A stretch of DNA of 48,105 nt from a virus. The translations under genes and the position numbers were made by a program. This document shows positions 1-48,105 of this stretch, in pieces. Position 1 is the stretch's first letter. Each line of letters opens with the position of its first letter. Below the pieces are notes generated by a model. The model saw nothing but the letters and a program-made list of their open reading frames with translations. It ran no database searches and was not told where the DNA came from. The stretch is taken from positions 1 through 48,105 of IMG/VR virus record IMGVR_UViG_3300031576_000077. One strand, 5' to 3'.

Positions 1-711
1 GCGGACTTCTCGCTCGACGACGACGCCAAGCGGATCGTCCTAGAGCTTCGCGGTACGCGCTGGTACGAGGTGGATCGGTTCTACGCGGCCGACTCAGCAG
101 CACGGCGTACGGCGCTAGGGCTGACCTTGCTAGCGACGCTCGCAGCCCCGGCGAATCCGGGCGACAACGGAAAGCTTGTGACAGCGAGTGGCGGGGCGTG
201 GGTCTACTCGGCTCCGCCTGCGGGTGGCTCCGGGTTCTTGCAGCGCATCCGCTACTACGCTGGCGCGTCTCGCAACTACACCAGCGGCAGCGTGATCCGC
301 ATCGAAGAGATCGACCTGTTCACGGGCGGGACTCTCGGCGACGGCTACGTGTTCAACGTGCCGAACGGCTCCACCTTCGCGCAGCTCGAAGTGCTCGCGC
401 GCGTAGAGCGACAGAACGAGAACAGCTCCCACGACTTCGCCGAGCTTCGGATCGCCTACCGATCCGGCAGTGGCCCATTCGATGACACGGGCCTCGGCGG
501 CGTCGCTCGTGGGCTCCCGTCGCGCTCGTACCTGTATGCGACCACAGCGGAGAGTCAGCGGCTGAAGGAAGCGAACCTATGCCTGGCCGCCGGCGTCGTG
601 CCGGTGACGTACCAGTCTCAGATCCGCGTGCAGGTCGCGGGGCTCGCCGGGAACACGTACCGCGTCCTCGGAAGCCGAACGAAGTGCTGGCTGTCGGTTC
701 AGTGGATGTGA
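1..711 (+). CDS. Distal phage structural protein, 5'-truncated by window edge
   Basis: The reading frame is open from base 1, so the start lies outside the window; 236 residues are visible. They align by eye with the C-terminal two thirds of the next gene: both carry a W-[YI]-E-[VI]-D-R-[FS]-Y segment followed by a motif of the form LGLTL-ATxxxPANPGD-GK---ASGGA, and both end in a CWLSV[QE] segment. The two are therefore tandem paralogues. The N-terminal part resembles the generic assembly/collar segment of phage distal structural proteins, and the divergent C-terminal part would be the tip or receptor-facing region. This role is inferred from position after the tail genes of a lambda-type phage and before the lysis cassette. 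Confidence 0.7.
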   Translation, partial: ADFSLDDDAKRIVLELRGTRWYEVDRFYAADSAARRTALGLTLLATLAAPANPGDNGKLVTASGGAWVYSAPPAGGSGFLQRIRYYAGASRNYTSGSVIRIEEIDLFTGGTLGDGYVFNVPNGSTFAQLEVLARVERQNENSSHDFAELRIAYRSGSGPFDDTGLGGVARGLPSRSYLYATTAESQRLKEANLCLAAGVVPVTYQSQIRVQVAGLAGNTYRVLGSRTKCWLSVQWM

Positions 712-718
712 GGACGAC

Positions 719-1810
719 ATGAAGGCTCCTCCGTCCGGACAGATGGCCGACAGCACGAACCTCGTGATCGAGCAGAAGTCGCGCATGGAGCAGGTGTCCG
801 GGCTCCTGCGCCAGCTCCCGGGCGGCGATGTGTCGGCGACGTATACGCTCGACGCGGCCGACACGATCAAGCCCATCGTCTCGATGTTCGCAGTCGATTC
901 TCTCGGCGGAGCTGCGGCCGACACGCTCGCGCGCATTCAGGGAGAGGACATCGAGACGACGCCGGGCCTGCCGGACGGCTCGATCGTGATCCTCCGCGCG
1001 GCCAGCAACTCGCGCGTCATCACGGTGCAGCACTTGGCTGGCGGGAGCGGTGAAATCTCGCTGACGAATGCGTCGGCCTTCGTGCTCAACTCGACGAAAA
1101 AGCGGCTCGTGCTCGAACGCCGCGCAGCGCAGTGGATCGAGATTGACCGGAGCTACGGCGGCGACGCTGCGGCGGAGCGCGCGTTTCTCGGACTCACGCT
1201 GGCGGCGACGGTTCCGAATCCTGCGAACCCCGGAGACGACGGGAAAGCCATCCTCGCCTCGGGCGGGGCGCTTGCGCTCGGCACGCCAGTGAGCAGCGGA
1301 GGCCCGCTGCATCGCCTGCTCGTTTCGCGCACCTCCGACTACACACTCGGCCTCGCCGACGGGAACTCGTACTCTCACGCGCAGTTCAACGCGATCACCA
1401 CCGAGTCGAGCCCTGGCGCACTGTGGGATGCCGTCAGCTTCGAGGTCAAGATTCCGGTAGGCGTCTCGTTCGTGCGCGTCAAAGCAAATCTCGAGCTTGG
1501 CTTTACCTCGGCCCCGGTCGGCGTCTGGTGGGCCGAAGCGTTCTCGTTCTACCGGGTGAGCGGCGGCGGCTACCCGGGCAACCCGGACGGACACAGCAAG
1601 GTGGGGCTCCTCGCCACGAGCTTCCAGGGCAACTCGGCCGCGACCGTCACCTGCGCGCTCAACGGCGCATCGGGCGAAATCGCTGTGAGCAGCGGCGACC
1701 GATTGAAGCTCATGGTGCGCGGCTACGGCTCGGGCGGCGGGAACCAGATCAAGATTCGCGGAGCCGCGCTCCCGGCCTACTGCTGGCTATCGGTCGAGTT
1801 CTTCGCGTGA
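719..1810 (+). CDS. Distal phage structural (tail fiber/appendage-like) protein
   Basis: 363 residues, ATG start 7 bases after the previous stop with a GAGG element upstream. It has no signal peptide and no cysteine-rich region. The first ~115 residues (not visible in the truncated paralogue) contain a Ser/Ala-rich stretch ending in a KKRLVLERR segment typical of proteins that attach to a structure through their N-terminus. Residues ~135-170 share the repeat motif with the upstream gene, and the C-terminal ~200 residues are beta-rich (Gly/Ser/Thr/Val). No enzyme motif is seen. I infer a virion appendage; a head fiber or another distal virion part is equally possible. Confidence 0.6.
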   Translation: MKAPPSGQMADSTNLVIEQKSRMEQVSGLLRQLPGGDVSATYTLDAADTIKPIVSMFAVDSLGGAAADTLARIQGEDIETTPGLPDGSIVILRAASNSRVITVQHLAGGSGEISLTNASAFVLNSTKKRLVLERRAAQWIEIDRSYGGDAAAERAFLGLTLAATVPNPANPGDDGKAILASGGALALGTPVSSGGPLHRLLVSRTSDYTLGLADGNSYSHAQFNAITTESSPGALWDAVSFEVKIPVGVSFVRVKANLELGFTSAPVGVWWAEAFSFYRVSGGGYPGNPDGHSKVGLLATSFQGNSAATVTCALNGASGEIAVSSGDRLKLMVRGYGSGGGNQIKIRGAALPAYCWLSVEFFA

Positions 1811-1820
1811 GGTGTAACTC

Positions 1821-2159
1821 GTGGCGCAGCTGAACGTTCTCGCCGAGTCGGCATCGCTCTCGGACAGCGACTTCAAGTCGGCTGCGAGCGGAGGCGACAC
1901 GTTCGAGAACAACGGCCGAACGGTGCTCTGGATCAAGAACGAGAGCGGAGCGCAGCGCGTGGTGACGGTGGCCGCATCGGGCCAGTGCAGTCATGGATTC
2001 CTCCACAATCAGGTGCTCACGATCAGCGCCACGACCACGCTCTACAAGACGCGTGCGTTTCCTCCCGCGCGCTTCGGCGGGCGCCCGACGATCACCTACA
2101 GCACGCCCTCCGGGATCCTGCTCGTCGGCGTGAGTCAACAGGAGTACCACGGCACATGA
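1821..2159 (+). CDS. Small phage structural protein, unknown
   Basis: 112 residues with a GTG start; its TGA overlaps the ATG of the next gene (ATGA). The protein is beta-rich and soluble, with no signal peptide. The internal pattern of alternating Val/Thr and short turns (WIKNESGAQRVVTVAASG) resembles small beta-sandwich proteins found in phage late operons, such as decoration or fiber-associated proteins. I do not recognise a named family. Translational coupling to the secreted beta-helix gene suggests co-expression. Confidence 0.5.
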   Translation: MAQLNVLAESASLSDSDFKSAASGGDTFENNGRTVLWIKNESGAQRVVTVAASGQCSHGFLHNQVLTISATTTLYKTRAFPPARFGGRPTITYSTPSGILLVGVSQQEYHGT

Positions 2160-4690
2160 TCGCTCGACTGCTACTCGCGCTCGCGTTCTGCGCTGCCGTC
2201 CCTGCGTTCGCCGACGTTACAATCTCTGGCGGTGCGGCCGGTGGCGCCCTCCCGCAGGTGACGGTCGCAGGGCTCCCGACGTGCGACGCCACGACGCAGG
2301 GCTCGAGCCGTGTCGTGACGGATGCTCTTAACGAGACGAGCTGCACCGTCGGCGGCGGCACCGCTGACAACACATGCGACTGCATCGACGGCGTGTGGAC
2401 GCTCCGCGGAACGACGTCCACCGTCGCCGACGGCGACAAGGGTGACGTCAACATCACGGGTGGATCCTGGGAGATCGACGCCGGAGTGGTCGCGGCACCC
2501 GAGATCGCAACGGACGGCGTTGCGGCGGCAGAGGTTGCTGCCGATGCCGTAGGAACGTCGGAAATCGCAACCGATGGCGTCTCGGCGGCCGAGCTGAACG
2601 CTACCGGCGTCGAGGCCGAGCTCGAGGCTGCGCTCGACCTACAGGACATCGCCGGCGCGGTAACGGACGCCCAGGTCCCGAACACGGTCACGATCGACAA
2701 CGCTGCGGGACTCGACGCTGCTGGGGCGCGCCTGATCTACAAGGCGGCCGGTGGCGGCACCGCGTTCGAGGGAGACTGCTTCGTCGAGGACGTGAACGAC
2801 AACGGGACAGCGGACAACGGCGAGCAGTGCGTTACGAGCGGCGATCACATCGCAAACGGTGCCGGCGGCCAACCTCAGAACGGCGCCGTTGCCTACTACG
2901 CACGCGACTTCGATACGGCGGCGAGCCTCACCGATGGACTACAGGAGGCCGTTAACCATTGCATCGCGACCGTCGATCAGCGTGGCTGCATCATCCTTCT
3001 GGGACGAGGCACCTACGATCTCCAGGCGCAGCTTTCGTTCGTTGCCACGGAGCCTGCGACGACTCCGACCAGCATCACGATTCGAGGCGCGGGGATCGGT
3101 CGGTCAGGTGGTAGCGGCACGCGAGTCTGGGTCAATGCTGCGCTGACGACCGCGAACAGCAACTGCAGCGGCGAAGAGGGCGGCACCTTCACGGACGCGA
3201 CCATCCCGGTCTGCGCCGGCATTCTCGTAGTGGGCTGGAATCATCGGTTCCAAGACCTCGAAATCCTCACAGCCGCTGCCGCTAACGCGGATGTATTGAT
3301 GGAGCTTGCGTCGCGCTCAACAGCGGGGCCTAGCTCTCCTGCCAACATGGACACCCCGGCTGTGTACTCGACGAGCCACACGATCCTCGACAACGTGCGG
3401 TTTACGGATGGCGACTTGGCGCAGGTGTACTGGAACAATCGCGACAACCAGGCGGCCAGCCAGAGCGACGCGAACGACTGGCGCCACGTGAGCTTCGGCG
3501 CCCCCAACTTCGTACCGCGCTACTCCGTGTTCATCGACAACCAGAACACGAGCGTCAACAAGTGCGATCACTGCCACTTCCGCGACGTGTCTGTTGCGAA
3601 CATAAACGTCAGGCAAGGCGAAGGGCTCGAGCTGGACTGGGGCTTCTCCGAGTCAGCCGGCATCGCCGACGCGGCCAAGTACATGTACCGCTACTGCTCG
3701 GACAAGATCACGGATACGGACTCATCGCTCCCCGGTGCGGTGGCGTGCGGTGACTTGAGCGGAGCCAACTGGAAGCGCGGCGGCGTCTCGCACTGGCACC
3801 ACGAGACGACGTCCGGTCACGGTGGCTTCTTCTTCCACGACGGGTCTTCTACGACCCCGGGACTCGCTCTCGAGTTCTACATCCGCGACTCGAGCATCCA
3901 GCAGTCGGACACAGCGACCAAGATGCTGGACTGGGACGGAGTCGGCGCGCTCGATCTCACCGGGAACAGCTTCATCAACAACACCGCTGGATTGACGGTC
4001 ATCGACATCGATTGCGACGGGTGCTCCGGCGCGAACAACCGCAACCAGCTCCAGCTTACTTGGATCGGGAACACGCCAGAGCCGACGGACATCGACGTGC
4101 AGATCGACGTCGCGGACGCGATCGTGATCGAGGGCATGATGCCGCGATACGCGGTGAACGGGCTGGCGTGGAGCGACACGAACGGAAACGGAACGCGAGA
4201 TGTCAGCGAGGGTCCACTCGAGACCTTCATGCTCCACTACTGGGTGGAGGACGCTGCCTTCGGTGATTTCCTCACGTCACGCTGTCTACAGTACGCGGAA
4301 GGCAACAACAACAACGTGCAGATCGCGCTGCCGCTCGCGTGCACGTCTACGTCGAACGCCTCCTCGACGATGGCAACCTTCCCGCTCAACCGGACTCCCG
4401 TTGTCACCGGCTTCTCGTGCCTCGGGGTCGGGGGCGGCGTTACCGACGATCTCACGATGGAGATCGCGTGGCGCAAAGGCGACGCGATCGGAACGCAGAC
4501 CGAGGCCGGTAGCCTACTGATGACAGCTTCTGACTGGGGCTCGACGATCAAGAGCACGGCTCTCGCGACGCCCTCCGTGTGTCCGTACGCGGCGAACGGC
4601 TGCGGTCTCGGTGTCAAGGTGGACGCAACCACGTTGTCGGCTGGCACGCTCATGGATCTCAATTGTGACGTGCAGGTTCAGCTTCACTAA
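2156..4690 (+). CDS. Secreted beta-helix (pectate-lyase-fold) protein, tailspike-like
   Basis: 844 residues. The ATG overlaps the preceding stop and immediately encodes a clear Sec signal peptide (MIARLLLALAFCAAVPAFA, cleavage expected after AFA at ~19). Residues ~110-150 hold short degenerate repeats of the type EIATDGVAAAEVA, as in the shafts of phage tail fibers. From ~residue 260 the sequence is a right-handed beta-helix of the pectate-lyase fold (YYARDF, DGLQEAVNHC, a GAGIGRSGG turn, many Asn/Asp ladders and paired Cys). A segment SGHGGFFF near residue ~565 recurs in the secreted protein at 11409. The family suggests a polysaccharide-binding or -cleaving tailspike. The signal peptide is odd for a virion protein, so an exported enzyme or envelope-acting factor is the alternative. 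Confidence 0.65.
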   Translation: MIARLLLALAFCAAVPAFADVTISGGAAGGALPQVTVAGLPTCDATTQGSSRVVTDALNETSCTVGGGTADNTCDCIDGVWTLRGTTSTVADGDKGDVNITGGSWEIDAGVVAAPEIATDGVAAAEVAADAVGTSEIATDGVSAAELNATGVEAELEAALDLQDIAGAVTDAQVPNTVTIDNAAGLDAAGARLIYKAAGGGTAFEGDCFVEDVNDNGTADNGEQCVTSGDHIANGAGGQPQNGAVAYYARDFDTAASLTDGLQEAVNHCIATVDQRGCIILLGRGTYDLQAQLSFVATEPATTPTSITIRGAGIGRSGGSGTRVWVNAALTTANSNCSGEEGGTFTDATIPVCAGILVVGWNHRFQDLEILTAAAANADVLMELASRSTAGPSSPANMDTPAVYSTSHTILDNVRFTDGDLAQVYWNNRDNQAASQSDANDWRHVSFGAPNFVPRYSVFIDNQNTSVNKCDHCHFRDVSVANINVRQGEGLELDWGFSESAGIADAAKYMYRYCSDKITDTDSSLPGAVACGDLSGANWKRGGVSHWHHETTSGHGGFFFHDGSSTTPGLALEFYIRDSSIQQSDTATKMLDWDGVGALDLTGNSFINNTAGLTVIDIDCDGCSGANNRNQLQLTWIGNTPEPTDIDVQIDVADAIVIEGMMPRYAVNGLAWSDTNGNGTRDVSEGPLETFMLHYWVEDAAFGDFLTSRCLQYAEGNNNNVQIALPLACTSTSNASSTMATFPLNRTPVVTGFSCLGVGGGVTDDLTMEIAWRKGDAIGTQTEAGSLLMTASDWGSTIKSTALATPSVCPYAANGCGLGVKVDATTLSAGTLMDLNCDVQVQLH

Positions 4691-4749
4691 CTGACGACCC
4701 TGTAGAGCTCCGCGCTCGCTCACCACCTGCTCGAAAAGGAGAACTCACC

Positions 4750-5205
4750 ATGCGCTATCGACGATGGCTGCTTCTGGCCTTGTTTCTGCTGGCGTCTCCG
4801 GCATTCGCAGCGGACTTCCGCAGCGGGACCGAAGCGACGAACAGCGTGGTCACCGGCCTCCAGCGCGGAGCGACAGGCTATGCCTCCTTCACGGCGAGCG
4901 GGTCGGCCTTCGTCGGCGTCGCTCAGTGCGCGCGGGCGACGGGCTCCGTGGTCTGCAATCTCGCGGCCAGTACCGATCACGACTGCGCAGTCGTGTTCTG
5001 GCGTTGCCCTGCCGGCGTCAGCACAGCGGACCCCCTCGTCTGCCGCGTTGATACCTACCAGGACGGCAGCGGCACGTGGCAGAGCGAAGTCACCGGAGAC
5101 GTGTCTCGGGTGCGCGATCTCAACGAGATCGACCCGACGCCGAACCTTGTCGCCGTGGTGACGACCGTCGCCCAGACGACCCGCGTGCAGGTGGACTGCC
5201 GATGA
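4750..5205 (+). CDS. Small secreted protein, unknown
   Basis: 151 residues. A strong ribosome-binding site (AAAAGGAG) precedes the ATG, and the N-terminus is a textbook Sec signal peptide (MRYRRWLLLALFLLASPAFA, cleavage after ~20). The mature part is ~130 residues, Thr/Val/Ala-rich, with about six cysteines, so a disulfide-stabilised beta-sandwich is likely. Its stop overlaps the start of the next secreted protein (ATGA), which implies the two are made in coupled amounts. I do not recognise a family. A subunit or chaperone partner of the large downstream beta-helix protein is one inference. Confidence 0.55.
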   Translation: MRYRRWLLLALFLLASPAFAADFRSGTEATNSVVTGLQRGATGYASFTASGSAFVGVAQCARATGSVVCNLAASTDHDCAVVFWRCPAGVSTADPLVCRVDTYQDGSGTWQSEVTGDVSRVRDLNEIDPTPNLVAVVTTVAQTTRVQVDCR

Positions 5206-7829
5206 CACGGATACTGCTTGCACTCGTGTTGCTCGCTGCTCTCGCTGTGCCGCTGTCTGCCTACGCCGAGAGCTGTACGAGCTCGGGCTCGGGCCGCTGG
5301 ACGGCGGTCGCAACCGGCCCGTGGACGGGCTGCACGCCGGACGGCACTGACACCTTCTCGGTGGCCTCCGGGCACATCGTCTACGTCGATGGGACGATCG
5401 TCGTCACCACCGGGAGCGTGACGGTCGCGTCCGGCGGGAAGCTCGTGGTGCTACCCGGCTCGATCCTCCAGCCCGGCGCGTTCGTCGCGACGAGCGCCGG
5501 CGGATCGCTCGAAGTCCGCGGCGAACGGCTGGCGACGTGCCGGATCCGGTCCGAGGTGGACTGGACCGCCGTCGATCCGGTGGCGACGCTCGACTGCCCG
5601 GCCGCGACGATCGCGACGACGTCCGACTACCTGGTCTTCGGCGAGGAGGATCCGGCGGCCGGCGACTTCACGCGGAAGGCGGTTGTCGTCGGCCCCGGCG
5701 GGCCGGTGCCCGGTGCTTACAAGCCGTCGCTCAATCGATACGCCTGGTACGACATCACGGCGCTCTCGGGCAACGCGGTCACCTACGACCTCGACGCCGG
5801 CACCTACGTGGCTTCACCCGATGCGCCCTACGCCGGGACGCGCGGGAACAACACGACCACGGCGATCTCGAGCGCGCAGCTCTCCTACACCGTGCAGCCC
5901 GGGCGGCGTGCGACGCTCGTGACCGTGGCGCTGGCCTACGGCTCCGTGGTCGCGCTCCACGCGGACCGCGGCTCGGGCTACCTCTACTTCGTCGAGAGCG
6001 CGGCGAACGCTGCCGACCCGACCTACTGCTCGGGGCGCGCGGCGAAGATCCTGCACACGGAGAACGGCGGCGCGGGGGACGATCTCCTCTACGTCGCCGG
6101 TGACGTCTCGGGCTGCACCAACGCGAGCGCGCGGATCATTCCGGGGGCCAGGCGCGGCGATCTCGTCTACCTAGTGCGGCCGGCGACGGTCGATGGAATC
6201 GTCACCGCGACCCACACGGGGAGCGTGCGCATCGAGAGCGGGGCAGCGCTCAACGTCAAGTTGGCGCGTTTCACGCGGCTCGGAGTCACTGCTGCCGCAG
6301 CGATCTCGCCGAGCTTGACGCGCAACTGCAACATCTGCCTCTACCAATCGGCCGGCTCTCCGGCGGCGACGATCACCGGGCGCTTCGAGGACGTCGATAT
6401 CTCGTTCCCGGAGGCGGAGACGACGGACACGGGCGTCTTCGAGGTGTCGAGCCTCGCGACCCTCACCGACTACCGCTACCCCAACAGCGGGCTCCTCGAC
6501 CTCTCCGGCCTCTCGATCAAGCGCCTCCACATCCACGACGGGCGCGACGAGGGCACGGCGTCGGGCACCCATGGCATCTATCTCGACGGCCCGAAGAACG
6601 TCGTGATCGACGGCGCGAGGCTCGAGCGGCTGTCGGACGATCTCTTCGGGGCGGCTATCGCTGGCAACTCGACCGGCTCGGCGAGCGACGCGAACAGCAT
6701 GAGCGTTCGGCGCATCCTCGCCTACGAGGGGCTCGCGGAGGACAACAACAGCCAGCAGGGGATCGAGCCGAGCGTGATCGACGACGCGACGCCGCTCGGC
6801 CACAACTACGTGCGGCAGCTCAGCGCGATCACGGTGCGCGACTCAATCGCAGTCGGCACCTACTTCGAGGCGCTCTCGACGAACGGACACGCGGGCACGG
6901 TGCTCGACGGCGTGGTGAGCGGGGGCACGTTCGACGCGAACGCGAACCGGCCCGGGTTCAACATCCAGACCACGACCGGGACGGGCGTCGCGGTCTCGCT
7001 GAGCAACGCGGCGCGGGTGAAGAACTCGCTGCTCACCACCTACGCCGAGGACGGGACGAGCGCGGTTCAGGACGTGCTCGTGACCGCAAGCCTCGAGGAC
7101 TCGGTCGTGTGGGGCGACGAGCAGAGCGCGGACCCCGGGCACAGACACAACAACCTCCAGGGCTGCTACCGCAGCCTGATTCATCACGCCGGATCCACCA
7201 ACTTCGTTCTCGAGGGCAGCTCCGGCAGCGACGTGTCCTTCAACCCGCTCCGCGAGTTCGTAGACTGCGCCTACGTCAACTCGGCGACGGCGACTCGGCT
7301 CGCGCAGAACTACAACACTGGCTCGACCGCGTACACGCTCAACTTCGCGCGCTTCCTCTACCTGCAAACCGCCGGCTGGGACGCGACGAACGGGGCGCTC
7401 GGTGCGGTGACGTTCGCGTCTGGCGCAACGGTCAACGTGAACGGAGCCGTGCTCTCGACGGGGACGCCGGGGACCAAGAACTTCGACGCGAACGCGGGCG
7501 GGTCGGTCTCAGACGTCTGCTACGAGAGCAACAACACGGCGGCAACGGACTTCCAGTCCTACGCTTCTGCGACGACGCTCTCGGTCCCCGACATCTATCC
7601 GGACGCCGCCTCCGCTCCGGCGCTCGGGAGTCTGGTCGGCGACCCGAACAGCATCGACGTGTGCGAGCGCGCGCAACCGAGTGAGCTCGGGCTGTCGCGA
7701 GTCGGTGCGGCGCACGTCCTACTCGGAGACTTCGCGGTCGAGCAGATGTATCCGGTCTACACGAGTCGGAAGGATCTGCTGCAAGTCGCGCCTCCGTTCG
7801 CGCACCCGCGCGGCCATCGGGACTTCTGA
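5202..7829 (+). CDS. Large secreted beta-helix protein with G8-like N-terminal region
   Basis: 875 residues. The coupled ATG gives a signal peptide (MTRILLALVLLAALAVPLSAYA, cleavage after ~22). The mature N-terminus (W-ATGPWTGCTPDGTDTFSVASGHIVYVDG then GSVTVASGGKLVVLPGS) has the Gly spacing of a G8-like beta domain. The rest is a long series of beta-helix coils (IDGARLERL, NNSQQGIEP and similar ladders). No catalytic signature can be assigned by eye. The gene lies in the late strand between structural and lysis genes. Carbohydrate binding or depolymerisation is inferred from the fold class only. Like its neighbour at 2156, the signal peptide argues for export rather than cytoplasmic tail assembly. 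Confidence 0.6.
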   Translation: MTRILLALVLLAALAVPLSAYAESCTSSGSGRWTAVATGPWTGCTPDGTDTFSVASGHIVYVDGTIVVTTGSVTVASGGKLVVLPGSILQPGAFVATSAGGSLEVRGERLATCRIRSEVDWTAVDPVATLDCPAATIATTSDYLVFGEEDPAAGDFTRKAVVVGPGGPVPGAYKPSLNRYAWYDITALSGNAVTYDLDAGTYVASPDAPYAGTRGNNTTTAISSAQLSYTVQPGRRATLVTVALAYGSVVALHADRGSGYLYFVESAANAADPTYCSGRAAKILHTENGGAGDDLLYVAGDVSGCTNASARIIPGARRGDLVYLVRPATVDGIVTATHTGSVRIESGAALNVKLARFTRLGVTAAAAISPSLTRNCNICLYQSAGSPAATITGRFEDVDISFPEAETTDTGVFEVSSLATLTDYRYPNSGLLDLSGLSIKRLHIHDGRDEGTASGTHGIYLDGPKNVVIDGARLERLSDDLFGAAIAGNSTGSASDANSMSVRRILAYEGLAEDNNSQQGIEPSVIDDATPLGHNYVRQLSAITVRDSIAVGTYFEALSTNGHAGTVLDGVVSGGTFDANANRPGFNIQTTTGTGVAVSLSNAARVKNSLLTTYAEDGTSAVQDVLVTASLEDSVVWGDEQSADPGHRHNNLQGCYRSLIHHAGSTNFVLEGSSGSDVSFNPLREFVDCAYVNSATATRLAQNYNTGSTAYTLNFARFLYLQTAGWDATNGALGAVTFASGATVNVNGAVLSTGTPGTKNFDANAGGSVSDVCYESNNTAATDFQSYASATTLSVPDIYPDAASAPALGSLVGDPNSIDVCERAQPSELGLSRVGAAHVLLGDFAVEQMYPVYTSRKDLLQVAPPFAHPRGHRDF

Positions 7830-8497
7830 TGCCGGCCGACTCCGGATCCCACGTCTTCCTAGGCCGAGTCGGCCCCGAGCCGCGCGAGCTTTCGGACTCA
7901 GCGCTCTCGGGAGCGCGCGCCTGGTATCACGTCCACTGCCTGATGGACGGCCCGCAGGCTCCCGTCGCGGTTGCGCTCACCCGGGCTGGCGTCGTCGCTG
8001 GCGACCGCGTGAACCCGGGCGCGACGCTCGATATCCAGGGCACGTCGATCTGGCTCGTCGGGCCGAAGGACGGGCAATCGGCGCTTGTCTCGGTCGAGCG
8101 CCGCTTCGCTCCGACCCACCGCTCGGACACGCTGCTCGGCGAGCTCGTGACGCTCACCTCGTGGAAGTCGAGCGGCATGGGCCTCGAGATCACGCCCGGC
8201 AAGTGGCACAACCCGTGGACGAACATCCTCGGCATGGGACTCGGGCTCCTGAAGGCAACGGGAGGCCGTGTCTGGTTCGGGACGCACGTCGATACCTCGC
8301 TCCCTCCTCCGCCGACTGCCGAGGCCCTGGCCCGCTCGGCCGGGCTCTTTCCGCTAGATCCGAGTGACGGCCCGCTGCTGCTGCCGGGCAACCCAGCGCT
8401 CTACTGCTGCGCCTTTGAGCCGAGGGTGTTTCTCTACCTCGCGAAGCTCGCGGGTGGCAGGCAGTTCGGGCCGGGCGGTGAGCCGTGGCAGTCCTGA
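7829..8497 (+). CDS. Phage protein of unknown function
   Basis: 222 residues, start overlapping the previous stop (TGATG) and stop overlapping the next start. There is no signal peptide or membrane span. The centre has a SLVSVERRF region and a Gly-rich GMGLGLLKATGG patch; the C-terminus is Pro/Gly-rich with adjacent cysteines (YCCAFEP). I do not recognise the family. The position directly before the lysis genes could fit a late accessory or virion-associated protein, but nothing in the sequence proves that. Confidence 0.5.
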   Translation: MPADSGSHVFLGRVGPEPRELSDSALSGARAWYHVHCLMDGPQAPVAVALTRAGVVAGDRVNPGATLDIQGTSIWLVGPKDGQSALVSVERRFAPTHRSDTLLGELVTLTSWKSSGMGLEITPGKWHNPWTNILGMGLGLLKATGGRVWFGTHVDTSLPPPPTAEALARSAGLFPLDPSDGPLLLPGNPALYCCAFEPRVFLYLAKLAGGRQFGPGGEPWQS

Positions 8498-8808
8498 GCG
8501 ACCTCGGGATTTCGGAGCTGACGGCGCCGCTGCTCGGCATCGCGGTGATCGTGGTGGGGCAGGCGCTCGTGATCTGGCGCGCGAATGCCATCGCGACCCG
8601 GCGCTTCGAGTACATCGACGCTCGGCTCAAGCATCAAGACGAGTGCATCGACGAGCTAAGACAGAGCATCGCCGCAGGGGATCGCCGCATCTGGGAGTCG
8701 ATCGATCAGACAGCGCGTCAGCTCGCGAACATCACGGGGCAGTGGAGTGGTGTCTTGCTCGAGCGCGAGGCGCAGGATCGGCGCCGGGCCATGGAGGGCA
8801 AGGAGTGA
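8485..8808 (+). CDS. One-TM coiled-coil protein of the lysis cassette (spanin- or XhlA-like)
   Basis: 107 residues, GTG start. Residues ~13-31 form one hydrophobic segment (TAPLLGIAVIVVGQALVIW), followed by a ~70-residue charged, coiled-coil-like helix. This topology (N-terminal membrane anchor, long helix) is that of inner-membrane spanin subunits and of small XhlA-like lysis proteins. The gene sits immediately upstream of the lysozyme and holin-like genes. No outer-membrane spanin lipoprotein was found beside it, so the assignment rests on topology and position. Confidence 0.5.
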   Translation: MAVLSDLGISELTAPLLGIAVIVVGQALVIWRANAIATRRFEYIDARLKHQDECIDELRQSIAAGDRRIWESIDQTARQLANITGQWSGVLLEREAQDRRRAMEGKE

Positions 8809-8816
8809 AGGGAGGG

Positions 8817-8861
8817 ATGGAGTTCGAGATGGCGAAGCGCGCACTGAGCTGGCTTCCGTGA
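8817..8861 (+). CDS. 14-residue leader ORF coupled to the endolysin
   Basis: The ATG follows a strong GGAGTGAAGGGAGG element, whereas the lysozyme start has none. The ORF encodes MEFEMAKRALSWLP and its TGA overlaps the lysozyme GTG (GTGA). I infer that ribosomes loading here reinitiate at the endolysin gene, so the leader sets endolysin dosage. The peptide itself shows no recognisable function. Confidence 0.4.
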   Translation: MEFEMAKRALSWLP

Positions 8862-9322
8862 AGGCGAGCGCCAAGCTGCGCATGTGGCTCCGCAGCAAGG
8901 AGATGCTGCGGCCTGACGTCTACGACGACGGCGGCGGAGTGCCGACGCAGGGCTACGGGCACACGGGCCCAGACGTCCGCTTCGGCGGGCCACCGATCGA
9001 CCAGGCGCAGGCCGAGCTGTGGTTCCATGCCGACGTCTCCGTGCACGAGCGTGAGGTGGAGCGCCTCGTCACGGTGCAGCTCACGCAGGGCATGTTCGAC
9101 TGCCTCGTGAGCTTCGACTTCAACTCCGGCGGGCTCGAGTTCGTGGTGAACGGTAAGGTGCGACAGTCGCGCGTGCTCGTCGCCGTGAACGAGCGCCGCT
9201 GGAACGACGCCGTCGAGGAGCTGGTGACGTGGAACCAGGACGGCGGCAAGGACCGGCGCGGGCTGCTCACGCGCCGGCTCGAAGAGGGTCTGTTCTTCAC
9301 GTCTGAGAGGTATCCCGCATGA
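8858..9322 (+). CDS. Endolysin, T4/P22-type lysozyme (GH24 muramidase)
   Basis: 154 residues from the coupled GTG. The GH24 catalytic triad is visible with T4 spacing: E15 (SKE), D24 (YDDGGG) and T30 in PTQGYGHTG; T4 has E11, D20, T26. The enzyme cleaves the beta-1,4 bond between N-acetylmuramic acid and N-acetylglucosamine in peptidoglycan. No signal-arrest-release N-terminus is present, so a holin is needed for access. Its stop overlaps the start of the holin-like gene (ATGA). An upstream in-frame ATG at 8747 would overlap the preceding gene by 62 bases and adds non-conserved sequence, so I prefer 8858; ATG 8882 is another alternative. Confidence 0.85.
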   Translation: MKASAKLRMWLRSKEMLRPDVYDDGGGVPTQGYGHTGPDVRFGGPPIDQAQAELWFHADVSVHEREVERLVTVQLTQGMFDCLVSFDFNSGGLEFVVNGKVRQSRVLVAVNERRWNDAVEELVTWNQDGGKDRRGLLTRRLEEGLFFTSERYPA

Positions 9323-9609
9323 TGATCCCCGGCCCGGTGCTCGAAGCGCTCAAGTCCCTCAAGTCTCCGCTCTGGCCGATCCTCGTCGGCCTCGTGCTGC
9401 TCGCCAAGCGCGCGCCGACGCAGATGCACTCGGTGATCGACTACCTCGCGAGCGTCGGCGAGTTCCTGTGGAACCCCGAGAACGCGGCGTCGATCGCGAT
9501 GATCGGCGCCGGGCTCGCGTGGTGGGCCAAGCGCAATGGGAACCAGGGCGATCGATTCGAGGCGGCGGTGCAGGAGGCGATCGCGAAGCAGACACCGCCC
9601 GCTGGATGA
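9319..9609 (+). CDS. Holin-like small membrane protein
   Basis: 96 residues, start overlapping the lysozyme stop. Two hydrophobic segments are seen (~17-30, SPLWPILVGLVLLAK; ~56-70, AASIAMIGAGLAWW), separated by a loop with charged ends, and the tail is hydrophilic. Size, two-span topology and position next to the endolysin fit a class II holin that forms the membrane lesion. The order endolysin then holin is reversed from lambda, and the sequence alone does not identify a family. Confidence 0.55.
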   Translation: MMIPGPVLEALKSLKSPLWPILVGLVLLAKRAPTQMHSVIDYLASVGEFLWNPENAASIAMIGAGLAWWAKRNGNQGDRFEAAVQEAIAKQTPPAG

Positions 9610-9665
9610 CGGCCGCCACGCTGCTCGGGCTGCCGCAGCCGCCCCCGAAGGTTCCGGGGCCGTAG
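9606..9665 (+). CDS. 19-residue proline-rich ORF after the holin
   Basis: A complete ORF (MTAATLLGLPQPPPKVPGP) starts on an ATGA overlap with the holin-like gene and stops one base before the next GTG. It fills exactly the gap between two genes. It may serve only to keep ribosomes on the message; a functional peptide cannot be shown. Confidence 0.25.
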   Translation: MTAATLLGLPQPPPKVPGP

Positions 9666-9666
9666 C

Positions 9667-9954
9667 GTGCCTCCGCTGGTCCGGCTCCGTGAGGATCTCG
9701 GCGTGCGGCACGTCGGGTGGTGGTGCCCTGCCTGCGCACGACCGCACGAGGTCCCGCTCCACGCGACGGATGGCTGGATCTTCGACGGCTCGCCCGAGGC
9801 GCCGACGCTCCATCCCACCGTGATCGCGACGAGCTCGCGCCGCGGCGTGGTCGAGGTGACCTGCCACTCCCGGATCCGGGCCGGGCAGATCGAGTACCTG
9901 CCGACGTCGAGCCACGCGCTTGCGGGACAGACCGTGGCGATGGAGCCGGCGTGA
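9667..9954 (+). CDS. Small CxxC protein, DUF6527-like
   Basis: 95 residues, GTG start. The order of motifs is WWCPAC-RPHEVPL, GWIFDGSPEAPTLHPT, then a VTCHSRIRAGQIEYL strand and a terminal SHALAGQTV. From memory this matches a small phage/prophage family (DUF6527 type) with conserved G-W-x-(F/W)-(D/N)-G, PT-x-x-PS/T and HALAGQTV motifs; biochemical function in phages is not established. The next gene shares the same core, so the two are a paralogous pair. Its stop overlaps that gene (GTGA). Confidence 0.6.
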   Translation: MPPLVRLREDLGVRHVGWWCPACARPHEVPLHATDGWIFDGSPEAPTLHPTVIATSSRRGVVEVTCHSRIRAGQIEYLPTSSHALAGQTVAMEPA

Positions 9955-10265
9955 GTGAGTCGCGTCTCTCCGTGGACGGATTCGCGGTGGCCGGAGAGCA
10001 CGAGTTCTTCGCCGCCGACCACGCGAAGCGCCCTGGCGCGTTCTACTTCGTGCGCGACGTCGAGGCTGGGAAGCCTGACCGTCTCGGGATCTGGGTGCTC
10101 GTGCCGAGCGAGGCGTGGGGGGTCTGCGCCGGCCGGCTGCCGCTCAACTGCCCGGACGGCTGGACCTGGGACGGCAACCAGGAGCGCCCGACGCTCTCGC
10201 CGTCGATCCACTGCGTCGACCACTGGCACGGCTACCTGCGCGCCGGCCGCTTCGAGAGCTGCTGA
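9951..10265 (+). CDS. Second small DUF6527-like protein
   Basis: 104 residues, GTG start coupled to the preceding gene. It repeats the core motif (GWTWDGNQERPTLSPSI, then HGYLRAGRFESC), preceded by a longer N-terminal domain with FYFVRDVEAGKPDRLGIWVLVP. It lacks the CPAC pair and the C-terminal HALAGQTV box of its neighbour. The 3' end converges with the minus-strand zinc-ribbon reading frame. Function unknown; the paired arrangement suggests a duplicated and diverged accessory module. Confidence 0.55.
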   Translation: MSESRLSVDGFAVAGEHEFFAADHAKRPGAFYFVRDVEAGKPDRLGIWVLVPSEAWGVCAGRLPLNCPDGWTWDGNQERPTLSPSIHCVDHWHGYLRAGRFESC

Positions 10266-10421
10266 CGCCCGCGCCCTCCGCCATCCCGCCTTCCGGCAGC
10301 CTGCCCGCTCGCAGTAGCGGGCATCGACGCGGCGCGCCGGGAACCATCGCCGGCACTCCTCACAGCGACGGGACGGGAGCCGAGGTGCACCACAGGTCGG
10401 GCAGCGAGAGGAGCGCGCCAT
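10266..10421 (-). CDS. Zinc-ribbon protein, N-terminal coding segment (3' end unclear)
   Basis: An ATG at 10421 overlaps the stop of the upstream minus-strand gene (TGATG). The first ~52 residues are a convincing treble-clef/zinc ribbon: RCPTCGAPRLPSRRCEECRRW, then DARYCERAGC-K-GWRRAR, with three Cys pairs. From about 10265 the same frame stays open to 9441 but runs antisense to two plus-strand genes and looks like shadow sequence. A one-base shift would bring in a TAG at 10232-10234. Either the gene is truncated or frameshifted at its 3' end, or the two strands really overlap. Confidence 0.4.
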
Positions 10422-10909
10422 CAGTGCTCCGTGCGCGCGATCCACGCCCATGCGAGCACGCGCTCGAGGTCAGCGATCGCCATCATCAGCTGTGGGACCT
10501 GAGCCGCTCGCACTGTACCGATTCCGGGCTCGAGGCGTGCTGCGCACCATGGCTCGGGCGGGCAGCGCTCGGCGTCGGTCTTGACCGGCTGCGTCTCCGT
10601 TACCCGGTGCTCGTGCAGCCAGCGCCAGTGCGATGCGCCCGCCGTCGAGCGACTCGCGACGCCCACCGTCACCAGCCGCTCGTCGGTGGCGTCGAGCGAG
10701 ACATAGGCCACGAGCGACGTGCCGCCGCGCGTGTCGGCAGTCAGGTGGCACGGCGGGTCGAGCACCGGCAGCACGACCCTCTCTCCCGCGAGCGCCCGCG
10801 CGAGGAGGTCCGAGACGACGGCGAGCGCCTCCTCGGTCACCTCCTCGCGGTAGCTCCGGCGGGTGTGCCCCGTTGAGAGCGTGACGTGGTGCAGGTAGCG
10901 GTCGGTCAC
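10421..10909 (-). CDS. Conserved phage-type hypothetical protein
   Basis: 162 residues, second gene of a minus-strand operon; start and stop both overlap neighbours. The N-terminus (MTDRYLHHVTLSTGHTRRS-REEV) resembles, from memory, a family of unnamed phage proteins that begin with a similar RYLHHVTLxTGH motif. The middle is Ala/Leu/Val-rich with a DPPCHLTADTRGGTSLVAYVSL beta region. No catalytic motif or membrane span. Role unknown; expression from its own strong promoter in a late-strand region suggests a prophage-expressed or separately timed function. Confidence 0.55.
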   Translation of the reverse strand: MTDRYLHHVTLSTGHTRRSYREEVTEEALAVVSDLLARALAGERVVLPVLDPPCHLTADTRGGTSLVAYVSLDATDERLVTVGVASRSTAGASHWRWLHEHRVTETQPVKTDAERCPPEPWCAARLEPGIGTVRAAQVPQLMMAIADLERVLAWAWIARTEH

Positions 10910-11238
10910 GCCTGCACGTCGTATTCAGCACGCCCACGTGCCGCCGCGGCGCCGGAATAAGGATCGATGTAGATGCGGGCCACTGCCGCGCCCTCACGGT
11001 CGGCCTCACGACGCCGGCAATAGATCAGCGTGTCGTGGCCCTGGGCGGTCTCCCCGGTCCACTCGGCGGCGCTACGTAGGTGTCGATAGCCGAGGGCGTC
11101 TGCGCAGGAGCGGCGAGCCGCCGCCAGGCTAGGCCCGCGGTACAGCTCGCGTTGTCGGCCGCGGAGCCACTGATCGGCGTCGGCGTAGACGTACTCGGCC
11201 ACGTAGGTCGTGTCGGTGCGCTGCTCGATCTTGGCCAT
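10906..11238 (-). CDS. Hypothetical protein, first gene of inverted operon
   Basis: 110 residues with a GGGGAGAG ribosome-binding site about 7 bases before the ATG. The sequence is charged and soluble (Arg, Asp, Tyr rich), with alternating beta/alpha character and no cysteine motif except YCRRREADRE. I do not recognise it. It is the promoter-proximal gene of the three-gene minus operon and directly follows the palindrome-controlled promoter, so an autoregulator or a toxin/antitoxin-like role is conceivable but unsupported by motifs. Confidence 0.5.
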   Translation of the reverse strand: MAKIEQRTDTTYVAEYVYADADQWLRGRQRELYRGPSLAAARRSCADALGYRHLRSAAEWTGETAQGHDTLIYCRRREADREGAAVARIYIDPYSGAAAARGRAEYDVQA

Positions 11239-11281
11239 CTGTCTCTCCCCTGCCTCTGGTGTCGCCCGAGGCGCGGCGTGT

Positions 11282-11300
11282 GTCCCCGATTATCGGGGAC
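11282..11300. promoter_or_regulatory. 19-bp perfect palindrome, candidate operator
   Basis: GTCCCCGAT-T-ATCGGGGAC has 9-bp arms around one base, the geometry of an operator for a dimeric HTH repressor. It overlaps the -10 of the minus-strand promoter in the 170-base divergent gap 11239-11408. Its sequence differs from the immunity-region operators, so another regulator (host or phage) probably binds it. No second copy was noticed in the window. Confidence 0.6.
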
Positions 11301-11317
11301 GCGGCGGGCGGTGTCAA
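11289..11317 (-). promoter_or_regulatory. Near-consensus promoter of the inverted operon
   Basis: On the minus strand TTGACA (11317-11312) is followed after exactly 17 bases by GATAAT (11294-11289). The predicted start near 11282 leaves a ~44-base leader before the gene starting at 11238. The -10 lies inside the 19-bp palindrome, so a bound dimer would block it. Confidence 0.7.
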
Positions 11318-11408
11318 GCCATTCGTAAGCGCCTGATTTCGTGAGCCTTTTCGCGCGCCTCGGACGGGGCCGCGGCCCACTGGCGCCCGTGCGCCCGGAG
11401 GACGGCCC

Positions 11409-12479
11409 ATGCGTCTTCGCCCGCCCTGGCTGCTCCTGCTGCTGCTCGTCCCATGGCTCGCGCTCGGGGCGTCCAATCCGTGGGCCTGCGGTCAGCCTCC
11501 GTCGCCTCCGTCCTGCCTCGACTCCGCGACCTCGGTCCAGGTCGTCGCGGGCGGAACGCGCAGCGTCTCGTTCGGCGTCGCCGGCCGCGCCGCCGACGGG
11601 ACGGGAGGCACCTGGTCGGGCCTCCTCTCCGACGCGCTCACGCTGACCGGCCCAGAGCACGCCTGCTGGGTCGGCGGCACGATCGACGGTCCGGCCGTCC
11701 CGGACTCCGAGATCTACTACGAGTGCAGCTCGACGCACGGCTACACCGGCGGCCCGTGCTTCGCGTACCACACGACGGCCGGGATCGCGCCCGACGATCC
11801 GGCAGGGCACGTGATCGAGGACGTGGCGGTCGGCGGCTACGGCGACGGGCTCTCGATCCCGCCGAGCGGCGATGCCGGCGACGTACTCGGGCGCAGGCTC
11901 TACCTCCACGACCTCCACGACGACGCGCTCGAGTCCGACTGGGCGCAGCAGAGCCTCGGGTGCGAGGACTGCCTGTTCGAGCGCGTGTTCATGGGGCTCG
12001 CCTACAACAGGCGGAGCAGCGCGAGCGGCAACACGCCGCGGCCGGGCGTCACGATGACGCTGCGCGACTCGCTCGTTCAGCTCCACCGCTTCGTCCACTC
12101 CTACAAGGAGAAGTCTGGGCATGGGGGAATTTTCAAAGATGACGATGGCTTCGCTCCGGATTTCATCGTCACGCGCAACACGTTCCTGATGGGCCCGGTC
12201 GCTGGCAGCGGCCAGGTGCAGTTCCCGATGCTCGGCCACGTCCGCGAGTGCGAGGGGAACGTCCTGCTCTGGCAGGGCACCGAGAGCGCGTTCGACTCCA
12301 TGCTCGCGACGGGCAGCGCCTTCGACGGCGCGACGAACGGCGAGCGCCTGGCCGCGCTCGCGCACTGCTACGAGGTCCGGGTCAAGCCTGCTGGTCAGAG
12401 CGCCGCGGACTTCCGCGCCGAGCACTGGGACCCGCTCGTCTCGGCGTGGAAGGCTGCGCACGCGGCGGGTGGTTCGTGA
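11409..12479 (+). CDS. Secreted beta-helix protein
   Basis: 356 residues with a signal peptide (MRLRPPWLLLLLLVPWLALG, cleavage near 20). The mature protein starts with a Cys-rich segment (NPWACGQPPSPPSC), followed by right-handed beta-helix coils: YLHDLHDDALESD, CLFERVFMGLAYN, TLRDSLVQLHRF. The motif SGHGGIFKDDDG corresponds to SGHGGFFF in the protein at 2156, suggesting that the two share a module. The stop overlaps the start of the secreted phosphoesterase gene. Carbohydrate binding or processing outside the cytoplasm is a fold-level inference. Confidence 0.6.
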   Translation: MRLRPPWLLLLLLVPWLALGASNPWACGQPPSPPSCLDSATSVQVVAGGTRSVSFGVAGRAADGTGGTWSGLLSDALTLTGPEHACWVGGTIDGPAVPDSEIYYECSSTHGYTGGPCFAYHTTAGIAPDDPAGHVIEDVAVGGYGDGLSIPPSGDAGDVLGRRLYLHDLHDDALESDWAQQSLGCEDCLFERVFMGLAYNRRSSASGNTPRPGVTMTLRDSLVQLHRFVHSYKEKSGHGGIFKDDDGFAPDFIVTRNTFLMGPVAGSGQVQFPMLGHVRECEGNVLLWQGTESAFDSMLATGSAFDGATNGERLAALAHCYEVRVKPAGQSAADFRAEHWDPLVSAWKAAHAAGGS

Positions 12480-13456
12480 TGCGCTGGCTCGCTGTGCTCC
12501 TGCTCGCCTCCGCTCCGGCCCACGCCGACGGGCTCCTCTACGCCGCTGGCGACATCGCGAGCAGCGGGAGCGGCAAGGAGCTGACCGCGCAGATCCTCGA
12601 CGCGCACCCGGCCGGCATCGTGCTCACGCTCGGCGACAACGCCTACAGCGACGGCACGGCGGCCGAGTTCGCGGCGCGCTACGAGCCGACGTGGGGTAGG
12701 CACAAGGCCAGGACGTACCCGTCGCCCGGGAACCACGATTGGCGCACGGCGTGCGCGAGCGCCTACCGCGACTACTTCGCCGCGGCCGGCCGGCCGACGG
12801 GAGCGCCCTGCGACCTCTGGTACAGCTACGACTTCGACGGCTGGCACTTCGTCGCGCTCAATAGCAACGTGGACACCGACTACGGGAGCGCGCAAGCGGC
12901 GTGGCTCGAAGCGGACCTGTCGGCCTCGGACGCCGACTGCACGCTCGCCTACTGGCACCACCCGCGCTTCAGCTCCGGCGACAGCCACGGCAGCAGCACG
13001 GCGACGCAGGACGTGTGGAAGATCCTGCACAGCCACGGCGCGGACCTGGTACTCGCGGGGCACGACCACAACTACGAGCGGTTCGCGCCGCTCGACGCCT
13101 TCGGCAACGCCGACGCGACGGCGCCGCGCTCGTTCGTGGTCGGGACGGGCGGTAGCAGCCTCCGGCCGATGGGCGTGATCGAGCCCGGCAGCGAGGCCAG
13201 CGCGGGCAACCTCTACGGCGTGCTCGAGCTGACGCTGCGCGCGACTGGCTACGACTGGCGATTCCTCCCGGCCGCAGGCTACGCCTACGCGGACGCCGGC
13301 TCGGCCTCGTGCGTCGGCCTCCACGCGCCGCCGTGGATGGGCGATGCGGGGTGCGGGATCGGACCCGAGCTTGCGCTCCTGCTTCCGCTGCTCTACTCAA
13401 TCCGAGTTCGCCGACACCCTCGAAGCGTGAAGCCAGATGCTCGACCGAGGGCGTGA
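12479..13456 (+). CDS. Secreted metallophosphoesterase with C-terminal anchor-like tail
   Basis: 325 residues. Signal peptide of ~16 (MRWLAVLLLASAPAHA). All blocks of the calcineurin-like metallophosphoesterase fold are visible: GD-A (24-27), LGDNAYSDGT (51-60), GNHDW (84-88), WHHPRF (159-164) and GHDHNYERF (194-202), close to the purple-acid-phosphatase group. These residues bind a dinuclear metal centre and hydrolyse phosphate esters. The C-terminus has a Cys, a hydrophobic run (GPELALLLPLLYSIRV) and then RRHPR, which resembles PEP-CTERM/MYXO-CTERM sorting tails. I infer an enzyme exported to the periplasm or cell surface. It is an unusual phage cargo gene; lysogenic conversion or phosphate scavenging are possible roles. 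Confidence 0.8.
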   Translation: MRWLAVLLLASAPAHADGLLYAAGDIASSGSGKELTAQILDAHPAGIVLTLGDNAYSDGTAAEFAARYEPTWGRHKARTYPSPGNHDWRTACASAYRDYFAAAGRPTGAPCDLWYSYDFDGWHFVALNSNVDTDYGSAQAAWLEADLSASDADCTLAYWHHPRFSSGDSHGSSTATQDVWKILHSHGADLVLAGHDHNYERFAPLDAFGNADATAPRSFVVGTGGSSLRPMGVIEPGSEASAGNLYGVLELTLRATGYDWRFLPAAGYAYADAGSASCVGLHAPPWMGDAGCGIGPELALLLPLLYSIRVRRHPRSVKPDARPRA

Positions 13457-13533
13457 AGTGTCGCGGGGCATGGGCGGATTGCGGGTGCGTGAGGGCTCGG
13501 AACAGCTACCGAGCACGAGCGTGACTCCGCATA

Positions 13534-13575
13534 GCGGGCGGTGGCGGACCGGCATCTGGACTCCGCCCCGCCCGC
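13534..13575 (+). repeat. GC-rich hairpin between cargo genes
   Basis: GCGGGCGGTGGCGG pairs with CCGCCCCGCCCGC around a 15-base loop, with one bulged base. It lies in the 135-base gap 13457-13591, which otherwise holds nothing recognisable. No T-run follows, so it may be an RNA-stability or attenuation element rather than a classical terminator. Confidence 0.45.
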
Positions 13576-13591
13576 AACTCGTCATGCCGCT

Positions 13592-13771
13592 ATGAGACGC
13601 CGGCAGCCGTTCTCGGCCAGGAAGCCTCGCGGCATCTTCCAGTCCGCGCCCGACGGCTGGGAGCATCGCCTCAGGGTCGCGCTCCGGCTCGGCAACGGTG
13701 CGGTCCTCACGGCCCGCCAGTGCCACGACCTGGCCGTGGCGCTCGGGTGGACCACCGGGGAGCGGCCGTGA
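13592..13771 (+). CDS. Small basic protein, unknown
   Basis: 59 residues from the ATG at 13592 (MRRRQPFSARKPRGIFQSAP...); a GTG at 13541 would add 17 residues but lies within the hairpin. The protein is basic at the N-terminus, with a predicted helical C-terminal half (LTARQCHDLAVALGW) like a small DNA-binding domain. No family recognised. Its stop overlaps the GTG of the next gene (GTGA), which supports its reality. Confidence 0.4.
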   Translation: MRRRQPFSARKPRGIFQSAPDGWEHRLRVALRLGNGAVLTARQCHDLAVALGWTTGERP

Positions 13772-14334
13772 TCGTGCTCGACGTCGAGCGCCGCCGCCGC
13801 CTGCTCGCGGCTCTCGTGCTCTGCCGGACCTGCGGCGTGCGCGTGGTGCGCCCCACGAGCACCGGGCAGTGCTTCTGGTGCTGGGCGCGGCGCGGCGCGC
13901 TCGCCCTCGCGCTGCTCTCGGTCTTTCTGGCCCAGCCAGCTCGCGCACACGAGCCGGCCATCGTGCTCCGGATCGTCGATTGCGACACCATGGCCGTCGC
14001 CTTCGAGCGCCTGCCCGACGAGCGTCGCGAGATCGTCGTGCGGGTGCGCGGGATCAGTGCCCCGGAGAGCCGCGGGCCGGAGCGCCCGCTCGGGCGCGCG
14101 TGCACGGCGCACCTGCGCGACCTCCTGCCGCTCGGCACTCGGGTCTGGCTCCTGCCGCCCTTCGAGCCGTCGGTCGGCTGGCGGTGGGGAGCCGGCGTCT
14201 TGCTCTCGCCGGCCGGTGTGCATGATCTCGGCGAGGAGCTGGTGCGCGAGGGGTGGGCGCTCCGCTGGACGGACTGGAAGCGGGACCCGCGGCCGAGCTT
14301 CGATCCGGCGGCGCCGTACCCGCTCGATCCATGA
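13768..14334 (+). CDS. Membrane-anchored/exported SNase-like nuclease
   Basis: 188 residues from the coupled GTG. The N-terminus has two Cys pairs (CRTC 19-22, CFWC 35-38), then a hydrophobic segment with a signal-peptide-like end (ALALALLSVFLAQPARA, ~44-60), then a staphylococcal-nuclease OB-fold: IVDCDT (69-74), VRVRGISAPES (91-101), AHLRDLLPLGTRVWLL, and LVREGWALRW. The Asp/Thr, Arg94 and Glu100 of the SNase active site are present, but the later catalytic Arg region reads GWRWGAG and is uncertain. SNases are Ca-dependent DNA/RNA endonucleases. The topology places the nuclease outside the inner membrane, perhaps to degrade competing DNA. Confidence 0.65.
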   Translation: MIVLDVERRRRLLAALVLCRTCGVRVVRPTSTGQCFWCWARRGALALALLSVFLAQPARAHEPAIVLRIVDCDTMAVAFERLPDERREIVVRVRGISAPESRGPERPLGRACTAHLRDLLPLGTRVWLLPPFEPSVGWRWGAGVLLSPAGVHDLGEELVREGWALRWTDWKRDPRPSFDPAAPYPLDP

Positions 14335-14642
14335 CCTTGGACGGCCTGCCGCCGCGCGACGTCGACGCGCTCTTCGTCATTCGGTGTATGACCGCCAACA
14401 CGGTGCGCAAGGTCGAGCGCGCGGCGCGCGATGGCCGGCTCGTGCGCCAGTGGGCCGAGCGGATCCAGCAGGCTCTCGGCCGCGTGCTCTCCGAGTGCGA
14501 CCGCGCCCGGGCGGCCGGCGCGCTGCTGCCGGCGGATCCCGAGGTGCGCGGCGAGTCCGTCGAGGTGCAGGGCCTCGAGATGACGGCACGCCTGCCGACG
14601 GAGGCGGCGCGCGCCGCCGAGGCCGAGGCGCTCGGCCTGTGA
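14331..14642 (+). CDS. Small helical protein, unknown
   Basis: 103 residues, ATGA-coupled to the nuclease gene. The sequence is almost wholly helical and Arg/Ala/Glu-rich (RKVERAARDGRLVRQWAERIQQALGRVL), with a short beta segment GESVEVQGLEMTARLP. No cysteine or membrane motif. It ends immediately before the patatin gene. I do not recognise it; a helical adaptor or regulator is possible. Confidence 0.5.
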   Translation: MTLDGLPPRDVDALFVIRCMTANTVRKVERAARDGRLVRQWAERIQQALGRVLSECDRARAAGALLPADPEVRGESVEVQGLEMTARLPTEAARAAEAEALGL

Positions 14643-14687
14643 ATGTGCCTGCGGCCGTACGGCCAACTGGATCGCGGAGGGCGGCCA

Positions 14688-15593
14688 ATGGTCCTCTCGA
14701 TCGACGGGGGCGGCTGCAGGGGCGCGATCCCTGTGGTGATCCTCGCCCGCCTCGAGCGCCACATCGGCCGCCCGCTGCGCCGGCACTTCGACCTGATCGC
14801 CGGGACCTCGACCGGTGCCCTCGTCGCGGCCGCGGTTGCCGCCGAGGTGCCGATGGCCGAGCTCGTAGTGCGCTGGCCGGCGCTCGCGCGCGACGTCTTC
14901 TCGGGGCCCGGGCCGATCGCCGTGCTGCGATCGCTGCTGCGCGAGGGGCCGAGTCGGCCCGCGTACGACCCTGCGCCGCTCGCGGCCGCGGCCGAGCGCA
15001 TCGTCGGCCGAAGGACGCTCGGCTCGCTCTCGGGCGCCACGATGCTCTTCGCCTACGACGTCGAGACGGCCCGGCCCTGGGTCGCGAAGTCCTGGCACCC
15101 CGCGTACCGTGATCTTTCGCTCACGGACGTGCTGCTCGCCTCCTGCGCCGCACCCGGGTACTTCCCCGGGCGCGTCGTCGCAGGACGGGCACTGATCGAC
15201 GGCGGGTTCGCCGCCAACAACCCGGCGGCCTGCGCACTCGCCGAGGCGGCGCGCTTCGAGGGCGGCGACACGTCCAAGGTGCGCCTGCTTTCGCTCGGGA
15301 CCGGGGCCTCGCCGTCCCCGATCACCGCCTCCGACATCGCGGAGTGGGGGATGCTCGAGTGGGCGCCGCGCGCGATCACGGAGCTGCTCGAGGCCCAGGT
15401 CGCGGCGGCTGACTACCAGTGCGCGCAGCTGCTGGGGGAGCGCTACCTGCGCCTCCAGCCCGAGCTGCCGCGGCACCTGCGCGCGATGGACGCGGCGGAG
15501 AACGTGGCGGGGCTGATGGACGCGGCTCGGCAGTTCCTCGAGGCCGGGGCGGAGAAGGAGCTGCTCGACTGGTTCGGCGTCGTCGCCCGATGA
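14688..15593 (+). CDS. Patatin-like phospholipase
   Basis: 301 residues from the ATG at 14688, chosen because GGAGG lies 7-8 bases upstream and the family motif then begins at residue 6; an in-frame ATG at 14643 directly after the previous stop would add 15 residues. Patatin signatures are complete: SIDGGGCRG (oxyanion hole, 4-12), GTSTG (39-43, nucleophile S41) and DGG (171-173, Asp of the Ser-Asp dyad) in LIDGGFAANNP. These enzymes hydrolyse ester bonds of membrane phospholipids. There is no signal peptide, so action is from the cytoplasmic face. The relation to CapV-type effectors is only at superfamily level. It may aid lysis, provide an abortive response as a lysogen, or be cargo. Confidence 0.8.
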   Translation: MVLSIDGGGCRGAIPVVILARLERHIGRPLRRHFDLIAGTSTGALVAAAVAAEVPMAELVVRWPALARDVFSGPGPIAVLRSLLREGPSRPAYDPAPLAAAAERIVGRRTLGSLSGATMLFAYDVETARPWVAKSWHPAYRDLSLTDVLLASCAAPGYFPGRVVAGRALIDGGFAANNPAACALAEAARFEGGDTSKVRLLSLGTGASPSPITASDIAEWGMLEWAPRAITELLEAQVAAADYQCAQLLGERYLRLQPELPRHLRAMDAAENVAGLMDAARQFLEAGAEKELLDWFGVVAR

Positions 15594-15597
15594 CCTC

Positions 15598-17382
15598 TCA
15601 CAGCGCCGCCAGAAACAGCACCGGCAGCGCGACCACCTGGCCGGGGCTCGGGTAGTCGAGCACGCCGAGCGTGCGCAGTGAGCCCAGGCTGTTGAAGTAC
15701 CCGCCCGACGTCGGCGAGACGCCGATGCGCTCGGCCAGCTCGTCGCGAGACAGGTCTGCCGGGTATACCTCGATCAGCGCTCGCAGGATCGCGGCCCGCG
15801 CCGCGCCGACCTTCTCGCAGAGCATGGCCTGCATCTGCTCGACGGTGGTGGGATCGCTCTCGTGTGCGATCGCGCGGCCCTCGGCGGTGAGCGTGACGGT
15901 CCCGCCCGTCGGGTATTCGATCAGGGCCGCCGACCGGAGGCCCCCGAGGTTGTTGAAGTAGCCGCCGCTCGTGGGCGAGACGTCGCACCAGAGCGCGAGC
16001 TGGGTTCGGCTCGGCTGGTCGATCCCGATGCCTTCGAGCCAGAGCAGCGTGTCGAGGATGCGCTGGCGCGGGGCGGTCAAGCCTTCGGCGGGCGGCTCTG
16101 TGCCCCTTGCGGGCCGCACCGGCGCGGCGCGGCGCACGCCCGGAGCCTGGGCATGGCGGCGCGCACCAGCACCCCCTGCCGGTTCGCGGCGCGCCTGCAC
16201 CGCCTGCAGCTCCGGCACCTCGATCGGCTCGCGCAGCGCGTCCGCCGCGAGCTTGATCTGAGCGAGGGCCTGGTCGAGCGCCGCCGCCGCACGCCGGCGA
16301 CCGGCCTCGGCTGAGCCGACCACACGCGCCACCAGCTGCTGCGCCTCGCGGGCCACGCCCTGCGCCACCTCGTTGCGGCCCTCGCTCCGCGCGCGCTCGA
16401 TCGCTTCCGGGTCCGCCAGCACGGCACCCGCCACCGCGTGTTCCATGTCCCGCTTGAGCTGCCCGAGCTCGCGGTCGCGTAGGCGGAGCTGCGCCCGCAG
16501 CTCGTCCGCGGTCCTAGCCTCCGCCTGCGCCTCGGCCGGCAGGTCGGCCAGCTTGGCCAGCACCCGCTGCACCTTCTCGCGGGGCGGCGGGGGCGGTGCC
16601 GCGCGCGCGCCGGCCTGCGGATGCGACGTGGCCACGTCCCCGACGGCCACCAGCCGAACCTCCTCGCAGAGTGCCGGGCCGAACGCGAAGAACTGGCCGG
16701 CCGCGAGCGATCGGATCCGGGGCCACTCGGCCTTCGCGAGCCCGAGGGCCTCGGCTGCCCGCCGCAGGTCCACGTCGAGCGCCGCGCGCCCGATCAGTAG
16801 GTTGTTCGCCTCGGCCGCGACGTCCTTCGCGAGCTTCGACAAGCGCTGGGTCGCGAGTACGCCGGCGAAGCCGCGCTTCCGGCCCTGCGCCATCAGCCGG
16901 GCCACCGCCTCGGCGCTCTCCGCCTCCCCGTGCCCCTTCTCGGGCGCGTAGGCGTGGGCCTCGTCGATGACCACGAGGCACGGATGCCAGAGCGCGCGCG
17001 GGGCGTCGATCAGGGACTCGAGGAAGAGGCGCACGAAGCGCACGCGATCGCGCGGGGCCAGTTCGTAGAGGTCGAGCACGGCGGACGCGCCCAGCTCGAG
17101 CAGCCGCCGAGCGAGCAGCGCCGCCGACCGCGGCTCGGCCGGGCAGTCGCCGCCGCGCCCTGCCAGCACGTAGTCGAAGCGCTCGCGCAGCGTGTAGAAC
17201 TCGCCCTCCGGGTCGATCACGAGCTGCTGCACTTGGCCGTGGGTCTGCTCGAGCAGGCGGCGCAGCGCCCAGCTCTTGCCGGCGCCGGAGTTGGCCGTGA
17301 GCAGCGCGCGTGTCTGCACCAGCCGCTCGACGTCGATCGCGAGCGGCTTCCCGCCGGCGGTGCCGAGAATCGGCCGTGTCAT
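15598..17382 (-). CDS. HerA/FtsK-type P-loop ATPase with tandem winged helices
   Basis: 594 residues from the ATG at 17382 (GGGGGG upstream). Walker A ANSGAGKS (~30-37), Walker B CLVVIDEAHAY (~135-145) and the TQR sensor (~178) define the HerA/DUF87-like ATPase, a DNA-translocating motor family. Residues ~300-420 are a coiled coil. The C-terminus contains two copies of a winged-helix unit, each with the signature SPTSGGYFN-LG-LR. The duplicated wHTH is a distinctive feature and suggests sequence-specific DNA binding. It is beside the att site on the strand of the integrase. HerA homologues process DNA ends with NurA nucleases, but no NurA-like gene is adjacent, so the partner is unknown. Confidence 0.8.
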   Translation of the reverse strand: MTRPILGTAGGKPLAIDVERLVQTRALLTANSGAGKSWALRRLLEQTHGQVQQLVIDPEGEFYTLRERFDYVLAGRGGDCPAEPRSAALLARRLLELGASAVLDLYELAPRDRVRFVRLFLESLIDAPRALWHPCLVVIDEAHAYAPEKGHGEAESAEAVARLMAQGRKRGFAGVLATQRLSKLAKDVAAEANNLLIGRAALDVDLRRAAEALGLAKAEWPRIRSLAAGQFFAFGPALCEEVRLVAVGDVATSHPQAGARAAPPPPPREKVQRVLAKLADLPAEAQAEARTADELRAQLRLRDRELGQLKRDMEHAVAGAVLADPEAIERARSEGRNEVAQGVAREAQQLVARVVGSAEAGRRRAAAALDQALAQIKLAADALREPIEVPELQAVQARREPAGGAGARRHAQAPGVRRAAPVRPARGTEPPAEGLTAPRQRILDTLLWLEGIGIDQPSRTQLALWCDVSPTSGGYFNNLGGLRSAALIEYPTGGTVTLTAEGRAIAHESDPTTVEQMQAMLCEKVGAARAAILRALIEVYPADLSRDELAERIGVSPTSGGYFNSLGSLRTLGVLDYPSPGQVVALPVLFLAAL

Positions 17383-17467
17383 GGTTGCCCCCCGGTTGCC
17401 ATCGTGCGGTCTCGAGCGCGTCGGCGCGGCCACCGCGCGAACTCCCCGAGTGAAATCGCGGCCCGTC

Positions 17468-17518
17468 GTCACGTTGCCAACGTGGACGTCGCCGGTTCGA
17501 ACCCGGTCTCGTGCTCCA
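17468..17518 (+). other. attP-like core: 3' half of tRNA-Gly(GCC)
   Basis: The segment folds as the 3' half of a tRNA: anticodon arm TCACG-TTGCCAA-CGTGG with anticodon GCC, variable loop ACGTC, T-arm GCCGG-TTCGAAC-CCGGT, 3' acceptor strand CTCGTGC, then TCCA. No matching 5' half (acceptor strand and D-arm) is visible upstream, so this is not a complete tRNA gene. A 3' tRNA fragment 35 bases from the integrase stop is the classic attP of a tRNA-integrating phage; integration would restore the host tRNA-Gly. The rest of the gap 17383-17552 would hold arm-type sites; none was identified. Confidence 0.75.
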
Positions 17519-17552
17519 ACCTTTCCGCGGACTTACGAGCCGGTCCGCGACC

Positions 17553-18872
17553 TCACCCCGGCCCCATGGTGCCCGTGGTTGCCACCTGGTTGCCACGGCC
17601 ACCCGGGGGGCCGGCCCTCTCCCACCCGTAGAGGATCGCGAGCTTCGCCCGCTCGGCCTCGTCCGGCCAGTTCGCCGGGTCGAGAAAGCTGTCGTAGACC
17701 TCGAGCACCATGCGGGCCGTCGTGTGCCCGACTTCGCCCGCGAGCTCCTTCGGGAGCCGGCCGCAGACGAGGGCGCTCGTGATCCAGGTCCGGCGCAGCG
17801 CCTTCTGGGCGTCGCGCTCGCGCGCGGCCACCTTCGCGCGCGCCAGCAGGGGCTGCCACACGCGCCGGAGCCAGTTGGCGTAGAGCTGGTGCCCACTGCC
17901 GGCGGCCGGGAAGACCCAGCCCTCCGTGCGCCCCACGTAGGAGCGCTGACGCTGGCGCGCGAGCAGCTCGCCGAGCGGCGCGCGCAGCGGGATCGACCAG
18001 ACCGCGCCGGTCTTCGTGGGCGGCGCCTTCGCGATCGCGGCGAGTGCGAGGTGGCCGTGCTTCGGGATCGCGCGCAGCACGTGCACGCGCCGCCCCGCCA
18101 CCGAGACGTCGGGCCAGATCCAGGCCGCGACCTCGGCCCACCGGAGGCCGGTCAGCAGCAGCGCCTCGGTCAGCGCGAAGCCGAGCGCCTCGGACTCGCT
18201 CCGGGGCGCGCGCAGCTCGGTCACGAGCTTCACGAGCTCGTCGGCCGTGAACGGCGCGAACGTGACACGTTTGCCGCGCTGCGCCGCGCGCCGGCGCTTC
18301 GTGTTCGGCGCCCGCGCCGCGTCGAGCGGGAGGCGCTCGAGGAGGCCATCGCGCACTGCGTACGCGAGCACCAGGCGCAGGACCGAGAGCCGCGTTGTGA
18401 TGGTGCGCTCGGACAGGGGCCGCTCGTGACCGGGCTTGCCCAGCTTCTCGCGCTGGAACTGCTGGCGTAGGCCCGTCACGACGCCGGGCCCGATGTCGGC
18501 GAGCGCGAGCGTCCCGAGCGCGGCCGTGAGGCGATCGCGCTGCGTCCGGTAGGTGCGCCACGTGCTCTCCTCGAGCTCGGGCGGCTTCACGCTCTCGAGC
18601 CAGGCCTTCGCGATGTCGGCGAAGGTGACGGTGCACCGCTCGCGCGGCGCCGGCGGCTCCGGATCCGCGAAGAAGGAGAGGTCCCCGAGCGCGAGCCGGG
18701 CGTTGAGCTGGCGCAGAACCTCGCCGGCGAGCTCGACGTCGTCACCGGGGATCCGGCGCGCACGGCGCAGGCGCCGGCCCGCGACCGACGCCGTCGCGTA
18801 GATGGTGAGCTCTCCTCGGCCGTTGCGGCCGATGCGCGCGCGGGCCAGGGGGATGGCTCCTTCGGCGAGCAT
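17553..18872 (-). CDS. int: Tyrosine-family site-specific integrase
   Basis: 439 residues. The C-terminal catalytic domain shows R244 (TGLRWAEV), K287 (PTKTG), R360 (KALRRTW), H383 (VGHTT) and nucleophile Y393 (LEVYDSF). The usual HxxR box has Lys at the His position (K357-A-L-R360). A SAM-like core-binding domain lies at ~85-180 and an arm-binding N-terminus before it. The enzyme recombines attP with the host attB, here probably tRNA-Gly. It is the last gene of the leftward early operon, directly before the att core, as in lambda. The stop of the upstream HTH gene is 2 bases before its ATG. Confidence 0.9.
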   Translation of the reverse strand: MLAEGAIPLARARIGRNGRGELTIYATASVAGRRLRRARRIPGDDVELAGEVLRQLNARLALGDLSFFADPEPPAPRERCTVTFADIAKAWLESVKPPELEESTWRTYRTQRDRLTAALGTLALADIGPGVVTGLRQQFQREKLGKPGHERPLSERTITTRLSVLRLVLAYAVRDGLLERLPLDAARAPNTKRRRAAQRGKRVTFAPFTADELVKLVTELRAPRSESEALGFALTEALLLTGLRWAEVAAWIWPDVSVAGRRVHVLRAIPKHGHLALAAIAKAPPTKTGAVWSIPLRAPLGELLARQRQRSYVGRTEGWVFPAAGSGHQLYANWLRRVWQPLLARAKVAARERDAQKALRRTWITSALVCGRLPKELAGEVGHTTARMVLEVYDSFLDPANWPDEAERAKLAILYGWERAGPPGGRGNQVATTGTMGPG

Positions 18873-18873
18873 C

Positions 18874-19248
18874 CTACCCCACCCCCTGGACGTGGCTGCC
18901 CCCGTCGAGCAGCGCGGCCGCTCGCTCGCGCAAGCTGGTGCCGCCTCGCGGCGCCGGCGGGTGCCGGCGGTGTCGCTCGAGGAACTCGAGTAGGTCGGCC
19001 ATCGGCACGAGCACGATGCGGTCCGGCTTCGACGTCGCGAGCTTCCCCGACGCGATCCAGCCCTCGACCGAGCGCAGGCTCACGCCCAGCACGCGCGCAA
19101 CCTCGCGCGGCCGGAGCGCCAGACGACCGCAGAGGTCGAGCGGGAGGCCGTGACGGTCGGCCAGCTCGCGGAGCTGCGCGAGGGCGGCGGGCGCGACAGT
19201 CAGACGTACTCTCCCGTTTCCAGCGCGTGTCGGAGGCAGTCCGGGCAC
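18874..19248 (-). CDS. HTH protein, excisionase/AlpA-like
   Basis: About 124 residues if started at GTG 19248; only the upstream overlap with the next gene limits the start, and a CTG start near 19194 is also possible. The core REVARVLGVSLRSVEGWIASGKL is a MerR/AlpA-type winged HTH as in phage excisionases, followed by a PDRIVLVPMADLLEFLERH wing. Position directly upstream of the integrase supports a recombination directionality factor that bends attachment-site DNA. The C-terminal tail (GGTSLRERAAALLDGGSHVQG) has no known motif. Confidence 0.6.
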   Translation of the reverse strand: MPGLPPTRAGNGRVRLTVAPAALAQLRELADRHGLPLDLCGRLALRPREVARVLGVSLRSVEGWIASGKLATSKPDRIVLVPMADLLEFLERHRRHPPAPRGGTSLRERAAALLDGGSHVQGVG

Positions 19249-19625
19249 AGTGGCTTGTCGCCGCGCTCGTGGTTCGGGCAGAGCGGCGGCCGCTTCAGGC
19301 GCTCGATCGCGGCGCGCAGGATCCCCTCCGTCGTCTGCTCGCAGGAGAGGCCGAGGTGCGCGGCCAAGTCCAGGATCAGGGCGTGGTCGGGCGCCTGCTG
19401 CCGGAAGTCCTCGTAGAACTGGCGCGTGTCGGCGCCGGTGAGCAGCTTCGAGACCCGCTCGCCGGCCGCCGCCGCGACGAGCTTGGCCTCGGCGTTCGCT
19501 CCCCACGTCGCGACGTGGGTGAGCTGCGTCGCAGGCTCCCAGCCGATCACGATAACGGCGGACTTCTCGAACTCGCGCCCGATGCGCGCGGCTTCCTTGA
19601 CGGGAATCGGCTTCGGCTCGGTCAT
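19200..19625 (-). CDS. Early phage protein with C-terminal zinc motif
   Basis: 141 residues, ATG coupled to the upstream stop (ATGA). N-terminus IPVKEAARIGREFEKSAVIVIGWEP-TQLTHVATWG resembles, from memory, a family of early phage proteins containing AEKYGYDQVVxIAR-like strands and VTTYG. The C-terminus has a zinc ribbon with CPNH and CPDC. It lies in the leftward early operon between an HTH gene and another zinc-ribbon gene. Function is unknown; a DNA-metabolism accessory role is suggested by context. Confidence 0.5.
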   Translation of the reverse strand: MTEPKPIPVKEAARIGREFEKSAVIVIGWEPATQLTHVATWGANAEAKLVAAAAGERVSKLLTGADTRQFYEDFRQQAPDHALILDLAAHLGLSCEQTTEGILRAAIERLKRPPLCPNHERGDKPLCPDCLRHALETGEYV

Positions 19626-20167
19626 GCGCTCACCGGCTTCGTGGCGTCCTCGATCGCCCGGAGTCCTTCGAGCGCCAGATCGTCGATCTCCCGGATCCGC
19701 TCGAGGCGGACCCGGCAGGCATCGAGCGCGGCCGCGTAGCGATCGCGCTCCTTCTGGATGCGCTCGATCTCGACGCCGACGCCCGGCTCCTTGCACTCGA
19801 GCCATGAGCACGTCAGGTGGCCGCCGCTCCCGATGAAGATCGTCCGGTTGCCGCAGCGCGGGCAGCGGTCCTCGATCCGTTCGGCCAGAGGCGCGCCGCG
19901 CCAGCCGTGGCGGCACGCCGGGAGATTCTTCTCGACCTCTTGCATGAGATCGTCGAGCGTGTAGCCGGCGTGCCACTTTTCGCCGCGCATGACGCACACC
20001 GCCTCGTCGGGCCCGAGCCCGCCGCGCGCAGCGAGCCGCTCGAGCGTCTGGCTGTGATTCAGGAGCGCCTGTCCTTCGTGCCCATCGATCACATTCCAGG
20101 GGATCGAGAGCCGCTCGCCGTCGCCGTAGCCCCTGCCGAGCAGGATGGGGAACCGTCGCTCGCTCAT
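19622..20167 (-). CDS. Early phage protein with zinc ribbon and coiled coil
   Basis: 181 residues; GGAGGTGA about 5 bases before the ATG supports this start. N-terminus ERLSIPWNVIDGHEGQALLNHSQTLERLAARGGLGPDEA recalls a widespread unnamed phage protein that recognises a similar NHSQTLERL-ERGGL motif. The middle has a zinc ribbon (CPRCG...C...C), and the C-terminus is a charged coiled coil (EIERIQKERDRYAAAL). No catalytic residues apparent. Part of the coupled leftward early operon. Confidence 0.5.
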   Translation of the reverse strand: MSERRFPILLGRGYGDGERLSIPWNVIDGHEGQALLNHSQTLERLAARGGLGPDEAVCVMRGEKWHAGYTLDDLMQEVEKNLPACRHGWRGAPLAERIEDRCPRCGNRTIFIGSGGHLTCSWLECKEPGVGVEIERIQKERDRYAAALDACRVRLERIREIDDLALEGLRAIEDATKPVSA

Positions 20168-21150
20168 GTTCTCACCTCCGTGTTCTGGAACTCGCGCACG
20201 CGCAGCCCCGTCTTCGGGAACTCCCTGCGCCGAAGGTCGGCCGGCCACTCGATCGGGTCGCCTCCCTTCTCGTCCTTGAGGTAGAGCGGTACGCGGTTCG
20301 AGACGGCAGCGGCACCGAGCTGCTTCACGAACACCGGAACGGCCGCATCGGCGCACTGTCCGACGATGTCGCGCACCCACGCGACGTCGCAGCGACGCGC
20401 CCTCCGACCGCTCTCGCCGCCGACGATCACCCACCCAATCCCGAGGAAGTCGACGCTGCTCAGCGCCTTGATCGGCGAGATCAACGGCTCGACGCTGACG
20501 AACCGAACCGCGGCGCGCGTGTCCTGGAGCAGCGGCACACGCTCGTTCCAGCGCGCCTGGTCTTCCACGCTGACTCCCAACCACACATTGTCGAGTGGGC
20601 CAGCTCCGACGCACGCTGCGGCATTGAGCACCATGCACCCGGCATCATCGCCGCTGCGGATGGTGCGACCGCGGTAGGTCGTGAGCCGCGTTCCGCCCTT
20701 GAAGAACTCGCGCAGATCGTCGAAGTGCTGGCGGATATAGGGCCCGATGCCGCCACGCTCGCGCAGCCACTCGAACCACCGCCGCATCCGCTCCGGACGT
20801 TTCGTGAGCACCTGGAACGTATGAATCGGAGAAGCCGCCATCACGCCGAACACGGCCGCGATGAACTCGTTGGGCACCTTCTCGAGGAACAGGTCGCTCA
20901 TGCTGTTGACGAACACTCTCCGCGGCTTCCGCCACCGCAGCGGCTCCTCGAGCTTCTCGGGCACGAGGCGGACGTCGCCAGTCCAGACCGGGCCGCCCTT
21001 CGTGAGCTTCGTCAGTCCCTCGTACTGCTGGCCAGGTCCCGAGAAGCGGTGCGCCTGCTTCATCGCGTAGCACGAGCTGCAGCCCGGCGAGACGACGGAG
21101 CAGCCGCGCACGGGATTCCACGTGCAATCTGTCCATTCGATAGCTGTCAA
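20164..21150 (-). CDS. DUF5131 (phage Gp37/Gp68-like) protein
   Basis: 328 residues, TTG start overlapping the previous stop (TTGA). It opens with the family hallmark [25 protein letters not shown]: Cys17, Cys24 and Cys27 are placed as in this radical-SAM-related family, followed by the [13 protein letters not shown] and [11 protein letters not shown] motifs and a GESG motif near the C-terminus. The family is annotated from mycobacteriophage Gp37/Gp68 and is common in phages and mobile elements; its reaction is not established. The conserved cysteines suggest an Fe-S cluster or metal centre. Confidence 0.85.
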   Translation of the reverse strand: [328 protein letters not shown]

Positions 21151-22871
21151 CTCCGCTTCTTCTTGGCCTTTGGCGTTGCCGCCGGCGCCGTCTTCGTGGG
21201 CTTCTTCTTCGAGGCCTTCGCAGGCGCCTTGGCAGCCTTCACCTTGGCTTTCGCCTCGCGGCTCCTCGACTTCTCCCGCTTCGCCTTCTGCGCGCTGTCG
21301 TCTTCCGCCTTGATCGCCTCTCGCAGGGCGTCGAGGTCGATGTCCGCGAGATCACATGCGAGGCGCGCGGCCTGGTTCGCGCGCCCGTACCGGTCGTCGG
21401 GCGCCCGGTGGAGCGAGTGGAGACTTCTGGCGCAGAGGATCTCGACCGCGAGGCCTTGGGCATCGGCCACCGTGGCCGCGTTGATCGACCGGATGAGCGT
21501 CTCGGCGAGACCCTCGTACTTCGGCCCGTGCTTCGCCTTGGAGAGCTGCCTCTCGAGGCCTCGCCGCGCGACCACCTGCTTGAGCGAGTCGTGCCACGCG
21601 GCCTCGACAGTCGCGCGCGCGAGCCAGCGCCACCCCTCGAGGAGGCCATTCGTGAACTGGGGTGCGCGCTCGGCGAGCTGGGCGAGCGCGCGCTGCTCGA
21701 GAGCGATCTCGCGCACGCGCTGGCGGTCCTGGCGGCGCGTCTGGTTGGTGCGCGGGTTGTATTCGTCCGTGCGCTTGAAGTCGTGGCCGGCCTCCTCTAG
21801 GAGCGTCCGGAGCCCCTTCTCCGAGACCAGCTCCACCACCTCGCCCTTCGAGCTGGCGACGACGGTGCGCTCGACGTCGATGCCCTTCAGGAGCTGCCGG
21901 AACGTGCGTCTCTTCGGGTCCTCGTAGCAGCGCTGGTCGAGGCTCTCGAATCCGCGCGGGGTCGAGAAGCGCCCCCAGGCGTCCAACATCTTCTTCGCCT
22001 CGGCCCCGGCGATCACCTTCCCGCCGGAGGCCTTCGCCTCGGCGACCAAGCGGTTCCCGTGCGCGCTCTTCTTCTTGGCGAAGCACGTCGGCTCGAGGCA
22101 GAGATCCTTGGGCTCCTCGTCGGTAAACAGATCCACCTGGTTACCGCTCCGCTTCGGGCACCTAGTGCACGGGCCCGCGGCCGGGAGCAGCTCGGCGTCG
22201 TCGAGCTTCCACGGCGCCTCAGCGAGCCGCAGGAGGAAGCGCCGCTCGATCGCCTCGCGGGCCTCGCGATAGGACATCGCCTCGCCTCGGAAGTCCAAGC
22301 GCGTGATCTCCTTCGTCGCCTCGGCCTGGAGCTTCGGGCTGGGCAGGCGCGCGATCAGGAGAGCCCGCGAGGCGTCGAGGGTCCCCTCCTCGAGCGCCTT
22401 GCGCGCGGGCTCGGCCAGGTCGAGCAGCTTGAGCCGGGCGTAGACGTAGGCGCGCGACTTCCCGAGCTTCGCGGCCACCTCGTCGATGCTGCGGCCGAGC
22501 TCCGTCATACGTCTGACGGCCGCGGCCTCGTCGAGCGGGGCCACGTCCGCGCGTTGCATGTTCTCGACGAGCTGGGCCTCGATGACTTCCAGGTCCGACA
22601 GCTCCCGCACGAGCACGGGCAGCGAGACCAGGCCGGCGCCCTGCGCGGCGCGGAGCCGCCGGTGCCCGAAGACGAGCTCGAGGTGTCCGTTCACCGGCCG
22701 AGCGAGCACTGGCTGCAGCACGCCGAGCTGCTTCACGCTCTCGAGCAGCTCTTGGTCCTGCTCGGGGGTGCCACGCCGGCGGGGGTTGGTGGGGCTCTCG
22801 AGGAGCTCGTCGAGCGGGATCATCCGGGCCTGGGTGGTTTCGATGTCGGCGAAGATGATCGGGCCCTTCAT
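21147..22871 (-). CDS. ParB/Spo0J-like protein
   Basis: 574 residues, start ATG coupled to the upstream gene (ATGA). The ParB N-terminal (Srx-like CTPase) domain is clear: IPLDELLESPTNPRRRG (18-34), LELVFGHRRLRAA (64-76), ENMQRADVAPLDEA (103-116), followed by an HTH (~125-150, SIDEVAAKLGKSRAYVYARLKLL). The middle has a CTRC...C...C zinc-like region, and the C-terminus is Lys/Ala-rich, like a non-specific DNA-binding tail. No ParA is nearby, so classic plasmid-like partition is doubtful. Nuclease or transcriptional roles are known for phage ParB-like proteins. A parS-like site is described at 33866. Confidence 0.8.
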   Translation of the reverse strand: MKGPIIFADIETTQARMIPLDELLESPTNPRRRGTPEQDQELLESVKQLGVLQPVLARPVNGHLELVFGHRRLRAAQGAGLVSLPVLVRELSDLEVIEAQLVENMQRADVAPLDEAAAVRRMTELGRSIDEVAAKLGKSRAYVYARLKLLDLAEPARKALEEGTLDASRALLIARLPSPKLQAEATKEITRLDFRGEAMSYREAREAIERRFLLRLAEAPWKLDDAELLPAAGPCTRCPKRSGNQVDLFTDEEPKDLCLEPTCFAKKKSAHGNRLVAEAKASGGKVIAGAEAKKMLDAWGRFSTPRGFESLDQRCYEDPKRRTFRQLLKGIDVERTVVASSKGEVVELVSEKGLRTLLEEAGHDFKRTDEYNPRTNQTRRQDRQRVREIALEQRALAQLAERAPQFTNGLLEGWRWLARATVEAAWHDSLKQVVARRGLERQLSKAKHGPKYEGLAETLIRSINAATVADAQGLAVEILCARSLHSLHRAPDDRYGRANQAARLACDLADIDLDALREAIKAEDDSAQKAKREKSRSREAKAKVKAAKAPAKASKKKPTKTAPAATPKAKKKRS

Positions 22872-23563
22872 CGCGACCCCGCCGATACGCCCGTCTGCCG
22901 GCGCACCGTCACGCCCGGCACGGCCATCGTCGCCTTGAGCGCCCGCGCGAGCTGGTCGAGCGCGCTCTGGTTCGCCTGCACGAGCCCGACCGGCGCCTTG
23001 CCTTCGGCGACGGCTCGCACGAGCGCGGCGAGGTCGATCACCTCCGCGCTCCACGTCTCGCGCATCGAGATGCCACCGACCTTCGGCACGGGCGGCGGTG
23101 CGGGTGCCACGGGAGCGATGTTCGGCTCATCGAGCGCGGCCTCGGCCTCGTCGTGACGGCCCTCCGCCTCGAGTGCCTGCGCCTCGGCCAGGCGCCGCTC
23201 CTCTTCCTGCCGGCGCGCCTCGGCCTCGAGCCGGGCCTGCTCTTCGCGGCGCTTCCGCTCCTGCGCGTCGTGGTAGGCGGACATGCTGCGCTTGATCGTG
23301 CGCTCGGCCTCGTCGAGCGGGTCGTCAAGCTTCTTCTTCGCCGCGGTCGCCGCCTTGTGCGCAGCGAAAGCCGCTGCCATCACGGGCCGGTGGTGATCCT
23401 CGATCTCCTTCCGCAGCCCCTTGATCCCGACGAGCAGGCCCCCCGCCTCGTGGAAGCGCTCGTCGCTGTCCACGGTGAGAGCGCGCGCACGCTCGGGCCA
23501 GGTGAGCACCTTCGACTCCAGCGCCTTCGCGGGCTCGACGGGAACGGTTGCGGGTTCGGCCAT
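22868..23563 (-). CDS. Coiled-coil early protein
   Basis: 231 residues with GGAGG upstream of the ATG. The central ~100 residues are a continuous coiled coil rich in Glu/Arg/Ala (ERKRREEQARLEAEARRQEEERR). The pattern of a short N-terminal domain, helical KEIEDHHRPV-AAAFAAHKA and coiled coil recalls phage proteins found next to single-strand annealing genes. The C-terminal domain (GISMRETWSAEVIDLAALVRAVAEG) is a compact alpha/beta unit. I infer a recombination-associated accessory protein. Confidence 0.55.
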   Translation of the reverse strand: MAEPATVPVEPAKALESKVLTWPERARALTVDSDERFHEAGGLLVGIKGLRKEIEDHHRPVMAAAFAAHKAATAAKKKLDDPLDEAERTIKRSMSAYHDAQERKRREEQARLEAEARRQEEERRLAEAQALEAEGRHDEAEAALDEPNIAPVAPAPPPVPKVGGISMRETWSAEVIDLAALVRAVAEGKAPVGLVQANQSALDQLARALKATMAVPGVTVRRQTGVSAGSR

Positions 23564-23567
23564 CCTG

Positions 23568-24161
23568 TTAGTCCTCCAGACGAGCGAGTTGATGACGCAG
23601 CTTCCATTTGGCGATCCGCAGGGCTGCTAGGAAATCCTGCTCGTCCTCGCGGTGGTTCTTGTGCTCGTCGAGCCGGTACGCCCCGTCGGGCCGCAGGTGC
23701 AGGACTCCGCGGCGCCTCGGTGCGCTGGTCAGCATGAGCGCCATCCGATACGCCGCGGTCTGCGGCTTCGCCTCTGGCGGGATCGAGGCCGTCGCCTTCA
23801 GGTCGAGGAGCCACGCCGCAGCGCCGATCTCTCCGAGGAGGTCGATTGTGCCGGCGTAGCCGTAGGTTGCGTGGATCACCCGATGCTCGGCCGCGCTCGT
23901 CACGAATCCGCTCTCGGCGACGAAGCGCCGGAAGCCGGTCACGTAGCCTTCGATCCGCGGGTCGGGCGTCTCGTCGTCGATCAGGCCGAGCGCGATGCCC
24001 TCGACAAAGGAGTGGGTATCGACGCCGCGTTGACGCGCTCTCTCAAGCGTCGCCGAGGGGATATTGGACAGATCGACTAAGCCGGCGATCTTCAAAGCCT
24101 CAGTGACGCTCACGAGTCGGCGCCCTGCGCCATCGACGTATGCGAACGAGTTACGCGACAC
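23568..24161 (-). CDS. Cas4/RecB-like PD-(D/E)XK nuclease
   Basis: 197 residues from GTG 24161, chosen because GAGG lies upstream and SFAYVDGAGRRLVSVTEALK begins the family N-terminus. Motifs: H50, E93, D107 (GTIDLLGE), D120-x-K122 (WLLDLKAT) and Q134-x3-Y138 (PQTAAYRM), the order of a RecB/Cas4-like exonuclease core. The four cysteines of Cas4 iron-sulfur clusters are absent, so it resembles lambda-exonuclease/RecB-type phage nucleases. It would make 3' single strands for recombination with the protein at 24756. Overlaps the HNH gene by 11 bases. Confidence 0.75.
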   Translation of the reverse strand: MSRNSFAYVDGAGRRLVSVTEALKIAGLVDLSNIPSATLERARQRGVDTHSFVEGIALGLIDDETPDPRIEGYVTGFRRFVAESGFVTSAAEHRVIHATYGYAGTIDLLGEIGAAAWLLDLKATASIPPEAKPQTAAYRMALMLTSAPRRRGVLHLRPDGAYRLDEHKNHREDEQDFLAALRIAKWKLRHQLARLED

Positions 24162-24759
24162 GCCGACCTCGCTTGCGGTTGCGCGCGCGTTGGCACGCCC
24201 GACACCAGCGATGGCCCTTGGAATCGCGACCGACATTCTCCCCTTCGTACGGATGTCCGCTCGGGCAGTGCGTTCGCTTATCCGGCCGCGGTAGCCTGTG
24301 GACGCCGCGAGAGACACGCGAACTCCGCACGGACTCCCGCTGGCATAGCTTGCACATCCTGCGCGTCGGGAACGAAGGCGGCGAGTACGTGTTGTCGGGC
24401 GTCAACTCGTGCCCCCGCTTGCAGTGCGTGCGAGAGCGCCACTTCACACGGTTGAACGCATCGAGATTCGGGCGGCGCGCAAGATTCTGAGCCCGCGTCG
24501 CCACAGACAGGTGCTCACGGCGAACGCAAGCGCGCACGAAGCACAGATGGTCTACGTCGTAGCCGTTGGGGATGTCCGTACCAGAGAGCATGACCATGGC
24601 GCGGTGCGCGAAACGGACTTTCCCGTCGAGGTAAGTTTGCCCGTATCCGGCTGGATTGGTATACGCGGTCCAGATCCAGCAACCGCTGGCGTCCACGCGG
24701 ATCTTCGCGGCGATCCTGTCCGGGATGCAGAACCCAGCCAGAGCACTCAGGTTGTTCAC
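24151..24759 (-). CDS. HNH endonuclease with C-terminal zinc-finger repeats
   Basis: 202 residues, GTG overlapping the previous stop (GTGA). N-terminal HNH core: GCWIWTAYTNPAGYGQTYLDGKVRFAHRA then YDVDHLCFVRACVRREHLSVAT. The C-terminus carries two related zinc units, CKRGHELTPDNTY...MCKLC and CPSGHPYEGENV...WCRAC, the tandem arrangement used for DNA recognition by phage homing endonucleases. It separates two recombination genes, as a free-standing homing endonuclease would. It shares no frame with neighbours and appears intact. Confidence 0.8.
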   Translation of the reverse strand: MNNLSALAGFCIPDRIAAKIRVDASGCWIWTAYTNPAGYGQTYLDGKVRFAHRAMVMLSGTDIPNGYDVDHLCFVRACVRREHLSVATRAQNLARRPNLDAFNRVKWRSRTHCKRGHELTPDNTYSPPSFPTRRMCKLCQRESVRSSRVSRGVHRLPRPDKRTHCPSGHPYEGENVGRDSKGHRWCRACQRARNRKRGRRVA

Positions 24760-25853
24760 GCCGGCAGATCTCCCTGCGCGGGCGCGTCGCCGCACCCGTC
24801 GCGCGTCGGCGGGTTCCACGACGCGATGCGCTTGAGCGCCGCCGGGAGGTCGGCCTTCAGGATCTCGGAGGCGCTCCCGAGCCGGCCCTCGGCGCACACC
24901 GCGGCCACGATCGCCGCCGCCGTGATCGACTCGTCTCCGATCTTCTTCGCACGGTCGGCCGCCACCTTCTCGACTTTCGCGAGGTCCTTCTCGTCGAGCG
25001 TGGCCTCGTCGCGGCTCTGCTCGCCCGCGCCCTTGCGCTTCACGTCGACCAGCTCGGCCCAGCTGGCGTTGCCGTCTCGCACCGCGGCGTAGACCGCGCG
25101 CAGGTCCACGAGCTCGGCGGGGCTGCACTGGTCGAGCGGGTGGCCGAGGTATTCTCGCAGGTCCGCCGGCATGACGCCGATCGCCGAGAAGGCGTCGGCC
25201 ACCTTCTTGCGCGCCGCGTCCGGGTCGGTGGCGTCCTGCTTGCGCTGCGTCTGCCGGACTGCTTCGAGAGCCTCGTCGACGAGATCGCCCGGGATCAGGC
25301 GGAGGCCGTTCGTGCGGATGGCGCGCGAGGCCGCAGCGTTGATCTTCATGGTGATATCGTCGTCGGTCGCCTGAACGAGATACACCGTGTCGCCGTAGCT
25401 GTTCTCGCGCTCCCCGAGCGCCCGCTGCCCCTTCTTCAGCTCGCGGCGCTCCATCGTCTTCGCGATGCGGTGCTCGGACGAGTAGGTCGCGTTTGTCTCG
25501 AGGTCGGTCACGGTGACGCGAATCAGCATCTTCTCGTCGTCCTCGAAGATGACATGGACCGCGCTGTCCGCGTTGCCCCACGCGCGGAGGGCCGCTTCGA
25601 GGAAGCGGATCGAGGCGCCCTCGATCTTCTTCCCCCCGCGCGGTAGCGAGTAGATCGCCACCTCGGCGAACCCGGGCCGCTGGCAGTCCTTGAGCAGCCG
25701 CGCGCGGAAGTCGTCCACGTCGCGCGGCCGGTTCATGGCGACGACGAAGCGCGCCTCGACCATCGCGCGCGCCTGGGTGGCGACCGCGGACACGGCCGTC
25801 TCCGACACGCTCGACGGCATTCCGCTGTTCACCCGCTCGACTGATTCAGCCAT
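24756..25853 (-). CDS. Early recombination-region protein (possible ssDNA-annealing role)
   Basis: 365 residues. The N-terminal part MVEARFVVAMNRPRDVDDFRARLLKDCQRPGFAEVAIYSLPRGGKKIEG-SIRFLEAALRAWGN is characteristic of a family of phage early proteins seen beside exonucleases and SSBs; its members are usually unnamed. The remainder has beta strands (VHVIFEDDEKMLIRVTV) and a helical tail. Coupled to a Cas4-like nuclease, it fits the place of a RecT/Beta/Erf-type annealing protein, but I see no RecT or Erf motif. Role assigned from gene neighbourhood. Confidence 0.55.
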   Translation of the reverse strand: MAESVERVNSGMPSSVSETAVSAVATQARAMVEARFVVAMNRPRDVDDFRARLLKDCQRPGFAEVAIYSLPRGGKKIEGASIRFLEAALRAWGNADSAVHVIFEDDEKMLIRVTVTDLETNATYSSEHRIAKTMERRELKKGQRALGERENSYGDTVYLVQATDDDITMKINAAASRAIRTNGLRLIPGDLVDEALEAVRQTQRKQDATDPDAARKKVADAFSAIGVMPADLREYLGHPLDQCSPAELVDLRAVYAAVRDGNASWAELVDVKRKGAGEQSRDEATLDEKDLAKVEKVAADRAKKIGDESITAAAIVAAVCAEGRLGSASEILKADLPAALKRIASWNPPTRDGCGDAPAQGDLPA

Positions 25854-26034
25854 GAGAACCTCCGTGGACGCGTTCGCGCCCGGTTGAGAAGCTCGAGAGC
25901 ACGCGCCGCCAGAACCGCCGCCGCGCCGCGCGCCTTGCCGCGCTCGCGTCGTCGCGCCGCTGCGCGAGCAGCATGGCGTGGGCGATGCGCTCGCTGGGCA
26001 CGACCAGCGCGGGGCTCTGGCGGATCGTGCTCAC
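25846..26034 (-). CDS. Small basic early protein
   Basis: 62 residues from GTG 26034, GTGA-coupled to the upstream gene. It is Arg/Ala-rich and helical (MLLAQRRDDASAARRAARRRFWRRVL), without membrane or metal motifs. The reading frame at 25829-26059 is in another phase and looks like shadow sequence; this one fits the coupling pattern of both neighbours. Function unknown. Confidence 0.45.
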   Translation of the reverse strand: MSTIRQSPALVVPSERIAHAMLLAQRRDDASAARRAARRRFWRRVLSSFSTGRERVHGGSHG

Positions 26035-26309
26035 GGCACCACCGCCCACGCGCCGACAATCAGCACGAGCAGGGCGCCGACCGTCGCCGCCTCGCGCATG
26101 AGGCGCCGCAGGCAGCGCGCGCAGAGCGTGTGGCTAACGCGGTGCAGCGCGGGCTCGTCGCTGCACCAAGGGCAGAGCCCGACCGCCGACCTGACATCGA
26201 CGGCCGGGCTTCCTCCATGCATTCGAAGTTCCCCAGTCCCTCCATGCATCTGCGCAGAGTCGAAGGGCCTGCGCGATCCCCAAGAAACTCCACGGCGCTC
26301 GAAGCTCAC
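26031..26309 (-). CDS. Small zinc-motif membrane protein
   Basis: 92 residues, start overlapping the upstream stop. A zinc ribbon (LCPWC...LCARCLRR) is followed by a C-terminal hydrophobic segment (TVGALLVLIVGAWAVV), so the protein is tail-anchored with the zinc module on the cytoplasmic side. In the leftward operon such small membrane proteins sometimes affect superinfection or host division; this is only conjecture. Confidence 0.45.
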   Translation of the reverse strand: MSFERRGVSWGSRRPFDSAQMHGGTGELRMHGGSPAVDVRSAVGLCPWCSDEPALHRVSHTLCARCLRRLMREAATVGALLVLIVGAWAVVP

Positions 26310-26536
26310 GCTCGCCCCTCGATCGCCCGCACCTGTCGCGGGAAGCGCTCGAGGTCACGGAGCACGTCGCGCAGCTCCGACCCGAAGAACCGCAGCACGT
26401 CGTCCCCGTGCCCGTGCTCCTCGCGCTCGGCGGCCTCGTCTTCGATGCACTGCGCAATGCCGGCGAGCCGTCCCTCGACGTGGGCGAGCGAGACTGACGC
26501 GCGCAGGGTGCGCTCGAGCTGGGTCGCGGCGCTCAC
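26306..26536 (-). CDS. Small acidic helical protein
   Basis: 76 residues from GTG 26536, GTGA-coupled. Predicted to be helical (SAATQLERTLRASVSLAHVEGRLAGIAQCIEDEAAE) and acidic, with an HGHGDD stretch. No family recognised. It belongs to the first, fast-transcribed block of the left early operon. Confidence 0.45.
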   Translation of the reverse strand: MSAATQLERTLRASVSLAHVEGRLAGIAQCIEDEAAEREEHGHGDDVLRFFGSELRDVLRDLERFPRQVRAIEGRA

Positions 26537-27006
26537 GCTGCACCTCGCCTGCGCGCGTCGCAGTAGGTGATCGTGCGCCACTGCCGGTACGCCTCGGGCC
26601 GGAGCGCGCAGAAGTGCTCGTCTGCCGAGACGCTGAAGTGCGCATGTTCGGCGCAGCGATGGCCCCCGCACGACGCGCAGACGCGCTCGGCGATTTCGCG
26701 GCAGCCCTCGACGCCGCACCAGCCGAGCCGCGCGAGCACCCCCGCGCAGCGGAGGCATACCGGCTCGTCGGCCTCCGGCGAGGCGCTCACCTCGCCGCGC
26801 GCGTAGGACAGCCACACGCCGCACGCTGCGCACTCGACCTCCTGCTCACGGTGGCCGCCGTGGCAGCGCAGGCACGAGGTCCAGCCGCCGTCATCGTTCG
26901 GCGGGCTCTCGCCGCCGTCGCAGGCCCGGCAGGGCGGTGCCGGCGCGGCGGGCAGCTCAGGAGAGGGGAGAGGGGCGGTCGGGGAGGGGCGGGCTGCGGC
27001 CGGCAT
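26533..27006 (-). CDS. Multi-zinc-finger early protein, first gene of left operon
   Basis: 157 residues. AGGAG sits 9 bases before the ATG and the gene starts about 20 bases downstream of the predicted left promoter start. After a Pro/Ala-rich N-terminus come at least five Cys pairs (CRAC, CLRC, CAAC, CLRC, CASC) with an HRCAEHAHF knuckle, a string of zinc ribbons. In lambda the first leftward gene is the antiterminator N; there is no N-like Arg-rich motif here, but an RNA- or protein-binding regulator is a fair inference. Confidence 0.55.
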   Translation of the reverse strand: MPAAARPSPTAPLPSPELPAAPAPPCRACDGGESPPNDDGGWTSCLRCHGGHREQEVECAACGVWLSYARGEVSASPEADEPVCLRCAGVLARLGWCGVEGCREIAERVCASCGGHRCAEHAHFSVSADEHFCALRPEAYRQWRTITYCDARRRGAA

Positions 27007-27031
27007 TTTGGGCTCCTGATCGGATGCCCCG

Positions 27032-27060
27032 AGACTAGACCCTTTCGGCTAAGTCGTCAA
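27032..27060 (-). promoter_or_regulatory. Left early promoter (pL-like)
   Basis: On the minus strand TTGACG (27060-27055), a 17-base spacer, and TAGTCT (27037-27032). The spacer contains the 18-bp operator, so repressor binding would occlude RNA polymerase. The start near 27025 leads into the gene starting at 27006. Confidence 0.75.
27035..27052. promoter_or_regulatory. Operator OL
   Basis: CTAGACCCTTTCGGCTAA matches the operator at 27620 in 17 of 18 positions (reverse complement). Consensus CTAGAC-N5-CGGCTAR is an imperfect dyad. Confidence 0.7.
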
Positions 27061-27079
27061 GCCTGAAACGACTAAGCCG
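27046..27079 (-). repeat. Inverted repeat at end of repressor gene
   Basis: CGGCTAAGTCGT and ACGACTAAGCCG pair in 11 of 12 positions around a 10-base loop. The repeat covers the repressor TAG stop and the left promoter -35, so it may be a terminator for the repressor transcript or a further half-site cluster. No T-run follows. Confidence 0.4.
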
Positions 27080-27551
27080 ATTGATGGCTCCTGATTCCCT
27101 TTCGCCGCGCGGACTTGGCTGCGTGAACTGCCGCCTCGACGGTCTCCATCACGGCCTCGAACGCTCCGAGGTTCGTCGCCTCGTCGAGCAGTTTCAGCAG
27201 CTTCCGCGCATCGTCGTTGCCAAGCAGCGTGCGGAAGCGGTCGTACATCACGTCCTTCGCGAACCTCAGCTTCGCTCGGGCGTCCTTGTCGTACAGATCG
27301 TGCGCCCGCAGGAAGTCGACGGGGTTCATCTCGAGCTCAGCGCAGAGACGGCTCCACGACTGAACCCGTAGTCCGTGCTGCCCTTTCATGAAGCGGTTGA
27401 AGGAGCGCTGCTTCAACCCGATGGCGGCAGCGGCCTGGTTCTCGCTCCAGTGCCTCGCCTCCATGATCTCGGCGAGCACGCCGCGGATCACGTCGTTCAG
27501 GTCGTGACCTTCCTTGCCACTCGGCGTCTTGAAGATGCGAACCTCAGCCAT
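27072..27551 (-). CDS. HTH repressor (CI-like position)
   Basis: 159 residues from ATG 27551 (GGGGAGG upstream; an ATG at 27650 would overlap the divergent control region). Residues ~25-60 form an XRE-type HTH (ENQAAAAIGLKQRSFNRFMKGQHGLRVQSWSRLCAEL). The C-terminal half is helical (TLLGNDDARKLLKLLDEATNLGAFEAVMETV) and probably dimerises. No S24/LexA protease domain is present, so RecA-driven self-cleavage is not expected. It lies between the two early promoters exactly as lambda cI does, and shares operators with them. Confidence 0.75.
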   Translation of the reverse strand: MAEVRIFKTPSGKEGHDLNDVIRGVLAEIMEARHWSENQAAAAIGLKQRSFNRFMKGQHGLRVQSWSRLCAELEMNPVDFLRAHDLYDKDARAKLRFAKDVMYDRFRTLLGNDDARKLLKLLDEATNLGAFEAVMETVEAAVHAAKSARRKGIRSHQSA

Positions 27552-27568
27552 ACCGCCTCCCCGCCGGG

Positions 27569-27597
27569 ACACTAGACGCGAACGGCTAGGGCGATCA
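27569..27597 (-). promoter_or_regulatory. Repressor maintenance promoter (pRM-like)
   Basis: On the minus strand a poor -35 (TGATCG, 27597-27592), a 17-base spacer and TAGTGT (27574-27569). The weak -35 resembles lambda pRM, which needs activation. An operator lies in the spacer, allowing autoregulation. Confidence 0.5.
27572..27589. promoter_or_regulatory. Operator of the repressor promoter
   Basis: CTAGACGCGAACGGCTAG keeps both conserved ends (CTAGAC and CGGCTAG) but a different centre from the other two operators, so affinity probably differs. Confidence 0.65.
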
Positions 27598-27611
27598 GCC
27601 GCGAAAACGGC

Positions 27612-27640
27612 TTGACCGTCTAGCCGAAAGGGTCTAGCCT
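27612..27640 (+). promoter_or_regulatory. Right early promoter (pR-like)
   Basis: TTGACC (27612-27617), a 17-base spacer and TAGCCT (27635-27640). The expected start near 27647-27649 coincides with the ATG of the Cro-like gene, so its message may be leaderless. The spacer holds an operator. Confidence 0.75.
27620..27637. promoter_or_regulatory. Operator OR
   Basis: CTAGCCGAAAGGGTCTAG is in reverse orientation to OL, with the same centre. It is separated from the repressor-promoter operator by 30 bases. Confidence 0.7.
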
Positions 27641-27648
27641 GACCTCGC

Positions 27649-27909
27649 ATGAGGCTGGCCGACTACCTGGACACGAGAGGCGAGAGTCAGGAGGCGTTCG
27701 CGAAGCGCGCGGGCGTCCACGAGCCGACGGGGAGGGGCATCTCCCAGCGGACCGTGAGCCGAATCGCCTCTGGTGGAAGCTGCAACGCCAGCACGGCGCT
27801 GGCGATCATCCGTGCCACACGCGCTGAACCGAGCCCGGACGGCGGGACCGTGATGCTCGAGGACCTCGCCGTCTCCGACGGTGACGAGAGCGCCGGGGCA
27901 GCAGCGTAG
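27649..27909 (+). CDS. Cro-like HTH protein
   Basis: 86 residues. The N-terminal ~55 residues form an HTH (SQEAFAKRAGVHEPTGRGISQRTVSRIASGGSCNASTALAII), with a short acidic tail. First gene of the rightward transcript, divergent from the repressor, and starting almost at the predicted transcription start without a ribosome-binding site. By position it is the Cro counterpart, binding the same operators to shut off the repressor promoter. Confidence 0.7.
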   Translation: MRLADYLDTRGESQEAFAKRAGVHEPTGRGISQRTVSRIASGGSCNASTALAIIRATRAEPSPDGGTVMLEDLAVSDGDESAGAAA

Positions 27910-27910
27910 T

Positions 27911-27937
27911 GGGCGAGCCGTTCACACCGACTCGCCC
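27911..27937. terminator. Bidirectional terminator-like hairpin
   Basis: GGGCGAG and CTCGCCC pair around a 13-base loop between the convergent Cro-like and lipoprotein genes. No T-run, so intrinsic termination is uncertain. Confidence 0.35.
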
Positions 27938-27944
27938 CCACGTC

Positions 27945-28265
27945 CTACTCCCCGCTGATCTTCACGACGTCGCCGATGATGCTCAGGCAGTTCCGGTTCA
28001 GGAGCACCATGTAGTAGCTGGTGTTCTCTGCCCGAAGGTTCGCGATCGCGTTCGCCTCGGGAACCTTCTGGAGCGCGTCCGCCATCGCCTCATCGACGGT
28101 GGGGCGAAGGCCAGCCGTCCATTCCACCTTGCAGCGCTCCCCGGTGACCCCGGGCTGCAAGACCTCAAACCTCAGCGGCAGGCTCCGGTTCGAGGCCAGC
28201 GTGAGGCCGGCGACCTGGTAGGAGCATCCGGCCAGGAGCAGGGGCAAGAGCAGCGCGAATCGCAT
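27945..28265 (-). CDS. Lipoprotein, prophage-expressed candidate
   Basis: 106 residues; GGAGG about 6 bases before the ATG. A lipoprotein signal peptide ends in the lipobox LAGC (Cys14). The mature protein resembles small host-type lipoproteins with a K-W... RPTVDEAMADALQKVPEANAIANLRAENTSYYMVLLNRNCLSIIGDVVKI layout: a helix then strands ending in a Cys. It is transcribed against the early operon, next to the immunity region, the usual place for lysogenic conversion or superinfection-exclusion genes. That role is inferred; no receptor homology was seen. Confidence 0.65.
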   Translation of the reverse strand: MRFALLLPLLLAGCSYQVAGLTLASNRSLPLRFEVLQPGVTGERCKVEWTAGLRPTVDEAMADALQKVPEANAIANLRAENTSYYMVLLNRNCLSIIGDVVKISGE

Positions 28266-28433
28266 TCGTTCCTCCGTCCGCCTCCCGCCCCCCGGACCGA
28301 CCCTACCACGGGCCGCGCGGCGCTCTCTCTTTGCTCGAAGCGCATAGCCATCCGCAGCCATTCGTCGCCGCGAGAAATGGCCGCGCCGCGTCATCGCGTC
28401 ACGTCTGCGGGGGTGAGGGCCGAAGGAGGCCCC

Positions 28434-28763
28434 GTGCTGAGCTGCGAGGAAGAGCTGGTCGAGGAACTGCGGCTTTCCGCCTGGCGGATGTGGAGCGAGA
28501 GCACCGAAGAGCGGCGGCTCGAGATCGTGAACGCTGCCGCGCGCCTCCAGCGTTGGTCGGGAGGGCTCCGCTCCTGGCGTTCGAGCGTCTCGAAGTGGCT
28601 CTCGCCCGACCGGCGCCACCCGCTGCCGGCGTTGCTGCTGGTGGTGCTCGCGTGTCGAACCGGGCGCGAGGAGTGGGCCGGCACGTTCATGCGGGCGGCG
28701 ATGTCGCACCGTCGGATGCGGAAGGTTCGGCCGAATCAGCCTGGCGCTAGGAGGCACGGGTGA
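28434..28763 (+). CDS. Early protein, unknown
   Basis: 109 residues from GTG 28434 with AAGGAGG upstream; the longer upstream frame is antisense to the lipoprotein. N-terminal helix CEEELVEELRLSAWRMWSESTEERRLEIV, then a basic C-terminus. No family recognised. The 168-base gap 28266-28433 before it would hold the divergent lipoprotein promoter; I see no clear -35/-10. Its stop overlaps the next small gene (GTGA). Confidence 0.5.
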   Translation: MLSCEEELVEELRLSAWRMWSESTEERRLEIVNAAARLQRWSGGLRSWRSSVSKWLSPDRRHPLPALLLVVLACRTGREEWAGTFMRAAMSHRRMRKVRPNQPGARRHG

Positions 28764-28921
28764 AGGTCGCCACGTTGCCGCCGGTTCGGCTCCACCTCGT
28801 GACGTCTGTCGTCAAGGTGAAGGACATCCGCGACAAGGCCGCAGCCATTCAGGCGTACCGGCGGCAGCAAGGCGAGGGCCTCGCGGCGCAGAACCAGGCC
28901 GCCGATCGGGCGCGGGCGTGA
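28760..28921 (+). CDS. 53-residue early protein
   Basis: A GTGA-coupled ORF at both ends: MKVATLPPVRLHLVTSVVKVKDIRDKAAAIQAYRRQQGEGL... The KDIRDKAAAIQAYRRQ segment resembles the helix of a common phage protein family (VNEVKEIRDKAxAMQAYAKQA) found near replication genes. It is very short relative to that family (usually 150-250 residues), so it is probably the N-terminal remnant or a minimal version. Confidence 0.55.
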   Translation: MKVATLPPVRLHLVTSVVKVKDIRDKAAAIQAYRRQQGEGLAAQNQAADRARA

Positions 28922-29298
28922 GCGCCGAGCAGCTGCCGCTGTTTTTCGAGGGGGCGAGGGCTCGCAAGACGGACCCGAACAGCTCCCACCGCGCGGCCTT
29001 CGACGCCGAGCGCTTCGCGCGCTCCCACGCTGGTCAGATCGTCTCGGCGGTAGTGCGGTATCCGGGACGCACGGCGAACCAGCTCTCAGTGCTTCCCGGC
29101 TGCCCGCTGACGGTCGTGCAAATCGATCGGAGGGCGCATGAGCTCGAAGCGGACGGCTGGCTCATTCGCACTGCGCACCCGGGCGATGAGCTGCGACTGC
29201 ACGCGACGAGGAAAGCGTCCGAGTGGGCGAATCGAAAGGTGGCCAATGGCACGGAAACGTGCCCCGGCCTAGATGCCAAGCGGCTTAGCCGCCATTGA
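28918..29298 (+). CDS. Winged-helix DNA-binding protein
   Basis: 126 residues, GTG start coupled to the preceding gene. N-terminus EGARARKTDPNSSHRAA is typical of phage winged-helix proteins; residues ~40-95 show the wHTH (VVRYPGRTANQLSVLPGCPLTVVQIDRRAHELEADGWLIRT). A MarR-like transcription regulator or replication accessory protein is the best guess. Directly followed by a 14-bp hairpin. Confidence 0.6.
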   Translation: MSAEQLPLFFEGARARKTDPNSSHRAAFDAERFARSHAGQIVSAVVRYPGRTANQLSVLPGCPLTVVQIDRRAHELEADGWLIRTAHPGDELRLHATRKASEWANRKVANGTETCPGLDAKRLSRH

Positions 29299-29300
29299 GT

Positions 29301-29336
29301 GCCTGGAGCGCCGGATTCGACCCCGGCGCTCCAGGC
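29301..29336 (+). repeat. Perfect 14-bp hairpin in rightward early operon
   Basis: GCCTGGAGCGCCGG and CCGGCGCTCCAGGC flank an 8-base loop (ATTCGACC). No T-run follows. The T-arm-like loop and CTCCA suggest a tRNA fragment at first sight, but no tRNA fold surrounds it. Probably an attenuator or processing signal between two gene blocks. Confidence 0.55.
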
Positions 29337-29361
29337 CAGAGCGACAGGGGGGGTGAGCGGA

Positions 29362-30189
29362 ATGGACGAGGCGCGCAACAGCGCCGCGGCGGACCCCGGG
29401 TGCCGGCGGCGCGGTCTCGTGAGCACGCTGCGCGCGAAGGGAACGTTTGTGGAGGTCAGCTCCGAGGACGTCTCGCGTCTGCTCGCCGACCGGCACGCGG
29501 GCGACGTGTTCGTGGCGCAGTGCAAGGGCGGCCCCACACATGGCTACGGCGCAAAGCTCCGAGTGCTCGACGCCTGGGCGATGCGCAAGAGCTGGTCGCA
29601 GTGGTCCACCGTCGGCTACGAGATCAAGGTGTCGCGCTCCGACTTCCTGCGCGATACGAAGTGGGAGACCTATCTCGACCTGTGCCACGAGTTCTATTTT
29701 GTGGCGCCGCCCCGCGTGATCCAGCTGGCGGAGCTGCCGCCGGAGATCGGGCTGATCGAGACGAGCGCGAGCGGCACGCGTCTCTTCACCAAGCGCAAGG
29801 CTGTGGTCCGCAAGATCGAGCCGCCGGTCGGCGTGATGATCTACGTGCTGATGTGGCGGGCGACGATCGGCGCTGAGCACAAGCCTGATCGCCTCTCGTA
29901 CTGGCGCGAGTGGCTCGCCGAGCAAGAGGAGAAGGCCGACCTCGGCCACCGCGTGTCCCGCAGGCTGCACGAGGAGTTCCGATCGCTGCGCGCGCGCCTC
30001 TACAACGCCGAGCAGGATGCGAAGCGCGATCAGCGGTTGACCGACGCCCTGCGCACCCTCGGGCTCGACCCCGAGGTGGCGACCGAGTACGCGATCAAGG
30101 ATCGCCTTGCTGGCAGCGACGAGCTGCGGCGCAGACTCTCCTATCACCTCGACGCCCTGCGACAGATCGTTGGTGGAGAGCAGCTGTGA
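29362..30189 (+). CDS. PD-(D/E)XK nuclease, MmcB-like phage family
   Basis: 275 residues from ATG 29362 (GGGGTGAGCGG upstream). The nuclease core is visible: D70 (VLDAWAMRKSW), E87-x-K89 (TVGYEIKVSRSDF), then KWETYLDLCHEFYFVAP and EIGLIETSASGTRLFTK. The C-terminal half is helical. This family is common in phage replication regions and probably processes branched or damaged DNA. Its stop overlaps the next GTG. Confidence 0.7.
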   Translation: MDEARNSAAADPGCRRRGLVSTLRAKGTFVEVSSEDVSRLLADRHAGDVFVAQCKGGPTHGYGAKLRVLDAWAMRKSWSQWSTVGYEIKVSRSDFLRDTKWETYLDLCHEFYFVAPPRVIQLAELPPEIGLIETSASGTRLFTKRKAVVRKIEPPVGVMIYVLMWRATIGAEHKPDRLSYWREWLAEQEEKADLGHRVSRRLHEEFRSLRARLYNAEQDAKRDQRLTDALRTLGLDPEVATEYAIKDRLAGSDELRRRLSYHLDALRQIVGGEQL

Positions 30190-30791
30190 ACTTCGCCGGA
30201 CCGCTGCGCCGCGGCGGCCTCCCGCCGAAGTACGTGCTCACCGACTCTGCGCGCGAGCTGATCCTGCGCGAGTACGACTCGAAGAACCGGCGGGCGATCG
30301 CGGAGCAACTCGGCGTCCCCGCGTGGATGGTCTCGAAGTGGGCAGTCGCGCTCGGCGTCGCGCGCACGAAGGAGAAGCCGTGGAGCGCCGATCAGATCGA
30401 GCTGCTCCAGCGCCACGCCTACACGAAGAGCTGGCGGTGGCTCGCGAAGCACACGGGCCGAACCGTCTGCGCGGTGAAGCTGAAGGCGAAGCGGCTCCAC
30501 CTCCAGAAGGTCGTCGGCGAGGGCTACACGCAGGCGCTCCTGGCCGCGCTGCTCGGGATCGACAACCATCGGGTCGCGGGGTGGATTCGGAATCGCTGGC
30601 TCTCCGCGCAGCCGCGCCGGACCGACCGGACGCCGCAGCAAGGCGGTGACGCGCTCCTCATCACCGACCGTGCCGTGCGCCGCTTCATTCGCGAGCACCC
30701 GGAGAGGATCGACCTCCGCCGCGTGGACAAGCTCTGGTTCATCGAGCTCGCGTTCGGAGCCCGCGCCGTCGAGCGCGAGGAGGCGGCGTAG
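30186..30791 (+). CDS. Multi-HTH DNA-binding protein
   Basis: 201 residues, GTG start. Three HTH-like units follow one another: SKNRRAIAEQLGVPAWMVSKWAVALG, KSWRWLAKHTGRTVCAVKLKAKRL (SANT/Myb-like) and TQALLAALLGIDNHRVAGWIRNRWL. The C-terminus FIREHPERIDLRRVDKLWFIELAFG is conserved in related phage regulators. Probably a transcription regulator or origin-binding factor directly upstream of the initiator gene. Confidence 0.6.
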   Translation: MNFAGPLRRGGLPPKYVLTDSARELILREYDSKNRRAIAEQLGVPAWMVSKWAVALGVARTKEKPWSADQIELLQRHAYTKSWRWLAKHTGRTVCAVKLKAKRLHLQKVVGEGYTQALLAALLGIDNHRVAGWIRNRWLSAQPRRTDRTPQQGGDALLITDRAVRRFIREHPERIDLRRVDKLWFIELAFGARAVEREEAA

Positions 30792-31709
30792 ATGCTTCGG
30801 CTGGTCACGGGCAAGGCGAAGTTCGCCACCTTCCAGCGTCGGGTCGGCGGGCCGCGCGCGCTCGCTGTTGGACTCCTCGAGCTGCTCTGGCACTTCACCG
30901 CCGCGAACGCTGCTGATGGTTCGATCGGGCAGCACTCCGACGAGGAGATCGAGGCGTGGATCGGGTGGAATGGCGAGCCTGGCGCGCTAGTCGAGGCCCT
31001 CGTCGCCTCGCGCTGGGTCGATCGCGTCGCTGGCGCGGCACGGCTCTACACCCACGACTGGCACGACCACGCGGACCGCTCGGTGCACATGCGCCTCGGG
31101 CGGGAGCGGCGCCGCTTCGGAAACGGCACCGCGCCGAAGCTCGGATACCTGCCGGCGGACGAGCGCAGGGCAGCAGATGAGTGGTACGCCGGACATCCGC
31201 AGGAACCCGCGCCGGAAGTCCGGCGGAATTCCGCCGAGGTCGTAGGGCAGGGGCAGGGGCAGAGGGCAGGGGCAGAGGAGCAGGGGCAGGAGCAGAGGAA
31301 GAAGAGGCGGCCTCCGGCCGCTTCGGCGGCTCCCGCCGCCGCACCTACGACCGAACCTGCAGCCCCCGAACCGCTGCCGCCCGAAGATCCGGCGGAAGGA
31401 TTCGAGGCCGAGAAGCTGATCAACCTGCTCGGAGCCGAAAACCGCGAGCGCGCGCTGCCATGGCTCGTCGAGTCGCTCCCGCACCTGGTGGCGGCGGCAC
31501 GGAAGGACCTCGCGGCGAAGAAGATGCCGCGGCCGGATCGCGACGCACTCACCGCTGCCGTGAAGGAACGCATGTTCGCGTTCTGGAAGCAGCACAAGCT
31601 CGGAGGCGGCACAGCGACAGAGGCGCGCGCCTCGCCGCTGAAGCGCTTCGATGCCCCGCCCACCGTCGAGCAGATCCGGGAGGCCTACCGCGGCCAGGGG
31701 AGAGCATGA
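30792..31709 (+). CDS. Replication initiator (lambda O-like position)
   Basis: 305 residues with GAGGAGG 8 bases before the ATG. The N-terminal ~110 residues (FATFQRRVGGPRALAVGLLELLWHFTAANAADGSIGQHSDEEIEAWIGW) are a winged-helix domain typical of phage replication initiators/DnaT-like proteins. A low-complexity Gln/Gly/Glu linker (~150-175) is encoded by G-rich repeats, followed by a Pro/Ala region and a helical C-terminal domain. As in lambda O, the linker-coding DNA is a candidate origin. It is coupled to a helicase-loader-position gene (ATGA). Confidence 0.65.
   Translation: MLRLVTGKAKFATFQRRVGGPRALAVGLLELLWHFTAANAADGSIGQHSDEEIEAWIGWNGEPGALVEALVASRWVDRVAGAARLYTHDWHDHADRSVHMRLGRERRRFGNGTAPKLGYLPADERRAADEWYAGHPQEPAPEVRRNSAEVVGQGQGQRAGAEEQGQEQRKKRRPPAASAAPAAAPTTEPAAPEPLPPEDPAEGFEAEKLINLLGAENRERALPWLVESLPHLVAAARKDLAAKKMPRPDRDALTAAVKERMFAFWKQHKLGGGTATEARASPLKRFDAPPTVEQIREAYRGQGRA
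31221..31308 (+). other. Candidate replication origin within initiator gene
   Basis: A 16-bp perfect palindrome CGGCGGAATTCCGCCG (31221-31236) is followed by direct repeats of GGGCAG/GGGGCAG and GAGCAG (31243-31308), with several G-tracts able to form G-quadruplexes. An initiator gene with internal iteron-like repeats is the lambda ori arrangement. The repeats are degenerate and GC-rich without an AT-rich unwinding element nearby, so this stays a candidate. Confidence 0.4.
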
Positions 31710-32284
31710 GCCAGGGACGCAGCGAGCACGAGGACATGGTCTTCCGCGCCGTGCAGCGCCTCTTTGCGCTGTACGAGCGCGGAAACGACCCACAGCGCGC
31801 AGGTGCCTATGCGCGCGCGCTGGTGCGCCTTCCGATCGATCGCCTCGAGCGCGCGATCGAGTGGGCCGAGACGACGTGGGAGCAGAAGAGCCCGCCGCCC
31901 GTGCCGTGGCTGCTGCGCGTCGCCTGGCACGGCAAGCCCGGCACGAAGGCCGACGAGCAGGCGGAGCAGGAGAACGTCAAGGTCCTCAGGTACTACCTCG
32001 AGCACTTCTCGATGGCCGACTGGTACGAGTTCCGGCGATCGTTCGGCTACGCGCCAACCGAAGCGCTCTACGTGAAGCTCGGGCTGGCGGCGCCGGCGGG
32101 GGTCACGTTCGTCGCGCCCGATCCGGCCTGGTGCAAAGCGGAGCGAGAACGCCAACGCGCTCGGACGCGGGAAGCGTTCCGCCGCCTCAATCGGCAGCAC
32201 GGCATCGCGCTGCCAGAGCCCGACGCGATGACGCGCGTCGCTCTAGGGCAGCAGCGTGCCGAGAACGCGGACCTGCCGTTCTGA
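31706..32284 (+). CDS. Possible helicase loader (lambda P position)
   Basis: 192 residues, ATGA overlap with the initiator. Predicted helical with conserved-looking LPIDRLERAIEWAETTWEQKSPPPVPWLLRVAWHG and a C-terminal tail. No Walker motif, so it is not DnaC-type. Function assigned by gene order only (initiator followed by loader). Confidence 0.4.
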   Translation: MSQGRSEHEDMVFRAVQRLFALYERGNDPQRAGAYARALVRLPIDRLERAIEWAETTWEQKSPPPVPWLLRVAWHGKPGTKADEQAEQENVKVLRYYLEHFSMADWYEFRRSFGYAPTEALYVKLGLAAPAGVTFVAPDPAWCKAERERQRARTREAFRRLNRQHGIALPEPDAMTRVALGQQRAENADLPF

Positions 32285-32706
32285 TGCCGGCCGCGGACCG
32301 GAGCGCGCCTGGCTGGTGGAGCGCTGGTCGCGCGCTCTGCCGCGCGTGCGGCGGCGCGTTCACGCCCTCGCGTCTCATCGAGGGCGTCACGATCGCGTGC
32401 GACGCCGAGGCCTGCCAGCTCTGGGCCGAGAGCTACCGAGAAGCGCTCCGATTCGGCTCCGAGCTGCCGCCGGAGTACGGCATGAGGCAGCCGGAAGTGG
32501 CCCCAGTTTCGACGATCGCGCCGGCGAAGGCCACGCGGTCCAAGACGAGGCGCGATCGCGCGCGAGACACGAACCGTGCGTTCCGACAGGAAGCGAAGCG
32601 GGTCACCGCGCAGGCGACAGCAAACCAACGCAAGCAGATCGCGCTGGAGCAGGCCCACTCGAGGTTCCGGGGCGAAGAGCAGATCGTCGCGGAGAAGTTC
32701 CTTTGA
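32284..32706 (+). CDS. Zinc-ribbon early protein
   Basis: 140 residues, TGATG overlap. CRACGGAFTPSRLIEGVTIACDAEAC is a zinc ribbon, followed by a basic helical region (TRSKTRRDRARDTNRAFRQEAKR). A Nin-like protein of the region between replication and late control is plausible. Unknown function. Confidence 0.5.
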   Translation: MPAADRSAPGWWSAGRALCRACGGAFTPSRLIEGVTIACDAEACQLWAESYREALRFGSELPPEYGMRQPEVAPVSTIAPAKATRSKTRRDRARDTNRAFRQEAKRVTAQATANQRKQIALEQAHSRFRGEEQIVAEKFL

Positions 32707-33089
32707 ATCTGCGCCTATCTCTCGCGCAGCCCGCCATGAACCGCACCGAGCGCGCCTACGCACAGCAGCTCGAGCTGCGGCGGCGCGCGGGTGAGCTCCA
32801 GTGGTGGGCCTTCGAGCCGCTGAAGCTGCGGCTCGCGGACAGCACCTTCTACACGCCAGACTTCGTGGTGCTGCTCGCGGATGGAACGCTCGAGGCGCAC
32901 GAGGTGAAGGCGACGTGGACGAAGGGGCGCCACCGCGGCCGCGCCGGTTGGCAGGAGGACGCGCGCGTGAAGGTGAAGGTCGCGGCATCGCTCTTCCCGT
33001 GGATCCAGTTCGTCGCGCTCAACCCTCTCGCAGGTGGCTGGAACGAGGAGCGCTTCGAGGCGAGGCCGCTCGGGCAGGGGGCGGCATGA
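32703..33089 (+). CDS. DUF1064-type PD-(D/E)XK nuclease
   Basis: 128 residues from TTG 32703, which overlaps the previous stop (TTGA) and has GGAG 8 bases upstream; an ATG at 32736 lacks a ribosome-binding site. Signature: MNRTERAYAQQLELRRRAGELQWWAFEPLKLRLADSTFYTPDF (E16, D53) then LEAHEVKATW (E67-x-K69). The DUF1064 family is a phage nuclease group, possibly a Holliday-junction or structure-specific endonuclease. Confidence 0.8.
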   Translation: MNLRLSLAQPAMNRTERAYAQQLELRRRAGELQWWAFEPLKLRLADSTFYTPDFVVLLADGTLEAHEVKATWTKGRHRGRAGWQEDARVKVKVAASLFPWIQFVALNPLAGGWNEERFEARPLGQGAA

Positions 33090-33760
33090 GCTATCCGCTC
33101 GCCGGCATCCGGGACGCTGAAGATGCGCTGCGCACGTACCTCGACCTTGCGAATGGCGGAGGACAGGCAAGGAGCCTCGATCTCTACGAGACGAGGGACG
33201 CCTGCGATCGCTGTGGTGGCGGGCCGCGCACGCAGAGAGGGCGCCGCGGGCGCGAGATGGACGTCTGCGCGAGCTGCGGATCACCCTGGAAGGGCCGAAG
33301 CGTGCCGCTGCTCGAGCCGCGGGGCCGCAGTCGGTCCAGCGAGCGGGAGACAGCGAGGCCGAGGAAGAAGCGCCCGACCACGCGCGTTCGCCGCGGGGAG
33401 CTGGCGCCCGTCGAGCACGCCGCCGTGATCCTCGTGTATCTGAGGCGCGTGATCGAGACGAGGCCGCGCGATGCGACGGACGCGGAGTGGCGCTTCGACC
33501 TACGAGCGTTCGCCGTGTGGACGGAGGGTAAGGGCCGCAGCTACGCGGTCGCAGCGGAGTTCGGCGCCGAGTTGTTCCCCCAAGCGGTCACCCCCAGCCG
33601 CTGGTGGAGCGAGTGGAAGGTGCGCGAGGCGTGCAAGCGAGCGCGCGACGTGATCGAGCGTCGGCTGCACAGGGGGTGGAAGGAATGGCGGGACGAAGGA
33701 TCGCGCTCTCGACGGCTGCGCAGCTCCTCGGTTGCAGCGTCTGGACCGTCCGCCGCATGA
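33086..33760 (+). CDS. Zinc-ribbon protein, possible late regulator
   Basis: 224 residues, ATGA overlap. A zinc ribbon CDRCGGGPR...DVCASCGSPWKG is followed by a basic linker (RKKRPTTRVRRGE) and a helical C-terminal domain (HAAVILVYLRRVIETRP...SRWWSEWKVREACKRARDVIERRL). Last large gene before the late region, like lambda Q, so an antiterminator or activator is a reasonable guess, not proven by any motif. Confidence 0.45.
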   Translation: MSYPLAGIRDAEDALRTYLDLANGGGQARSLDLYETRDACDRCGGGPRTQRGRRGREMDVCASCGSPWKGRSVPLLEPRGRSRSSERETARPRKKRPTTRVRRGELAPVEHAAVILVYLRRVIETRPRDATDAEWRFDLRAFAVWTEGKGRSYAVAAEFGAELFPQAVTPSRWWSEWKVREACKRARDVIERRLHRGWKEWRDEGSRSRRLRSSSVAASGPSAA

Positions 33761-33888
33761 TCGTGCGCGGCGAGCTGAAGACGGGCGAGCGGCGGAGCTG
33801 CAACCTGAAGTCGTGGTGGACCGTGGAGGCGGCGGAGATCGCGCAGGTCGGAAAAGAGCGTGGAACGTTCCACGCGGAACACTCTTGA
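33685..33888 (+). CDS. Small HTH protein (excisionase-like fold)
   Basis: 67 residues from ATG 33685 (GGAAGGA upstream), overlapping the previous gene by 76 bases in another frame. The HTH ALSTAAQLLGCSVWTVRRMIVRGELKT is of the MerR/AlpA/Xis type. Its coding end contains an unusual pair of palindromes (33859-33881). Confidence 0.6.
   Translation: MAGRRIALSTAAQLLGCSVWTVRRMIVRGELKTGERRSCNLKSWWTVEAAEIAQVGKERGTFHAEHS
33859..33881. repeat. Interlocking palindromes, parS-like
   Basis: CGTGGAACGTTCCACG (33859-33874) is a 16-bp perfect palindrome. Overlapping it, CGTTCCACGCGGAACA (33866-33881) matches the bacterial parS sequence TGTTCCACGTGGAACA in 14 of 16 positions. It lies in the 3' end of the small HTH gene. 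Could bind a ParB-like protein (phage or host) or a dimeric repressor. Confidence 0.45.
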
Positions 33889-34099
33889 GCACCGACTGTG
33901 CAGCGACTGAGCACGAGGCGCGCGGCGTGCACAAGAGTGCACAAAAATCTGCGTCGAGCGCGTGCGAAAAGGCTCGACTTCCCTCCGGGAACAGGGCATC
34001 AATCATCTATGATCGCGCGGGCTGCACTCATTCGCCTGGAATCGTCGGGGGGCGTGCACAGCCGGGAGAGTGCAGGCCGCGGACTTCGCGCGAGCTGCT

Positions 34100-34134
34100 G
34101 GCCCGCCGGCTGACACACCGGCGGGCCTTCTCTT
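34100..34134 (+). terminator. Rho-independent terminator before the late region
   Basis: GGCCCGCCGG and CCGGCGGGCC form a 10-bp stem with an 8-base loop, followed by TTCTCTT. It closes the rightward early transcript. The gap 33889-34148 also holds repeated GTGCAC elements, TTCCCTCCGGGAA and a TATGAT -10-like hexamer at 34008 without a good -35. Confidence 0.75.
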
Positions 34135-34148
34135 ACCCAGGGTGCGTG

Positions 34149-34805
34149 ATGGTTGCCGTCTCGATCAGCCTCGACACGCGCGAGGTTCGAGACGCGATCC
34201 AAGCCCTGCGCCACGAAGGCCCGCGCGCCATCGCCGAGCTGCTGAACAAGGTCACCCTCGACGCCCGCCTCGCCGTCCAAGACGAAATCCGCGGCGTGTT
34301 CCTGTTCGCTGGCGGGCCTGGCGGAAGCACCGAAAAGTTCCTGACCAACTCCGTGCTGTTCGTTGGTGCGACACCCGACAAGCTACGCACTGACCTCTAC
34401 CTGCGGCGCGGTGGCCGCGTGATCCTCGAGCGCCACGTCGAGGGCGCGTCCATCGCAGCTACAGACCCTCGCGTCGGCCCGGACTTCGAGGGCAAGATTG
34501 CGGTGCCGAATCTCCGCGTGGTGAAGCGCGGCAAGAGCGGGCGCATCGTCGCTGCGGACACGCCGCAAGCACTCCTCCAGCGCCGAGCTCGAGGCAGAAC
34601 CCGCGGCTACCTCGACCGAGCGCGAGGGAAGATCATCAAGCGCGAGAAGGGCGGAGCCGGGCGGCTCGCCTACGCGCTGGTCGATCGCGTGAGGCTCAAG
34701 CCCACGTTCGACTTCTTCGGCGTCGCCCACCGCGAAGTGATCAAGCAGCTCCCGCGCAAGGCGGCACGTGTGCTCGAGAAGATCAACCTGCGGCGCAGCC
34801 GCTAG
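34149..34805 (+). CDS. Virion morphogenesis-like protein
   Basis: 218 residues, ATG just after the terminator. N-terminal SISLDTREVRDAIQALRHEGPRAIAELLNKVTLDARLAVQDEIRGVF is like HK97 gp10/tail-completion family helices; the C-terminal part is basic. In lambda-type phages such proteins lie after the capsid gene; here it precedes the terminase. Assignment is weak. Confidence 0.45.
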   Translation: MVAVSISLDTREVRDAIQALRHEGPRAIAELLNKVTLDARLAVQDEIRGVFLFAGGPGGSTEKFLTNSVLFVGATPDKLRTDLYLRRGGRVILERHVEGASIAATDPRVGPDFEGKIAVPNLRVVKRGKSGRIVAADTPQALLQRRARGRTRGYLDRARGKIIKREKGGAGRLAYALVDRVRLKPTFDFFGVAHREVIKQLPRKAARVLEKINLRRSR

Positions 34806-34814
34806 GGAGAATCC

Positions 34815-35318
34815 ATGCCCCTCGTCACCCGCATTGGGCTGAACGTCGCCTCGACCTACTCGACCACTGGCGACCTCTCGACCGTCCGAACGATCCCGTG
34901 GGCGTACGAGAAGATCATCAGCCTCGCGAGCGGCGTCGGCCTCAACCAGGCCGACAAGCTGTTCGTCGATCAGCGCACCGTCACCACTGGCGCAATCGAC
35001 AGCCTAGACCTCGCAGGCGGCGGGCTCCTCGATGTCGATGGCGCACCCTTCGCGCCCGCGCGCATCAAGGGGCTGATTCTCTTCGCAGCGACTGCGAACA
35101 CCACGATCCTCAGCCTCACCCGCCCCGCCAATGGCGTGCCGTTCCTCGGCGCATCTGGCGACCTCGTGACCGCGCACGCCGGCAGCCTGATCATGCTCGC
35201 CTGGCCGAGCGCGGCCGGCATCGTCGTGACCGCAGCCACCGGCGATCTGATCGACATCGTCAACGCGGCCGGTGCCTCCGCGGTCTACGACATCGCGATC
35301 TGGGGCGCGAGCGCGTAG
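34815..35318 (+). CDS. Phage structural protein (decoration/fiber-type)
   Basis: 167 residues, AGGGAGAA upstream. The pattern YSTTGDLSTVRTIPWAY, NQADKLFVDQRTVTTGAIDSLDLAGGGLLD, IKGLILFAATANTTILSL and a terminal DIAIWGAS matches a family of small beta-rich virion proteins in tailed phages. Probably on the outside of the particle. It is followed by the broken HNH gene. Confidence 0.6.
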   Translation: MPLVTRIGLNVASTYSTTGDLSTVRTIPWAYEKIISLASGVGLNQADKLFVDQRTVTTGAIDSLDLAGGGLLDVDGAPFAPARIKGLILFAATANTTILSLTRPANGVPFLGASGDLVTAHAGSLIMLAWPSAAGIVVTAATGDLIDIVNAAGASAVYDIAIWGASA

Positions 35319-35320
35319 AC

Positions 35321-35921
35321 GTGTCGTACTCCCCAGACCAGAAGGCGGCCTGGCAGAAGCGAAACAGTGCCAAGGCGGCCGAATACACGCGACGATGGGC
35401 CGAGCGACATCCCGATAGAGCCAAGGAGTCTCGCCGCCGCGGGTACGAGCGGCGAAAGGCTCGACTGAAGGCGAGCGGCCTGACATCGAAGGGTTGCGTT
35501 CGAACGCGCATAGCGTTGACACCGGAGCAGCGACTGCTCCGCCTGCGCGCGAAGCCGTAGGCGTCGGCAGGAACGAGACATAGCAGCCGCGATTGCGCTG
35601 CTAGGTGGACGCTGCAATGTGATCGAATCAACAGGCTGCGCTGGCGATGACTTCGAAGTCCTTGAAATCGACCATATCCGAGGGGATGGGAAGCTCGATC
35701 GGCCCGCCAGTGGTGGCAGCGGGCGCCGCGGCGGACGGATCATGGCCGAGTATCGAAAGCACGGCCTCGGCTTCGTTCTCTCCAAGTACCAACTGCTGTG
35801 CTCCAACTGCCACGCCCGAAAGACCAAGCGCGAAAGACGCGGAGAGCGGTCCCGTAGCTCCGTGGTTGTTGTTGGGTCCTTCGGGACACATGCAGCCACG
35901 GGTTCACCCGCGGCGCTCTAG
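35321..35921 (+). pseudogene. HNH endonuclease, frameshifted
   Basis: A GTG at 35321 opens an ORF of 79 codons (MSYSPDQKAAWQKRNSAKAAEYTRRWAERHPDRA...), the basic N-terminus typical of HNH proteins, ending at 35560. In the next frame, open from 35520, the HNH core continues: ERDIAAAIALLGGRCNV, then LEIDHIRGDG, KYQLLCSNCHARKTKRE. No start codon supports the second part before GTG 35619. A single-base indel near 35543-35563 would join them. HNH enzymes beside terminase genes help packaging in some phages, so the loss is notable. A sequencing or assembly error is possible. Confidence 0.65.
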
Positions 35922-35962
35922 CGGGCTAGCGCCAGAGTGCGCCAGGAAGCCGGGTAGTCCAG

Positions 35963-36196
35963 ATGCTCATGGGTCTACAGGGTTCCGTAGCTAAGCTCGA
36001 AGAACGTACGAACGCACTCGGCTCCAAGCTCGACGATGTGCGCGGCGATCTTCGCGGCTTCATCAGGCGCGGCGAGTTCTGGGCCGGCATCGGCATCATC
36101 GTTACGTTGCTGCTCGGCCTCTCTGGGATCTGGACCGGAGGGAAGATGGACACGGAGGCCGGGCGATTCGTCGAGGAAGCCGAGCCCATGCTCTAG
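35963..36196 (+). CDS. Small membrane protein with coiled coil
   Basis: 77 residues: an N-terminal amphipathic coiled coil (LQGSVAKLEERTNALGSKLDDVRGDLRGF), then one hydrophobic span (FWAGIGIIVTLLLGLSGIWTGG) and an acidic tail. Topology resembles XhlA/holin-accessory proteins. It sits before the terminase, outside the main lysis cassette, and may be a second lysis or membrane protein. Start could be 35963 or 35969. Confidence 0.45.
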   Translation: MLMGLQGSVAKLEERTNALGSKLDDVRGDLRGFIRRGEFWAGIGIIVTLLLGLSGIWTGGKMDTEAGRFVEEAEPML

Positions 36197-36256
36197 AGCG
36201 GCGTCGCCGGCTCCCGATCCAGCGGTCAAGAGGGAGATCGCCGCCGGAAGCCGGGT

Positions 36257-36751
36257 ATGCAGACCAGCCGTAAGCCGTGGACACAAGCCACGATCACGCA
36301 GCTGCACGAGGCGACCGGCAAGACGGACGAGTGGATCCGCCGCCGGCTCTCGGAACCTCCGTCGATCGAGCCGTCCCTGCGAACGGGGCGCGAGGTCTAC
36401 TACCGAACCGCGGCCGCCCTAGAACGGATCTACCTCGGCGGCGCTGGGCTCGATCTCACGATGGAACGCGCGAAGCTGGCGCGCGCGCAGACGGAGCAGA
36501 CAGAGCTGAAGAACGCGCTCCTGCGTGGCGAGCTGCTCGCACGAGAGGACGTGAAGAGCCACTGGGCCAGCCTGGCCCTCGCCTGTAAGGAGAAGCTGAG
36601 GGCGCTCCCGGCGCACGCCCGCGCGCGGATCCCGAGTCTCAAGAAGAAGGCGATCCTCGCGCTCGGTGAGCTCGTCGACGAGGCGCTGACGGAGCTCGCG
36701 GACGATGGTCTACCACGCACTCGCCGAAAGCCCGACGAGGGAGATCCGTGA
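36257..36751 (+). CDS. Terminase small subunit (Nu1-like)
   Basis: 164 residues. N-terminal HTH-like part (WTQATITQLHEATGKTDEWIRRRL), then a helical region with RAKLARAQTEQTELKNALLRGELLAREDVKSHWASLALACKEKL typical of phage Nu1-type small terminases. It binds the packaging start site (cos/pac) and recruits the large subunit. Its 3' end overlaps the large-subunit gene by 47 bases. Confidence 0.8.
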   Translation: MQTSRKPWTQATITQLHEATGKTDEWIRRRLSEPPSIEPSLRTGREVYYRTAAALERIYLGGAGLDLTMERAKLARAQTEQTELKNALLRGELLAREDVKSHWASLALACKEKLRALPAHARARIPSLKKKAILALGELVDEALTELADDGLPRTRRKPDEGDP

Positions 36752-38672
36752 GCTCTTCCGCCCGCCCCCGCGGCTGACGCTCAGCCAGTGGGCGGACCTC
36801 CACTACCACATGCCCGCCGAGTACGGCGGGAAGTGGCGCACCTACCCGTACCAACGCGCGATCATGGACGCGCTGACAGATCACGAAGTCGAGAAGGTCA
36901 GCGTGATGAAATCGGCGCGGGTCGGGTATACGCAGATCCTCACGGCGTTCATCGCCTACCACATCTCGCAGGACCCGTGCTCCGGCCTGGTCGTGCAGCC
37001 GACGGTCGAGGACGCCGAGGGCTACTCCAAGAAGGAACTGGCGGCGGCGCTCCGCGAGAACGAGGTGCTCCACGGCCTCGTGAAGGACCCGCGGTCGCGC
37101 GACAGCGGGAACACGATCCTCTCGAAGGAGTTCCTGGGCCGTACGCTCTGGCTCGCGGGCGCGAACGCCGGACGGGGCTTTCGCCGCATCCATGCACGCT
37201 TCGCGGCGTGCGACGAGATCGATGCCTATCCCGCGTCGGCGGGGCAAGAAGGCGACCCGATCGAGCTCGCGTGGAACCGAACGCGCGAGGCGCTGTTCGG
37301 ACGGAAGCTCTTCCTCGGCAGCACGCCGCTCGACAAGGGCAGCTCGAGGATCGAGAAGGCATACCACGAGTCGGACCGACGCCTCTACTACGTGCCGTGC
37401 CCGCACTGCCGCGAGGAGCAGCCGCTCGAGTGGGGCGGGAAGGACAAGGACTACGGCTTCAAGTGGCCGGCTGGGCGACCGGAGGAGGTCTACTACCTCT
37501 GCCGGAAGTGCCACACTGCGATCGAGGAGCGCGAGAAGCCGCGCATGATCGAGCGCGGGAGCTGGGTTGCGCACGCGCCCTTCGAAGGACACGCCGGCTT
37601 CCGAATCTGGTCGGCCTACTCACTCTCGCCGAACGCAACGTGGGTGGACATCACGAAGGAGTTCTGCCGCGTCGAGAAGGATCCAGTCCGGCTGAAGACG
37701 TGGGTCAACACGTGGCGCGGAGATACGTGGGAGGAGCGGGGTCAGGGCCTCGACGCGCACTGGCTCGAGGGGCGCCGCGAGGTGTACCCGACGCGCGAGG
37801 GCACTCCCGTGATCCCTGCTGCCGCAGTCCTGCTGACCGCCGGCGTCGACGTCCAGGACGATCGGCTCGAAGTGAAGGTCGACGCCTGGGGTGAAGGCGA
37901 GGAATCCTGGGCGCTCGAGTATCACGTCCTCCATGGCGATCCGGCGGCGCCGGCCGTCTGGAAGGAGCTCGACGGGCTGCTCGTCGCACCGCGCCGGCAT
38001 GACTCCGGAGCCGACACCTACATCCGTGGCGTCGGGATCGACACCGGCGGCCATCACACGCAGGCGGTCTACAGCTACACCAGGCCGCGATTCCGGCGCA
38101 CCATGCCGGACGGATCGCGTCAGTTCGTCTTCGCGCTGAAGGGCATGGCCGGCCACGGGAAGAAGCGCTCCGTGTGGCCGCCCTCGGCGAGCCTCAACAA
38201 CATCGGTCGCGTCCGCCTCTTCATCGTCGGTGTCGACGCCGCGAAGGAAGCGATCTACTCGCGCCTGCGGATTCAGTCGCCGGGGCCAGGCTACGTCCAC
38301 TTCCCGATCATCGAGTGGTGCAGCGCGGAGTGGTTCGCGCAGCTCACCTCCGAGCACGCGGTCCCGAAGTACGACCAGGGTAGGCACCTTCGCTACGTCT
38401 GGAAGAAGAAGAACGAGAACGCGCGCAACGAGGTGCTTGACACGAGCGTCTGCAGCTACGCGGCGCTCCAGGGCTGCATCACGTTCGGCCTGCGCTTCGA
38501 GCGCGCGAAGGCGCGGCTGATTCGTGACGCCGAGCAGCGCGTTAGCCGCGGCCCGCGTCCGTCTGCACCGCCGCCCACAATGAGCGCTCCTCAGACCGAC
38601 CAAGTGGAAGCCGTCAGCGCACCGCCGAAGAAGAAGCCGCGCGTCTGGAAGAGCCAGTACCTCGGGAGGTGA
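36705..38672 (+). CDS. Terminase large subunit (GpA family)
   Basis: 655 residues. Typical GpA features: SQWADLHYHMPAEYGGKWRTYPYQRAIMDAL at the N-terminus, ATPase motif KSARVGYT (69-76), Walker B FAACDEID (166-173), a zinc-like CPHC...C-KC segment (~230-275) and the nuclease part with GVDVQDDRLEV (~385) and IDTGGHHT. It cuts concatemeric DNA and powers packaging into the prohead. Confidence 0.95.
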   Translation: MVYHALAESPTREIRELFRPPPRLTLSQWADLHYHMPAEYGGKWRTYPYQRAIMDALTDHEVEKVSVMKSARVGYTQILTAFIAYHISQDPCSGLVVQPTVEDAEGYSKKELAAALRENEVLHGLVKDPRSRDSGNTILSKEFLGRTLWLAGANAGRGFRRIHARFAACDEIDAYPASAGQEGDPIELAWNRTREALFGRKLFLGSTPLDKGSSRIEKAYHESDRRLYYVPCPHCREEQPLEWGGKDKDYGFKWPAGRPEEVYYLCRKCHTAIEEREKPRMIERGSWVAHAPFEGHAGFRIWSAYSLSPNATWVDITKEFCRVEKDPVRLKTWVNTWRGDTWEERGQGLDAHWLEGRREVYPTREGTPVIPAAAVLLTAGVDVQDDRLEVKVDAWGEGEESWALEYHVLHGDPAAPAVWKELDGLLVAPRRHDSGADTYIRGVGIDTGGHHTQAVYSYTRPRFRRTMPDGSRQFVFALKGMAGHGKKRSVWPPSASLNNIGRVRLFIVGVDAAKEAIYSRLRIQSPGPGYVHFPIIEWCSAEWFAQLTSEHAVPKYDQGRHLRYVWKKKNENARNEVLDTSVCSYAALQGCITFGLRFERAKARLIRDAEQRVSRGPRPSAPPPTMSAPQTDQVEAVSAPPKKKPRVWKSQYLGR

Positions 38673-38675
38673 GCA

Positions 38676-38891
38676 GTGGCGACCCTCTCCGAGCTCCAGG
38701 CGCAGAAGGCAGCGCTCGAGGCCGCGCGCGGTAGCGGTGAGCTGCGGATTCGGAATCTCGACCGGGAGGTGACCTACCGGAGCATCGAGGAGATCGACAA
38801 GGCGATTGCGACGATCGACGACGCGATCGCGAAGGTCGATGGCAAGCCCAGAACCTACCGGACGCGCTTCCTAACGCGGAGCGGGTGGTGA
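38676..38891 (+). CDS. Head-tail joining protein gpW-like
   Basis: 71 residues, GTG start. LSELQAQKAALEAARGSGELRIRNLDREVTYRSIEEIDKAIATI is the gpW fold signature. Together with the portal and FII-like proteins it closes the head for tail attachment. Its stop overlaps the portal ATG (TGATG). Confidence 0.85.
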   Translation: MATLSELQAQKAALEAARGSGELRIRNLDREVTYRSIEEIDKAIATIDDAIAKVDGKPRTYRTRFLTRSGW

Positions 38892-40414
38892 TGGCCAGGG
38901 CGGTGCGGCTGTACGATCACCTCGGGCGCACGATCCCTGCACGCCGAAGCCAGGGCTGGGACGCCGGCGGCACCGGCCGGCGAGCGCGCCACTGGGAAGC
39001 GAGTCGGAGTAGCATCAACTCTCTGATCAGCGGCGAGGTTCCGCTGATCCGCGACCGCACTCGCGACGTCCATCGCAAGAACGGCTGGGCGAGCGCGGGT
39101 CTCGCGTCGTTCGTGGCGAACGCGGTTGGGAAAGGGATCCGCCCTCGACCGCGCACTGAGAACGACGAGCTGCGCGCGCACATCCTCGAGGCGTTCGAGG
39201 AGTGGACGGAGCAGTCGGACGCCGACGGGAACGAAGACTTCTACGGGCAGCAGGCGACGATCTGCCGCGCGCAGCGCGAAGGCGGCGAAGCCTTCGTGCG
39301 ATTCCGTGATCGTAGGCCCGACGATGGGCTCGCGGTTCCCCTGCAGCTACAGGTGCTCGAGGCCGAACTGTGTGACGCGAGCCGGAACGAGGAGTTCGGG
39401 AACGGTCGCCGGATCCGGAGCGGCGTCGAGTTCAACGTGCTCGGGCAGCGCGTCGCCTACCACATGTATAGGGAGCACCCGGGCGAGTTCGTGAGCCTGC
39501 GCAGCGCCGAGGTTGTGCCGGTTCCGGCGTCACAGGTGGCGCACGTGTTCGAGGTGATGCGTCCCGGTCAGATCCGTGGCATCCCGGCGCTTGCCACGGT
39601 GCTCGCGCGCATCTACACGCTCGACAAGTACGACGACGCCGTGGTCGAACGGCAGATGCTCGGGAACATGTTCTCTGGCTACCTTCGCACGAAGGGCGAT
39701 CTCGACATCTTCGGCGAGAACAGCGAGAGCGGCGCTCCGATCGAGGAGGACGAGGACGGGACGCCGCTCGCTGGTCTAGAGCCTGGAACGGTCTACAAGC
39801 TGCCCGACGGCTACGAGATGCAGTTCACAGATCCGCCGGATGTGGGCGCGGCCTACGAGCAGTTCATGCGGATGCAGCTGCTCTACTTTGCGGCCGGCGC
39901 CGGCGTCACCTACGAGCAGCTCACGGGGGATCTCCGGAGCGTGAACTTCAGCTCCATCCGCACGGGGCTCCTCGAGATGCGCCGTCGGCTCGAGCAGTTC
40001 CAGCAGCGGGTGCTGATCTTCCAGTTCTGCCGGAAGGTGTGGAGGCGGTGGGTCGAGACCGCGATCCTGTCCGGCCGGATCCAGGTCCCGCGAAGCGCGC
40101 TCGCGGGCGTGATGCGCGCGGCGTGGTTGCCGCCGGGCTGGGACTGGGTCGACCCCGAGAAGGACGTGCGGGCGACGGTGCGGGAGATCCGCGCCGGGCT
40201 CACGACGCGCGCCCGCGAGGTGGCGAAGCGGCAGATCGACGTCGAGGAGCTCGACCGTGAGCTCGCGGCCGAACGCGCGCGCGAGCGCGAGCTCGAGCTA
40301 GTGCTCGACAGCAACCCGTCCTCGGACGGTGACGGATCCGCTCGCGCGTCCGCGCTGACGGAACCGGCTGCCGGCGGGCAGGGAGAAGAAGGGGGTGCTG
40401 CGAGTGCCGCGTGA
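38891..40414 (+). CDS. Portal protein (lambda B family)
   Basis: 507 residues from the coupled ATG. Hallmarks of lambda-type portals: SRSSINSLISGEVPLIRDRTRDVHRKNGWASAGLASFVANAVGKGIRP near the N-terminus, VRGIPALATVL-like QIRGIPALATVLARIYTLDKYDDA, and AAGAGVTYEQLTGDLRSVNFSSIRTGLLEMRR. The Ala/Glu-rich C-terminal tail is variable. Forms the dodecameric DNA channel at a capsid vertex. Confidence 0.95.
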   Translation: MARAVRLYDHLGRTIPARRSQGWDAGGTGRRARHWEASRSSINSLISGEVPLIRDRTRDVHRKNGWASAGLASFVANAVGKGIRPRPRTENDELRAHILEAFEEWTEQSDADGNEDFYGQQATICRAQREGGEAFVRFRDRRPDDGLAVPLQLQVLEAELCDASRNEEFGNGRRIRSGVEFNVLGQRVAYHMYREHPGEFVSLRSAEVVPVPASQVAHVFEVMRPGQIRGIPALATVLARIYTLDKYDDAVVERQMLGNMFSGYLRTKGDLDIFGENSESGAPIEEDEDGTPLAGLEPGTVYKLPDGYEMQFTDPPDVGAAYEQFMRMQLLYFAAGAGVTYEQLTGDLRSVNFSSIRTGLLEMRRRLEQFQQRVLIFQFCRKVWRRWVETAILSGRIQVPRSALAGVMRAAWLPPGWDWVDPEKDVRATVREIRAGLTTRAREVAKRQIDVEELDRELAAERARERELELVLDSNPSSDGDGSARASALTEPAAGGQGEEGGAASAA

Positions 40415-41735
40415 CCATCAGACCTTCCCCAGCCGCTTCGGCGAGCTCGTCGAGGCACGGCGCCTGCTCGACGAGCCGGTGGTCGCCCTGTCGCCCGAGT
40501 GGCTGCGCCAGGTTCGGGACGCCTTCGCCATCCGTGACCGGGCGGCGCTCCAGGCGATCCGGTTCGGCTGGTCGAGCGCCGTCCAGGCGTGCGAGGTGCT
40601 CGAGGGCGGCGTCGGCGTGATCGAGATCCGCGGCGCGCTGCTCCAGGGCTCCTGGTGCAAGGACTACACCGACATCCGGGCGGCGGTCGACGACCTCGCC
40701 GCGAACCCGGCGGTTCACTCGATCATGCTCGACATCGACAGTCCTGGCGGCGACGTGCACGCCGAACAGTTCGCCTTGGCCGACCGGATCCGCGAGGTCC
40801 GCGCCGTGAAGCCGGTGTGGGCGATCGCGAACGAGCAGGCGACGTCGGCGGCGTACGTGATCGCTGCGCAGGCCTCGAAGATCTTCGCCGCGAACGGGAA
40901 CACGGCGATCCTCGGCAGCCTCGGCGTCATCGCGACGCACACGGACTGGTCGAAGTACGACGAGCGGATCGGCATCACCACCACCGAGGTCGTGACCGGG
41001 CGCCACAAGAACGAGCTCTCACAGAACCGGCCGCTCTCGAAGGATGGCCGCGCCACACTCGAGCGCCTCGTCGAGGGCGCGTTCGTCGAGGTGATCGACG
41101 CCATTTCGGCTGGTCGTAAGGGCCTCACCGACGAGAAGATCCGCGCTCAGGAGGCAGCGATCTATCTCGGCGGCGAAGCGCAGGAACAGGGTCTCGTCGA
41201 TGGGATCGCCCTTCGCGAGGAGCTGGTCGAGCGCCTGGTGAAGAAGGCGCAGGGGAGTGGAGTGTTCGTGCCGGCGGCGACCGCGACGTCCGGCACGCGA
41301 ACGGAACCCGCGGCAACCGAGGAGGCCAGCATGGCCGATCCGACGAAGACGATGCCGGCCGATCCGGCACAGCCCGGCGCTCAGCCGGCCGCCGCGGCGC
41401 TGGGTGGCGCTCAGGTGGTGGACATCAACGCCGCGCGCGACGGTGGCATCAATGCCGAACGGTCCCGGGTCACCGAGATCCAGGATCTCTGCCGACTGGC
41501 CGGCAGCCCGGAGCGGGCGGCGGGCTGGATCGAGAATGGTACGAGCGTCGCCGAGGTCCGGCGCGCACTGCTCGAGGCGCGCGCGAGCGCGGCCGGCGAC
41601 GAGATCGACGGTCACGCACCGGCGGTAGCCGCGGGCGGCCGGAAGATCGACACCTCGGCGATCTACGCGAAGTGGAACGCCATGATGAACCCGGGCCGCG
41701 CGCAGCGCGCGACCAGCGCTCGGGTGGAGGTCTGA
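40395..41735 (+). CDS. Prohead protease with C-terminal scaffold (lambda C/Nu3-like)
   Basis: 446 residues; GTG 40395 overlaps the portal end. The S49/SppA-type protease has DSPGGD (~115-120), nucleophile S151 in NEQATSAAYVIA, and K205 (TGRHKNEL). After ~residue 290 come a Pro/Ala-rich linker and a helical scaffold segment (ERSRVTEIQDLCRLAG). Processes the prohead and itself during capsid maturation. A nested start at 41331 would yield the scaffold alone. Confidence 0.9.
   Translation: MLRVPRDHQTFPSRFGELVEARRLLDEPVVALSPEWLRQVRDAFAIRDRAALQAIRFGWSSAVQACEVLEGGVGVIEIRGALLQGSWCKDYTDIRAAVDDLAANPAVHSIMLDIDSPGGDVHAEQFALADRIREVRAVKPVWAIANEQATSAAYVIAAQASKIFAANGNTAILGSLGVIATHTDWSKYDERIGITTTEVVTGRHKNELSQNRPLSKDGRATLERLVEGAFVEVIDAISAGRKGLTDEKIRAQEAAIYLGGEAQEQGLVDGIALREELVERLVKKAQGSGVFVPAATATSGTRTEPAATEEASMADPTKTMPADPAQPGAQPAAAALGGAQVVDINAARDGGINAERSRVTEIQDLCRLAGSPERAAGWIENGTSVAEVRRALLEARASAAGDEIDGHAPAVAAGGRKIDTSAIYAKWNAMMNPGRAQRATSARVEV
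41331..41735 (+). CDS. Nested scaffold protein (Nu3-like), internal start
   Basis: An in-frame ATG within the protease gene follows GAGGAGG at 5-6 bases and would give a 134-residue protein (MADPTKTMPADPAQPGAQ...RVEV). In lambda, Nu3 is made in the same way from gene C. Expression is inferred from the ribosome-binding site and homology of arrangement. Confidence 0.55.
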   Translation: MADPTKTMPADPAQPGAQPAAAALGGAQVVDINAARDGGINAERSRVTEIQDLCRLAGSPERAAGWIENGTSVAEVRRALLEARASAAGDEIDGHAPAVAAGGRKIDTSAIYAKWNAMMNPGRAQRATSARVEV

Positions 41736-41738
41736 CCG

Positions 41739-42401
41739 ATGGTGCTCACGGAAACCCAGCACGCTGGCGGCTTCGTCTACTCCCTCGCGACGGGCACGCG
41801 GTCCGTCGAGCGGGCCATCGTTCTCGCCGGCTCCGGTGCCGTGCGGGCGCTGAAGGCCGCCATGGTGGTCGGCAAGCGCCTGATCTCGGCGACGGCCACC
41901 GCCACGGCGTTCGCCGGCAACACAGGCAACGGCACGATGGGCGCCATCACCGTGACCGGGCCCGCGAAGGCGGGCCGCTACCGCCTCACGGTCATCGCTG
42001 CCGCCGCGAACGCGGGCGCCTTCATGGTCTTCGACCCGGACGGAAACCTGGTCGAGTCGGGCAACGTGGCGTCGGCCTTCTCGGCCGGCGGCCTCGCCTT
42101 CACGCTCGCGGACGGCGCGACCGATTTCGCGGTCGGCGACGGCTTCTATCTCGACGTCGCGCCGGGGACCGACAAGTGGCTCCAGCTCGACGCGGCGGGG
42201 ACGCTCGGCGAGCAGGTGGCCGCGGGCGTGCTGCTCGACGACATCACCGCTCCGGACGGTGCCGACAACAAGGGCGGCGCGGTCGTGGTGCGCGATGCCG
42301 AGGTGAACGCGGCCGAGCTCGTCTGGCCGGCCGGCATCTCGGCCGCGAACAAGGCGAAGGCCGTCGCGGAGCTCGCGGCGCTCGGAATCACCTCTCGCTG
42401 A
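41739..42401 (+). CDS. Head decoration protein (lambda D-like)
   Basis: 220 residues. N-terminus VLTETQHAGGFVYSLATGTRSVERAIVLAGSGAVRALKAAMVVGKRL and C-terminal region AAGVLLDDITAPDGADNKGGAVVVRDAEVNAAELVWPAG are the two conserved parts of gpD-like proteins, with a beta insertion (GAITVTGPAKAGRYRLTVIAAAANAGAF) between them. Trimers would stabilise the expanded capsid. Confidence 0.85.
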   Translation: MVLTETQHAGGFVYSLATGTRSVERAIVLAGSGAVRALKAAMVVGKRLISATATATAFAGNTGNGTMGAITVTGPAKAGRYRLTVIAAAANAGAFMVFDPDGNLVESGNVASAFSAGGLAFTLADGATDFAVGDGFYLDVAPGTDKWLQLDAAGTLGEQVAAGVLLDDITAPDGADNKGGAVVVRDAEVNAAELVWPAGISAANKAKAVAELAALGITSR

Positions 42402-42434
42402 TTTAGCCACCAATTCCCTTCACTGGGTCGAACA

Positions 42435-42467
42435 AGCGGCCGTCCTGCGCAGTGCAGGGCGGCCGCT
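42435..42467 (+). terminator. Strong hairpin between decoration and capsid genes
   Basis: A 14-bp stem (AGCGGCCGTCCTGC with GCAGGGCGGCCGCT, one U-G pair) around a 5-base loop, followed by CCGCTTTCG. In the gap 42402-42514. Likely a partial terminator or mRNA stabiliser that sets capsid protein expression. Confidence 0.6.
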
Positions 42468-42514
42468 CCGCTTTCGGGCCGCGGCGCAGAGCGCGGGCCT
42501 AGGAGAACGCCAGC

Positions 42515-43534
42515 ATGGCGAGCCTCGACGTCTTCAGTTCGAACGCCTTCTCGATGCAGGAGCTGACGGCGGCTCTGCTCGATCGGCCCCACGTGCCGAG
42601 CCGTCTCGGCGAGCTCGGGATCTTCGAAGCGCGCGGCGTGCGCACGCTGAAGGTCTCGGTCGAGAAGCGGGGCAGCCAGCTCGTGCTGGTGCAGACCACG
42701 CCGCGCAACGCGCCGGCGATCCAGGGGCAGAAGAACCTGCGCACTCTGATCGACGTCCCGACCTCCCGCATCGCGATCGACGACGCGGTGACGGCCGACG
42801 AGGTGCAGAGCATCCGGGCCTTCGGGTCCGAGAGCGAGCTGCGCACGATCTCCGAGGAGCTGATGGAGCGACTCGGCGACCACTCGCAGAGCATCGACGC
42901 CACCGAGGAGCACCAGCGGATCGGCGCGATGAAGGGCACGGTCCTCGACGCGGACGGCTCGACCCTGATCGACCTCTTCACCACGTTCGGCGTCTCGGCG
43001 CAGGCCGAGGTCGCGATGGACTTCGGGAACACGACCGAGGGTGCGCTCCGGACGAAGGTGAACACCTCGATCATCCGGCCGATCGAGGTCGATCTCGGCG
43101 GTCTTCCCTACACGGGGATCCACGTGATGTGCTCGAGCCAGTTCTTCGACGATCTGGTGGCGCACGCCGAGGTGCGGAACGCCATGAAGGGTTTCCCCGA
43201 AGGGATGCGCCTCCTGCTTGGCCGGACGGCCCGGCGCACGCTCGACTTCGCCGGCGTGATGTGGGAGGAGTACCGCGGTGCAGTCGGCGCGACGAAGTAC
43301 GTGGCCGACGACAAGGCGCACGCCTTCCCGGTGGGCGTCCCGGGTCTCTTCCTCTCGCGCTACGCACCCGCGGAGTACGCCGAGACGGTGAACACCGTCG
43401 GCCTCCCGCGCTACGTGGTGCCGAACCCGGACAACGGCGACACGAAGAGCCGCCGCACCTTCCGGGTGCAGTCCCAGGCGCTGCACATCTGCACGCGCCC
43501 CCGGACGCTCTTCCCGTTGAGGCGCGGCGCCTGA
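42515..43534 (+). CDS. Major capsid protein (lambda E family)
   Basis: 339 residues with AGGAGAA upstream. DVFSSNAFSMQELTAALLDRPHVPSRLGELGIFEARGVRT and SFRRGATKY-like YRGAVGATKYVADDKAHAFPVG are diagnostic of lambda E-type capsid proteins. HK97 fold, 415 or more copies in the head. Ends in an overlap with the next gene (TGATG). Confidence 0.95.
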   Translation: MASLDVFSSNAFSMQELTAALLDRPHVPSRLGELGIFEARGVRTLKVSVEKRGSQLVLVQTTPRNAPAIQGQKNLRTLIDVPTSRIAIDDAVTADEVQSIRAFGSESELRTISEELMERLGDHSQSIDATEEHQRIGAMKGTVLDADGSTLIDLFTTFGVSAQAEVAMDFGNTTEGALRTKVNTSIIRPIEVDLGGLPYTGIHVMCSSQFFDDLVAHAEVRNAMKGFPEGMRLLLGRTARRTLDFAGVMWEEYRGAVGATKYVADDKAHAFPVGVPGLFLSRYAPAEYAETVNTVGLPRYVVPNPDNGDTKSRRTFRVQSQALHICTRPRTLFPLRRGA

Positions 43535-43821
43535 TGGCGCGCCGTGGTGCTGTGGCCCTGGCTCGGCGAGAGGACGCCGATCCTGGGCCGTGCATCGGGA
43601 CGATCGTGGTCTACAGCCTCCTCGACAGCGTCCGCGAGCGGCCGGCGATCGTGGCTGGTGTGGCGGAGGACGGCTCGCTCGAGCTCTCGGTCTTCGTGAG
43701 CCCGAGTGAAGGTCGCTCCGTCACCCACAGTGGCGCGCTCGCGTGGGTTCCGCGAGCGCGCTTCGCAGAGCGCGACGGCCAGGGCCACCTCGAGCCGGGC
43801 TACTGGACCTTCGCCGAGTAG
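43534..43821 (+). CDS. Small protein at the lambda FI position
   Basis: 95 residues. IGTIVVYSLLDSVRERPAIVAGVAEDGSLELSVFV is a small beta-barrel-like core, flanked by a basic N-terminus. No homology to FI recognised, but it occupies the same slot between E and FII. Possibly a packaging or head-completion protein. Confidence 0.5.
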   Translation: MARRGAVALARREDADPGPCIGTIVVYSLLDSVRERPAIVAGVAEDGSLELSVFVSPSEGRSVTHSGALAWVPRARFAERDGQGHLEPGYWTFAE

Positions 43822-43824
43822 GCG

Positions 43825-44166
43825 ATGCCCTCCTCCTGGCTCGACCGCGCAGACCGCGTGCAGCGTGCGAACGTGCGCGCGCTCGGGGATCCGATCTCCT
43901 ACACGCCCGCTGGCGGGTCCGAGATCACTACGACGCCGGAGGGCAGCGAGCTCAGGGGCGTGTTCCAAGCCGAGGGCGCGCTGGTCACGCTCGAGACCGG
44001 GATGCTCCAGCGGACGAACGTGCCGCAGGTTGGCGTGAGGCTCGCCGACTTCGACCCTCCGGCTTCCGTGGGTGGCCTGATCACCGCACGCGGGACCACG
44101 TATCGGATCGACGACATCAACCCGGACGGCGAGGGCGGGGCCGTTCTCGGGCTGTCTAGGCTGTGA
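43825..44166 (+). CDS. Head-tail connector (lambda FII-like)
   Basis: 113 residues: RADRVQRANVRALGDPISYTPAGGSEITTTPEGSELRGVFQ and a C-terminal ITARGTTYRIDDINPDGEGGAVLGL beta pattern, as in FII/gp6-like head-tail joining proteins. Its stop overlaps the next GTG (GTGA). Provides the tail docking surface. Confidence 0.75.
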   Translation: MPSSWLDRADRVQRANVRALGDPISYTPAGGSEITTTPEGSELRGVFQAEGALVTLETGMLQRTNVPQVGVRLADFDPPASVGGLITARGTTYRIDDINPDGEGGAVLGLSRL

Positions 44167-44585
44167 CGGAGCGCGGAGCGATTCTCGCAGCGATCACGGC
44201 AGCACTCTCCGCACTGCCGTCGATGCCGACGCTGCACGCGACGCTCGGCCAGGTGCTCGCGAGCGACGATGAGCTAACGCTGCTCATCGTGCCAGGGTCT
44301 CAGGAGACGTTTCTCGGCGAGGTCCATGCGAACGTCGGCATTTCCGGTGTGAGGAGCTACCCGGTGCGTGTCGTCGCGACCGCATGGACGCGCGAGGCGT
44401 CCGACTCGCTCTCGTTCGAGGTCGAGGACGCGCTCCAGTACGGGCCGACGGCGACGCAGATCGGAGCTTCGTTCGTCGGCGCGACGTTCACCGAGTCGGC
44501 GGGCGCCGGCGCCGCGGCGGAGCGCGTCTATTACTCGACCACGGTGGATCTGCTCGTCTACTACAACCGCGCTTCGGGCGCGTAG
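44163..44585 (+). CDS. Tail terminator (gpU/Z-like)
   Basis: 140 residues. ERGAILAAITAALSALPSMPTLHATLGQVLASDDELTLLIVPGSQET at the N-terminus and a TVDLLVYYNR strand at the end fit gpU-type proteins that cap the tail tube. Function by position between FII and V and by length. Confidence 0.65.
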   Translation: MTERGAILAAITAALSALPSMPTLHATLGQVLASDDELTLLIVPGSQETFLGEVHANVGISGVRSYPVRVVATAWTREASDSLSFEVEDALQYGPTATQIGASFVGATFTESAGAGAAAERVYYSTTVDLLVYYNRASGA

Positions 44586-44597
44586 GGAGAACATCGA

Positions 44598-45035
44598 ATG
44601 GCAGCGAAGCTCGCCCGTGGTGCGGTACTCAAGGTTGGTGACGGAACGGCTCCGGCGTCGGTGTTCGTGACGGTGCAGGGCCTCGGAGACGTCGAGTACA
44701 ACCCCGGCGAGCCGCAGTTCGCGGACACGACCGACCACGCGACGCCGCAGGGCCGAACGTCGCGGACGCCGACGCACATCGGCGAGGCGACATTCTCCGC
44801 GACGCTCCACTACGACGGCGCGCTCGTTCAGCACCAGCAGATCCGTACCGACCTGATCGCGATGACGCTCAAGAGTTTCCGGCTCCACGATCCGACCAGC
44901 GGCTCCCCCGGCAAGCGCGATCAGTTCACAGGCTACTGGTCGGGCGGTGCCGAGAGCTTCCCGGTCAGCGGTCTCGCCACGGTGCAGATCGGGATCGCGA
45001 TCGAGCCCCCGATCGACACGGTGGATGACGTCTGA
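44598..45035 (+). CDS. Major tail tube protein (gpV-like)
   Basis: 145 residues, GGGAGA upstream. Beta-rich: LKVGDG-APASVFVTVQGLGDVEYNPGEPQFADTTDHATP and FTGYWSGGAESFPVSGLATVQIGIAIE. This is the usual tube-protein pattern (a short gpV without an Ig domain). Hexamers stack to make the long flexible tail. Confidence 0.85.
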   Translation: MAAKLARGAVLKVGDGTAPASVFVTVQGLGDVEYNPGEPQFADTTDHATPQGRTSRTPTHIGEATFSATLHYDGALVQHQQIRTDLIAMTLKSFRLHDPTSGSPGKRDQFTGYWSGGAESFPVSGLATVQIGIAIEPPIDTVDDV

Positions 45036-45409
45036 TGTCCGAGATTGGAGAAAGATTCCTCGATCTTGGAAAGGTTCGCACCAAAGTCGTAGATCACCCT
45101 GTTCTTGGAAAGCTGGCCGTTCGTGAAATGGAGTTCACGGAGACAGAATCCTACTCTGCACTGCGTGCCAGCGCGGACATCGAACAGAGTAAGCGCGCGA
45201 TGCCGTGGGTGATTGCTCAATGTACACTTTCAGGGATCGGCGGCGAGCGAGTGTGGGCGGACACCGATGTCGCGGCGATCGGAAAGATGCGCCCTGAGGT
45301 TGTCACCCATCTACTGATGGAGATCCTTCGCTTCAGCGACGCCGACCCGGAGGCTGTGACGCGCGCGGGGGAACCCTCCGCCGAGACGAGTACGCCCGCT
45401 TCGAGCTGA
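45035..45409 (+). CDS. Tail assembly chaperone G
   Basis: 124 residues, overlapping the tube gene stop. MEFTETESYSALRASADIEQSKRAMPWVIAQCTL-GIGGERVW is a gpG-like pattern. It coats the tape measure protein during tail assembly. A G-run at 45367 allows fusion with the T frame. Confidence 0.75.
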   Translation: MSEIGERFLDLGKVRTKVVDHPVLGKLAVREMEFTETESYSALRASADIEQSKRAMPWVIAQCTLSGIGGERVWADTDVAAIGKMRPEVVTHLLMEILRFSDADPEAVTRAGEPSAETSTPASS

Positions 45410-45651
45410 AGCTGGCACTCGCTCTCGGCAAGACGCTGACCGAGCTTCGTGAGACGATGACGCCGGCCGAGTTCGCGAAGTGGCGCGCGCTCGAGGCGAT
45501 CGAGCCATTCACGGCGCGGCGCTCGGACATTCAGACTGCGCTCATTGTGCAGTCGGTGCGGATGGCGTTCGGATCCTCGGGTGGGCGACCTCCCGCGCTA
45601 GAGGATTTCATCGTCAAGTGGTGGCGGGAGGAGGGCAGCGATGGCGGCTGA
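45035..45651 (+). CDS. Tail assembly chaperone GT (by -1 frameshift)
   Basis: A -1 slip at GGGGG (45367-45371) moves from the G frame (...GCG GGG GAA) to an open frame ending at 45651, adding GTLRRDEYARFELKLALALGKTLTELRETMTPAEFAKWRALEAIEP... to residue ~112 of G. FEL-LA-A-GKTL-ELRE-MT is the conserved core of gpT-type extensions. The T frame has no good start codon of its own before 45457. Programmed frameshifting here is a conserved feature of lambda-type tails; the exact slippery heptamer is not canonical. Confidence 0.7.
45367..45371 (+). other. Candidate slippery sequence for G/GT
   Basis: The run GGGGG followed by AACCC lets a tRNA on GGG (45368-45370) re-pair one base back on GGG (45367-45369). 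Confidence 0.55.
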
Positions 45652-47797
45652 CCTCGGACGACTGGTCGCCACTCTCGAAGCACGAGCAGAGCGTTTCGAC
45701 CTGACCTTGCAGCGCGCGACGGACAAGCTGTCCAAGATCGCGACGCAGACCGAGCAGGCGAACGCTCGCATGGCCCGATCCTCGCAGCGGCTCGAATCCG
45801 TTGCGTCAGGGGTCGGCCGTGCCTTTTCGCGGCTCTCGATTGCCGTTGCCGCAGGCGCGGCGGCAGTCGCGGTGTTCGCGCGCCAGCAGTTCGTTGCGCT
45901 CGATCGGCTCGGCGATCTTTCGCAGCAGACGGGCATCGCTGCGTCCGAGCTGCGCCAGCTCCAGGTTGCGCTCGAGCTGAACGGCGGGACGGCCGAGCAG
46001 GCGAGCGAGGGCTTGCTGACGTTTCAGCGAAACCTCGGCCAGGTCGAGGCCGGAACCGGTCGGCTCACTGGGCTGCTCAAGAAGCTCGATCCTGCGTTCC
46101 TCGCGAACCTCAAGAGCGCAGGTAGCACGAGCGAGGCGTTTCGTCTCTACGCCGACCGCATCGCGGGAGCGCGGAGCGAGCAGGAGGCGCTCGCTCTCGC
46201 GACGGCGGCGTTCGGCGGCGCGGGCCGTCAGTTCGTCCTGCTCATGCGTGACGGCGCTGCTGGCGTCGATCGGCTGACGGAGCGGCTCGCCGCTCTCGGC
46301 GTCTCGATCGACTCGCGCACGGTCGCGGCGGTACAGGAGCTGGACGATCGGCTCAGAACGCTGCGCGCGGTCGTCACAACGCAGCTCACCAATGGCCTGT
46401 TCGGCGTCGGCGAAGGGCTCGACAGCATCTCGGACGCTCTCGATGACGAAACGATTCGGCGACTCGGAGAACTATCGGCCGGTCTCGGGCAGCTTGTCGT
46501 TGACACGATCGACGCGGCGAAGGGCATTTTCCGGCTCACCGATGCCATCGAAGAGTTCAACCGCGTGCGGGCAGAAGGCGGCGGCATCCTCGACGCAACC
46601 ACCGCCGCAGCACTCGCGGGTGAGTCGGCTGATTATTTGAACGCAAGGGCGCTCGAAGCCGAGGAGCGCGTGGCATCGCTTCGGGCTCAGCTCAGCTCGG
46701 AACGGCTCACAGGAAAGCCGCTCGACATTCAGGCGCAGACGCAGCGGCAGATCGAGCTAGCCCTGATCGATCTCGAACAGCTGCAGCGCGCGCTCACGGT
46801 AGCGAGCGCACGAGGCCCGTTCGTCGGCCCGCCCGAGCCTCGCGCGGGCCGCACAATTCCGGACGGCCTCCCGGCCCCCGGCGCGCGCGCTCCAGAAGCC
46901 GCTTCGGTGCGTGCCTTCGAGGCGGCGGCGCGCGAGCGCGACCGCATCCGCACGGAGGAGTACCAGTCCGCGCTCCGCGGCTTCAAGCTCGAAGCCGATG
47001 CCGCCGATGCGCTCGTGAAGCAGCGCACCGACGCAGCGGAACGCATAAACGCGGCATGGCAAGAGGCGACGCTCGACCGCGTGTCGATGCTCGAGCTCGA
47101 GCGCGAGGCCGCGCTGCGAAACGTCGAGGCGCTGTTCCAGGGCTCCGCCGCCGAGATCGAGCAGCTACAGGCGAAGATCAACGAGACGTTCGACAAGCAG
47201 ATTGACGCCGTGGTGACTCCGTTCGAGGCGCGGCTGAATCAGCTCGGCGAGTTCGGCGAGCAGGTGTTCGGCGACATGGTGGAGGGATGGGTCCAGGGCT
47301 CAGAAGTCAGCTTCGCCGGCATCTTGCAGAGCTTCGCGGCGATGCTGATCAAGATGGAGGCCGAGGCGCTGGCGGCGGATATCGTCGGCGCGATCACCGG
47401 CAAGGGCAGCGGCGGGACCGGCTCACTGGTGGGCAGCATCTTGCTCGGCCTCGGCAATCTCGTGGTTGGGGGCGGCGGCGGCGGTAGCGATGTGGCCGAA
47501 TTCGCTCACGGCGGGATCGTGACGCGACCGACGCGCGCTCTGATCGGCGAGGCCGGACCGGAGGCGGTGATTCCGCTGCCGAATGGGCTGCGCGCTATGG
47601 GCGGCGGCATGACGACGATCATCAACGTGCAGCCTCCGCCCGGCGTGGCTCCGCCGACGGTGAGGCGTTCGCGCGGGCCGAGCATGGAGTACCTGATCGA
47701 CATCATGTTCGTCGGCTCGATGGCTCGTCAGATGCGCACGAACGGCCCGGTGTCGCAGGCGATGCAGCCGGATGGCCCGCAGAGCGGGCTCCGGTGA
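45641..47797 (+). CDS. Tape measure protein (gpH-like)
   Basis: 718 residues, GGAGGAGG upstream. N-terminal coiled coil (LVATLEARAERFDLTLQRATDKLSKIATQTEQANARM), hydrophobic segment (AVAAGAAAVAVFARQQF), helical middle and a C-terminal GGIVTRPTRALIGEAGPEAVIPL motif typical of lambda-family tape measures. At ~1.5 Angstrom per residue (general estimate) the tail would be ~100 nm. Overlaps the next GTG. Confidence 0.9.
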   Translation: MAADLGRLVATLEARAERFDLTLQRATDKLSKIATQTEQANARMARSSQRLESVASGVGRAFSRLSIAVAAGAAAVAVFARQQFVALDRLGDLSQQTGIAASELRQLQVALELNGGTAEQASEGLLTFQRNLGQVEAGTGRLTGLLKKLDPAFLANLKSAGSTSEAFRLYADRIAGARSEQEALALATAAFGGAGRQFVLLMRDGAAGVDRLTERLAALGVSIDSRTVAAVQELDDRLRTLRAVVTTQLTNGLFGVGEGLDSISDALDDETIRRLGELSAGLGQLVVDTIDAAKGIFRLTDAIEEFNRVRAEGGGILDATTAAALAGESADYLNARALEAEERVASLRAQLSSERLTGKPLDIQAQTQRQIELALIDLEQLQRALTVASARGPFVGPPEPRAGRTIPDGLPAPGARAPEAASVRAFEAAARERDRIRTEEYQSALRGFKLEADAADALVKQRTDAAERINAAWQEATLDRVSMLELEREAALRNVEALFQGSAAEIEQLQAKINETFDKQIDAVVTPFEARLNQLGEFGEQVFGDMVEGWVQGSEVSFAGILQSFAAMLIKMEAEALAADIVGAITGKGSGGTGSLVGSILLGLGNLVVGGGGGGSDVAEFAHGGIVTRPTRALIGEAGPEAVIPLPNGLRAMGGGMTTIINVQPPPGVAPPTVRRSRGPSMEYLIDIMFVGSMARQMRTNGPVSQAMQPDGPQSGLR

Positions 47798-48105
47798 ACG
47801 CGATCTATCCCGCGGCGCTGCCGCAGAGCCTACCGCTTGGGACGCCGATTGAGCCTGTGGACACGCGCGTGACGTTTCAGAGCGACGCTGGCCCCGGGCA
47901 GATCATGCCGCTGATGACCGAGGAGCCGTTCACCCTCACGGTGTCAGAGCGCTATCTCCTGACCTCGTACCAACGCGGCGTGCTCCAGGCGTTCGGCGTC
48001 ACGACGCTCGTCGGTTGGGCGCTCCCGTTCGATTGGGTGGACCCGTGGCCTGGCGCCGGGACACTCTCGTTCCGCTGGCTCGCGAAGCCGTCCTATACGC
48101 CGATC
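47794..48105 (+). CDS. Minor tail protein (gpM-like), cut by window end
   Basis: 104 codons are visible from the GTG coupled to the tape measure stop; no stop before the edge. VTFQSDAGPGQIMPLMTEEPFTLTVSERYLLTSYQRGVLQAFGV and a TLSFRW segment resemble minor tail proteins that follow the tape measure (lambda M/tail tip). Continues beyond the window. Confidence 0.6.
   Translation, partial: MNAIYPAALPQSLPLGTPIEPVDTRVTFQSDAGPGQIMPLMTEEPFTLTVSERYLLTSYQRGVLQAFGVTTLVGWALPFDWVDPWPGAGTLSFRWLAKPSYTPI

What the first reader, a model, noticed from the sequence alone, without database searches (positions are those of the whole stretch)
2156..13456. A block of Sec-exported proteins in the late region of a phage
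Five genes (2156, 4750, 5202, 11409, 12479) have clear signal peptides, three of them large beta-helix proteins. Virion proteins are normally assembled in the cytoplasm and lack signal peptides. This looks like a secreted module, for example capsule depolymerases, surface modifiers or lysogenic conversion factors, embedded between structural and lysis genes.
Basis: partly seen in the sequence, partly recalled or inferred. Interest (0 to 1): 0.75.

Follow-up and report, generated by a model that had tools for sequence, protein, structure and literature searches.

The report
Phage-encoded exported fibre-like proteins and hydrolases
Beside its tail and lysis genes this temperate phage carries five genes whose proteins should be sent out of the bacterial cytoplasm by the host's own export machinery, and at least seven other phages or prophages, mostly unrelated, carry a similar block in a similar place, which suggests that many phages make a set of outside-the-cell tools as well as their virus particles.

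Summary
The five signal peptides are real as far as sequence can show. All five have a positive n-region, a hydrophobic core and a signal-peptidase site. Three of the genes overlap the gene upstream (ATGA or TGATG). The mature proteins carry 2.2% Cys against 0.40% in the phage's virion proteins (p = 2e-10). In comparable viral loci only 2 of 411 proteins of at least 300 aa have such a leader, against 4 of 16 here (p = 2e-5). The beta-helix claim is not confirmed.

The gene at 12479 is a purple-acid-phosphatase-type enzyme with an added C-terminal tail. The N-terminal domain of 2156 (C-x2-GGG-x5-C-x-C) recurs in five other phage contigs, always in a protein with a signal peptide. The closest relative found is a prophage (capsid protein 63% identical) with the same plan: tail | exported fibre-like protein and exported sulfatase | lysis | two exported proteins. 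An independent locus (L123) joins a signal peptide to a genuine Pfam tail-fibre C-terminal domain.

Best reading: a recurrent, late-expressed Sec-exported module of fibre-like proteins plus hydrolases acting outside the cytoplasm, additional to ordinary non-exported tail proteins. Its exact role (glycan or receptor handling at exit, superinfection exclusion, lysogenic conversion) is inferred, not shown.

The parts
1..2159 (+). Three conventional tail/fibre genes without signal peptide (1-711, 719-1810, 1821-2159); the first two are paralogues
   Evidence: 1821-2159 matches phrog_16194 tail protein, E 3.6e-7; 1-711 against 719-1810 31% identity, E 1e-22; no SP
2156..4690 (+). SP1: exported fibre-like protein, 844 aa: signal peptide + Cys domain (C-x2-GGG-x5-C-x-C) + tail-fibre-type spacer (DAVGTSEI) + long C-terminal region of unknown fold; 22 Cys in the mature form
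   Evidence: SP; ATGA overlap with tail gene 1821-2159 and start context; homology of the Cys domain to five other phage proteins; 45% identity over the first 78 aa with the 2009-aa protein of G020
4750..5205 (+). SP2: small exported protein, 151 aa, 6 Cys, no family
   Evidence: SP; no Pfam above cut-off
5202..7829 (+). SP3: exported protein, 875 aa, 12 Cys in the mature form; proposed beta-helix not confirmed
   Evidence: SP; ATGA overlap with SP2; no family; AlphaFold pLDDT 31
7829..8497 (+). Unknown 222-aa protein without signal peptide
8485..9609 (+). Lysis cassette: TM protein 8485-8808, phage lysozyme to 9322, TM protein 9319-9609
   Evidence: PF00959 E 1.9e-28, phrog_7 endolysin; hydrophobic segments
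10421..11238 (-). Two minus-strand genes with a near-consensus promoter-like site at 11317-11289: moron-like insertion between the lysis cassette and the second exported pair
   Evidence: (TTGACA-17-GATAAT, 11 of 12; 0.8 such sites expected in the region)
11409..12479 (+). SP4: exported protein, 356 aa, 9 Cys, no family
   Evidence: SP; no match
12479..13456 (+). SP5: exported purple-acid-phosphatase-type metallophosphoesterase with an extra ~46-aa C-terminal tail (hydrophobic stretch + Arg cluster)
   Evidence: PF00149 E 9.4e-12; PDB purple acid phosphatases to 8e-12; 73 bacterial homologues, most close ones ending before the tail; TGATG overlap with SP4
13768..14334 (+). Possible sixth exported protein: SNase-like, internal GALALALLSVFLAQPARA|HEP
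   Evidence: phrog_452 E 5.6e-4; start codon and topology uncertain

Best explanation
A temperate siphovirus carries a Sec-exported gene set beside its tail and lysis genes. Host Sec and signal peptidase I move SP1-SP5 out of the cytoplasm, where disulphides can form. SP1 is a fibre-like protein: signal peptide, a small Cys domain, a tail-fibre-type spacer and a long C-terminal region. SP5 is a purple-acid-phosphatase-type hydrolase with a hydrophobic/Arg tail. SP1-SP3 are made with the late genes and are additional to the phage's ordinary, non-exported tail proteins. Most likely the set acts on the outside of the producing cell or in the lysate: fibre-like proteins bind surface glycans or receptors and the enzymes trim them, so that progeny leave cleanly and are not re-adsorbed, or so that a lysogen's surface is changed. 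Shown from sequence: leaders, Cys enrichment, position, recurrence, phosphatase motifs. Inferred: export itself, timing, and the glycan/receptor role. The confidence is for an exported module distinct from the virion; for the glycan/receptor role alone I would say about 0.4.
For: Signal peptides and calibration. Cys 2.2% in mature exported proteins against 0.40% in 12 virion proteins. Recurrence: the Cys domain of SP1 was found by pattern in G020 (Mu-like myophage, 2009-aa protein after the tail fibre), G021 (between tail and holin-like genes), L140 (inside head-tail genes), L222 and L239; with the window this is six of six with an SP. L123: two SP proteins (1716 and 473 aa) directly before the lysis genes, and the 473-aa one passes the Pfam cut-off for a tail-fibre C-terminal domain (PF21882, 34.5 bits against 24.9). 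L140 protein: sub-threshold collagen match and tail-fibre PHROG matches. Relative prophage G539 (capsid 63%, portal 49%, TerL 41% identical): tail fibre, SP 474 aa, sulfatase with leader (PF00884, 65.8 bits), TM protein and peptidase, then SP 486 aa and SP 132 aa. Phosphatase. In several of these phages a conventional non-SP tail protein lies just upstream.
Against: No export, localisation or activity data. SignalP was not available. Fold of SP1-SP4 unknown, so 'fibre-like' for the window's own SP1 rests on a short shared domain, a spacer motif and its homologue in G020. Nine capsid-sharing alphaproteobacterial prophages and one from an Acidobacteriota genome show no large SP proteins in the fetched tail-side DNA, so the module is not a fixed part of this phage lineage. 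How the proteins would cross the outer membrane before lysis is unknown.
Confidence: 0.6

Rival explanations
1. Lysogenic conversion: the genes are morons that change the surface or nutrition of the lysogen (for example phosphate scavenging by the phosphatase) and have no role in the lytic cycle.
For: SP4-SP5 lie behind a minus-strand pair with its own promoter-like site; the phosphatase is a widespread cellular enzyme acquired by the phage; another viral contig has an exported homologue among replication genes; lambda lom and bor are expressed in lysogens (PMC7067206).
Against: SP1 starts inside the stop of a tail gene and SP3 inside the stop of SP2, so SP1-SP3 look like members of the late operon; no plus-strand promoter-like site was found in 1-16000 (sigma-70 pattern only).
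Confidence: 0.3
2. Superinfection exclusion or progeny protection: exported fibre-like proteins occupy or mask the phage's own receptor.
For: Fibre-like modules with a leader beside the virion fibre genes; late position suits protection of progeny from debris.
Against: No sequence similarity was found between the exported proteins and the phage's own tail proteins 1-2159; no binding data.
Confidence: 0.2
3. They are virion appendages after all: either the leader is not used, or the fibres mature outside the cytoplasm and dock on virions after lysis.
For: Position among structural genes in several phages (L140, L239, G020), fibre-type domains.
Against: Canonical cleavage sites, high Cys content, separate non-SP tail proteins upstream, and exported enzymes in the same block.
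Confidence: 0.12
4. Artefact: host DNA or misassembly in a viral contig.
For: Exported proteins are normal for bacteria (10% of genes by the same predictor).
Against: ATGA overlap with a phage tail gene; lysis genes on the other side; same plan in an integrated prophage and in unrelated phages.
Confidence: 0.03

Closest known systems
Lambda-type morons lom and bor (exported proteins of a temperate phage)
   Same: Phage-encoded exported proteins beside tail and lysis genes (lambda gene positions from my own knowledge; lysogen expression in PMC7067206)
   Different: Lom/Bor are small outer-membrane proteins with their own expression; here several larger Cys-rich proteins are coupled to tail genes and have fibre-type modules or hydrolase domains
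Bdellovibrio MAT (mosaic adhesive trimer) proteins, PMC10769870
   Same: Phage-fibre-like proteins with a signal peptide followed at once by a conserved beta-rich domain and variable tips
   Different: Encoded by a bacterium for predation; no S74 domain was found in the proteins here, and MAT sequences were not compared directly
WceF of Pantoea (tailspike-like exported glycanase), PMC7949094
   Same: Tailspike fold used by a cell outside its cytoplasm
   Different: Tat leader, chromosomal EPS cluster; the window proteins have no demonstrated tailspike fold
Purple acid phosphatases / PF00149 metallophosphoesterases
   Same: SP5: family match and the full motif set
   Different: Phage-encoded; extra C-terminal hydrophobic/Arg tail not seen in the close bacterial homologues inspected
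Sec-exported endolysins such as Lys44, and SAR endolysins, PMC6116005
   Same: Tailed phages using host Sec for late proteins
   Different: Those are lysis enzymes; none of SP1-SP5 has a recognised cell-wall hydrolase domain

Membership tests
Sec/SPase I exported proteins | n-, h- and c-region with a small-x-small cleavage site | tested here: met
   All five; calibrated; SP4 the weakest
Sec/SPase I exported proteins | Actual export and cleavage | not testable with these tools
   needs a PhoA fusion or N-terminal mass spectrometry
Virion tail fibre / tailspike | Recognised fibre or tailspike domain in the window protein | tested here: not met
   SP1, SP3, SP4: no Pfam, PHROG, NCBIfam or PDB match. 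A domain match exists only in L123 (PF21882) and L140 (fibre PHROGs)
Virion tail fibre / tailspike | Present in the particle | not testable with these tools
   no isolate or proteome
Right-handed beta-helix (pectate-lyase-like) proteins | Fold | tested here: inconclusive
   pLDDT 28.5 and 31.0; only relative L239 has a sub-threshold Beta_helix match (20.7 bits, cut-off 25.9)
Purple acid phosphatase (SP5) | PF00149 domain and relation to solved purple acid phosphatases | tested here: met
Purple acid phosphatase (SP5) | Metal-ligand motif set GD / GDxxY / GNHD / xxxH / GHxH | tested here: met
   read in the sequence: GDIA, GDNAY, GNHDW, YWHH, GHDHNYE
Purple acid phosphatase (SP5) | Phosphatase activity | not testable with these tools
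   enzyme assay needed
Prophage moron / lysogenic conversion factor | Expression from the repressed prophage with own promoter | tested here: inconclusive
   only a minus-strand promoter-like site found at 11317-11289
Bdellovibrio MAT family | Conserved ~130-aa beta-rich domain after the leader; S74 or other trimeric tip | not tested
   MAT sequences not fetched; no S74 match in any exported protein scanned

The most novel reading that the evidence does not exclude
Unrelated tailed phages have repeatedly equipped themselves with a second, Sec-exported set of fibre proteins that fold with disulphides outside the cytoplasm. These work as phage-made surface adhesins, or are taken up by progeny virions only after lysis, alongside exported hydrolases that prepare the cell surface for exit.
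Probability: 0.2. Interest if true: 0.85.

Novelty: new variant of a known kind. Interest (0 to 1): 0.6.

Why it matters
Phage late regions are annotated as if everything there were virion or lysis. If a leader joined to a fibre module is a recurrent design, many 'hypothetical' or 'tail fibre' genes of environmental phages are really secreted proteins. That affects host-range prediction from fibres, the search for depolymerases and surface enzymes, and ideas on where bacterial fibre adhesins such as Bdellovibrio MATs came from. A complete GenBank phage (MW202637.1) already holds such a block, annotated only as hypothetical proteins.

Tried and rejected
Single-protein relative searches for 2156 and 5202 in viral contigs and tblastn of 2156, 5202, L123 and G539 proteins in the phage collection gave nothing; the breakthrough was a DNA pattern for the Cys motif. 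AlphaFold on SP1 (two-sequence alignment) and SP3 gave pLDDT about 30, so no fold search was run. The idea that the C-terminal tail of SP5 (GCGIGPELALLLPLL..RVRR) is a host sorting signal was tested by pattern in 19 genomes and in viral contigs: no match; my hydropathy scan does not call it a TM segment. Profile searches of the Cys domain in 613 genomes of three groups gave only chance matches without the motif, apart from one unrelated CxxGGG..CxC string in L250. Host: the TerL search reached prophages in the phylum of a genome labelled Myxococcota, but the window's own host is not established. Literature searches for exported tail fibres in phages found no report; most subscription journals are not held.
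Full report
Setting. The window is a whole IMG/VR virus record of 48,105 bases. It encodes terminase, portal, head protease, decoration, major head protein, head closure, major tail protein, tail chaperone and tape measure from 36,705 to the end, plus an integrase and ParB-like proteins. It is therefore a temperate tailed phage, siphovirus-like. There are no end repeats, so the join of the two ends (tape measure to tail genes 1-2159) is inferred.

Observation. The five ORFs and their leaders are present at the stated coordinates. The predictor is a rule set of my own: charge of the n-region, a 9-residue hydrophobic core and a small-x-small site. It.3% of bacterial genes, 1.2% of viral genes and 0 of 175 non-gene ORFs in this window. 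Large proteins with a leader are rare in viral loci: 2 of 411, both in one locus (L123) that proved to be another example. Here they are 4 of 16, p = 1.9e-5. The comparison loci came from chance pattern matches and are biased to G+C-rich DNA. Independent support comes from cysteine: 54 in 2,454 mature residues of the five proteins against 14 in 3,463 residues of twelve virion proteins. Three starts overlap the previous gene (2156 and 5202 as ATGA, 12479 as TGATG).

What was not confirmed. No family or PDB match supports a beta-helix in 2156, 5202 or 11409, and the two AlphaFold models are not interpretable.

What the proteins are. SP5 is a metallophosphoesterase of the purple acid phosphatase type with GD, GDxxY, GNHD, HH and GHxH motifs. 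Its best cellular relatives are 54% identical and scattered over many phyla. Most close homologues end at a motif like 'DSGSGxCH', whereas the phage protein continues for about 46 residues with a hydrophobic stretch and an Arg cluster. SP1 begins with a leader, a Cys domain and a spacer of tail-fibre type. SP2-SP4 have no family.

Recurrence of the Cys domain. DNA patterns for C-T-V-GGG...C-x-C and looser forms found five further genuine members in viral contigs: L080/G020, L096/G021, L140, L222 and L239. With the window this is six of six proteins with a leader (in G021 this depends on the upstream start, which my caller chose in L096 but not in L104). BLAST among them is significant down to 6e-13; part of that similarity lies in the leaders themselves. 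Contexts: G020 is a Mu-like myophage in which a small SP protein and the 2009-aa SP protein follow a tail fibre recognised by PHROGs. In G021 two SP genes lie between tail genes and holin-like genes. In L140 two SP genes lie inside the head-to-tail gene run. In L222 the SP gene follows virion genes. In L239 three SP genes lie downstream of the major head protein.

Independent examples without the Cys domain. L123 has adjacent SP proteins of 1716 and 473 aa directly before TM proteins and a PHROG endolysin. The 473-aa protein ends in a tail-fibre C-terminal domain above the Pfam cut-off (PF21882). This is the clearest single case of a leader joined to a fibre module. MW202637.1, a complete GenBank siphovirus from a spring, has a run of SP and lipoprotein-like genes downstream of a large 1089-aa protein, annotated only as hypothetical.

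Closest relative. A prophage in genome G539 (same phylum as a genome labelled Myxococcota) has a capsid protein 63%, portal 49%, protease 46% and TerL 41% identical to the window's, and a HerA-like ATPase 55% identical. Its tail type differs (it looks sheathed), yet the plan is the same. A non-SP tail protein is followed by an SP protein of 474 aa with a fibre-type spacer, then a 603-aa protein with a leader (by eye; my predictor misses it) and a Sulfatase domain (PF00884, 65.8 bits), a TM protein and a peptidase, and two more SP proteins of 486 and 132 aa. Prophages of Alphaproteobacteria (nine) and of an Acidobacteriota genome (one) that share only the capsid family have no SP protein of at least 300 aa in the fetched tail-side DNA. 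The module is therefore gained and lost, not a fixed lineage trait.

Mechanism. Shown from sequence: leaders, disulphide-type composition, coupling to tail genes, position around the lysis genes, recurrence, and hydrolase domains (phosphatase here, sulfatase in the relative). Inferred: late expression, export to the periplasm and release at the latest by lysis, and action on surface glycans or receptors. The presence of separate non-exported tail genes just upstream in several phages argues that the exported proteins are additional to the virion's own fibres. SP4-SP5, behind a minus-strand moron-like pair with a near-consensus promoter, may be a separate unit and could serve lysogenic conversion.

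Comparison with the known. Exported phage accessory proteins are known (lambda lom and bor, PMC7067206; exported endolysins, PMC6116005). Bdellovibrio MAT proteins are fibre-like and have a beta-rich domain right after the leader (PMC10769870), a striking parallel that I did not test by sequence. I found no report of a recurrent Sec-exported fibre module in phages in the open library. I rate it a new variant of a known kind: exported phage accessory proteins, but with fibre-like architecture, several genes, and a recurrent place beside tail and lysis genes.

Noticed in passing
14643-15593 (+): Patatin-like phospholipase (PF01734, 93.6 bits; phrog_25573) without a signal peptide, encoded in the phage after the exported block.
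   Followed up: partly
13768-14334 (+): SNase-like protein (phrog_452) with a CxxC...CxxC stretch before a hydrophobic segment; a leader-bearing SNase-like gene (by eye) also lies in a prophage of G1100 (L287:3592-4065).
   Followed up: partly
11317-11289 (-): Near-consensus sigma-70 promoter (11 of 12, spacing 17) in about 72% G+C DNA, upstream of minus-strand genes 10906-11238 and 10421-10909: candidate moron.
   Followed up: no
15598-17472 (-): HerA/FtsK-like ATPase, 55% identical to one at the edge of the G539 prophage.
   Followed up: no
L002:4848-5678: Another viral contig encodes a leader-bearing metallophosphoesterase (42% identical to SP5) among replication genes.
   Followed up: partly
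27945-28265 (-): Small protein starting MRFALLLPLLLAGCSYQ: lipoprotein-type leader, 106 aa, in the early region.
   Followed up: no
L300 (MW202637.1, record 33159-38823): Complete deposited siphovirus with several SP or lipoprotein-like genes in a row, all annotated hypothetical.
   Followed up: partly
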